From Apostichopus japonicus (Eukaryota; Echinodermata; Holothuroidea; Aspidochirotida; Stichopodidae), in assembly GCF_037975245.1 (NCBI RefSeq), contig NC_092571.1, positions 25,000,564 to 25,064,563 of the forward strand: DNA of 64,000 nt, read 5' to 3'. A model generated the notes under the pieces. It ran no database searches. It had not been told where the DNA came from and saw only the letters and a list, made by a program, of their open reading frames with translations. Within the stretch, counting starts at the first letter, position 1. Each line of letters begins with the position of its first letter. This document shows positions 1 through 64,000 of this stretch, piece by piece. Both the position numbers and the translations under genes were made by a program.

Positions 1-628
1 ATAACATCTTTGCATATGTTTGTTATGAAATTTGTGGCTCTATTTGACGACAGTTTGTATAATACTTGCAGGCCTATGTGTTGAACATAGTTGGTCAAAT
101 AGAGTAACGAATCATACAACATAAGTAACAGGAAGGATAGACTTAATCAGTGAATAAACATGTTTTTTTTGCATTCATAATAAATTGGACTGGATTTAAC
201 ATTGACTATTATTTGTTATGATAATTGTCTGAATCTCCCGAGTATTATTCACTTCAGTTGACTCATATTGTTACTGCCAAACCATCAACATGTCTTGCAA
301 TAAAGTGAAGAAGCTGGAGTTGTGCCCTTCAGTTTTGCTTACGTCGTCCTTTCCCACCACACCCCTTCTCCAAAACTGGTATTGTCTATTGATGATTGAC
401 AAAAGAATAACTTAGCGAAAGAATAGGTTTCACACTAAGTTCACACTTGTCTTGCTCCTCATCTCTCCCCCCCCCCCCCCCATAACAAAAAAACGAAAAT
501 CTAGGCTGCTGGTCTAGTAAATGAACGTTATTTTGCTGTGCTGTTTGCACATTTATGTTTTAAATGTTGAAACCAATGTGTATTTCTTTTCTCTTTTTGT
601 TTTTTTTTCTGCTAAAGTTTACTTCCAG
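1..628. other. Intronic or upstream sequence, no exon recognised
   Basis: No frame shows an eIF4G-like N-terminal segment. Holds a C14-15 tract at about 468-481 and AT-rich sequence. Probably an intron of the + strand eIF4G paralogue, since the exon at 629 begins with the last base of a split codon. Confidence 0.5.
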
Positions 629-1555
629 GACATCCAACCAGTATCCTCAGGCTGCTCCACCCTTTTCTTTCCCTTACATTCCAGCAACTCAGTCTGTCCA
701 GCAAAATCAAGGTCAATATAAGCATTGATTTATTATTCTTTTGTGTCTTCAGAGTAGCAGGTTATATAATTAACTTATTAAATTTACTTGAATTTATTTC
801 CACATTGGAGATATTAACTTGAGTGACCAATGTAATCTTCTGTAAGAAAGCCAGAAAAGCATGTTTTCTTGCCCAAAGAGAAACTGAAAATTCACTTAAC
901 TTGTGAATGACAAAAGCTGCTTCCCATAAGGAAATAAGGCTAGGCTGAGTATCTATATACCACTAGTCACTAGAGCATTGACATATTTTGACTAGATTCT
1001 CACATTTAGCTAAACAGAAAAAAAAAACTGGTAGGCTTACCTTAAGTCTTATGAGTCCACTTATGTGAATAATTTAGTATTTAAGTTTTGAAGGCTCTGA
1101 ACTATTTTCTCTTATAAAAAGTCTGTTTTCTACGTAGAAAACTTCTTATACATCTTTTACATTTAGATAGCAATTTGCCCATTTTGAGTATCATTTTGTG
1201 ATGCAATAATGGATAAATTATTCCTTGGTAATAAGTTTGATAGTTTGACTAATCAAGCTTCAAATAATGTAGTCTCCATTGCCTTGAAACTCTCATTTTG
1301 GCTCTTAAAGCAATTTTTTAGTATACTGTCATTCAAAAGTTACCGGGCGACGAGGATTGTATCAAATTAGTTTGCTGGATGCTTACCACCATCTTATAAA
1401 GGATTGTATTTATTTTAGAAAGAAAGAAAAAGATCCTGAGGATACAGGATCCTACTAGTGGCGAAGATCTCACAGAATCGATCTTGCGAGATGGTGTTGT
1501 CATCCCAGCCAGCAGCCAGGTGGCAGGTGCAGGGCCCTCTAGTTCTCCACCTCAG
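629..1555 (+). CDS. N-terminal exons with PABP-binding-type motif
   Basis: Two exons, 629-711 and 1419-1555, joined through a split codon (G at 711 plus AA at 1419-1420). The first encodes a Pro/Gln/Ser/Tyr-rich stretch ending SVQQNQ, typical of eIF4G N-termini. The second encodes ERKKKILRIQDPTSGEDLTE, which resembles the basic-IRIRDP-D-TEEI segment that binds PABP in vertebrate eIF4G1 and eIF4G3. Seen: the motif, the splice sites and the consistent phase. Inferred: PABP binding. After the donor at 1556 the frame stays open for only 23 more codons, so the exon most likely ends there. Confidence 0.85.
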
Positions 1556-4500
1556 GTTGGTACCTGCTATTTCAAGATCAGTAGACCCATCAGCTCTCCC
1601 TTCTCACAGTCCTATCGTCCATTCTAAGCCTTTCCCGACCTCCACTTCCACATCCCATCCCTTGGTCTGTTTCAGAACCCGGCAACTTTTAAGAGTCGTC
1701 CCATCATCGCCAGAGACTTTCAGATTTGTGTTTGAGCAACCAACATCAGCGTAGGGTGTTGTCTGGCTGACAAGCTGTTGTTTATATCAAATTCTAATTG
1801 AAAGCTGGATACACCAAAATTTCAATTTGAAATTTATTGGTGTCATCATTCATCACTTTGGAGATAATGAATATGAATTAAAACTAGCGATGCTGTACAC
1901 CTCTTTCCACCCTATAGGGGTGGGGGAAAGGGTTTACTAGTCCAAAGCTGGTGTTTTATGGATAAAACCTATTCTGTCCAAATCACTCCTATATTGTACA
2001 TAGTTATTGTTATTTTGTTACATTTCTTTGGACAACCCAATTTGCTGTTCGGGCAAAAAAAAGTGAAACCTAGTTATTCCAGGGACAACCAGCAAAAGTC
2101 CTTATAAGTCAGTTGCCCAAACAGCAATTTGGTTGTTGTTAAAAGAGTAGTGAAACAACAGAGATTGACCAATATGTATACTGTAGGAGATTGTGCAGGT
2201 TCATTGAATAGAACACCAATGGAAACACTGTAGGAGAAATGTTTTGGTTTGGTGAATAGAACACCAGTATGTACACTGTAGGAGGTAAGTGTACGTTAAT
2301 TGAATAGAACACCAATGGGAACACTGTAGGAGAGATGTGTAGGTTCGTTGAATAGAACACCAACTTTGGGCCAATAAATTTCCCTCTCGGGTGGATCATA
2401 ATAATACCACTGTTTTTGTTTTATTTCAGTATCTCCAAGTGATGGAGGGTGATGTTAACTTATCATTTAGGGTTTATTTAATTACAATACAAACTGAATT
2501 TGATGTATACAATTAGTGGTCTGTCAGATGACTTCTATAGCTGATTTGGTTGTCAGTACAGAAAGTTTGACAACTGGATGTCTATTAAAATATGCCCTGT
2601 TAATATTATTGTAAAATATTTGTTGAAGATGCTAAACAATTGCAATCCATGAAATGGAACATATCCGACTGATCTGTATTCTTTTCCTTTTTCGTTTTAA
2701 CTTGATTTGCCATTTTTTTTGTAATAATTTTGCCCAGACCTGGTCCTTGGTCAAATACTTATTTTGCTCTGGTATAGGTATAAGCATTCCATGTTTCATG
2801 TTGTCTCCCACAGCATAAAGAACCAGAATCACAAGTGCAGGAAAGCAGACGGATCCAGGCAGAGTTCCTCACCAACGTTTCACAGGTGGCCAGTAATCCA
2901 GGGAGCAGAAAACTCTCTAAGAGGGCCCAACTAGAAGATGGTGCACAGCCAAAAGGGCCATTATTGGCACAGATAGAAACGTCTAGCCCGGTATTTACTC
3001 CTGCAGCACCAGCACAGATTAGTAAACCTCCAGTAACCACCATTCTAAGCCTTTCCCGACCTCCACTTTCACAGCCCCTCCCTTGGTCTGTTTCAGAACC
3101 CTGGCAAATTTTTAATAGTAATATTTACTTGCCTCAACAATCTCACCATCATCTTATCTGTTGAAAAAAAGGGGAAAAAAGGTCATCGTTGTGTAGGTGC
3201 CTGAGGTTGAAAATGTATTTGTGCATGTATGAGGAGTGTGAAACAACAAGATACACTTATAATAAAGTAAAAGTTTTGGCACAGTGTTTAGACAAATGTT
3301 TATGAATATTGAATGTGTCAGATTGAATGTTATAAACAAAGGGAACCGTCTGGCCCCTAGTGTTTACAATCATATCGGTGGCTGGTCAATTAATAAGGTG
3401 CACTCAATGGTGAATCCTAGTAACAGTACTTTGGGTAGTTTATGCTAACAAGCAACAATTTATTAATGCTCGAGTGAAGCTGAGGCGGAATGTTTTTCTA
3501 TATGCAGGCCTTACAGTCATGCTTAATAAAATACTATGGTATCTTCGTACAAACCTGCTAGAGATCTTTGCACTTGTATAGCAATTATTTTGCACAGCCT
3601 TTTTGCGATTTTGATACTGGATAAATTAATTCGCTGGTTCGGTTCATCCGTATAGTGTTGCAGCACGTAGAATTTTTGTGCCCCCTCTTGGTTTAAAGCA
3701 TATACATTGAATAATAAATAATAAATTTTCATGCTCTCTGTGATATGTTTATTTTTCTGCAGATGACCAGAAAAGATGTCACATGCAGTGCAGGATTAGA
3801 GAATGGCATATCTAGGACTAGTTCCTCCACAGAGACCTCCAAAGCCAGGAAAGGAGCTACTCGAAGTGAAAACCAGGAAAAATTGTCCAAATCACAGAGT
3901 CATACTAATTCCAAACAAATGAAGCTGAAATACCCTTATAAAGAAGGTAGTTTGTTACAGTTTCTGTCAAAGCAAGTGTTGATTATCCTTAAAGTACCCG
4001 GACCCCACTCCCATGCAGGGCTGTTTGTCAATTCTATGGACAAGCTCGATAAAGAAAAATTGATGTTTATTTTCTCATCAATATGATTTACAATAGTTTG
4101 ATAATAGAAATAATTACCTAAAAACTCATCAAATAATTGACCTTTTTAAGATTAAAGAAGTCATGTAAAATTTTGTGCAAAACAAAACATGCAATTCTTT
4201 GACAAGTTTTGCACGTCCAATTAAATAAAGTGTTCTTGTTTTGGTCGGTACAACCATTCTTGAAATTAAGATAGAAAAATGGCTACTGTTCATTTGAGAC
4301 GTTCCTTTCCAAAGTGTTGCAAAGGAACGAAAGAAAAAAGGAACAAAAAACAGAAATCAAGTTTGATTTGGTTAAAAACTTGTCTTTTTATTTTACTTTT
4401 CACTGGTCCAAATAAGGTCAATGGAGTCCGATAAACCAAGCAGGAAAAAAGAGATACGACAGGGTATTTCTCCTCAGTGTTCAACCAGACTGTACCATTA

Positions 4501-7500
4501 GGCCAAAGGGGTTACCAGACATTCCAGAGGTTATTCTTCCCAAGGTAAATTATAGGTCTGCTTTATACATTCTTTTTGGAAATGTATAAACGATTCAAGC
4601 TCTGTCCAACTAAAGAGTCATCTTTTGAATGAACTGATCTTTTGCTGGCTGGGTTAGGCATAAATTATGTAAGGCTGTATTCAAAAGAAAAACATGCATT
4701 ACCGTGGACAAAAGAACACTGTTCCGTTGCGTATATACTTCACAAACAAGAACACTTCCTATGGTTATTTTGCAGACGAAGTTGTGAATAATCGGTGTAT
4801 AGCCAGCAACTTCACGATCACACGCAATGAGTTATATTTTGGTTCTCAAATGTTTTATCTTGTTTCTTAAAAAAATATTTAAGTCCTTGAAGATGTTCAA
4901 ACACAAAACCATCCACTCTGCAGGTTTACACATTAAAATTTCTGTTGTTCAAATAGATAAAGATTGGCAACCTGTTGTCACCCCCCCCCCCCCACACAAA
5001 CACACAACCATCTCAATTTCAAGTTCCCACCCACCTCATACACATGTCACAGGGATTATTTTCCCCGTCTGGTCAACATCTTCTTATTATACAACTATGA
5101 AATGTCCCAAATACAGCAAAATGTAAGAAGAAAGGGACATAAAGATTTATTACAATATTTATCATATATGAATTGTTAAGCTCTGCAAATATCTTATGAA
5201 CTCTTTTTTGACTTATTTACTTTTACCATTAATTACATTTTCAGGCAGAAGTAAGGTTCCATCACAGGAAACCTGTGACCTCCAAAAGTGTTGATAACCT
5301 ATCCACACTGACTGATAGAAAAACAGATTCAACTGTTGTGAGTTTATATATAATATTGTTGCTATTTTTTAATTCAAATCAGTTGCCTCAAAATAAGTTC
5401 ACATCAACCATTACAGTATCAGAGTTGTGTATGGCAAACTTGCTAAGTTGGTGAAGGTGTATTGTAATTGATGGTGTGTCCACTGTAGCATGCATTAAAC
5501 TTTTAGAAAAGGGGCAGTGAAGTCGTGTGTAGGCATGTAAAGGCTTGCATGTGTAGACATGTGAAGGCGTGTGAAGACATGTGAAGGCATGTGTAGGCGG
5601 CATGTGAAAGAGTGTTGCTGCTGCATGCAGTTGTTTTTCATGTTTTGCTGAGTGTAAGCTGTTAGATTAACCGATACAGGCTCTTGGCTTGGAACCTGCC
5701 GTGACTTGGTCAGATGTTTTCTCTTCAAGCTATTATTTAGAAACAGAGTTCTTTTTCTATTCCGGTTCTCTCTGAATTGACACAGGGATTAATTATGACA
5801 ACTACTAAAATTGGTAGCGACACTTTTAAGTTTTTCCGGAAGTCTATTTTCATTTCATGAAATATAGAAAAAAAGACTATCAAATATTTCACATCTGTTG
5901 TGATTTTGACTTTTTGGTGATTTATAAGTACGTATAAGTATGCCAAGATTCTTTTCAGAATCTAATCTATAGCATTATTGAGTTTGCAATAATTAATTAA
6001 TTGTATTTGGTGACAAAATGATGGAGAATGCTTCAGTTTGATCTATATTTTATTTCAATAATACCTTGTAGGATTTGGTAAAATCATTTTAAATTGGCAA
6101 CAGACTGCAAAAGCTGCATTTACTAATTTTGTTTGATTGTTACTAAAAATTCCATGGATCTTTACATTAATTTGATTCATATGTCACCCATAATTGCATT
6201 CTCTTTCCTTCATACCAGTCACTTTTATACAAAGGTAACCTCTCAAAGAAATGAAATTATGTTACATTTTTAATTCATTAATCATTTCAGAACACGCAAA
6301 AAGTTATTAAAGACAATTGGGATAGGAAAAAATCTGATCAAGTGAGCAAATTAAAAGGGAAAAGCTCTGAAAAGATAGCTGCCGTTGAGTTTACTGCTGA
6401 GCAATATTGTGAACCACAAACTATAAGCAAGCAACTCAAACTGAAGTACTCTTACAGAGAAGGTAAGTTCCAATAATCATGGGAATGTATATCTTTCCAC
6501 TGTTTCAATGAAAGAAAAAAAAATCTTTTTCTTGTGATTCTATTTTATTTGTAATAAACATTTCCCTCATTGTTCTCGGTTGTAAAATAAATATACCATG
6601 GCATGCATAACTGTGCTATTCAGCTAATCAGTTGCCATATACAGCTAAATTAGCATTGACTCACACAAGTAATTTTGTATTCTTGGGAGTTTAAAAGTTT
6701 GTTTCGAGAAATAGCTTCTTGTTTTTTACTTCAATGCTACAGCAGAAGTTTGGTCTGAATGTTAATAGTAGAAGGTTCATGCTGTCCAGGGGTGTAACAC
6801 ATAAAGTGATACTGGCTCAGTCATCCAGGCTTGACTCTGGGGACTTGAAACTTTTGCTCGATTCATTTCTTAAACGACCAAGAGGGATTTGGCACCTTCG
6901 GAAGCTCAAAGTAGTGGTCCATGAAGGCCCATCAGTTTTGAGTTGGTGTACCGTTTTATTTCATTCACCCCACCTCCCTTTCAGTGATACTATCCATATA
7001 CTCTATGGACAAAATTAGAAGATGTGACATGCCATTTTGACCTTTGAAATTTATTAAATAAATTGATTTATCTTGTTACAAAACCTTAGATCAGTGGAGT
7101 CCTACAAATCAAGACGGGCAGAAGAAGTACAGCCGAGATTTCCTTCTCACCATCCGACCTGAGTGTATCGTTAGACCAGAAGGGCTACCAGATATGCCAG
7201 AGATCATCTTTAAAAAGGTAAAGTCAGGCGTGTAGCCAAAAGGGGGGGGCAAAGGGGGGCACCCCCCCTCTTGATCATATTTTGTTTGTATATTTTTACG
7301 ATATCGCTAGTAATTTCAAGCTTAGATGCAACTTACAAGGCCTGGGAAGTGCCATTTCCAGCGATCTGGGAGGCATTTTCAGCCAAAATTTTCTTGTACG
7401 GGTAGTGCCAACTCATGGTGACGCTACTGTATGCTTCGAGAGTTTTCAATGCAGGATCTACGGCTCTGATAGTTTGCCTACAGGTTCGCCCCTCCCTTCG

Positions 7501-10500
7501 CAAATTCCTGGCTACGCGCCTGACTAAAACTAAATTTTACCTGTATGTAATTACTATACATATATATTGAACATTTAATTTGTACTTATATCTATGTATG
7601 TATTCATACACATATATATATTTTGTTTTTTCTTTTCTTTTCTTTTCTTTCTTCAGGGAGTCTTCCACACTGTTAAGCTTTTAAGCTTTATGGAAGACTT
7701 CCCTCCACTTTGTACTTTTGTGGCAAACAAATAAATAAATAAAGTACAGTGTACATAGTAAACTAGCTAAGCTTGGGCTCATGTCAAAATCTAGGCCTAG
7801 TGTTCATCTGGGATTTGAACCTTAAATGGAATGGATGGCAGGGGGGGGGGGATGGCGGCCTGAATGGAGAGCACATGGAGGGGGGAGATTTGGAAGGGTC
7901 AACAAAAAATTGAAGTTGGTTTGAATTGCCAATTTACATATGCCTGTTGTATTTCTCTTCAACTGTTTTAATGAAGGGTGATTGAGGTTTGTGATTTTCA
8001 CAACTGTATGACAGTGTCCAGTGTAGCATTAACACCAATATGCAGTGCTTGCCAGTTGGTTGTTTTAACAAGTAAACTTCAATAATGATTTAATGTGTGA
8101 TCGAAGCACTTCATTATAACTACAAGTTAGCATTAGAAATATTATCTTAACAATTATTTTCATATTTATTAAAGAGGTAATTGGTGTGAAGTTGAAATAG
8201 CCTAGAAATGTTTTACTAGAAAATGAAAGTGGAGGGAGGGGAGGGGGAGAGGGGTGTGGGGTGATTTGCTTTTTCAAAAACTAAATTTTTGAAAAAGAGG
8301 AAATGCAGAGGCCACTTTACTATCTCATGTTTGTACTGCATGATGTGTGGTACCATGAGGATATAATACTTTCACTTTAACTATCACCCTATCCAAAATA
8401 TCTTTTAATAGGCTTTTTATCCTAATAAAGACTAAAGATATTTTTGATAGGGTGATAGTTAAAGGGAAGGTGTGAAGATCAATCTTCAAGTATGCTTCGA
8501 GTTGTAACTGGCAGATTAATTTTATTATAAACAAATTTATAATTGCAAATTGATGTATTCCTTTTTTTCTGTGATATGAAGTCAATAACTGTTTAATTAG
8601 GTCCAAACCTGTCCCAATATTTCGGTACTAACTTATTCCTAGAATATTTGTGTAAACAGTGCAAGAACCTACACCTCCAAATTAGGCTTATCAGTCAAAC
8701 AGGTCGAGATGATGTATTTAATTCAAAGCCACACTGTGTTAAAACTTTTCAGTTGATGTTTATTGATTATTTAAATTGTTTATTTTTCAATGGTTTACAC
8801 TCTAGGCAAAGGTCTGGCCTATTCTTCAGTATGAGTCCTGTGCTTTGAAAGTTACCAATATCGAAGAACAGCCAAGAAATTCGATGTCAGGGAGAGCAAT
8901 TGTAAGTTCACATGTTTGTTTAATACATATCTTAAAAATAGAAAACCTCAATTTGGTGATATTAGAAATCACTCAGTTGTTTTCAAATATGGATGTTGCA
9001 AAATATGACATTGTGTTGATATGATGTAGGCTTTCCTGGACATTGGAGCTGACTATACAATTGGGGGAGGGAGGGGGTGGGGGTTGGGGGTAGATAGTCT
9101 TGATATATAGTAGTGGTCCTGCAGTAGGCAACCTTAAAAGCCAAATCCTTCCACGAAAGATTTCAGTCCACGTAAACGTATCGGCCCACAAACTTTCGTT
9201 AATCTGGAATGCTTAACCTTGAAGCCTTGTATAGGCTTGAGAACCATTCCCATTCTATCTGTAAATTGCTTATCTAGGTATATTGAGATTTTGATTCTCT
9301 CTGGCCCTTTACCCCAACCCCATGTCCTTCTCTGACCATCGTAGCAAAATTAATTGAGAAAACCATCATCGAGAGGGTATCATGGCTTGTTCAATGTTTC
9401 ATGTTAGGGCATTGAGGTTATCAAAACAAAAAGTTCAGATTTTTCAAAATTAAGACAATTCTGTTGAATGTTAATAAGATGAAAGAGAGGAGCCAAAATT
9501 GTGTCATTCTGATTGTGTAACATGTAGCATAGGACCTGTAACATGTAACACAAAGGGGTCAAAGTTCATTTGTTAACTGGTTTCATGGCTTGGTTTGTTT
9601 CCCTGTGTAGGGGGACAGAATGAAATATACATTAACTTCTATAACTTTATGCTATTTTTTATTACAATAAACATAGTCACCAGCTGTCCCGCCTCCCCTC
9701 TCCTCTGTCAGCAACTTGTGTTCAATATGCAATATGCCAAAATGATGACTATAAACCAACATTGTAAAACTCTGAATTGAAGTTTGACTTATTGTGTTTT
9801 GTTTTGATTGTTTATATTGGGGCCTGTAGATATCACACATTCACCTCAGATGACATTCCAGTGCTCAGAAAATCAAATTTTGGTTGCTAACTCTTGTTTT
9901 GTTAAAATTAATTAGACATGTTCATTTCAACAAACTCTGGTCCTACCCTGCCATCAAACAGATGGGTTTAGGACTTCATATAGGACTTTTAACCTGACAA
10001 ATCCTGACCTTGTGTGATATGGGCTATCTTTCAGTTATTCTTTTGTTCTGTGGATTCATGGTAGCCTTAATTATGTCCTATCCTGTATATTTTAATGATC
10101 ACTCAAAAATGCCCGCTAGGTCCATGGTCAGTACTAACATGAGCAGCTGGGGCTTCTTGAGGCAAGTGATAATCAGCCCCTTGACACTCTTCACTAGTTT
10201 TGCTCAAGGCTGGAATAGTCAAGCTTCCATGCCAAAGTGGTAAGATTCTAGGATCATAAGCTGTGATTGAAAGTTAATAAATATTTTCTAATATTAATAT
10301 AAAATTGATTCCTTTCATTTTTTTATTTATACTGCTTCAATCAAATATAAGTGGAGCAAAATTAAGGTATGGACACACTCCAGTGGTCTGTATAGAAATA
10401 CAACCTGGCAACTTGGTATGCTTTTTGTTTTTGTAAATACATCTCCCTCTTTATGTTTCAAATTGTTTCATTTTATGGTCAGAAAAAGAACGAGTCCTCA

Positions 10501-13500
10501 ACCGTAGGTGTGGCACCATCGACCGTTACAGAACCAAAAACGACCAGCAAGAATGGCGTAAAGAAAAATTTAGTGTCAGCAGAAGACAGAGAAAAGTTAA
10601 GTGGCGCTAGAAGCAAGAACAGGATTCAGAATGGTAGACGTGAAACTAAGAAAGAATTGCAATTTATGTTGGAAGAAATCAACGTTTATACTGCAACTGA
10701 GCAAGATCAGCTGTCACTAGCCAGAGGTAAGTTGTATAAAATATTACAAGAAATAACTTGATTTGGGTTAGAGCATGCTGTGGAAAAATTGAATTCTCCT
10801 CTTACAGTTTAGTGTTAAGAAAAATTCACATTGTGTTTGACCTTGACAGAAATAATGGGACAGGTGGGGTGGTGCGGTGGGGGCGGGTGGGTGGGTGGGT
10901 GGTTGGAGGTGGGTTTCATATATGGTAATGGGAATCTCCTTTATTGTTACCTGATTCTAAAGCAGCTTATTGAATTAGCATGGTAGTTTATGGCTAGGTT
11001 ATTATTTCCTTCAATTTGTTGTCCAATTAAGTTTACTTTAATTAGGAACAGAATACAGGACAACCAGCTTAATACAGGAAAAGGGAATTAAACGGTCTAG
11101 TTCAATTACTGTGCTCTTATGCACTAAATGCTACTTTTTTAAACATCAACTCGGGCATTTTCAAGACCACTGCGTGGGATGATTTTGATCAATTTGCTTT
11201 CAAAAATACGCTAGAATATTTGAATGAAGATTACCCCCTCCCCTCCCCCCACCCATCTACGAATTAAAAATTAAAACAGTGGAATCCAGTGCATAGAGTG
11301 GTATCGTTAATATATATGTTTTAGAAATGGAATTTACAACGAGCCACTGTATTCTCTGTTTTGCCCAAACTTTAGGTCAACGGAATTTAACGCATCAACT
11401 CGGAAAGAGGAAATACTCAAGGGATTTTCTTCTTGGCTTCCAGGGTGATTGTACTTGCAAACCAGATGGAATGCCTGATGTGGTGATTGAGAAAGTAAGC
11501 TACAATATCATATCTCTTCTCAAGGATGAAATGGTCTGTGACTAGGGGGGTAGGAGCCGGGGGGCACTGGGGGCACATGCCCCCCCCCACTTTTTTCCAA
11601 AATAGCAAATGGGCCCTACTGGCAAATAAAATATGCCCCTTTGATGAAGAACTGTCTTTTGGATATCTTAAGCCTTTGTTAAGTTTAATATTTTATTGTA
11701 ATTATTTAGTTTTAGTCTGTACATGCTATTTTTAACTTTTGATAGCACGGTTAGCAATAAACAATCTCAATAAAAAGTATTTATAGCATACTAACACATC
11801 GTATATATTTAAGTGATATGGACGGTGTGTATCGGTTTATAACATAACGAGTGGTGGTTGTGGAATGAGAAAGTGCCCCTCTGATGTTGTGCCCCCCACT
11901 TCTTGGAAGCTTCCTACCCCCCTGTCTGTGACTAGCTCAACAGTAAACAGTTTGTTTCTTCGGTGCTTTTATATTAAAGTCCTTACTGATATCTTGGCAA
12001 TGGTTTATAATGAATAGTGATTCTTTTTTTTGTCTCAGCAAAGTTGCCTCCTAATTATGGGTATTTCTTTATTTATATCTTTTGCATTGCTTTGAAGTAG
12101 CAGAATTACCATTTAGAATTGGTGATGATTTGATGATGTGATCGGGGAGTGGCCAGATAGAAATTTTTAAAATAGTCAAAAAGACAGCAATGCTTCCAAT
12201 TCTCACCAATTCTCAACCGACTTTGAGATACATGGAGAACATATGCCATACAGAGTTGAGACTGTCTTGCTTTTATCGATTTGATTTCTTTTTAATGAAT
12301 AAATTACTGGAAGAGGTGTGGCTTTAAGTTTGCATTGCACTTTTTTTTTTATTTCCCTCAAATTTAATTTTTTTTTTTTTCATCTCAGGATCAGGTTAAG
12401 GTTGTGTTTCCAAAAGATGATTTGTTATCAGAACAGAAAAGAATTCAGACAAACGGTTTGAAAAAGGGAAGATTATTATCGGAAGAAATTCAAGAGGATC
12501 AGTCAAGATTAAGTAGCCGCAGAAAAAACCAAGGGAAGCATGAAGTTACCGAGGGTAACAGGAGAGAAAATGGAGAAAACAAACTCACTTTTGGAGGAAT
12601 CGGACTACAACAATACCAATCAATACTTGAAGGAGGTAGGATATATCAGTCAAAGGAAATCTTGTTAAAAAATTAATTATATCTAATAATATTAAATGTT
12701 TGAAATGAAAATATGTTGTTTGACCGAGTTTCTATGGTAACAGACGAAGGGCTAATTGTTATTTGTAATTTGTGAATAGTTTCTGTTGGATGTGATTTGC
12801 ACTTGTTATACATTGTTTAGTTATTGATTCTTGCATCTTTAGTTCCTATGGTAACGGACCAAGGGCTAATTGTTATTTGTGAATAGTTTCTGTTGGATGT
12901 GATTTGCACTTGTTATATATTGTAAAGTTATTGATTCTTGCATCTTGAGTGGCAAATTTAGTATTTCCACTGTTCCTGTTAACATTTATTTTGTTAACAT
13001 TTATTTTTCTTTATATCCATTAATTCAATTTCTGAATTCCAAACCAATTGTGTTGGAAAATGAAAAAAAAATGATTTTGGAGTTGAAAACATTTAAAAAT
13101 AAATTAACAGTGTATTAAAACAAATTTAAATGATGCATTAGCAAATATAAACAGCTTTATAGGTTTATAGTACCTAACCTAGTGTAAACAGCTGGAGAAG
13201 GTATTTAACAACAATTATCAACTGGACATTCCCTTTAATCTGCAAAGGCCTCCAAAAATATCTTTTCTTGACAAAACTAACAGCAAAATTGAATTTGTTA
13301 GACATCTTCTCCAATACAAAGACCACTTTGTTGTGATTTACTTTTGATATGGCCTTTCATGACTAAACTTTGAATAAAAAATGTAAGTGTGTCTACATCC
13401 CTCTCTAAACCTGAAGAAAATATTTTTTTCTGTGGAAGAGACAAATTTTGTTTGTTTTGCTGCATTTTGTTCAAAGTTACTGCAGGAGCTGGGACCAGAC

Positions 13501-16500
13501 CAAGAGAAGATCAACAACCACAGATAGAAGGTAGGATATATTTAGATCAACATCAACATATTTAGATCAACATCAACATATCAGATCAACATCAACATAT
13601 TTGGATCAACATATATTTAGATCGACATTGCAAGTACTGATTAAGGCTGGATCTTGTCAAGTTTTTGTAACTTCACTGTAAGCAAGACAATCGTGTTTTA
13701 TTGAGGGGATCATGATTGCCCAAATTTAATTCCTCATATACAACTCGCTAGATGGGTATTACATGACTGAATCTTCTGTTTGTTTGTACTGTGCACTGCA
13801 GGGGAGCAGGTACCTCTGCTGTCCTCAGGAGTGGGGGGGGGGAGGTAAAATGTAAAGTCATCAAGGGATGGGGTCTAAGAGAAGGGGTGTTCCTCCCATT
13901 TGAGAAATTTTGATAAATGGAGGGTGTGCCTAGATGCAAAATGATGCTTGAATTTAATAGTAACTTCCAAAACGTTGAAGAATTTTCAACTGTTAATACA
14001 TATGTATGTATTGTACACTAGGAATTTGTGTAATATTCTGTCTGCCAGTGAGGTGGGTAGGGGAGGGGGGGTAGGTGATGGGCTAGTCTCAGGAATCGAG
14101 CATCTCATGCGTAAATGAAGGTCCATGGATAGGTGTGAGTTTATTGACGATTTACATGTATGTAGTATCACTCATAGTAACATAATTGCTATGGTAACCA
14201 ACCAGCCATCCAGTTGTTTTACAGAGTGTTTAGCCTTTGCCTTATGAGCAGATGATCAGGGAAACAACCAAGGATATGTGGCCACAGCTTGGACACTTTC
14301 TTCCATAGAATCAATCAAGCTTCCAGAATTGGTTATGCTCCAAATAGTGAATCTAGCTTCGATAACCTCAGAGCTGTTTTGTCTAAGGGTTACCATAGCT
14401 ACAGGCATACTGAGGCTGATGGGAGATTTACTTCTTGGACATGATAAATGAATCCTGTCACAGTTCTACTTCTCAATTGCATAAAAAAAAAACAAGTCCA
14501 GATAATTATGTAATTAATTTGTTGCAGATGTATCGGAGAATGTGGAGACACAAGAGGAGGTTGCAGCTTCATCTATGCAGGAACCATCAGAAGATGTGTA
14601 CAGGGAGACATTTGAGGGAATAATTATAGAATATTTGACTTTGAGGAATGTTCAGGTAGATAGTCACATTACTCATCTAAATGTTTGTATTGGATGACAA
14701 AATGATATAAAAAAGAAACCTTTTGCCCTAAAAATCAGTCATGTTATTTCCTTATACTGATAAAATATTACGTAATTAAGATATTAAGTAATTACATGTA
14801 AAGCTAAATTCTTTATGAACTAGGACAATGTTATCCTGTCTAGTTATTACTCCTTAAAGTATCTGTATCATTCTGCTCATTCAACTTGTATTATTTTTTT
14901 CTTCTTTACCAAGGAGTCTTCTACTCTGTTAAGCCAATTCAGGCTTTATAGAAGACTTCCTTTCACATTGTATTTTTTTTGTGATGAAACAAATAAACAA
15001 ACAAACAAAATAGGACAATATATTGGCCTTTTTTGTTGCTATTCCCAATGCTGTCAACATTATCAGACAAACAAATTTTCTAGCATTCAAACACTAAGAG
15101 CAACTATCATAGTTTGGTGAACAGTAAACTGGGGCCCTGGGTCAATAATAGGGTCCAGGTAAATGTGGAGGGTCATGTGCCCAGAATAAAGAATACTATT
15201 TTCAAAATTCAAACTTCAAATGCCCAACCTTGCAATTTAGACCTTGCCTCCCCCTCTCCCCACAAGGTAGCAGAGCAGTATTCAACCACCTCAGAGACAC
15301 ACCTAGTCATTCCAAAACATTTCGCACGCCTATAGCCCATCTATATAGGTGGATGCATCTGCCAAAATCAGCCTGGGGAAATTTGGGAATCCCCCCACCC
15401 CCCTACCCTTTCCCACCTGGAAAATCCTATGCACACCACTGCAACAAAGTGAATTTTATTTACCTATTTATAAATAGTCGTTTCTTTCCTCCTTCTCTTT
15501 AGAAAGCCTGTTCCAGTCTCTCAGATTTACCAACGTCTTGCTTCCATCATCTCTTCGTCTCCCTCTCTCTTGAAATGGTTCTAAATAAACATTCAGGCTT
15601 GAGGGATTCAATCGGAAGGCTGTTCCATTCTCTCTTAGACTCAGAGATCGTGTCCAAGGAGCAGTTCAGCATCGGGTTTGTAAAACAGCTTGCAACTTAA
15701 TAATTTGCTTTTTTGGAGAAATTTGTTGTTCTGTGAGTCACAGAAAATTAACGTGGAGAAGGAAAGCCATATAAGAATTGTATATAGCTAGACACGGTGC
15801 AGTGAAGGTACAGGTGTGCGTGGGTGTATGTATGTATTTGTATGTACTTTAGATCCTGCTGCAAGCAGGAACTCGCGAAGGAGCCTCTTTGGCTCATCAA
15901 AGCTGCAAGCTGACCGAAGTCAGTCTCTTAGATTCATGATTATGAGTTGTCAATTGTCAACAACTCTGTAACTGGACGACGTACATTAATCTTGGAGTGA
16001 ATTGAACTGGTGACTTGAACTGGTGGAACAAGTAAAATAAATAGACTCAATATCTGTCTATGACAGGTCTTGAAAAAAAATATGTTATTGTGATTTAGTG
16101 AGTCAAAAGTAAACGTGGAAAAGGCAAGCCCTGTAGATATTAAATGAAGCTAGTGTGGATGAAGTGAAGGTACAAGTAAAAAATGATAAACTCTTCCTAA
16201 GACCTCTAGTAGTTTTCTTTTTGAAATACAATTGATGGGGTTTTTCTGGTATGAAACAGAACGTGTGGTGGCAAGCTAGGATAATCAAAAATAAATTACT
16301 CCAAAGTTTTCTACATCAAGAGGTCCTGATGGTTTCTTTCATTATCACAAGGATGAATTTTGAAAAGAACAATCTAAATTGGTTAATTATATCTGGTAAA
16401 AGATGAGCAAAGGACATGGTAGAAATGGCACAAAAACCTGCAAAAATATTAAAGAAAGATAAAAGTATATTACATTCTTATTAGAAACAAAAGGACCAAA

Positions 16501-19500
16501 CTTTAACGAGGCGTTGCTTTACTCGCTAGACTGGTTGATACTTGCAAGCTAATTAAGATTCCAATTATGTTTAGTTTTTGCATGTTTAAAAAAAAACAAG
16601 CAGATCATAAAGAGTATAATTATGAAATTTTGAAAGGAACAATATTTTGCTGTTAAAATATGTCAGGACCTAATTTCATATCCTTTTCAATTATAATTTA
16701 ATATTATTTGCAGTTGGGGAGCTGAGTGAGTTTATTCGCAAAGCTTGTTTAATAGTTTATAAGAACATCCATGACTGGATTAGTAAAGTTAGATAAGTGA
16801 GCCTCGCTACTGTACATGTTGACAAGTTTTGTCAGTTTGTCATTTGTTTGTCCGTTTGTTCGTCCGTCCGTCCTTTCATTCGTTCATCTTCTTTCGAAGA
16901 GTATATGCAAAGCCCAAATTGCATCGGATTGCGCCATGTAACATCTAGAAATTTCAACATTTTCCCGGGGGGGGGGGGTGAGGGGGCATGCCCCAGAACC
17001 CTGAGATAGTGCGAGCCTTCGGCGTTCATGACCTCTGGAGTTAGTACTTAAAATGGTCCACTTTTCATAAAATCCTTAAAATGGTCCACTCTTCATAAAA
17101 TCAAACTCACCCTATTGAAAAGCTTGATATGGGCCTGGTATCTGGGAGTCTGTCGTCTAGCAAGTTTTCATTGTTATGAAGCTTTCATGCGACAAAGGTG
17201 TTCTCTCTACTTGGCAAGAACATTTAAAAGTTAATAATGTTACCATGGTTACCATCAGGAAGTATTTCTTCAGTGAACCAGTAATCTTTTTTTACGCATA
17301 ATTCATAGTATCATGTACCAATAATGATGTCTGATTCTTTCTTGGATAGATTTGAACTCTTTCTGGAGTCCACCACTGAAGTCGCTTGGTCGAATTCCTC
17401 CTTTTGGAAGAACCTGGCAGAGATCTTGGCTGTCATGGTTACTGCGGGAACAGAAAACTTGGAATTTATGACAGAAATTATTCAGACACTCCCCGGCGAC
17501 GGAAGTCCCGTTTGCCTGATGATTGAGACCCTGAAGCAAATTTTGAAATCAGGAGTAAGATTAAACTGAAGTTTTCTTGCTTGAGAGTAGACATTTAAGC
17601 TTGAAATATATCTGTCTTTATCAAATCTTTTTTTTGAAGTTTGCATCAGGGATGTCTCATAACAAGTTGCAGTGAATCTCTGTGGTTTGTATAATTGTGA
17701 TTCCCTAAAACTGATTTATAACATAATATCGAACTGGTTCAAAGTAAACATACACAGAAGAGGTATCAGTTTGCTTCACACCCGGGTAATAAGTCAAATG
17801 TATTCCATTTCTATATTTCATATTTCTATCAGCTATAACGAATTTACTTTTTTCTCTGTCTCGTGAGCTATCTCTGATCATTTCAAGCTTGAAAACATTG
17901 AGAGCCTATCATCTCAATTGTTTACAAAGTTCTGCTGAATGATATAGCTATAAAATGGTTCTATGGTGATAGCACATTTCCTTGTCGGACTTTGCTACTC
18001 CCCCGCCCCCCTCTCCAACCCTGTCCATCTCTCTGCTTGTAATTTAATATCCTCTGGTGGTCAATAAAGGCCTGACGATGGTTACTACATCATGAATATT
18101 CATCGAGAGATCTGTCACACATTTCCATTTTTGTTTCTCTGCAGAATGTCTACCAAGTACTAAGGTTCTGGCGGAACTCAAAGTTTAATTGGAGCCAATT
18201 CGCTCCCGATGACTTAGATATAAAAGAAGTTCTGGAGAAAGAGGTCAGTGTTTTGCTTTCAATTGTTACAAATGAAGCAAGAAAATCAAATCATATTTTA
18301 TGTTATATACTGCTGCTTCTAAGGAAGAAGGGAACTTCAAGTGGCCCAATGAAACTTATACTACAGGTTTTCATGTTTTAAGCAAGGTTTTAGTTCGTTT
18401 GAAATTTGATCGGAGCCTTATACTGCTCAACTGATCACAGTACGTGGTCGCATATGGTCGTAGATGCTTTGAATGGTCATCTCATACAATTCTTATCCAT
18501 AGATGATAATATTTTAAATTTTTAGTGAAGTCTGTATTGGTCGAAATGTTATCTGTTCATTAATACTGGTATCAGCAAACGGCATATTTTACTACCATCC
18601 CGGGGTTTTCAAACTGTCCTTTGTGTAGCCCGGTACAAGTAAAGTATCAATTAGGGGAAGATAGAGGACGTCTTTTATAGTACATCAAAGTAACAAAACC
18701 ATATCTCAAACAGTGGAAAAGAAGAACAGTATAAAATGATAATAAAATAATAAATGAAAAAAATCAGAAAAAATAAAATAATATATAATTACAACAAAGA
18801 AAACCCCTTATATTTGTTGCTTCTCCCTTCAAATGTCACCAGAAACTCGTCTTCATTCTTCCACCGGAGAAAAAAGTGAAGAAAACACCAAAAGTCAAGA
18901 AGGATCCCCTTCCTACTGAGGTAAGTTTTGGTTATGTACCAACAGTGACGTCCTGTTTGAAGACACTTCTTGGTCTTGCCTGCCGTGAATATATTAAATC
19001 TGTGTAAAAGTAAGTTGGCCTGACGTTTCAATCCTAGCAGAAATCTTTTTCAGAGGCTAAATGACAAGTAACAGTAACAGAAGGGATAAAAACATGCACA
19101 GAATACAGACAGGTTAATGAGCACGGTGAACACAAAGAGATAGATGTAAGGGGATTAGTAGACAAGGGATGGAGAGAAGAAAGGCTCTCTAGTGGATAAG
19201 CAGTTTACTAACAGTTTTATTATATATAATATATTAAATAGTAAGCCTGGTGTCATAAAGTAAACTGAAACAATCAACAACAAAAATAAGTTCCGTATTC
19301 TGTTCTTAAATTCTTTTTGTTTCATTGATGGTTCATTTGTAAGTAAATTCTCTTATTAATAGTTTCTCAACAGTTATACAAATGGAATATCTTTCCAAAT
19401 TAATATTCATGATACACTGGTATATGATATCATGTTAGTTATCATCAGCTAAACGATCAGTGGCTTAATCCAAACAGTGGGCTTTATACACAGTTCTTTT

Positions 19501-20993
19501 TTTAATTTGCTTGATCTATTAAAAATCATGGTGAATTTGATGCAAAAATATGAATTTATGATTGTATATTGAGGTTTCTATAAAAAGTACAGACTTCAAC
19601 ATCAAGTTCAATTGTGTTTCCTGTTGAATTCAAGAATCAAAGAAAATATTTCAACTTGTAAATATACAGGCAATACAAACATCAATATCACAGGCTAATC
19701 TGTACTGTGACCTGGCTTTAATATCAGCAGGGAATTTTGCAAAAAATATTGAAAAACTCCACTATTGTGAACCTATACATTGCCATTTTGACTTTTTAAC
19801 AATGACCACAATTCTTGCAAAAGGTAGAATGCATTGGTTCGCTCAAGATATCACCATAGTTACAGCAGGCTTTGATTTTTATGCAGATGCAATATACTGC
19901 TTCATTATTGGATGTATTTATCAAACAAGAATTATATTGACTTTGCTGACTTTTGTTCACAGATTCCACAAAGACAGATGAAGCACAAACGAATAGAAAA
20001 GTCAATATCTTCCTTTCAGAATGGCTTGTTGAAGTTGTTACAAAGACAGCCCACGCAGCATAGGAAAGCTTTTGATTTCATTGAGGTGAGACCAGGACTT
20101 TCCTTTGGAAGCCAATTTGGTAAAAATTGGACTATAAATAGACCCATGATTAGACCCAGGACTAATGGTCGGCCAAAACATTTTCTTGAAGGGTTCCACA
20201 AATTGGAAAGGAAAGAAAACTGTCAGTATTTGTCTTGAAAAAAAAAAAACTGGCCAAATCTTGAGCAAAAGTTGCAAAATAAAAAACCATTTTGCAACTT
20301 AAATTGCATGGGTATCATTTCTGTCTTTTTTGGCTTTCCTGTGAATTGTCTTACTCTGTTGACTGCCAATCCAGAAAATGATTATTGGCTGAAACCGAAG
20401 AAGATTAAATAGGGCTAAATCTTGATTTGGTTGTAGTAATTATAAAGCACTTTCACAATGCTGTCCACAGTTTTTTATTTCATTTTTCAGAAGTCAAGTT
20501 TATTCAATTCTCAGACCAAGTGTGATTGTCATTATGGAGTGTTTGTGAGAGCTAAAGTTTAACTATTAAAATCTGTTTTGTTTTTCATTCTTTGTAGAAT
20601 TCAGTCAAAGAGGAAGTGAAGAGTACTAAAGAATTCATTCAAGCACTGGTCTTGGCTGTTCTTATGTCCACAGCTGTTGAGGGTTTGTATTTTGTTTAAT
20701 TAAGCATTTTGTGAAGAAAAGCATAGTTACGTTGCTACCTTGCCTGTAGGGCCTTGAACAGTAGCACAATATATCTTCTTTTAAGTCTATTAAATACTCA
20801 ACAGACTTATACACTAGTTTTCATGTTCAGGAATGCCATATTGGTTTGACTAAGACCCATATCATATGCCAAATGTTGCAATCTTTCACAAGCGATCATA
20901 AATTTGGCCCTGGTTTAGCCAAAGTACATAAATTCACATAATATACATTATACAATATATATATATATATATACACACACATATATATACATA

Positions 20994-21036
<43 letters not shown>

Positions 21037-22749
21037 ACGTTTCAATTTACAATGCACATTAACTATACGTTCTTCCTGTAGGTGACGTTGGACCCTACAC
21101 TAAATGTCAACGAGAACTACTTAAGAGAAGATCTGCTCTGTTGCGAGCATTTGTCAGGAAAGATGAAGCATTGCAGATGCAGGCAGTGCAAGTAGCCCAG
21201 GCATTTTCTGCTAGTGTTGGAAATCCACCAAGTAAAAAACCTTGTTTAGTTAAATTCCTATTTTTGAATTTCTTTGAAAGCAGCTTTTTGAGTAGATTTT
21301 GATCCTAATTTTTTTCGATGCTGTTTTATATTAAGATCTCATATCAAAAGATCTCATTTAGCTTGACTGGTTAAGATTTATTTCAAATAGAGGATTAAAA
21401 GTCCACATATTTTGGGAGAAATTTTGAAAGTTTCGGAGGTTTGAAACAAGTTTTTTTAAAATACTTACTCATGAACATTTCCTTGATGGAAATATCTAGG
21501 AGAGTGTCTTTGTTTGATCAATTACAAATCATATTTTGAGTAACAATTAGTAGGTTTGAGCTCAACTCAAAAACGTTGCTTTAAAATAGTATTGTATTGT
21601 GGTAGAATAAAAAAATTAAAAAAATATTGCTACAAAATGTCAGCATAGACAGGGATGTGCCCACGCTGGGCACTGGGCCGCCCCGCCCAGCACTAAAAAT
21701 TACCACCCAGCACTGTCTTAAAAATTGTGAATCCCGCCCAGCACTAATTTTCATCTAAAATCCCACCATTCCTAACAATATATTCAACATAAATTGGGCC
21801 TAGCCTATGCCAAAATCATACAGACTAATAATGCATCAGTTACACATGAGAGAAACATTACTTACGGCTCTCAATCGGTACCTTGTAAAATATCTATGAA
21901 ACAAACTAATAACTTTTACCAGGTACGTAATATATTTCACTAAAAAAAAAGGGGACACCCCCTCCCCCTTAGACCCCTCCCCCAGGATGGCGATCAGTAT
22001 ACCCCGGCACTCAGGAAAACCTGGGCACATCCCTGATAGATATTTTGAAATGTAACTTAGTCTTCATGATGGAGGTGAAAAGTTACTGCAGCTAGGCGGC
22101 TTAATTTATGAAAATAAGGTATTTGTCAACAACATTGACATCATCATGGTAGATAAAGGGAAGATTGTTAATTTTCTATGTGATTTCCTAAATGTTAACT
22201 TTTGTCCATATTTTGATGGAGTTGAAACTATCACAAAATTCAGAAGTGCCCATTTTGTTTACATAAAAAATGTCCTCTCCAATCTATTTTTTGATGTGAT
22301 TTCCTAAATGTTAACTTATGTCCATATATTAATAGAGTTGAAACCATCACACATTTCCAGTTCCCACCACAAATTTCAGAAGTGCCCATTTTGTTTATAT
22401 AAAAAATATACTCTCCAACTTGAGGTGTTCCGTCTCATAGCAATGTGATTTGGCAGGTTGCTTCCTTACGACAAATGTACATGTCCAACTGTCCTTTGAA
22501 GTTTGTTCCCTCCCTCCCTCCCTCCCCCCTTCCCCACTTTTTAGATTTCAAAAATAACATACAGGCTATTATGCACCCCTTTTTCATTTTCTTCTTTTTC
22601 ATTTTTCAGAATTTCTCAGAACGATGTTTGAAGTATTTTACGATGAAGATGTTGTTTCAGAAGAGATTTTTTATACCTGGTTGGACAGTGAAGAAACCTG
22701 TGCTACAAGTAAATTAGCTGCCAGCAACTTCTTCAACAGCTTAGGTTAA
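629..22749 (+). CDS. eIF4G paralogue with three eIF4E-binding modules and no MIF4G domain (5' end not found)
   Basis: Translation-initiation scaffold paralogue. Exons: 629-711, 1419-1555, 2814-3032 (3' end uncertain), 3763-3946, 4417-4544, 5245-5337, 6291-6462, 7090-7217, 8806-8901, 10483-10726, 11376-11494, 12389-12635, 13486-13530, 14528-14655, 15503-15675, 17350-17554, 18145-18243, 18843-18920, 19963-20085, 20598-20682, 21082-21231, 22610-22749. All join in frame with GT-AG borders, giving about 1,024 residues to a TAA stop. Order in this fragment: PABP-type motif (about 28-45), eIF4E-binding tyrosines at about 221, 352 and 508, MA3 (about 650-800), W2 (about 801-1024). The 500-plus residues seen in the conventional copy between the 4E module and MA3, including MIF4G, are replaced by about 115 unrecognised residues. 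Exon lengths and phases match the - strand eIF4G at 46354-63342. The initiator exon lies upstream or was not recognised. The eIF4G identity is firm; function is inferred. Confidence 0.92.
2150..2370. repeat. About 57-bp tandem repeat (minisatellite), intron
   Basis: About four diverged copies of a unit built around gaatagaacaccaatgggaa and cactgtaggaga. The length is close to a multiple of three, so the - strand stays open through all copies and would repeat a motif like SPTVFPLVFYS. No splice signals or family match support it as coding. Confidence 0.8.
2814..3032 (+). CDS. Variable N-terminal linker exon
   Basis: Starts after the acceptor ttgtctcccacag and is phase 0, matching the exon before it. 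It encodes a hydrophilic Ser/Pro/Gln-rich linker (KEPESQVQESRRIQAEF, later AAPAQISKPP) with no recognised domain, as expected for the poorly conserved region between the PABP and eIF4E sites. The 3' end is uncertain: GTAACC at 3033 and GTATTT at 2991 are both phase-0 donors, and the frame stays open past 3110. Confidence 0.65.
3763..5337 (+). CDS. eIF4E-binding cassette 1 (exons 3763-3946, 4417-4544, 5245-5337)
   Basis: Three exons with phases 0 to 1, 1 to 0 and 0 to 0. The first ends with LKYPYKEG, comparable to the KYEYKSDQW lead-in of human eIF4G1. The second (128 bases) reads GQWSPINQAGKKRYDRVFLL, then a Pro/Gly segment ending GLPDIPEVILPK. YDRVFLL is a perfect YX4L-phi eIF4E dorsal-surface helix. 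The trailing GLPDIPEV segment matches the region that in animal eIF4G makes the second, non-canonical contact. The third exon (93 bases) encodes a linker starting AEVRFHH. It matches in length and start the 93-base exon of the conventional eIF4G at 62319-62411 (ADVRPHL). Confidence 0.92.
5525..5605. repeat. gtgaaggcatgt minisatellite
   Basis: Irregular tandem copies of a 12-20 bp unit (gtgtaggcatgtaaaggc, gtgaagacatgtgaaggc) within an intron of the + strand eIF4G paralogue. Confidence 0.75.
6291..8901 (+). CDS. eIF4E-binding cassette 2 (exons 6291-6462, 7090-7217, 8806-8901)
   Basis: Second copy of the cassette with the same phase pattern. The first exon ends SKQLKLKYSYREG, close to SKQMKLKYPYKEG in cassette 1. 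The second exon is again 128 bases and encodes DQWSPTNQDGQKKYSRDFLL followed by a segment ending GLPDMPEIIFKK, so both the canonical YSRDFLL helix and the downstream segment are intact. The third exon (96 bases) encodes a linker starting AKVWPILQ. Exact length, splice phase and motif conservation argue for a functional exon set rather than a pseudogene. Confidence 0.92.
7225..7522. mobile_element. Short hAT-like non-autonomous DNA element
   Basis: Ends are inverted: CAGGCGTGTAGCCA at the left and TGGCTACGCGCCTG at the right, the CAGG-type ends typical of hAT elements. No clean 8-bp target duplication remains. It starts 7 bases into the intron after the donor at 7218. Its interior (gggaagtgccatttcc, caaaattttcttgtacg) is related to sequence at about 42235-42330. 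Confidence 0.7.
7635..7742 (+). mobile_element. LINE 3' tail fragment
   Basis: ggagtcttccacactgttaa, then a second arm tatggaagacttccc forming a hairpin, then aaataaataaataaa. The same arrangement occurs at 14910-15010. A shared 3' hairpin followed by a simple A-rich repeat is typical of 5'-truncated LINE copies; the family assignment is inference. Confidence 0.55.
8375..8464. repeat. Inverted repeat, about 30-bp arms
   Basis: Left arm ctttaactatcaccctatc plus caaaatatcttt; right arm aaagatatttttgatagggt plus gatagttaaag. The arms pair almost perfectly around a loop of about 28 bases. Intronic; possibly the core of a short foldback element. Confidence 0.8.
10483..12635 (+). CDS. eIF4E-binding cassette 3, diverged (exons 10483-10726, 11376-11494, 12389-12635)
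   Basis: Third copy. The leading exon (244 bases) is long, charged and no longer has the KYxYxE lead-in. The core exon is 119 bases, three codons shorter than the other two, and encodes GQRNLTHQLGKRKYSRDFLL with an intact YSRDFLL. The conserved DQW is replaced by GQR, and the downstream segment is shortened to GMPDVVIEK. The following exon (247 bases) ends in phase 1, unlike cassettes 1 and 2. It encodes a very hydrophilic Lys/Arg/Glu-rich linker with no recognised domain. Confidence 0.88.
11544..11923. mobile_element. Non-autonomous DNA transposon with 10-bp target duplication
   Basis: Terminal inverted repeats AGGGGGGTAGGA and TCCTACCCCCCT. Flanked by the direct repeat GTCTGTGACT at 11534-11543 and 11924-11933. 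No coding capacity in 380 bases. The long duplication points to a Mutator-like element rather than hAT, but the family is not certain. Confidence 0.75.
12731..12950. repeat. Two-copy tandem duplication, about 112 bp
   Basis: The block from ctatggtaacagacgaaggg through attgattcttgcatctt is repeated immediately (second copy from about 12844) with a few changes. Intronic; no coding content. Confidence 0.85.
13486..17554 (+). CDS. MA3 (HEAT-2) region of the divergent eIF4G paralogue
   Basis: Exons 13486-13530, 14528-14655, 15503-15675 and 17350-17554. The first is a 45-base linker exon. The MA3 fold starts at about SEDVYRETFEGIIIEYL, equivalent to [16 protein letters not shown] in the - strand copy. 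It continues through LRDSIGRLFHSLLDSEIVS (copy: [19 protein letters not shown]). The last two exons are 173 and 205 bases, identical in length and phase to 52123-52295 and 50498-50702. MA3 normally binds eIF4A. Here the AEDMEIDIP stretch of ordinary eIF4G is replaced by LESTTEVAW, so eIF4A contact may be altered. Confidence 0.88.
13537..13625. repeat. atttagatcaacatcaacat minisatellite
   Basis: Four imperfect copies of a 17-21 bp unit, beginning just past the donor of the 45-base exon 13486-13530. Confidence 0.8.
14910..15010 (+). mobile_element. LINE 3' tail fragment, second copy
   Basis: ggagtcttctactctgttaa, then tatagaagacttccttt, then aaacaaataaacaaacaaac. It matches the 7635-7742 copy in both hairpin arms and in the tail. 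No reverse transcriptase remains. Confidence 0.55.
15800..15990 (-). mobile_element. SINE fragment, copy 1 of a family of three
   Basis: The reverse complement contains gactgacttcggtcagcttg, gcgagttcctgcttgcag and a tail of tac/atac repeats, the same order as in the copies at 33697 and 52810. The tRNA-like head is not visible here. Confidence 0.7.
18145..22749 (+). CDS. W2 (HEAT-3) C-terminal region of the divergent eIF4G paralogue
   Basis: Exons 18145-18243, 18843-18920, 19963-20085, 20598-20682, 21082-21231 and 22610-22749. Key matches to eIF4G: FWRNSKFNWSQFAPDDLDI (first exon 99 bases, as in the other copy), KAFDFIE, STKEFIQALVLAVLMSTAV, and FYDEDVVSEEIFYTW, the first aromatic/acidic box of W2 domains. 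The second box (in the other copy [16 protein letters not shown]) is reduced to KLAASNFFNSLG before the stop, losing its Trp and acidic tail. One extra intron splits the segment that is a single exon (48982-49128) in the other gene. Confidence 0.9.
20955..21034. repeat. (TA)n microsatellite
   Basis: About 80 bases of TA with short ACAC interruptions, ending about 47 bases before the acceptor of exon 21082-21231. Confidence 0.95.
21650..22035. mobile_element. Non-autonomous DNA element with CAGGGATGTGCCCA ends
   Basis: Inverted ends CAGGGATGTGCCCA and TGGGCACATCCCTG, with ATAGA directly repeated on both outer sides. 386 bases, no transposase. hAT-like termini, but only a 5-base duplication is visible. 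It lies in the last intron of the + strand eIF4G paralogue. Confidence 0.7.
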
Positions 22750-25700
22750 TATTGATAAATATTTATGATAGTTTAAATATTGAGGCATATGAAATTTGCA
22801 GATCAACAGTTTATTTTTATATTGAATATATATGAGAAAGTTTCTGGGGAAACAAAAACATTCTGGGGAAACAAAACTTTGTAGAACAAGGGAATCTTGA
22901 CCGGTTTTCTCTTATTTGTGGAGTACGAGGGGGTGTCTTAACAAATAGTTAATTGTACAATTAGGATGATTCTTGATATGTAAAGTTGTTAGATATTTGG
23001 GAAGTATGTGTCACAGCTGTGAGAGAGTGTTTCAATGTCATGCCTCACAACCATTAGGTTCCTGGTTCAGAAACCTTACCGTGGTAGCAGATTCTATTGA
23101 CCCGTTCAAAACTGCGGCTATACCAGTGAGTGTTGTTGAGCAGAGCCTAGAACCGTGGATCTGGTGTTACTGGGTTGTGAATAGGAATTGAGTTCTATCA
23201 CTGGTTTCAAAACAACTTTGATTGTTAATGCAGCACTGCAGTGATGATAAATATGGTGTTTACTTCATGCCCCTCCCTCCTCCCTCCCTACCCTCAGTTT
23301 ATGTGCATTTATAGTTATCTATATATATATATATATATTAATAAGTGCGTAAATATATTTGAAACGGCAATAAGTTTTCCGAACAGTGCAAAAGCTGTCA
23401 AACCCAGGCTTACGCTCCATATGCCATATTAAAGGCATTGAAGACTCGCCCCAAACCGCATGCGGCCATCTGAAAAGTTAACTTTCTGTTGCTTGCAAGT
23501 GACATTTTGTTTGTGTCGCTACAAAATGCAGACAGTAATGAAACGTGATACCTTGTTATCTTTAGCTGGACCAGACATGTCCATCGCTGTATCGTTTATA
23601 CGCTGTGCTGTGGGTATTGACCGCAGCTGTATGTACTGACTGTACACTAGTGTCTAATTACAGATGGTAGCAAGCTGTGCGTGTATTTTCTGGGATCGAT
23701 GGTGGTGTTTAACACTTCTGTTACACTTCATTTGAAACTAGGTAGAATTACCGGCATTAGACGTTTCTTTTTGCGCGAGTCTTCACGCCCTTTAACCAAA
23801 TGGGCTATATATAAATATTTATATATGGATATATTTAAACTGCCTCGAAGCCAAGCAACTTACCAGCTATGTGGAAAAGTAATCATAGTTATCCAATTTA
23901 AGAGGATGGATTTCATTTAGGTGTTATTGTAAGAATTCTAAAAGAGACTTGTTCATGTTTTTTAAATCTGTTAATAGCTAAAGTTACATTCGGATGTGGT
24001 ATCATGTTTTAAAGTCTATTTTTCATGCCCTTCCCTTTTTTTTGTGCAATAGAAAGAGTTTTACTTAGTTAAGATCTAAAGCAATGTGTGTACATTGTTA
24101 TCTGTACAAAAGAAGTGGCAACCATCTTGTGCATATATTGAAACACTCTTAAAATTATCACTTTTGGTTTCTTGCTTGAAGCAAAGGAAACCTATGCAGT
24201 CAGGTTGGTATGTGTGTACGTGTGCGTTTGTTTTCTATCTGACCGAGGACTTGAACAAAAGAATTCCAGGTCCTCGGTTGTGATTTCTAAAGAATCACCA
24301 CGTCCTCTGAAGAATTCTATTGTATGGGGTATTGTTAAGGTTAGGGTACGTGGATTTGAACAATGGAAAAAACAATGGAGTCCTCGTTTGGAATGAAATA
24401 CAAACATGCGTGTGTGTCTGTGTGTGTGCGTGTGTCTGTGACGCTTGCTTGGGTCCGTGATAACTCAACAACAAAGTGATGGGATATTTGTCATACTTGC
24501 TATGTGGATAAAGTACACTGAGAAGGTGTGCCCTAATGAGTTATGAATATTAATGCGGTTATGGGGTCAAACATAAAAAGCTTTACTTTGTATACAGTTG
24601 TTAGTTAAGAGCTGGTTCATGTAGGTGCAACTTTTATGGGACTATCTGGGCCCCCAAAAATACCAGGCCCTTTTTTGGGCTGAGTGGGCCTAAAATTTAT
24701 TTCCACTGCAAATGGGTAATGTTTAGTACCAATTGGGCCCATATTTTCTTTACATTGCAAAAACTCTGTAACCTTGAGTCAGATTGTAGCCAAACTTGGT
24801 ATGGATGGGTCAAAACGTTTGTCTATGGGTGTATCAGTGTGTGTGTGTGTCCAAGTTTGGGTCAGAAACTCCTCTTAAACAGCCTGGCCGATTTTCGTCA
24901 AACTTGGTGGGTAGGTAACCCAAGGTGAACCTTTGTGTCTAGCAAACCCCCTGAACCAAAGGTCCAATTAAGTTTAGTTTTGTTTTTTGCTATAACTCCA
25001 AAGGGAAACATTGAATTGACATTGAATCTTCACAGGTATAATGTAAAATGTCAAGTACTACGAAAATATATGGTTGCCATGGGAACTGAGGTCAAAGGAC
25101 ACATTATCTTAGGTCAAATGTATAATTTGGTGTAGTTTTGCTGGCAATGAGATATGCAACTCCTTGGATTTCCCCTTGTTTTACTTTTACTCAGTAATTA
25201 GGCCCTTTTGTTAAATGAAATTTGAACTGTAATATCTTTAAAAAAGATTTATTTTTCAATGAAGATGGAGAGATCTTCCTATTTGTTATGATTCAAATGT
25301 TATATCTTGCCATAAAATCTGACAAATAGGCTGATGTTTTAAGATTTAAGAAACAACGAGTTCATTCATTTCATTCGGGTGGAAACCGCTAGAATGTTAT
25401 CTTTACGTCATCTCAGTTTGAGTAATGCTTGGTAAAATCGTTAACATTAAAAATGCAAATAGCTGCTTTATTAATTTTTCTTTACCGAAAATTTGTATAC
25501 TGTGAAAAAAATGTTCAATACAAAGAGCAAATATCAAACTAATACAGTAACACATATTATGTATTTCTTCCAATTCGTTCGTTCGTACGTTCCTTCGGTT
25601 CAACGATTCATTCAATTAATACAACCAATACACAAGATATTATATTTAGAAGCGTTGTTGGGCGAACCCACTCCTTTGATCCCACCCCCTCTTCCAAACA

Positions 25701-26302
25701 GACCTTTGACCTTACTTGAAATGTCACGTGTAATAGAATATAATATATATAATAATTAAAACATATCATGTAAATACCTCCACAGTATGAGAGGAAACAT
25801 TGGACGTTTATTTAGCGCAACTTCCATCGTGGTCATAAAAATAAACACATCCACGGGTACGATGAGCATGCAACGTTCTATCAAAATATGTGGTTACCTT
25901 GGTAACTGGAGTCAAGGGCAACGCCACTGGGAAACATTGAATTAACATGCAACTATGATCACAGATATAATCGAAGAAATTTGAAAACGCCGAAGCTTCT
26001 AGATTCATGACTATTGTTCTTTTACACAAAAGCTGGAAATCAGTGGGAACGCGCGCGATACGATTTCTAAGGCAGCACGTTCGTATACATTAATATGATA
26101 AAGCCAGAAATATTGAATAGACGTGGAACGTTCAAATGTAGTAAGTATGATCAAGTGGTAAAAGGACATATTGTTCGCGTCTGTGCGGAGTTCATGAATG
26201 AGCGGTGTCAAGTTTGAACATGTCTGTTATTATGTAGCCAATAAGCATATATTCCTTAAAGGTGGTCGATATGAGATAGGCCTATATGCAACTCCGTGGA
26301 TT
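22750..26302. other. Intergenic stretch with dispersed repeats
   Basis: No gene recognised. Apart from the MITE at 23433-23791 it holds a TA tract (about 23321-23340), GT-rich sequence (about 24405-24440 and 24835-24855), and two related repeat blocks at about 24995-25175 and 25870-26300. The blocks share attgaattgacattgaa-like and tatgcaactccttggatt-like segments. Confidence 0.6.
23433..23791 (+). mobile_element. MITE with TTAA target duplication, copy 1
   Basis: Flanked by TTAA at 23429-23432 and 23792-23795. The left end AGGCATTGAAGACTCGC pairs with the right end, whose reverse complement is AGGGCGTGAAGACTCGC. The 359 bases carry no transposase. TTAA duplication is characteristic of piggyBac and Kolobok groups. 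A truncated copy in opposite orientation lies at 41853-42185. Confidence 0.8.
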
Positions 26303-26360
26303 GCCCTCTTCAGGGGCGTAGCGAAGTTTTTTTTTGTTGGGGGGGGGGTGTGGAGAATTT

Positions 26361-27755
26361 GATTTGCCGACGGATCTGGAAGTGGTGACTGAAATGGGGG
26401 AGGGGTCTAAGGGGAGGGGGTCTACCCCTCCCCTTTAGAAAATTTTTAGTTTTGAAACGTCCTTAGATGCAATCTGGTGTATATTTTAAGTCAAATTTGA
26501 TTTGCCGACGGATCTGGAATTGGTGACTGAAATGGGGGAGGGGTCTAAGGGGAGGGGGTGTCCCCCTCCCCTTTGGAAAATTTTTAGTTTTGAAACGTCC
26601 TTAGATGCAATCTGGTGCATATTTTAAGTCAAATTTGATTTGCCGACGGATCTGGAAGTGGTGACTGAAATGGGGGAGGGGTCTAAGGGTAGGGGGTTGT
26701 CACGAACGACTTTATTCATTGTACGTGTATTCAGTATATGCTGGTCAGGGTGATAAGTAGGTCACACGTCGTGACTGACAACTTGTGCGTTTTTTCTGGA
26801 AGCGACGAGAAATGATGGCGCTATTCGGTATTAGCGAGTACAAATTTCCAGAACATACGGGAAGTAATTTTTAGCAGGTGACCGGATATGGTCGACCAGT
26901 GAACGATGCACTATCAGTCGTATCTTCGAGACATGGATGATTCTCGATGTTATTTCGTCAGGATTCCTGGAAAAGAACTTTCGGGAGATCTAACCTCGGC
27001 TATATAAGAAGAGATATTTTCGGTGATTTAGAGTTTAGTTTTCCGATCTATTGTGAAAGAAATTCATCTGAGATAAAAAATTAATTATCGAGGGGACGGA
27101 CGGAGGAACCGGTGGACTGTTTGTTTATTAGATTGGTGCGTCGTTTAACCGGGACAGGCGTGACTTCGGCAGAGTTTTTCGGAGTTCATCCAGGAGGAAG
27201 CCATCCTTGGGATACAAACGTTGAGTCGAATTGGACCAGCGGGGAACGGTTTTGCTCCTGACCAAGTCACGGGATACCAGCCTACGAGGGAGAATCCCGA
27301 CATCGTTGTTGGTGACGCAAGGAGGTCAGAACAGCTACGAAAGGAACCGAGAGCCGGCACGCGCCGCGTAAGATAAGTTAAGTAATCTTTTAAAAAATTA
27401 ACGGCCGTACAATATTGTAAAATCTGTCTGTATCATTCCAAATTTCTAGTACCAATAATCCCTGTACAAATCAGTAGAGATCGTATCATTGTAAATATAT
27501 CGTTTTTGTTAACTTTCAGAAACATCTCAGTAGTCTTTTGGTCCTTTGAGTTTACTTCCCTGAATCTATCTAAAATTTTATTTTTATCGGCCAAAGGAAA
27601 AACCCGGGGTCGCAACAGAGGGGGCGCTAGAAGGTGCCATTTTGTTTTATCCCGCGGAAGTTGTGACAGGGGTCTACCCCTCCCCTTTGGAAAATTTTTA
27701 GTTTTGAAACGTCGTTAGATGCAATCTGGTGCATATTTTAAGTCAAATTTGGCAC
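26361..27755. repeat. 138-bp tandem repeat inside the hAT-like element, third copy interrupted
   Basis: Unit starts gatttgccgacggatctgg and includes ggtgactgaaatgggggagg and gaaacgtccttagatgc. Starts at 26361, 26499 and 26637 give an exact period of 138. The remainder of the third unit resumes at 27669 after the inserted LTR. Confidence 0.85.
26698..27668 (+). mobile_element. Solo LTR of a retrotransposon
   Basis: Begins TGTCACGAACG and ends GAAGTTGTGACA (TG...CA ends with TGTCAC/GTGACA inverted repeat). Exact 5-bp target duplication GGGGT at 26693-26697 and 27669-27673. A TATATAA box lies at 27001-27007, consistent with an LTR promoter. 971 bases with no internal gag/pol, so it is a solo LTR left by recombination. 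Gypsy-type is my guess. Orientation follows the TATA box. Confidence 0.85.
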
Positions 27756-27938
27756 GGAAGAAGCTCCCGTTCTCCTTTTCTCTATTCAGCTTTCCTTCTT
27801 TCTTCCCCTTCCGCTCTCTTCACCTTTTCTCCTTTTGCCGACAGACCCAAAATTTGCCGACAGCGACCAAATTATTGGGGGGGGGGTGACACCCCCCACA
27901 CCCCCCCCCCCCCCGCTCGCTACGCCCCTGGCCCTCTT

Positions 27939-28745
27939 GATGTAAAATTGTAGTTGATTACAATCGTTATGTACGGCGCAGTCATAAATATAACTACGTC
28001 ACAGTATGACTTTAAAAAGAGTTAAACGTATTTCATACTTACTAAACTTGTCACGTATTTAATACAAATTCCTCTGTTGAACATTTTTTGAATGGAACTC
28101 TTTGGATTGCTATAACAAATATCTTTAATCAAAGAAAGTTGGTATTTATTAAGATTTTCAAATCTCATAGAACTAAAACAACACGCATAGCCGTCTTGAC
28201 AAATCACTGAATATACTTATCAGTTAAACTCGAAATACCACCCTACCTCCCCGACCCACTTTCTCCTACCCCTAGGTTCACCAAGCTCCCCTAACGCCAG
28301 ATAAAAATCTCGATATGGTATGGGGGCGCCCTCAGTTATGTCTGGTGTCATTAATAATCGGCTCTTTGACCGAAAAAAGAAAACATCCAACTCTATACAT
28401 TTATAAGATCTGCACGAAACAGCTATAATACATACAAACACGTGGGATACATGTTAATATTCGGTATCCGTAGTGACATCGTTTTAATTTGGGAGGGGGG
28501 GGGGGCAATTGGTTCTCTTTTTCATCACATATTTAATCTTCTTTTTAAATCAAATATTCTGCTTGATTGTAATAACGATGTCATCTCGACATTCCTGAAT
28601 GGTGTTTCTGCTCTGCTAATCGAATTATCTCTGTGAGACATTAACGGTTGAAAATTACTTGTTCATTTTGTACGGTAGGCCTCTCTGTTCAAGGGCAATT
28701 CTTTGAGGTGATGGGGATAGCCTATACTTATAACACAGTACTTGA
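27939..28745. other. Intergenic stretch, nothing recognised
   Basis: AT-rich sequence with a short G tract near 28493-28504. Downstream of the C-type lectin stop; it may include its 3' UTR. No clear polyadenylation signal was seen close to the stop. Confidence 0.4.
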
Positions 28746-34151
<5,406 letters not shown>

Positions 34152-34608
34152 AATTTTCTGATTTATATTATTCGTAACGTTTTGTAACTTCGCAACAGCG
34201 TCTTTTCGGTACATAACGTAAAATGAATTGATTAGCTTTCTACTCAAGTATTTCACCGGCGAAGGTAGAAATTAATTAACTCCGATTTCCGTTTAAAATA
34301 GAACAAAAGAAAATTTCTTTCACAATAAATATCCAAATAATCGATTATTGATAGGACTAGGATTATCAGAAGTAGGCTAAGTTGTTGTTTGAAATTCATG
34401 TAGGAAAGAACGAATGCATAGAGAATCCATATCGGAATATCTCGATTTATTTGCAGCTACGATGTACCTAATGCATCTGTTATGCATAAAAGAAAACTAG
34501 AGTAAGACTTCAATTTCTGTAAAAAGTCAAGTACCTAGTAGTTGTTAAATTATCTTGCACATGTATGTCACAGAACGACAAAGGCTGACTGTAACTTTTA
34601 ACCAACAT

Positions 34609-34658
34609 TTGTTTCATTTTGATGGTCAAATTATAATTTGACCATCAAAATGAAACAA
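34609..34658. repeat. Perfect 50-bp palindrome
   Basis: Two 25-base arms with no spacer. The left arm starts ttgtttcattttgatgg and ends aaatta; the right arm is its exact reverse complement. No coding sequence nearby; it lies about 460 bases upstream of the lectin signal-peptide exon. Confidence 0.95.
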
Positions 34659-34927
34659 CAGCAGTGACATTAGAGGCTAAGACGGTGTAACTACTCGATG
34701 ACGAATTAAGGCAAAAGTATGAAAAAGTGCCAGTGTAACATTGGCTGCCATATCATAATAGAGCGAATGAATTCTGCTGTTTAGATTGAGAAGTACTGAA
34801 ACTTAATGACTCGCAGGTCCCCAGTCTCAGAGCTCGTTGCGGTCATTGCTGCAAAAATTGTTCCTTTTTTAAACTGAAGGGAAAAAAGGAACACTTTTGA
34901 TCCTTGCGTATACTACTTACATCTTAG

Positions 34928-35210
34928 CACAAACCTATAGTGTATAGGCTACATGTATATCTACACACAGACCTATTGTGTAGGCTACATGTATCTACTG
35001 TACACACAAACCTATAGTGTATGCTACAGGTATCTACACACAAACCTATAGTGTAGGTTGCATGTATCTACACACAACCTACAATGTAGGCTACAGGTAT
35101 CTACACACAAACCTATATAGTGTAGGCAATATGTATCTACCCACAAACCTAAATTGTAGGCTACAGGTATCTACACACAATCCTATAGTGTGGGCTACAT
35201 ACAAACCTGT
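34928..35210. repeat. About 40-bp minisatellite
   Basis: Seven to eight copies of a unit built from cctatagtgtaggctac and aggtatctacacacaaa, with length variation. Between the lectin and DED genes. Confidence 0.9.
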
Positions 35211-35225
35211 GTGTATTCAACAAGT

Positions 35226-37003
35226 CACTAACAGTCATGCATGTTGAGTAAGTTTATTATTCGTATAGGTCTTTTGAATGATATATCTGTTTAAAGACAG
35301 TTTCGCTTAAAAACTTCAGAAAAGAAAAAAACTCATAATGAAATTGCTAAGCGAAGGACTTTATAACATACAATAGAGCAATATGAAATCCCTGAATTTC
35401 AATGAAGTTCTTTAAATTTTCTTTTAAATATTCTTATAAAAAGAAATAAGATAACTCATGCTACAAAAAACTATTATTTTCCTTTCATGTACACGTTTCA
35501 CTTTTTTTGCTGGCTATATCTTTATTCTTGATTTAAAAAAGTCATTTTATATCAATATATTCTCATTATTGATCGCTTGAGAATATCAATATCTTTTCAA
35601 AAGTTGTTTCTTACATTGTCTGCTTTAGGTCTTATTGCGTTTCCATCCAAACTCTAAATCAAAAATATTTCAGAAAACGTAGCCACACAAGCTTGCATAT
35701 AGGATTGTACTGTACAACTCTTTCGACAAAACATGTCATTTAAACAGCAAATAAAATTGAAATTTACAGTTTTAGAGGTTAACTTTGTCCAACCATACTG
35801 ACTTCATTTCATTACGAGAAAGTAAAACATTTCAGTCGCATTTATTTACTTCTTAAGAATTGGTCGACTGAATAACTTTCGTTGATATTTCATCATAATT
35901 TCATGAAAAGCAATGCATGCACTTTTTCATATAGCTATTTTGAATTTCGAGACTTTGCTGAGTTAACCTAGGTTAAAAGTCTTCAAGTTTCCCCTGAGAC
36001 AAATTTGATAATTACGCTAGCTATTTTAGCCCAGCTGTTACGTACATGTTTTTTCCATTAAAATTCTAAATAACGTAATAAATTGTTATTTTTTACTAAT
36101 TGTTTAATGATGATTAGGAGCTAATATAAACTAGCGAGCGAAAGAAATTTGTTGACGTCTTATTTAATTGCGATCGGAGAACCATATGATTGAACTTATC
36201 TAGGAAGAACAGTAATGAACTGAATGAAAACTACATATAATACTTCTAACTACTTATTTCTCTGCTTTTTTGTTGACTTATTTTTTATTTCGTAGAGAAC
36301 ACGTTGATTTTCTTAATAATACATTTATATGTATGTGTGCAAAAAGTACTCCATATTTGTCAATTATATTATTTTATATTATTATTAGGATGGGTGATTA
36401 TTGTTATTTAAGGATTGGTTCAGGTGTTTGACATGTCTATTGTGTATGAAAGAGCACAAAAAGACAAAAAGAACAGTGGCGAAACTACCATGATAGCAGG
36501 CTCTGTTAAGGAGATATGACACTTTGAAGATATCAAAATTTCTTAGAAAATTACTGGTGTAGAAAGACTAACTGTGAGGGTGTGATGTCACATCCTCACT
36601 TCCTTGACATGTGTGAATATATTTCTTTAAAATTATTTACATTTTTTAACACATTTGAAAATAATATAATCAAAAATTCTTCAGATGTTTAATCTCAAAT
36701 ACTTCCTTTGACAAATATGAGATCTCCTGACATATCTTTTGGTTGAAAGTCATGAAATCTAACAAAATATTTAGAGCAAAAAACAAAGACTTTTCAGGAA
36801 TGTGAGGCAGTGATATCACAGCTAATCAGATTTCACCAGTTTCTACACAATCTGATAAAACTTTACACTTCAATATCTTTTTAACCGAAAAAGATATTTG
36901 AATTTTTTTTTCACCATTGTGTTTCTTTTATTGTCCTCTTTCATATAACATAAACATGTATGACAACTGAATCAATCCTTTAAAGTCCTTTACCTTGCTA
37001 CGC
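35226..37003. other. Intergenic stretch, nothing recognised
   Basis: AT-rich with no long frames, no family motif and no clear repeat. Probably true spacer between the lectin promoter side and the 3' end of the DED gene. Confidence 0.5.
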
Positions 37004-37009
37004 TTTATT
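37004..37009 (-). terminator. Polyadenylation signal of the DED gene
   Basis: The + strand reads tttatt, so the transcript reads AATAAA 27 bases after the TAA stop at 37036. A second tttatt at about 36926 could be an alternative. No transcript evidence is available. Confidence 0.5.
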
Positions 37010-37035
37010 GATTACAATATGGAAAAAAATAGTAT

Positions 37036-40000
37036 TTATGAGAAACCCACTTCTGGACACATAATTGCATCAACTATTGGATTGTTCTTTCTGTAATCTC
37101 TGACATGTCTGGCACATTCTTCAATTCCTTGTTCTGTCAGAAAATTTTCCAGTGTTGAGATGTTTGCAGGAGATATCATTGAAGTTTGGGTCAACTTGTC
37201 CAACAAAAGTCTCCCTGGTGTTCTGTGTTTCTGGATGTTAGATATAGCCTCGTCGTGTAAATGGAAGATGGTTGCTAGTTGAGTGCATTGGTCCGCATTA
37301 AGATCTTGTGATAGGTTATGTTTGAGGTGTGAGAAAGCTCTTTGCATTGCTGGAAATTTAAACAAAGTAGAAAAATTGTTATTCAGAATTTTGAAAAAGA
37401 AAGAATATAATACAATTTGTGTCGTGTTTAACGTTTCTTGGACATCTTGTCTCACTTCTTTCTGGAAACAGATGTAGTGAAGTTAAATATTTAATCAGTT
37501 TGTATACTGCTACAGTAAGTATACTGTTCATGTCATATGACACATGTTACCGTGTTAGGAACACAAAGTAGTAATTACTGATGCATCGTTGCGGGACATG
37601 AACAGTAGTTGCTGTACCAACCATTTAGTGCGAGTTCGTTAATACGCGATTCTAAAATGAAGTCGTATCTAGTCGTTTTATGCTATAAGTAGGTATATGG
37701 GTATACCTGAACATGACCTTTGTTCGTTCTCGGCATCACGAATTGACGTAACTTAAAGAGTGATGTGAACTGGATTCAAGCGGTACCGTACGTACCGTAC
37801 TCTTTACTTCATCTCGTATGCAATCTCATCTTCATAAACTCCTTGTCCGGTCGCGCAGTTCTTTGTCTTACATGGGGAACAAGTTAACAGCTTTGCAAAT
37901 GTTACAGTGTCACCTGTAACACATGTTACCGTGTTAAGAACACAAAGTAGTAATGACCGATGCACGGTTGTGGGACGTGAACAGTAGTTACTGTACCAGC
38001 TATGAGTATTGGCTGGCACATTCTGTATGAATGATATTCCTGATACATTCAGACTAATACTTCCATGTACTTACATCTGCTTTAAAGTAAGCTACTTACT
38101 TTCAGGCAGTACGCGTTGGAATGGAGATGTGGCTTGATCTTTACGTAATAAGTTTCCAATCTGTTGAAGAAAAGTGTGACAACGAACTCCCGGAGATTTC
38201 TCTGTAAACTCCTTTTAAAATCTCGATGATGCTTGACACTTGTTCGAGTGAGTAAATTTGATCAACTTTTCCACTTGTAAATTTACTGTAGTAATTAGGT
38301 TTTTTCTCTCTGTGAACATTTTGAAGAATAGCTTAAATATTGATCTTTACGGAATGTATTGTAAATCTTATACTATATTGCGTCCGATAGCTTGTCAAGC
38401 TTGTATCAGAAATTGGAAAAATGCGTAAAAAAGGAAATTTGAAATTATCTCGGAGAATTGTTGCATAAAATATATCATGGATTTGTTCAAAGAATGTGCA
38501 AGATAGGAGTTATACAGTTAGAACTATTCTCAAAACATAATCGAAAGTGAATTTTGAAGGCTCGCGTCAAATTCATATAGAATTATCACATAGTAATGAT
38601 AGAAATTGACAGAAATCAAATTACCTTCAGTTCGATATTGATTTGAAACAGAACCTTATTTGTCGTTGCATATCTTGCATCAATCTCTAGATTAACGGTG
38701 TCTTTCATGCCTTTGTTCTGCAGATGGAATACAACCTTGTGCCTGTTCCGTAACCAAAGTGTAGACAGTGCGACTTCCTTTTAAGAGAGTGAAGAAATAA
38801 GACTTTCTATCATATTTAGGAAGTCACGCATTTTGCACGAGCTTCAAAGAGAAAACAGAGGACCAGAACTTACTGGCATTCATAAATAATAATAATAATA
38901 ACAATAATAATAACAACAACAATAAATAGTAATAATATAGCAATAATAACAGTAATAGTAACTACTGCAATGGATAATAACAATAATAACAACAATAATA
39001 ATAACATAAAAAATAATAACAACAATAATGCAGGGGCTTATGGATTACAAATTAAACACTTTAGAAGTCATTTCAGATGGGAAAACCGTACATTGCTCCT
39101 GGATGAAACCCCAGCCTTCCATGACTCGTCCGGGGTTCGAACCCCGGTTAAATGTTACCAGTTGTGACATTTATACGAAGGACGATACTTTCCCCGTCTC
39201 CAAGCTATAAACAAAACGTTATAAGCGTCGAAATGGCATATATACTTGAAATGGAGGGGGCAATGACCCGGAGAGGGTTAATAAGGCGGAGTGCAAAAAT
39301 GTTTCACCAGTCGTGGTAACCTAGATAGATCAGAAGGCGTATGCATATGAGACAAAGGTAAGAGGGGTCAAAATAAAGTAAATACATTGTTATCCGTAGA
39401 TAAATAAAACCTAACCACTTTTCTGGGATATGGGCTACACCTGGACGAACTGCTGGTAATACTGAAAGGTAAAGACGAATCCATAGATTTGAGTTGGACA
39501 GAAACAGGATGATGAAGTTGAATGCCCTTTCGATGGTAAATTTCTTCATTGATAAGACTCTATGAGATAAAGGAAACAAAATGTGATTACTTTCACAATA
39601 ATCTTTACTTATTTCATAGAACCGGTAAGATATTTTGGATGATATCAATAAATTTCTCACGATGTATTCAGTCTGCACATTGACTTAAGGAAAACATTTG
39701 TACACTTGTTTTTCATTCAGCAATTTACAACCCAGACGACTGTCCTTTTCTTTCTGTGTGAATGTATACACATCATTTATAAAATACTGGAAGTGCAACT
39801 TATTTACAGACTAAAGGTACACTGCACTTTGTTGACACAGGGATTTTATCAGTGCTTACACTCTTCTTGATGTAATGTCAGTGACCTTTGACCACATTCC
39901 AACCTGATTGCACTATAATTGTAATATCAGATGCAATATCCAAATTTTATAACAAAAAAAAAACACACCTTTCTGAGATCTGGAATCTCTTATTTCCGTG

Positions 40001-41475
40001 ATATGTTTATATTTTCTTTAAATTATTCATGGTTCTTTCATCTCGGGTCAAATCCAGTTAAGAACCGCATTCAATATCAGCTCCACTCCAAACTACCAAA
40101 CGCCCCTGCCCATTGCTGCTTTTCACTGAAAAGAATACTTTACATTTCTCTGAAATTCACCTCTATTATATGAAGATGATATAATATCGTCACATGTACT
40201 TACTTGATGCTCTAATTCATGATCATTATGGATCCAGAGACGAATTATCAAGTCGTCTCCCAGATTAGTAATTCTGTTAACAATGGGTACCACTCGTACT
40301 CGTTTTATCAGCTTCGATTTGTGAGGGATATGGAGACCAATGAGGCAAGGTTTCTGAGATTCTACTTCAAAGTGTAGACTCTTCATCGTGCAACGTAATA
40401 GTTTCTCCTCTAAAGTCCACTGGACAGATTGATCTAAAAAAAAAAAAAAACTTCAAATGACGTGGTCGAAATAAAAGGAGATATCGCGATCAGATTATTA
40501 CGAACTTTGTTTTGAACCACATCAGGGTATTGCCCTTGCAATATTTCACTAGATCCTGCCAAAACCCAACCGTTGCAAAATAACACTAGATTCATCGCTG
40601 GAAAGGTAACGTCAGAGTTTTCTTCGGTTTAATATATACGGTCGCAGTCTTCATAATGCTAAACAGGACCGTCGAACTGATTTCAATGGTTAAAACACGT
40701 TAGGATTAACTTTGTATTGCATCATACTATATAGTATTCATTGTATTTGTGCCGTAGAACATTTGAAATACATTGAGGTCAATAGATTTTAGTTACATTT
40801 CTGCAATTTCCTTGCCTGAAGATGTATTACTAATCAAAAGCTAGGAATTGAGAAGTTAATATCCTCTCCAGGGCATTGACACGATGAAAGCATCCATACC
40901 TTTCAACTGCATGAAGCCTATAGTACTCACCTTATGTATGATAATAATAATAATAATCTAGATAAGCAAGAAAGCTGTCTTGAAACGTAAATATAATCAA
41001 TAACTGCCAATTGGATGGAAATTTGTATGACACGAACCATTTTTAAATCTTAAAATAACAGTAAGCCTTTCATAGTGGAATGTGTAGTTCATAGTAGGCC
41101 TATATCAAAATTAATGTAGTTCTCTGAATTCATCCTTCTTACCTGCCCAGTTAGATAAGTGAAATGGGGATTTATTTTCTTCAAACTGAAAGGAGTCAAC
41201 CTTAGTCTGGTATGGAATTAAAAGGTTTTCATTGGTGCTATGCAGTTCTACGCACATCAATCCCTTTTGTAGGTTAGTGACATCGTACATGTTGATAATG
41301 TTGCGAGATTTCGATGTTGCGAAGTTCAATAGGGTCATCCCGGGAGTTTCAAGCAAAGAGACACAACGTAACATATTAGTTTCTGCCGGTGGTAGGCGAA
41401 ATAAAGAAGCTAATCGCAGAGTGCTGCCAAGAGTTAGTTCTTCAGCAACACCAACCATCAGTCTGCCATATGCAG
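37036..41475 (-). CDS. Protein with a death-effector-like domain at each end and an unrecognised centre
   Basis: Transcript order: 41143-41475, 40204-40433, 39416-39559, 38625-38777, 38100-38160, 37036-37349 (TAA stop). Phases agree at every junction, giving about 411 residues. The first exon carries a DED-like helix pattern (LMVGVAEELTLGSTLRLASL, then LLETPGMTLLNF and NMYDVTNLQKGLMCVEL). The last exon has a clearer DED (MQRAFSHLKHNLSQDLNAD, ATIFHL, TPGRLLLDKLTQTSMISPAN, STLENFLTEQGIEECARHV, RDYRKN). The central 190 or so residues alternate hydrophobic and polar positions (RVRVVPIVNRI, LIIRLWIH, KVVFHLQNKG), suggesting beta strands, but I recognise no family. DEDs are intracellular adaptors in apoptosis and innate signalling. 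The 5' exon is not identified. An in-frame ATG at 41516-41518 would add MMFMYYFYIFIFISA. An AATAAA signal lies 27 bases past the stop. Confidence 0.78.
37541..37998. repeat. 79-bp segment duplicated 379 bp apart
   Basis: 37541-37618 and 37920-37997 align without gaps (cacatgttaccgtgtta, aacacaaagtagtaat, gaacagtagttgctgtacc), with roughly ten mismatches. Both are in the last intron of the DED gene. Confidence 0.8.
38884..39030. repeat. (AAT/AAC)n microsatellite
   Basis: About 145 bases of aat and aac triplets with minor interruptions, intronic in the DED gene. The Asn-repeat frame on + is not a gene. Confidence 0.95.
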
Positions 41476-41852
41476 CTGAAATAAATATGAAAATATAGAA
41501 ATAATACATGAACATCATAATGCACCCATTGAAGGGAGATTATAATAATGCACTGGCAACTAAAAACGGGGTTGCTCCATCTCCATACAAACCTTGTCGT
41601 CTACGTAAACAGAACGCATAGCATAGTTGCTACTTAGAGAGATATTCCGGTAGCTGAAATTCATTCCTAACAAAATTGATGGAACGATTCCGCATTGATG
41701 AGTTAAAACCACATTCAAATAGCACACTGAATCGTGGAGATAGAAATGATTAAATTTTGTTGAAGTTTGAACAATTCGTATCTGGCAAGAGCAAAGCAAA
41801 TGATGACGTGATAGCAATAATTGAGCTGAAAAGTTGTTGTTTTCGTTTTTAA

Positions 41853-42185
41853 AAGGTGTGAAGACTCGCGCAAAAAGAAACGTCTAATGCCGGTAATTTG
41901 ACCTAGTTTCGAATGAGGTGTAACAGAAGTGTTAAACACTACCATCGATCCCAGAAAATACACACTCAGTTTGCTACCATCTGCTATTAGACACTAGTGT
42001 ACAGTCAGTACATACAGCTGCGGTCAATACCCACAGCACAGTATACACACGATACAGCGATGGACATCTCAGGTCCAGCTAAAGATAACAATTAAGGTAT
42101 CACGTTTCATTACTGTCTGCATTCTGTAGCGACACGAACAAAACGTCACTTGTAAGCAACAGAAAGTTAACTTTTTCAGATGGGA
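41853..42185 (-). mobile_element. MITE with TTAA end, copy 2, truncated
   Basis: Begins after TTAA at 41849-41852 with AAGGTGTGAAGACTCGC and runs in the opposite direction to the copy at 23433-23791, with high similarity to about 42180. The far terminus is missing and replaced by another repeat. Both copies encode the same spurious peptide (FLGSMVVFNTSVT), which is only repeat sequence. Confidence 0.75.
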
Positions 42186-42489
42186 AATCTGAGAAATTGC
42201 AGACTTGAGACCTATATTTTAGGGCTAGGTATTCGCAGCATAAACCACTCGGGAAGTGCCGTTTCCGGCCATCTGGTGGTTTGAAAACAACCCAAAATTT
42301 TCTTGTACGCTCCGCGCCAACCGATGGTGGCGCTCCGCTTAGATAGTCTCCACACATTAGCCCCCCCCCCCCCAATAATTTTTCCTTTCCGCCGCGCCTG
42401 TCTTTCTCAAGGCAAGACTCTAGCGATGTCTGGAGATTGTCAATACTAAAGATATCACTCTAAGAAAGAAAAGAATGATATGAACCATG

Positions 42490-43087
42490 CAGTGGCGGCG
42501 CCAGGAATTTTTAGTTGGGGAGGCTAAGGGGGGCTGAGCCAATTTTTTTGGTGGCTTACAAGATTGAGTGATCGCCGTCCTGGGGGAGGGGTATAAGGGG
42601 AGGGGTTGCCCCCTCCCCTGTTGAAATTTTTCCCAATCCTGGAAAGGCCTACATGCAAAATGGTGGCATTTAGCGAGGCTTTTGTCACCTGAAAATTTGT
42701 CCAAAAATATGCATTTTTTTGTAACTTTAGTCAAATTAGAATGGAAGATACCAATTCACAGTTTTCGTATCACTAAAATATTACCTGCTGTGAAAGATCC
42801 AATTCCTTTGCTCAATTATTATATCGCGCTCTCTGACACAACACCTGTTTTAGTCGGTATACACGCTGTTTGTGAAACGCACACGACATTGCCGTATGAG
42901 AACAAAATTCATCAAAATTTCCATTGACCATTGTAGCACTGCGTTATGGCTGACAAAATTTGGGTAGGCTTTATTGTTTCAATGAGTTTTTTTTTGGCCT
43001 ATTTCAGTTGGGGGGGCTAATGGGGGGCTGACTACTTCAGTGGGGGCTAAAGCCCCCCAAGCCCCCCCCCCCTTGGCGCCGCCACTG
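42490..43087. mobile_element. hAT-like non-autonomous element with perfect target duplication
   Basis: Ends CAGTGGCGGCGCCA and TGGCGCCGCCACTG. Exact 8-bp direct repeat GAACCATG at 42482-42489 and 43088-43095. 598 bases with G- and C-rich ends and no transposase. Confidence 0.9.
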
Positions 43088-43446
43088 GAACCATGTCAGT
43101 AGAAGTATAGTTATTGAACCCAGAACATGGTAATGTAAGTGAAAATCCTTTCTGTAGGCAGAAACATATACGTATGAGCCCAGACCCACTTTTATGCCAT
43201 AGGCTATCGTATAGAAGATGGGACTGAGAAGGTGACTGGTATCATTAACATTAAATTGATATATATATAGTTGTCAGGGCTCAACTGTACTGTGTTGACA
43301 TTATGTGTTTGTGAATACAGATTAAGTACACACACCTATTGCTTGAAAGTCCTCGGAATCAAAGGTTTGAAATCAACAGCAGGTTGTTGGTTAGGTGCGG
43401 CCCAGTCAATTGTTCACTCCTCATATCTGGCCCATTCATTCAATAA

Positions 43447-43462
43447 GGTTGCCCACCCCTGA
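43447..43462. mobile_element. hAT terminal fragment
   Basis: aggttgcccacccctg is the reverse complement of CAGGGGTGGGCAACCT, a common hAT terminus. The other end was not found; probably a degraded copy. Confidence 0.4.
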
Positions 43463-43859
43463 TCTAAAGCATTCAAACTAAAATGCAACAATGATGCATC
43501 GTGGTTTCGATGACGTAATTAGCTGCACCTTCCCACGAATCTGATGTCAGAAGTTTCCCTTCTTGATATATCATGCTTACAAGGTTTCTACAGATTGCGA
43601 TGTTTAATTGACATGAAATGACCATTGAAATCGGTCCACTTAAACAATACCTAATATGGTATATGCCATATATGAAGTTCATCCATTATACGATTTTTTG
43701 TTGTTGCTGTGTTAAATGGGTTTTTAGACTGAGCTCTCATGGCCTGTTGCCTTCAGCAAGGAATCAATAAAAAGTGGGGTTAAAAATGGGGAGACTTTCG
43801 CCTATGATGACGAGTGACCTTTGAACTCTAATAAAAAATATAAAAAAAACCCAACAGGG

Positions 43860-44240
43860 TTCATTGATTCAAAATTGGGCATCCACATATGACATTTGTG
43901 ATTCATCTAACATTCCCTTCTTAGGGAATGGTTTACAAGCTTTCTCAAACTTTGATTACAGATCTTTGACCTTTAATATAAATAACATGGATAAACATGA
44001 GGCATCAACATTTTAAATGATTCATCCATTCTTCAGATATCCCGTTTACAAAGTTTTCATACTTTGATCTTTGCTGACTTCTGACCACTTCTACAGGGTC
44101 CATCTTATCAGTATGGGGCTTTCCCATACTAAATATGAGATTCATCAAGTTTCCATTCCTAAGATACCCTTTTTCGTTTTCAGACTTTGACCTTTGACCA
44201 CGTCTACAAACTAGGGTTCATCTAATCAATATTGTGGATC
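43860..44240. repeat. Degenerate tandem repeat with tttgacctttgacc motif
   Basis: About three units of 120-150 bases, each with gattcatc, a ttcctaagatatccc-like segment and a ttttcagactttgaccttt-like segment. A related block lies at about 51350-51790. Confidence 0.55.
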
Positions 44241-44519
44241 CCTACTAGCCTTCGTTAAAGCATATTGGCCTATTTTTCTTTGCCAAAGGCGCTGGGTCCA
44301 TCCTTACTATTCAACACGCTATGAGCTATTGTTCCTGTGATTGCGTCTCTGTGTGATTCATTCCTCCTGTGAATGGGCAGAGTGAATGTAGAATGGGGAG
44401 GAAAATGTAATAGCCGTAACATTTTCCTATTTTCATGTAGCGAGACTCGATCGCGTCGCTGAGCAGACCCAGCAGTGTAGATCCCCATACGCAATATGAG
44501 ATTCATCTAAGCTTCATTT

Positions 44520-46353
44520 CTGTGTCTGCCCCCACATATGAACACCTAGATATCCACACTTCATTATCATAATATACCATCATAAAAAAGACAAAAACAT
44601 TTCAATCTTTTTTTTTTAATTATTTATTAACACTAAATTTTTTTCAATGAATGGTTATACTCCAAATTGTCAGCAGTACACAAATGAATACATCTGTGTG
44701 TGATTATACCGCTTGTTTTAAATCCATACAGGTTGGACACGACCTGGAGAATGTATTGCAAAAGTAGCACATGACTAATCCGTCAGAGATTACGTAGGGA
44801 CAAATCAGGACATTTGTAACTTTGTATCTTTCCCAAACTTCTAAGTATTGCTGACTTAAGCCTTCATATCATATATTTAATTTTCTTCTTCTTCTTCTTC
44901 TTTTTATTGTTGTTAAATATTGAATTCACTTCTTCATCAATTCTTCAATATTTCATTTAACATTAAACCTTTCTTTCTCTCTCTTCCACAAGAGATCAAA
45001 AGTTGCCACTTATTATTAACTAAAACCTATCCCAAACAGAGACTGACCTGTTTGTGTTTATTGTCAAAAGTGGGGCACCAAATAGTCCCTTCACACATCA
45101 TAACAGCTGTTACATTTAACACCCCAAATCTTGTCTTAAAACCACATATTGTTAACAACCACACAAGGTGTTGTAACTTAAACTTGTATGACATACAAAT
45201 ATTTCTCTTTTCGAATATCTTTCTCAATAACCTGTTCCTAATGAGATCTGAAGACAGTTCCTCAAACTCAATGGTACATTTCGACCATTTTAATCATCAT
45301 TTTTTCAGAGCATTTGAAACGAACCTAAACACATTTTTTTCAGAAGCATAATTTACAACAAAGTAGCTTCTTTCTTATTCCTTACATCCTGTAAACTTTG
45401 CTCAATCGAGTCATGCCAGGAGGATCCACCTATACTGAAACTTAGAAAATCACTCACTACATAGCATTTATTACTTCCCACAAACTTGCTACCTCACAAG
45501 GGTAGACCACCTTACTGAAAGAAGTAAACAGTCTTCTCATATTCTCCATAACATGTTCATTTTTTGTTTACCAACAACTTGTTAATGGAAAAGAGGATAC
45601 CCAAGCCACAATTGTTCATCACAAATGAATATTGAAAATGCTCACATTCCCTCCGACTGTTTATTTATTTTTTTTAGTACATGCTTCCTTATTTTTCTTC
45701 CTTTTTTCTTCATTTAATAAAAAAATTCAGCATCTGCCTATATTTTTTCTCCAACATTATTTGAGTTTAACGCTGACAAATTTTTCATAAAACATAGAGA
45801 AATGAAAACTATTCCTTAAAAACAAAATCTTATTCATATAAAAAGTTCTTAATATATATAAATATCTTTCCATAAGTTGTTTTTTGTTTCCCTACTGCCT
45901 TTTTTCTCCCTGTTTATTTTATATTTGTCTCCACTTTTCTGTGTCTATCATTGACTGTTGGGTACAAAAGAAAAAAAAAACTGCATGCTGTACCAACATT
46001 TATCCCTCAACAAAATCCATACTTGAGGGGATAATTTTTTGCTGCTATATTTTTCTTTTCTTTTTTTCTTTTTTTTCTTTGTTTGTCTTTTTACTCTTTT
46101 GGGGGAGGTACCATTCTTTCTTGTCTCACAATCTTAGATCTTTAAGTTACTTTGAGGCAAACAAGCGGTTACGTAGGCAATTGGAGAATTTGTAGAAAAT
46201 ACTTCATGCGAATACTGCGTAATCCCCGCAGCCAAATAAAAATGTTCAGCAAACAAGGAAGGCTTGGTGGTTGCTTCGTACCGCAATTGAAAAAGAAGGC
46301 TCGTAGATTAACATACGATGACATCTCTCAACTGAAGCCACTCGCGGTCACCA
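44520..46353 (-). other. eif4g: Probable 3' UTR and downstream flank of conventional eIF4G
   Basis: T-rich on the + strand with several tttatt (AATAAA on the transcript) sites, for example near 45658 and 44625. No convincing coding frame. Extent of the UTR unknown. Confidence 0.4.
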
Positions 46354-49300
46354 TTAATTCGGAGGGTCTGATTCCTCCAACCAAGTGTAGAAGCTGGTTA
46401 CTGATTTCAAGGCGATACCTTTCCCCGTTTTCTCTGCTGCATCGTCGCTCTCCCTCCAAGAATAGAATGTTTCTTCAGAGATGACGTCTTCGTCGTAAAG
46501 CACATCAAAGTACAAGCGTAGAAGCCCTATTTGAGGAAAGATAAACATGATTTTAACATCACAGCAAAAACCCAACGCCCTGCACGTCCTCCAAAACGCA
46601 AACCTGTCGTCCTACAAGAACTATGACGACTTGATGGCACAAATTCAAATTTCTTTGTATGCTAAATGAACCAAACATGTTCACCACAACTATAGCGGTA
46701 ACATGGTTAACACCATAGTACCAGTACTAGCTCCAAATGAATCCCATCTTTAACCACCATCCCCTATTGCTGCCTTTGCAATGGATAAGCTGCAATCTTA
46801 CTGTGTTATACTCTACAATTAAAGGAAGGATAGAGTACCCAAAGACATTCTCTTTTACTTTATTTCACCAAATTAAACAAAAGCAACAACAAACTCAGGC
46901 AAAATAATCAAAACAAAACAGTTCAAGATTAAACAGCAGATAAAAGTGTCCAACGAATGTGTGGCCTAATATTTTTCCATATGCACTAAACGGTGCGTAC
47001 ACTTGTTCATTAATGGAACAGCCAAATAGATTTATTTTGATGGATCTGTTAGTAAGATTGACAGGTAATCAATCCCTTGCAATTATTACATGGTTTTAGT
47101 AAAAATAACACACAGTTTACCACCAGGAGTGAAATGAAGGCAGACAGATGCTGAAATAACTTTCCAACAACTTTCAATAACTTTCTCTGAAGTTCAAACT
47201 TGTTTTAAACTCACCTGGTGGGTTTTCTAGACTGTAATTCAAATGTTGGACTGCGAAGAGAGCTTGTAATTCTAGTTTGGCGTCACTGTCAATATACCTC
47301 TGCATCAAGACTGATCTTTTCTTCAGTAACTCATGGTCACCCCTACTATTTGTGCCTTCCCCTAAAAGGTAAAAACAAAGAACGAAATTGGCAACGAGGT
47401 TGGTTGCAGTTCCAAAATCAATGTTCTTTTCTGCACTTTCACAACCTTCTTAAAACCAGCCATTCCATGAAAAGCAAACCAAGACTAACTGTTCGGTCAG
47501 TAATACTCAACTCTGGTAAACATCAGGAAGTCCGAGACAGATCTGGTAAATTCTCAAACAAGTAATGAATGGATTCCGGTGAGCCCACAAGAATTTGCAC
47601 AAATTACACTTAAGACTGCGGGAGTAAAGTCAGACTATGTCCTACATAAAGACTTGACATAAAAAAAAAGTATAGGTGACACTATTGTAACATTGTTTTC
47701 TAGACATGGCTTTGATTATTCATTATTGAGCTTAGGTTTGATGGGAATGGGGGGAGGGGTTATACTTTCTCCTTTCCCTCACATAAAGTTACTAACCTTT
47801 CACAGCTCCAAAGCACACAGCTGACACTAAGGCACGTATAAATTCCTTGGTCTTCCTCACATCTGGTGGAATTGATTTCTGTATAAGACAACGGCAAAAC
47901 CAGTTTCTATTACTAGAAGAATCTTATTTTCAAACCTGTTGTTAATAATCCAGAGAGATGCACCATACATCCATGCCTTATAAGAGCTTAATTACTGGGA
48001 AAAAAGACAAAGGAATTTTGGCATAATTTCAGTTTGTTAGTGTTTTTGGTTAGTATGTACTACTGCTTAACAATAATACTGAGTTCTTTGCAAGTTGTGA
48101 GATTTCTAAGTGGTTCACAGAGAAGTTTCTTGTAACTAAAAGTGCTGTAAAGGCCAGTACAATCTAGGCAAATGGCCAAGCCAAGTAATGTAAAGTAAAT
48201 GATTACTGAGAAATAATAATAGAGATCAAAATGATTTTGTTTTTCTGATTCGATAAGGAAATGCTGTCAGAAATGATTCCATGTGATTAATGCTGAAACA
48301 TTACAAGCTGACTCGGATATTCTAACAACACACCTGACTTTCCATGTTGCAGGGATTGTATCACTCATTGCGACACTACTGTCGGAAGTGCAATCTAATC
48401 CTAAATTCAACATCAAGTGGCTTGCAAAAAATATGCACAACTTATAGTAAAAGCTGGCGATATCACTGATCCATTGTTGTCTTAATAGGACTTTGTCTGA
48501 CAATGGGTATAGCTTTTGAATCATTGGTAAGTCATGGAGAAAGGCCAGCAATTAGGAGTTCCAACTGACTACACACACTTACAGACTCTACATTTGAGGT
48601 TCACATGCAGTGATCCCTAAGGTAAGACATGTCTCCATGAATATGCAAACATTTTCCCTAAGGTCAGACATGTCTCTATGAATATGCATTACCTTCTCCC
48701 TATGGTCAGACATTTGCCATGCATATGAATAGTTTCCCTAAGGTAGCACACGTCACCATGAATATTCATACATTTTCCTTAAGGTCAGACATGTCTCTAT
48801 GAATATGCATTAGTTTCCCTAAACGTTTCCCTCTTCGTCCTGTACCAATACAAACACACCTCAAACATTCCTGGTTACCCTCTTTGCCAAAGGAAAATGT
48901 TCCTGTGCCATTTCTCTTACACAATGTCATTCATTTAACTGACATCACAAAACTTGAAATCTGAATGTGAAGCTCACTCACCTCGATGAAGTCAAAGACT
49001 TCATCGTTAGTAAGACTTTCATTCTGGAATTGAAGGATTAGATCCCGCTGGAAGTTTCCTATCCTCGTCTCTTCCTTAGGGGTGCTCTGTGATACTCTAT
49101 CTACTGGCTGCTCTGTGAATGATACTTTCTGTAAACAAAATACAAAACCAACAAATTAACCTACAATGAATTTTTACCCACCAGCAGTGAAAACAATGGT
49201 TTACAATGCACACTACCTGAAATTACTATTTGATTGATTGATTGATCGACTGACATCAAATATACACCAATGTCAGCCTGACTGTATCAAAACTTCTGAA

Positions 49301-49727
49301 TGGCTTTTTTAAAAGGCAATTACCCATACCATAGTTTCAAATATAAATGTACACAATTTCACTCTGAAAGGGTCTGTGAAGCCACCACACAGGTGTTAAT
49401 ATGGATATGGCGAAGTATTCAATGACATGAATGACCGACAATTAACATGCACACTGAATAGCAATATCAAACTAACTTGTTTGTCTTATTTAATTGATGA
49501 AACAAGGTAATTAAAATATTGTTTATAAATGTGGGGGAAAGGTACATGGGCGAGCAAAAGGCAGAAATTAGAGTAGGGGACCTGAGATGACAATGGAGTA
49601 TATTCTTCGATTTCAAAATAGTACTTACCTTATTTTTAACAAATTCTTGGATGTTCGTTCCGGAAGGTAAAAATAGACTCCAGGTGAAATTAGATGTTTT
49701 CCATATTTTGGCCATATGTGTCTCACT
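46354..49727 (-). CDS. eif4g: W2 C-terminal domain of eIF4G
   Basis: Exons 49629-49727 ([19 protein letters not shown]), 48982-49128 (ends NDEVFDFIE), 47797-47878 ([19 protein letters not shown]), 47215-47361 ([23 protein letters not shown]) and 46354-46526 ([36 protein letters not shown], then DPPN and stop). Both aromatic/acidic boxes are intact; in vertebrates this domain contacts eIF4A and Mnk kinase. The acceptor at 47361 (polypyrimidine then ttttag) is required: the closer AG at 47342 gives a stop codon in the needed phase. Confidence 0.94.
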
Positions 49728-52700
49728 CTGTTGAGGGGGAAAGAACCACTAATATTAATCTCCATGCTTTCTGGTGGAAGTCCCATATGATACCATAAAG
49801 AAAGTCTATTTTCACAACTCTCATGCATCAACCTAACATATCTCATAATTTCATGTCATAGTGACTGAGACATCATGTTGATAGTAAGTTTCAAATTGAA
49901 ACAGCAAAACTTTTCATATTGAAAGCACTTGCCTCGAACTGTCCTGAAATAGTACTGGAATGTCAATAGCATACAGTTTGTTTTCTTTTACTGTACATTC
50001 TACAGTCAGCTCAGTCAAGTATTGAGAGGGTGTGTGTAGGGGGGGGGGGCAGGGAGAGACAGGCGATAGCGATGGAGACAGCTATGGCAGGGAACATCTG
50101 AAGGGTATAAGGACATTATTTTGTACAGGGATGAGCCTGGTGTAGAAAAAAAGATCACGGAACTTTGCAAAAATTGTGGTATAGGCACCAGTTTGCGTAT
50201 GCTACAGTGTGTTAGGATAACAGTTTTTGTCCCCGAGGTAAAAAAGAAATCACGTATATTCCCTGAATTCACGGCAAAAGCTCATACCTGTTTGTAAGTG
50301 TAGAATGTTCTACATACTGATCTGATACTGCACTGTAAACTACTGATAATACAATGTAAATACACATCACACAGTCCTCAATCTCTAACATCTATGACGA
50401 CGGCACTCCACAAATAACTCCTCTCCACACACCAATACTTGTCTCTCAATTCGTTCCCTAAACCACCAAGTCTTCAATCTACAAAGTCTATACTCACTGT
50501 TAAATTAACACCAGCCTTCAGGATCTCAGCCATGCACTCGGCCGATTTCCCTTCCCTGGGTATTTTTTGGACCACATCTCGGAGGAATGCAAAGTTGGTG
50601 GCCCCTTCGGCAGCCATAGCTCCGATGATTTCACCCAAGTAAGTCCAATATAGTGGAATATCTATCTCCATGTCCTCTGCAAATTCTAAAATTTCGTTTA
50701 GACTGTAAACAAAATTTAGATCAACATTTGTTACAGAGAGAAGAAAGTCTTTGAAAAAGAATAATTTGCAGAATTCAGCAAAGAAAGGAGATGTCTTAAA
50801 AGTATGGCTGCATGGGGAGTATGTTTCTTTGCAAAAAATTATTTATTTGAATTTCTTCATCACGAAGAAGACCAGAGATCATCCACAATGTTTAAAATCT
50901 CACCTCTTCGTTACCAAGAAAGCTTTGGTGCTTGAAATGGGGTTACTTTTTTAATATAATTATGTCCGTTTCTAATAGTAATTTTTGTCTTTCCACCATT
51001 TTATACCTGGTGTGTTTCAAAGGAAACAACCCTGCAAAGATCAGATTAACCAGAAAGCCAGTTGGCTTAGTGATAACTTGACACAATTTGTATGAGAACA
51101 TTAAACAGCAATACTACAAAACAAGATTCTTATGTGTTGACCGTTAGTGATCGGCAAGATTCTTGCACAAATGCCGACCTGCCTATCAAGTAAGAAGTTC
51201 ATCATCCAAGCTTTAGTTTTATCGGTACAATGTCTACGTGATTTTCAGATCTATTATTAACCTAGAATGAACTTCAACAAAGTAAAACCTTTTGAGTTAC
51301 CAGGTGCGTGCTTACAAAATTAAAAGACTGACCTGACATGACATTTGACCTCCCCAGAAAAGAAGGTGTTTTTGTACCAAATAAGGTGGATCATTCGTAC
51401 CAAGTATGACAATCATCTACCCCTTACTTTAAGGGTAATTATGTTGCAGAGGTTTTCAGATTTTGAGCTTGGTTGACCTCAAACAACCTTTGACATCTAC
51501 CAGTCTCCATAGCATACTTGCACACATCAAGGGAGAGCTACATACCAGTACAAACTGCAACCAAGCAGCACTTTTTGACTTATTATGCTGACAGAGTTTC
51601 ACACTTTTATCTCTGTTGTCTTTTGATGATCGTTGACCTTTACTAATTTCGACAGGGCTCTTGCACTCAGCAAGCAGTATCTATATACAAAGTATGAACT
51701 TTAACAAAGATGCACTTTTTGAGCTATCGTCTTTACAAGGTTTTCAGACTTTGACCCCTGTTGACCTTTGACCTTCACATATATGAAAATGGTGCTAGTA
51801 CTCCATAAGAAGGATCCACATACCACAATAGGAAGGATCCACATACCAAGCATGACATTAACCCACAAGGGACCTTTGAATCTGTTTATACAAGCAGGTG
51901 TCTCACACACACACACAATCATCATCCCATACATTCTGTCCCTTCCAGCAAGGAATCAACATTTGAATTTGCTACCAGTTATAAAACCTGCTGTTATTAT
52001 TGAAATTGCTGCAAGTCACTTGCACTTTACATCCAAGACAGAAAATTTGTATTTTTCTAAATCAATTCTTTCTTTCTTCCAGGTGCAAAAACTGTACCCA
52101 AAATATTTCTCCATATACCTACCCATCGTTAAATTGTTCAACTGAGATGGTGGATGTTTGTAATAGCCTGTGGAAGAGCCTGCCAACGGACTCTCTCATA
52201 CCGCTTGATTTTTCTAGAACATCTTCAATGGCTACGCGGACAAATACATGTTGAAGTTTAGGTGACTTCAGCTCCTCTAAACAAGTAATAGCTTCCTGTA
52301 ACGGATAAAAACAAAAACATTTGACTGTTTAATACAATTGCGAAAGCATGAAGGAAGGGAACGTGATATAATTTGTTGCAGTTGTAAGATCTATGAATTC
52401 TATTTCCCAGACTGAAAATATTTTATGTTTCAGTGGACAAAATATGCTGCATATGCTTGAGTCTTGTTCATTGCCCATGTATTCTGCTGTGCGACACCTG
52501 ATAACATTATACTACAGTGAAATATGCTGCACCAACACAAGCTCTTGCCACAGTTTTGTACCACCCCTTGTATCCAAAAGACCTCAATCCAGCGTGTCCC
52601 AAAGAAAGCAATCCTTCCAGACATAAGGTAGAAAATGTTCTAAGATAGAATCCCTTTAACTTTACCACCATTGTGGGTTTTGCTGGGCAGCTCAGTGGAT

Positions 52701-55700
52701 CTTGATACCAATTACAAACATTTACCAATAAAACCTTGTCACAATAATAACAGACTGTCAATTGCTTCTCTGATGTCTTATGGGAATCAAGGCCTATAAT
52801 AAAGGCTTTCAATCATAAGGTCCCCGGTTCCGGTCACCACCAGATTAATGTATGTCATCCAGTTACAGAGTTGTTGACAATTAACAATTCATAGTCATGG
52901 ACGTTAAATATGAATGTAAGAGACTGACTTCGGTCAGCTTGCGGCTTTGATAAGCTAAATAAGGCTTCTTTGCGAGTTCCTGCTTGCAGGAGGATCTAAT
53001 ATACATACATACATACATACATACATACATACATACATACATACATACATACATACATACCAACATAATATCCATAATAAAGAATGTATTACTATGCATA
53101 CAATGGAATAACTCTCTAATCACACTCTCACACAACTATGGGCAGGATCTGAAATAATAGAGGACTCCGGTAGAAAACTGTTAAATTGTCTTTCATGTTC
53201 AAAACAGTAGCACATGGTCTAGTCACCTCTGATGCATCATTTGAACACAACCAGGGATTTACAGCCCAGCCAAGGGGTCTGATGCTTACTAAGGGTTTGT
53301 AATAACAGCTTGGAATAGGCACATCTAGTAAAGACCATTCAAAGGGATGGCAGGACATCCTTTACTCAAATTGGCATAACAATGTAAGCCTTCATTGATT
53401 TCTTTACTGTGGGCTCGGAATATTGTTTTTGTCGAGTTGAGTAGAGCGGTGGGGTGGGAAGTAGACATTGGATGCCTACATTTATGATATCTTCTCACCT
53501 TGAAGTCTTTGATGCTGACAAATTCCTTTATAGTGGACCTGGACCTCTTCTCATACTCCTCTTCTGATAAGGCTACAGCAGCAGGTGGCTCTACTCCTGA
53601 AAAAGAAAAACAGCAACAGATAAAATAATCGAATGCAAAAACTAAGATCCAAAACACATTCAAATGTGTTATGCAACAGAATATCTACTTGTTGTGTACT
53701 ACAGGAGGACTGTTTAAATTCGGTATTCTAGTCCCATTGATGTATGATGTTCCTTCTCCCAAAACCATGATGTTCATAAAATCATTTCTGCAGGCTTGTG
53801 TGTGTGAATGGAAACTTTTTTTACGACTCTTCACCTTGTGCGAAACATTTCCAGACCACAATCTAAGGATGTTCGCCAGACAGAATCACTCATTAACCAA
53901 CAAAGAGCAGTGACATGTACTCACCTTTGCTCAATTCTTGGATCCATGCGAGAGTCGACCCTATTTGTGTTTGCATAGGAAAGTATCACTGCAGTCATAA
54001 CATCAAGCCTAGTTTATCATATGCCATATGCTTACTGTCATTTACCTCCTGTACACTAACAGTTAAGATCCTTTCGAACATGGTCTTGACAATTGATAAC
54101 TTGATATTCTGTATCACACACGGATTAGCTAGACAAACGCCCCTTACACAGATTAGCTAGACAAACTCCCCTCATCCCTCCTTTTCTCTCTACTACTTTT
54201 CTTTTATCTACTTACTCTTTTCCTGGTTTCTGTCAAGTTCGTTAGACCTTGACTTCAGTGACCCTGTGAATCGCTGCGTGTCCGCTATCGCCGACTGTCT
54301 CTCTCTCGAACGATCAATCTCCCTCTCTCTGGACCGCTTGGAGCCGGAAGATGACCTGCCCTTGTTATCCCTCGCTGATGGTGGTAACATGGACCTACAA
54401 GCATACCAGGAAGAAAATATTTCAAGCATTACAGGAGAAGTTCATCAATCGCTTGCCTCTTGAGCTGCATTTAAACTGGTGCAAGATTAGGGTGGGTCAG
54501 GACAGAGGGTATGGGATAGGGAAGAGTAGGCGAACATTATACAGGGTGTCCAATTATTCATCGATTCTCATCAATATCTGAACAATGGATAGTGAAGCCA
54601 AAAGCAGTGTTAACATGAGTTGAGAAAAAGCTGTGTGTATAGGGTCTTGTAGAACCACAACTTTTTGCTGCCTAATACCCCATTGGGTCCTTCCTCAAGA
54701 TGTAGATTGCTGCCCTTTTATGAGCAATCCCACGAACTTAGGAAGTTCTACTTTGTCTGTAGAATGCTGTAGGTATCCAGCGTCCATCTACAGAACCTTG
54801 CTAAGATCTGCTTGTTTATTTTACAAATTATTCTTCAGACAAAAAAATGAAATTCTCATTGAGATCATTCCTACTTTATTATTCTTTCACTGAAATGCAT
54901 TGTTTCAATATTTAACATTTTTATACCTTTAAATTGAATGAAGTGTTAACTATTTTCCACTGTGCATCATTTGGGGGTGAGGGGGGGGGGGCTTAACTTG
55001 CAGCAAAAATTGAAACCATGTTACAATAAATCTGGGTTAAGCTCAGTTTTAATAAATCCAGTTGACATACCCAGTACAATTACCTATTCTTTTGCCCTTG
55101 TTCTTTATTTTGTAATTCAATATTGCATTTTGGCATCCACATTTTAAATTCCTACCCTACTCTGCACTCTTTAATACATTACCTTGATTGTTGTTTATCC
55201 TCTCCGAGCATCATGAACCTGTTACCCTGAGAAATTTTAGCCTCCGAGGAACCCGAGGACGACTTCCCTCCTCCTCCACTGCTGCCTTTGCCCCAGCCCC
55301 CTAAGGAGCCCGGTCTGCCACCTGGACCCAACTGTACATTATCATCAATGGTTTGCTGAAGAGTAACAAACAAAGAATTATGCACCAAACATACTAAATG
55401 TGAAAACAACAGTGAAATCAGAAACTTCCAACTGGTGGAACACAAAAGGGTCACATAATGGGATTGGGGGGGAGGGGGAGATCACATTTCATTAACAAAA
55501 AGGTACATGGCACATGGTTTTATATGGGCTCAGGGAATATGGCAGTTTGAGGGTATGGTGGTATTGTGTATATGTGGGTAGGTTTAGCAGAGTCAAAATA
55601 CACTCATGCCTATGAAATAAAACTGAAGTGTATACCTTGCCACATAATTATAACAAGTTTAATCAACACTCACCCTTGTAATTTTAAGCTTGGCTGGGTT

Positions 55701-58700
55701 TTCAATAACGTTTTGTTTGGTACTCCTGTTTCCTGAGACAGTATTCCATCCCCCATCCTCCTGGTATTTCTCCATGCTCCCCTGCGGTCTCTTTGATGAC
55801 TGTCGGGGTGCTAAACGAGAGGTTAGTTGCTCCTGTTCTCTCTTTTGCTTTTCCATCTCGGCTTCCTTTCTAATCTGGTCGATCATAACTGGCTTGGCTT
55901 CATTTCGCCTTGGCTTCCAGTTGTTCTGTAATATATCAAAATGGTACCATCAAGCAAGTGTGTTCTACAATATCGTTGCCAACACATGGCAGTAGAAGCA
56001 TAAATGGGATTATGCATAATCACTGCCTCGACCCAGTAGACCTAAGGCTGTATGGTTTCACTAATGTCAGAAACCAGCAGTCAAAGTGAGCTTTCACTGA
56101 TGCAATGTTCAAGTTCATTCAACTATATTCACCATTCATCATTTTAGTCTACGGACCCACTTGTTCTCTTAAACTTGTTTTTATTACCTGTGTGTGACAT
56201 GTTAAATACCAATTTCTTTGTATTTACAAATAAATCTGTATGTTTACATGTACATTTTTCTGCTCAGGTCAGTTTCATGGATTCTTTTAACATTGTTCCA
56301 AGTTTAAAGTAAAGCACAACTGTTGTGTAACCAAGGCTTTGTGCCAGCGACAGACAGCCAGAGCATGGCCATAGGCACAATCCACAAGTTTGCCAGCTAG
56401 GCTGTGAATAGGACCACTTAGTACTGCATATTTCTGGCTACAGCCTTGCCTGGAACTGCCGTAATCATAAAAGAACTATAAGACAATGCAGACTCTACAA
56501 AATAAAGACCCTCGTTAATAAACCGATACAAGCAACCACTGAACCTCTTGCAGGTCTCTACTGCAAAAGTTGGAGCTAATTGATGAGTGGTTTTGCTTTC
56601 AAACAATGCAGACTTTTCCCTTGACACAATGTCCTTAAGGCACAAGCCCCTTACAGATAATAATACAAACAAATGAATAGTACAACAAATACAAACAAAC
56701 AAATAGTAGAACCAAAACAAACAAACAAATAGTACAACAAATAAATACAAACAAATAGTACAATCCAACAATAGTTTAAGCAAATAGTTAATAGTTGAGT
56801 ATGTCTCTTATCATGCATAAGGTCTCCATCTATTATCAAATGGAAACCAAAGTTTGCACATTAGGAGTTTCTTTGCCCTCCATTACTAGATAGGATTCTT
56901 ACCAAGGGAGATCATACCACGAGTGGAGGGTTGGAGCATTTGTCCGACTTTGTTAGGTTTATGCAGAAAATGTTCAACTACTTTCGTGTTATATATATTA
57001 ACATATATATATTATATATATAATTAGTTAATGAGTACTTTGTTTTGACCATGTTTCCAATACTAAGATTCTATGTACAGACACTGTGATAAAAAATCTT
57101 TACAAATTAAGCTTACATAGCTAGCCATGTCAGATAAATGATGTCCTGTAGAACTTTTAAATTCCAGAATTTGAACTTGGCAAACTCAAAACATGACAAA
57201 ACCCTGTAGATAGATATGTAGTAATATCGAACTTACATCTCGTAGATCCTTAAGATCATGCAGCATAAATCGTATCCTGGAGGAAATTTTCTTCTCTTTG
57301 ATAATTTTGTCTACTTGGTTGAAGTACTGATCCATTAATGCCTGCAACAGGAAGGGAAAAAAAGAATTTCAATACAATTGCTTTCATTAGACCTTCCAGC
57401 ACTTACTATGTCCATAAACAAGTCCAGAATTAACAACTATAATACAGATTGCATACAGATAAACATATTGGTCCAGCTCCCCCCCCCCCCATCTTGATAA
57501 TTATATAGCTTAGTTCAGATCAGAATTTCACATATGTCAACTGAAACTTGGAAAGCATCATTCTTTTTTGTACATTTACTTCTTTATATGAAAAGAGCTT
57601 TCAATGAATAAGCCAACGAACCAACTTTAGGACACTTGTAGGAAATAGCATTGAAAAAGCAAACAAGCTGCACACTCACAAGCCAAAGAAAAAAAATGTT
57701 ATCATCTCTACCAACCCACCCCCCCCCCCTTTGATCTAATTACCCCAAACTGAAGCGACCCACATCACTACACTCTCCCAACCACCATTAAAGTTCCTCA
57801 AATAGTTTGCTCTATACCTTCATTGCACACTGCTTGCCCCATCCTTCCCTCCCCCATCCTCCCCACCCTTTCCCATATAAGATTGTTAGAGAACCTACCT
57901 TGCCCTTTTGATGGTCAAGACTTTGTCCAATAGTCGAAACCAACTTGGACATGCACTCTAAGGACTCTTCATCTTTAGCCTTTAGTAACAGGAAGATGCA
58001 GCCTTGCATAATCTTCTCTGTCAGCAGAGATAGTTTGAAGAGTTCTCCGATGAATCGGATATTGCCGATAATCTGTTTCTTAGCAATCATCTGTTGGTAC
58101 TCTAGTTCTGCTTGGGCTTCTTCTTGTTCTTTTGCCTTTAACACGTAAATTAAAGGACGACAAATGTGAAGGATAAAAGTGATGAATATCAGATATTCCT
58201 GGCATCTCAAACAAATGCAAAACAAGAATCTAGTGTCAGCGGTCCAACAAACCCTTGGATGAGTGAGATAACCAAAACGGAGGGGAAATGTTTCACATCT
58301 TTCTGTCCGGAAGGAACAGATTTGAAATAAGATCCATTATTTGACCTATTTCAAGGAGAGATACAAAGAAATGTACAGAAGAAAACTTTAAAAAATTTAA
58401 GAGCTGAAAGTACTGTGGCCATGTTGAGATTATACCTGCTGAATATTTGAATGGTACCTTCAAAATGGAGTTACATTTTTTGGGGGGGGGGTTACATTTT
58501 TTTTGGGGGGGGAGCAGTTTGATGAAGTTCATCACACATGTAGAAATGACATGGACCTGCTTATCCTTCAAAGGCTCCAAATCGTGAATGAAATGATAAA
58601 TTTGTAACGATGGTTGTAACTTAATTCCTTTTTTTTAAATCATACAGAAGGAATTAGGTGGTTAGGGAATGTCTTACCGACAGAGCCGCGATCCTCTTCT

Positions 58701-61700
58701 TCTCCATCTCAATTTTTTCATCACTTCTCTGTCGCTCAAACTGTTTCTGACATTTAATTATAATCAGTTTTCTGAATTGCACTTTGCTACCATCAGCCTT
58801 AGTCACCTCAATCTAGAGAAAACAAAGGGAAACAACAAAATCTTTAATGAGCTGCTGGAGAGTGAAAACTTTCTGACAAACTTTTTGGAGTTTCTGACAA
58901 ACTCACGGTGAAGTAGACGGCAAGTTGTTGATTCCAACAACAGTTTGACAACAAGACAACAGATTCATTCCAAAGATATACTACACAACACTGGTGTCTT
59001 CCATTTCATTTCAAACTAGACTTTTTTCTTTGTTTTGTAAGTTTTGATGAATAACGTAAAAATGACTATAAACAACGAAAGCTTTTTACCTTCTTACTGT
59101 CTGTTTGACTTTCAAACGTGGTACAACACCTAACAGTGAGTTCGCACAAGAAAAGATCAAGATCATAAAACGATGGTACAAGCGAAAGATGTCCTGCAAG
59201 GATTGTACGGCAAGGATTGTACTAGAGTGATTCCTTGCAATGGCAATTGCTACCAGAATAAGGTGCTACACCTCGCAAAAAGGTACATTCACAAAGGAGA
59301 GGTGATGGGTCAATGGTTGTGCTAAACTGTTACCAGTTAATTGGCTAGGTAGATGGAAAAGTTCAACAGCCAGACAGGTTAGAGAGGTAGTGCAGTATGT
59401 TCAAAATGCTACCTTTCTGTCATGGTGATGTTATTGAATTATAAATGGTCGCTATAGGGATGAAGGACATCAGTCAATCGTGTTAGCTTTACAGATTATC
59501 ATTAAAGGAATAACCAAGGCTGAGAATAAATAAAACTATATAACAGAGTTTGTGAAACGAAATACCTTGATCCAACTCCTAGCTTCATAATTTTCCATTT
59601 TACTAAACCAATTTTACGGATTTCATTTCTCCATTATTACTTGATGAAAAATTCATATTAATATGTATTCGTTCAAGTATATGATTTACAACTTACATTT
59701 TGCATGACTCTGCACATGTTTGCATATGCCTGGCTGAAACCAGGTTCCATTATTGCCTGTATAAAAAAGAAAACAAATATGAATCAGTGATTTCAATCAA
59801 TCCTGAGGGAAAGTTATGGTGTTAGCTTTGAAGTAGAACAAACGAAATCACATCTTTCCACATTTTGAAATATTTCATAGATTGATAGTTACAGCTTTTA
59901 AAGGAAACACACTTCCAGCTATCATTATTAGTGACAGAAATAACAGTCATGAATTAACCCCTCCCCACACCCCCCTCCCCCACCACCACACACACCCCTA
60001 TCATCCCATCCTTGACAGCCAAGAGACACAACCCAACCATCATTCTTAGTCTATATGATAGGGATAACTTTCACGAACAACTTCCCCAAACAGCTAAAGG
60101 AAACAAAATCTTCTTCCATTTGGGAGATAATCACAAATTGTTCACGTTTCTTCAGAAAAGTCTAAAATATGGCATCATTGAGCCATGTGTGCTTCATGTT
60201 TTTGTCTTTTTATATTCTTCTTTATTTGTTACAAATGTTATATTTGCCTGTAAAGGAGACGGGGTTTTACAGATTATGTCAAATCTAAAATGTGGAAGCT
60301 CTTAACATGACCTAATGATGACAATGGTTTCAGTGTCCACAATAATAACATTTTACCTGGAAAAATTAAAAAGACGAACATAAAGAAAAGTGAAAGGTTT
60401 GAGATCCTAGTAGTAGCACTATGAAATGACAGATTAACAAAATGTCGGCTCCCAGACGAGATTTTAAACTACGACATCTCTCAAACAGAGCAGCATTTTG
60501 CTAAGCTGGTTTGGGGGGAGTTGATCTTCACAAAGATCTTCTGTCATATAAGATAAAGATGATGGTTGGGCTTTTGTCCCCTTTAAAGGCCAAATATCAG
60601 TTGATTTAAATGCACCATTTTTGCCTTGTTAAATTAACGAGAGCCTTTGTGAAGATGCAAACTCTACAGATAGGAGCATTCTAATGACCAAGAACCTAAT
60701 TGGTGACTTACAGCTGTATCTGATGGTGGCCTAAAACGTGACCATTCCAACTGACCAAGCCCTTTATGTTTGCACACAGTGGGCGACAGCCCTCAGCAAA
60801 ACTTAAAAATCTATGAACTTACAACTGCTCCACATTAGGAAGATATTAACCCTTATAATACAATCCAAACAATGTTGTGGCCAACAGATTGTGGAAGTGA
60901 AAAATCTAATGTATTATTGTTCCTGGTACAATTTTTGAGGAGTAACAGAAGTAACACATTGCCTTTCCATGACTATCTTTCCTCTAAATATGCTCATTAA
61001 AATCATTGTAAATTTGCCAAAAGCAACTTCTTGTACTAAAAAATTTCTATTACAAAACTTAGGTTACAAGGTCTGATATTCCTAGCAATATTTTATATAC
61101 ATAGAACAAAACTAATGACCAACCTTCTCAAATACAAGGTCAATGACCCCTGTCAATCTTTCCTCTGAGTTGATGGGTAACTGCATGGTTTGATTCATCA
61201 ACTTCTGGAAATTTTGAGGAGTGAGTTTGTTGAGGATACTTTTGAAGCTTCTCAATAATTCCTGTTGGGGAGGAAAAAACCAAGAAAAAATAAACAGCTT
61301 TTTTCTTCAACATCTGCCCCAAAAAGACAGTTTTGTGAACTTCCTAAAATTGCTTATAATTGCTTTTCTTCAATATATTCTAACTAAATATATTCAGTTT
61401 GTCAACACATCACTTAAGATATCAGCTTGAAGCAAAACAAAGCCAGGATACAGCATCTTCAGCCTTATCCTACATATTAGTAGATAATTATAAATTATAC
61501 AATTAGGCTAAGCACATAACTAATACAAAAATAACACTAGGTTTAGTATCTATGGTAACAACATGTGGAAAGTTTAGGCTATTAGGATAATACTTGTTTT
61601 ACAGAGCAGAAGACTTATTCAAGACTATTGTGACATTTTCTATTTATATTTTGATAGTCTTATTTTTACTAATTTTCGGCTGTAATAGTTTGGTCTTTCA

Positions 61701-63342
61701 GTTTTATTGTATGCTGTCATATTTTATTGCTTTCGTCTTTAATTTCTGAATTTTATTGCTTTAATAAGCATTGTTAGGATTTTTTGTTTATTTTTGTAAT
61801 TTTTATGATGCAATATTTTTAGGCTGTAATATTTTTCAAGCTGCAATAATTTTAATTTGTAATATTTTATGCGTTTCTGTGAAGTGCTCTGAGATCATTC
61901 TTTGATGTAGAGCGCTATATAAGAATAAATTATTATTTATTATTATTTTATTTGAACCAACGGCTTTGACATATTGGAAATGAACTGAGACTACTCACTG
62001 CGTCGTCATCTTTGTCTTCTGAATCCTTCTTCTTCTTCTTAGAGTCTGGTTTCCAGGCGTTCTCTGAACGCTTAAGCGTCTCCTCCTGAGAGGCAGAAGG
62101 CCTGGATATAATCTTTCTCTCCTTAGACTGCCTCTTATTGCCCTGCGGAAAGGAGGGTGCTTGCTGGTTCTGCATTTGAAGAAAGAAAAAAAAAATGCAT
62201 TTATAGGCGGACATTGAAATGTTTTACATATACAAATTATTTCCAAATCTGATGTTGAACTGCATGATAGAAGTATATATATATTTATACCACAAGATAT
62301 ATTTGAAAATAAACTTACCATTCTTGGTGATTTCATATAAGTTGGCATAAATAGGTTGTCAGGACCTTTGGAAGTCATACTTTTAGTGTCAAGATGTGGC
62401 CGCACATCAGCCTACGAAACAAATAAGATACAGAAGGACAGGTTAACATACAAGTATGAAATCATAAACCATAGAAAATGTAGACAGAAATGCTAGAGGC
62501 AAATCAGCAATCATCTCTGTGAGGAGGTTGCAATATCCGGAAAAAATATATATAAAAAATCCCCCCCCCTCTCTCTCTCTCCTTCTTTAGTGATTGTATC
62601 CTGCCACACTGTACAGATGCCTCATCAGAAGAGAGGCAAAGAACAGAACGGTCGGAATTGATATCCCCTCCAATACTCGGCAAGATCTTACCAGTGAAGG
62701 TTCTTACCACAAGAAGAGGGGGCTAGAGAGTTGGAACCCACCACCGTATAGCATTACAGAGATAAGAAAAACCTTGTGACGACTTTGAAATGACCATGAG
62801 AGATGTTAAATCACAGGTCAGATTACAAACAGAAACATTTGGTCCACCCACCTCTAGAGAACAAGATCAACTCATCTCTTAAAGAAACCATTTCAGTCAA
62901 ACTTTTAATCAATTTTTTTGATGCTTCGATACTGAAATCCTATTAGAGTATAGGTCATTAGCTTGACTAGTCCAGTTTCTCAGATCGAATAGTGAAAGAA
63001 AAGACTAATAGTTTGGAATTCTCCAGTTTGCTCTTATATGTGTTTAACACAAAGCATGAAAAAGTTGCCCAGGTGAACAAAATCTTGAGGATGGATCTTA
63101 GTTTTGTTACTTTACACATTGAGGAAAGATTTCTAAAAATTGGGATAAAACTGACATGCTCAATGTGAAGAATTTAAATGGGATAAGATTTGTTCTGGGC
63201 AGTTCTATAATCACCTTCTCCAGTACAATGTCCGGAATATCTGGAAGCCCTTGAGGTTTGCTAGTGCAATCCGGCTGGAACTGGAGAAGGAAGGTTCTGT
63301 CATATTGCTTCTTACCTTCCTGGTTTAAGGGACTCCACTGGT
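46354..63342 (-). CDS. eif4g: Eukaryotic translation initiation factor 4 gamma, 5' end outside window
   Basis: Scaffold of the cap-binding complex eIF4F, acting in the cytoplasm. Exons in transcript order: 63215-63342, 62319-62411, 61999-62169, 61124-61261, 59697-59756, 58678-58812, 57899-58135, 57237-57341, 55674-55925, 55183-55355, 54216-54394, 53499-53596, 52123-52295, 50498-50702, 49629-49727, 48982-49128, 47797-47878, 47215-47361, 46354-46526. All are in frame, giving about 930 residues. Domains in order: eIF4E-binding module, MIF4G, a basic/Gly/Ser-rich linker with DGGWNTV, MA3, W2. The N-terminal PABP region and the exon leading into the 4E module are not in the window. Colinear throughout with vertebrate eIF4G1/eIF4G3. 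It is a paralogue of the + strand gene ending at 22749, oriented tail to tail with it. Confidence 0.97.
48609..48826. repeat. About 47-bp minisatellite
   Basis: Five imperfect copies of a unit containing cctaaggtcagacatgtctc and tatgaatatgcat, in the intron between exons 48982-49128 and 47797-47878. Confidence 0.85.
50498..55925 (-). CDS. eif4g: Linker and MA3 domain of eIF4G
   Basis: Linker exons: 55674-55925 ([36 protein letters not shown]), 55183-55355 (Gly/Ser-rich, [14 protein letters not shown]) and 54216-54394 (Ser/Arg-rich, [14 protein letters not shown]). MA3 exons: 53499-53596 ([18 protein letters not shown]), 52123-52295 ([15 protein letters not shown]) and 50498-50702 ([19 protein letters not shown]). 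At the end of 52123-52295 the donor GTAGGT after GATGG is chosen. The alternative donor four bases downstream would put a stop in frame, and the phase-2 choice equals that of the paralogous exon at 15503-15675. Confidence 0.95.
51350..51790. repeat. Degenerate tandem repeat related to 43860-44240
   Basis: About four units carrying gaggttttcagattttgag-like and gttgacctttgacct-like segments. Intronic in the conventional eIF4G, between exons 50498-50702 and 52123-52295. Confidence 0.5.
52810..53062 (+). mobile_element. SINE, copy 3, with long (ACAT)n tail
   Basis: Degenerate B box (ccccggttccggtc), body with gactgacttcggtcagcttg and gcgagttcctgcttgcagga, and a tail of about 17 acat units to 53060. 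Same family as 33697-33941. The A-box part is degenerate. Located in an intron of the conventional eIF4G. Confidence 0.8.
56665..56772. repeat. aaacaaacaaatagtaca minisatellite
   Basis: Five or so irregular copies of an 18-24 bp unit, intronic in the conventional eIF4G between exons 57237-57341 and 55674-55925. Confidence 0.8.
57237..62169 (-). CDS. eif4g: MIF4G domain and preceding basic linker of eIF4G
   Basis: Exons 61999-62169 (linker with RKIIS and [13 protein letters not shown]), 61124-61261 ([17 protein letters not shown]), 59697-59756 ([14 protein letters not shown]), 58678-58812 ([16 protein letters not shown]), 57899-58135 ([20 protein letters not shown] and [10 protein letters not shown]) and 57237-57341 ([26 protein letters not shown]). 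All junctions are phase 0. This is the complete HEAT-repeat MIF4G domain that binds eIF4A and RNA; eIF3 binds in and after it. No equivalent of any of these exons was found in the + strand paralogue. Confidence 0.96.
61870..61950 (+). mobile_element. LINE 3' end fragment
   Basis: gaagtgctctgagatcattc, agagcgctatataagaataa, then attattatttattatt. A CR1/L2-type tail, inside an intron of the conventional eIF4G. No coding region remains. Confidence 0.5.
62319..63342 (-). CDS. eif4g: Single eIF4E-binding module of conventional eIF4G
   Basis: Exon 63215-63342 (128 bases, phase 1 to 0) encodes [20 protein letters not shown] and then a segment ending [19 protein letters not shown] is the canonical YX4L-phi eIF4E-binding helix. 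The next exon, 62319-62411 (93 bases, phase 0), starts ADVRPHL and contains [10 protein letters not shown]. Both exons match cassettes in the + strand paralogue in length, phase and sequence, so this single module represents the ancestral state of the triplicated region. Confidence 0.95.
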
Positions 63343-64000
63343 CTGCAGAGCAAAAAACATCAAAGAGAGATATTGCAAAGTAGTTTGGAAGAGTGTATGT
63401 ACACATAATTCACAAGGTTTTCAAATCGTACAGATATATCAGTTCAATTAACATTCAAGTTTCATTATTCCTTGGGGAAGTTCTAGACATGCATAGGTCA
63501 AAGAAGGGTCTTTGAATCAAATTTTAAACATCCAAAGAATCCAATGACAATCGTGTGTTGTGCAAATCTCATGAAACCATTTGTACTCTCAACTGCAAGA
63601 AGCATTTATCTACACAAGGAATGGACTAGGGTAGTTAAAAATGCATTTTCTTCTTTTTATTATCTTTCTTTTTGGAAATTTTGTTGCATTCTGGTGGTTC
63701 CATACTCAACCATTGACAGAAGACATCATCTGTTACTTTTGCTGACCAAAACCCCCAAATGAAATGGAAAAAGACATTATCACATTACCTAAGTCCACCC
63801 CTTTTGACATCTCAAATTGAAGCTTCCCAGGCATCCAATAATAATTATAATACATAATTTTTATATAGCGCCAAACAAACTATGAAATAATTCTCATAGC
63901 GCTGAACAAAATAAATCCAATCACGTATAACGATCCGTTTTCATAGCTTTTCATAGTTTTCATAGCTTTGTCAGAATTAGGAAGAAACAACCCTGTGCAA

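What the first reader, a model, noticed from the sequence alone, without database searches (positions are those of the whole stretch)
629..22749. eIF4G paralogue with three eIF4E-binding modules and no MIF4G domain
Seen: three separately encoded YX4L-phi modules (YDRVFLL, YSRDFLL, YSRDFLL), each in its own intact exon, followed directly by MA3 and W2. The exons from cassette 3 to MA3 join in consistent phase, leaving no room for the five-exon MIF4G present in the - strand copy. Known: ordinary eIF4G has one 4E module plus MIF4G, which binds eIF4A; DAP5 keeps MIF4G and lacks the 4E module. This is the reverse of DAP5, with the 4E site multiplied. I know of no described animal protein with this order. 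Inference: a multivalent eIF4E tether or sink that cannot build a normal eIF4F complex.
Basis: partly seen in the sequence, partly recalled or inferred. Interest (0 to 1): 0.92.

Follow-up and report, generated by a model that had tools for sequence, protein, structure and literature searches.

The report
Rearranged eIF4G relative, three eIF4E docks
A sea cucumber chromosome carries an old, still-constrained relative of the translation scaffold eIF4G with three docking sites for the cap-binding protein instead of one, and the piece thought to be missing (MIF4G) lies just outside the window, in front of those sites instead of behind them.

Summary
Partly confirmed. Three eIF4E-binding modules sit on the + strand in separate exons with GT-AG ends and matching phases, and run in frame through MA3 and W2 to the stop at 22749 (16 exons, 800 aa). 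Against the ordinary eIF4G copy each module shows saturated synonymous sites and low pN (0.19-0.30): old and constrained, not a recent stutter or assembly merge. "No MIF4G" is an effect of the window edge. A complete, divergent five-exon MIF4G plus an E17-type exon lies on the same strand 5.4-1.05 kb before the window (Pfam 42.0 bits, cut-off 30.8), phase-compatible with the first cassette exon. Exons at about 0.6-3.0 kb are a recent broken fragment of the ordinary gene, probably inside an intron. Most likely product: MIF4G'-4E-4E-4E-MA3'-W2', a permuted and multiplied eIF4G. No transcript evidence was available: whether MIF4G' joins the cassettes, and whether all three modules share one mRNA, is inferred. 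Species: almost surely Apostichopus japonicus. New variant of a known kind.

The parts
3763..3946 (+). linker exon l1 (phase 0->1), ends LKYPYKE; follows AG|ATG
4417..4544 (+). eIF4E-binding module 1 (YDRVFLL), phase 1->0
6291..6462 (+). linker exon l2 (phase 0->1), ends LKYSYRE
7090..7217 (+). eIF4E-binding module 2 (YSRDFLL), phase 1->0
10483..10726 (+). linker exon l3 (phase 0->1), lacks the LKYxYxE end
11376..11494 (+). eIF4E-binding module 3 (YSRDFLL), 3-residue deletion after the canonical motif; phase 1->0
12389..12635 (+). exon x7 between module 3 and MA3 (0->1); no homology, weakest of the exon calls
14528..14655 (+). MA3' first exon (E20 homologue)
15503..15675 (+). MA3' exon (E21 homologue, 25 of 57 identical to gene C)
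17350..17554 (+). MA3' exon (E22 homologue)
18145..18243 (+). exon E23 homologue
18843..18920 (+). exon E24a (extra, no separate counterpart in gene C)
19963..20085 (+). exon E24 homologue
20598..20682 (+). exon E24b homologue
21082..21231 (+). exon E25 homologue (start of the W2 region)
22610..22749 (+). W2' last exon and stop codon (E26 homologue, shortened C-terminus)
1..3119 (+). right part of an inserted fragment of the ordinary eIF4G gene (whole fragment window -866 to 3119): E5 at about 618-711, E6 without its 5' part from about 1418, E7 cut at about 3040
46354..63343 (-). gene C, the ordinary eIF4G (4E module, five-exon MIF4G, MA3, W2); its exons E1-E9 lie beyond the window's right edge

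Best explanation
The locus holds an ancient, diverged eIF4G paralogue (gene B). Its MIF4G' exons start 5.4 kb before the window; three linker+eIF4E-module pairs, MA3' and W2' follow. The linker+module pair is a symmetrical phase 0-0 unit, so it could be placed after MIF4G and tandemly multiplied without breaking the frame. Mechanism (inferred): one B molecule docks up to three eIF4E (or one eIF4E with raised avidity, or eIF4E variants) while keeping HEAT-domain contacts, so it works as a multivalent cap-complex scaffold or eIF4E reservoir beside the ordinary eIF4G (gene C). Shown: exon anatomy, open frame, domain matches, long constraint (clear for the modules, with a smaller margin for MIF4G' and MA3'). 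Inferred: that MIF4G' joins in one mRNA, that all three modules are used together, and eIF4E binding.
For: 22 exons (5 of MIF4G', E17', 16 in the window) give one open frame of 1,047 codons and a stop, with all 21 introns of the model GT-AG. Joined exons match Pfam MIF4G 42.0 bits (6-202 of 203), MA3 49.5, W2 33.8, PF21140 33.8 and 28.4. MIF4G' and 4E1 match solved human eIF4G. Constraint: 0 of 500 codon-shuffled controls reach the observed pN for each of 4E1, 4E2, 4E3, MIF4G', MA3', HEAT3'. Modules are the most conserved part (74 of 123 codons identical to C, against 59/188, 60/185, 60/161). Human eIF4G residues named in PMC8558276 as touching the lateral face of eIF4E (Leu633, Ile636, Val639, Val640; passages) read L,I,V,I in 4E1 and L,M,I,I in 4E2 (my reading of the alignment). 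Genome searches with single exons find the MIF4G' exon E15' at two places, B's and a damaged sister copy; E21' in B and otherwise only in A and C; and four 4E modules, three in B and one in C. Apart from the inserted fragment, E17' and l1 are 0.8-0.9 kb apart.
Against: No RNA evidence. Fourteen AWTAAA hexamers lie between E17' and l1 (the region's density, 1.89 per kb, predicts about nine) and l1 begins with AG|ATG, so two transcription units are possible. The inserted fragment could supply its own exons or an end. For MIF4G' and MA3' the margin of the shuffle test is small: plain identity (56/188 and 60/185) does not exceed the best of 500 shuffles (0.30 and 0.33), only pN does. 4E3 is below the family cut-offs, lacks the QWSPLN lead-in, and its linker exon lacks the LKYxYxE end. 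l1 can splice in frame to 4E1, 4E2 or 4E3, so one-module isoforms are possible. MIF4G' is only about 30% identical to C and its eIF4A contacts were not tested. Donors of E21' and E24b' (GTTTGT) are weak. I chose exon ends with the frame in mind, so frame continuity is partly built in, above all for l3, x7 and E24a.
Confidence: 0.52

Rival explanations
1. One reading: the protein starts at the ATG of l1 (or in upstream fragment exons) and has three 4E modules, MA3' and W2' but no MIF4G; MIF4G' belongs to a separate, perhaps decaying, unit.
For: Open 800-aa frame from the ATG at the start of l1. MIF4G' also exists as a second copy (D1) next to copy A, apart from any cassettes, and that copy has an in-frame stop. 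D1 against D2 shows no clear constraint (dN/dS 0.88).
Against: MIF4G' of D2 is open, matches the whole Pfam domain and beats all 500 shuffles on pN, though narrowly. I saw no terminal exon of its own; without the inserted fragment E17' and l1 lie 0.8-0.9 kb apart; phases fit.
Confidence: 0.27
2. The three modules are alternatives: splicing from a linker exon picks one 4E exon, giving ordinary single-site isoforms with different eIF4E preference.
For: Phases allow l1->4E2, l1->4E3 and l2->4E3.
Against: The linker exons were duplicated with the modules, and l1 and l2 each end with the conserved LKYxYxE that raises the score of the module beside it (24.1 to 33.8 bits and 22.9 to 28.4 bits), which points to joint inclusion.
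Confidence: 0.17
3. A dead gene: pieces of old eIF4G copies that are no longer expressed.
For: The neighbourhood is full of partial copies: D1 has a stop and a truncated E17', the inserted fragment has broken exons E6 and E7.
Against: Gene B is open over the 22 modelled exons, with saturated synonymous and low nonsynonymous divergence, clearest in the modules; a neutral sequence of that age should not stay open or alignable.
Confidence: 0.07
4. Assembly error that merged copies.
For: Similar inverted and tandem copies (A, C, D1, D2) are hard to assemble.
Against: No N in the 264 kb. The searches with 4E1 and E21' find B's modules and MA3' exon at one place each, and the three modules differ from each other at saturated synonymous sites, so they cannot be merged alleles or recent copies.
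Confidence: 0.04

Closest known systems
Metazoan eIF4G1/eIF4G3 (eIF4GI/II), and gene C of this locus
   Same: Same parts: PF21140-type eIF4E module, MIF4G, MA3, W2; same intron phases as gene C in the MA3/W2 half; five-exon MIF4G as in gene C
   Different: One module placed before MIF4G in gene C. Here three modules placed after MIF4G' and before MA3'; HEAT parts only 30-39% identical to gene C
DAP5/eIF4G2 (architecture recalled)
   Same: Divergent eIF4G paralogue with MIF4G, MA3, W2
   Different: DAP5 lacks the eIF4E module; here it is multiplied
Mextli (domain order recalled: MIF4G, KH, then eIF4E-binding region; listed as an eIF4E-binding protein in passages of PMC8558276)
   Same: MIF4G domain ahead of an eIF4E-binding region
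   Different: Mextli has one eIF4E site, a KH domain and no MA3/W2 (recalled); the modules here are eIF4G-type
Drosophila eIF4G-2 (listed as supporting translation initiation in testis in PMC3359775, passage)
   Same: Lineage-specific eIF4G paralogue
   Different: Conventional single-module order (recalled)

Membership tests
eIF4G family (animal) | MIF4G domain (PF02854) | tested here: met
   Joined exons upstream of the window 42.0 bits, cut-off 30.8; that they belong to the same mRNA is not shown
eIF4G family (animal) | MA3 domain | tested here: met
   49.5 bits, cut-off 23.2
eIF4G family (animal) | W2 domain | tested here: met
   33.8 bits, cut-off 30
eIF4G family (animal) | eIF4E-binding module (PF21140) | tested here: met
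   Modules 1 and 2 above cut-off 27; module 3 did not match PF21140 and is below cut-off in PF12152 (17.6 bits, cut-off 27)
eIF4G family (animal) | order 4E - MIF4G - MA3 - W2 with a single 4E module | tested here: not met
   Genomic order MIF4G' - 4E x3 - MA3' - W2'; a profile of the four modules found no fifth in 264 kb, next hit E 0.085
eIF4G family (animal) | binds eIF4E and eIF4A | not testable with these tools
   needs pull-down
DAP5/eIF4G2 | no eIF4E-binding module | tested here: not met
   three modules, two above the Pfam cut-off
Mextli | KH domain between MIF4G and the eIF4E site | not tested
   The linker exons were not scanned in full; MA3 and W2 are present instead

The most novel reading that the evidence does not exclude
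An animal eIF4G paralogue with a permuted order, MIF4G-4E-4E-4E-MA3-W2, kept under selection long enough to saturate synonymous sites, that binds several eIF4E molecules at once and so nucleates multivalent cap complexes (bridging mRNAs or storing eIF4E) beside the ordinary eIF4G.
Probability: 0.4. Interest if true: 0.78.

Novelty: new variant of a known kind. Interest (0 to 1): 0.62.

Why it matters
eIF4G's part order is usually taken as fixed by the geometry of eIF4F (recalled). A natural, old paralogue with the eIF4E dock moved behind MIF4G and tripled would test whether scaffold order matters and what eIF4E valency does, in an economically important animal. The same locus underlies a published papilla-number association whose genotyping primers match two copies here, so the duplication map has practical use.

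Tried and rejected
Rejected: assembly merge; recent tandem duplication of the module (saturated synonymous sites between modules, pS 0.73-0.91); dead gene. Looked for a fifth 4E module in 264 kb by profile (open frames of 15 aa or more): the three of B and the one of C; the next hit had E 0.085. Rfam scan of the window at gathering thresholds: 0 hits. D1 against D2 gave no sign of constraint since their split (dN/dS 0.88; exonic dS 0.058 while intron and upstream sequence differ by 10-14%, unexplained), and the inserted fragment against C gave 0.66 on few changes: neither shows selection. In some searches the D1 E13 exon was mislocated by my script: the string taken as D1's ended in D2's own E13, so those 21 codons in the D1/D2 total carry no information. 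In one search D1's E17 was also read in the wrong frame (right). The Fisher values are not used as evidence because protein-guided alignment favours identity; the shuffles carry that control. Literature searches for eIF4G with several eIF4E sites or other domain orders: 15 of 112 papers listed; 9 of 9; 3 of 3; 12 of 48; 1 of 1. For eIF4G in sea cucumbers: 48 (10 of 10), 62 (10 of 617). I read the listings, and passages of four papers (PMC10344927, PMC10077181, PMC3359775, PMC8558276). Nothing listed describes such a protein, but the library holds open-licence PubMed Central text only. No relative from another echinoderm could be searched with these collections.

Full report
Setting. The window is C11:25000564-25064563 of a 671,581,487-base genome in 35 contigs. 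Size and contig count are close to the Apostichopus japonicus assembly (671.6 Mb, 34 scaffolds, HiFi reads; passages of PMC10344927). The two SNP primers published for the A. japonicus EIF4G locus match this region without mismatch (PMC10077181 Table 2, passages). The species is therefore inferred, with high confidence. I fetched 100 kb on each side and joined it to the window (no N). Coordinates below are window coordinates; negative numbers lie left of the window.

Gene C. The minus strand carries an ordinary eIF4G: one 4E module (about 63343-63212), a five-exon MIF4G (E12-E16), MA3 and W2 down to the stop at 46354, with exons E1-E9 beyond the window's right edge. Its joined MIF4G scores 159.1 bits. 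The published qPCR forward primer fits the last 17 bases of my E4 plus the first three of E5 (primer; the 17 bases match; E5 start), and the reverse primer matches E6. This supports the model, and the paper reports expression in papillae.

Gene B, the finding. The three modules are real. Linker exons l1, l2, l3 run phase 0 to 1 and module exons 1 to 0, with AG and GT at their ends. From l1 to the stop at 22749, 16 exons give an open frame of 800 codons. Intron phases in the MA3/W2 half agree with gene C. Joined exons score MA3 49.5, W2 33.8, module 1 33.8 and module 2 28.4 bits, above cut-off; module 3 is below cut-off. 4E1 aligns over nearly its whole length (2-50 of 50) with human eIF4G1 of entry 5t46, and 4E3 only weakly (E 0.011).

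Age and constraint. Against gene C the modules have pS 1.02, 0.81, 0.94 and pN 0.19, 0.24, 0.30; between modules pS is 0.73-0.91 and pN 0.21-0.33. In a control with codons of C shuffled and realigned, 0 of 500 shuffles reached the observed pN for any of 4E1, 4E2, 4E3, MIF4G', MA3', HEAT3'. For the modules and HEAT3' the plain identity also exceeds the best shuffle. For MIF4G' (56/188; best shuffle 0.30; pN 0.480 against a shuffle minimum of 0.496) and MA3' (60/185; best shuffle 0.33) it does not, so there the case rests on pN, open frames and the Pfam matches. The modules are the best-conserved part: 74 of 123 aligned codons identical, against 59/188 (MIF4G'), 60/185 (MA3') and 60/161 (HEAT3'). 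The alignments of the diverged domains have gaps and depend on the aligner (MIF4G' pN 0.459, 0.480). The modules therefore duplicated long ago and each was kept.

The missing MIF4G. Searching the flanks with gene C exons gave MIF4G-like exons on the + strand left of the window. Five MIF4G exons (E12' -5414..-5280, E13' -3894..-3832, E14' -3608..-3492, E15' -2573..-2370, E16' -1485..-1363) and an E17-type exon (E17' -1148..-1050) are open and phase 0 at each junction. Joined, they score 42.0 bits for MIF4G over profile positions 6-202 of 203, and the five MIF4G exons match human eIF4G1 and eIF4GII chains. A sister copy (D1) lies about 45 kb further left; it has an in-frame stop in E14' and a truncated E17' fused to a partial E3. 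A whole-genome search with E15' finds only these two places.

Between MIF4G' and l1 lies a fragment of an ordinary eIF4G gene, about -866 to 3119, 84-93% identical to gene C in its collinear blocks including introns. E4 is shortened in frame, E5 is intact, E6 lacks its 5' part and E7 is cut. Some of these exons could still be spliced into B in frame; I did not model that. Without the fragment E17' and l1 are 0.8-0.9 kb apart, in the range of the other introns of the model (0.2-3.3 kb). This, the phases, and the single intact MIF4G' and single MA3' of this type found by the exon searches make one gene with order MIF4G'-4E-4E-4E-MA3'-W2' the best reading: 22 exons, 1,047 codons. Against it: 14 AWTAAA hexamers in the gap (about nine expected from the region's density), an ATG at the start of l1, and no transcript data.

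Copy A. A second ordinary-type copy lies on the + strand about 45-14 kb left of the window. Its blocks aligned to gene C are 74-92% identical; it lacks the stretch that holds E4-E10 and so has no 4E module. Its E18-E26 look constrained (dN/dS 0.23) and E11-E17 less so (0.57).

How it probably works. Each module keeps YX4L-phi. Modules 1 and 2 also keep the segment that touches the lateral face of human eIF4E (residues from PMC8558276, passages). By homology each should bind eIF4E; three in one chain would give avidity or several eIF4E per scaffold. MIF4G' and MA3' might still bind eIF4A, not tested. Three loci of the genome hold IF4E matches (C6, C10, C20; 7 exon matches, a lower bound), so partner choice is open.

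Novelty. The listings of the searches named under Tried and rejected describe no protein with this order. All domains are of known kinds, so I rate it a new variant of a known kind.

Noticed in passing
window 655-1187 (+), and gene C beyond the window at window-scale positions 69834-69307 (-): Both SNP-verification primers of a published papilla-number GWAS (AJAPscaffold243_127089, PMC10077181) match two places without mismatch: gene C (528 bp) and the inserted fragment in gene B (533 bp) (264 kb examined). The reported heterozygotes may be partly paralogue differences. Genome-wide check not answered.
   Followed up: partly
C11:24955418-24986911 (+), left of the window: Copy A: a recent copy of gene C on the opposite strand without the 4E exon, a DAP5-like set of domains arisen independently; the usual E11 acceptor is mutated and the E15 donor reads GC.
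   Followed up: partly
C11:24955364-24955495 (+): D1: exon E17' is fused in frame to a partial E3 of an ordinary eIF4G inside one exon, upstream of copy A.
   Followed up: partly
C11:24968076-24980465 (inside copy A): Arrays with regular offsets of about 180 bp, in both orientations, seen in a self-comparison.
   Followed up: no
window 30299-30672: About 53 copies of the 7-base unit GAGGAGG at 100% match.
   Followed up: no
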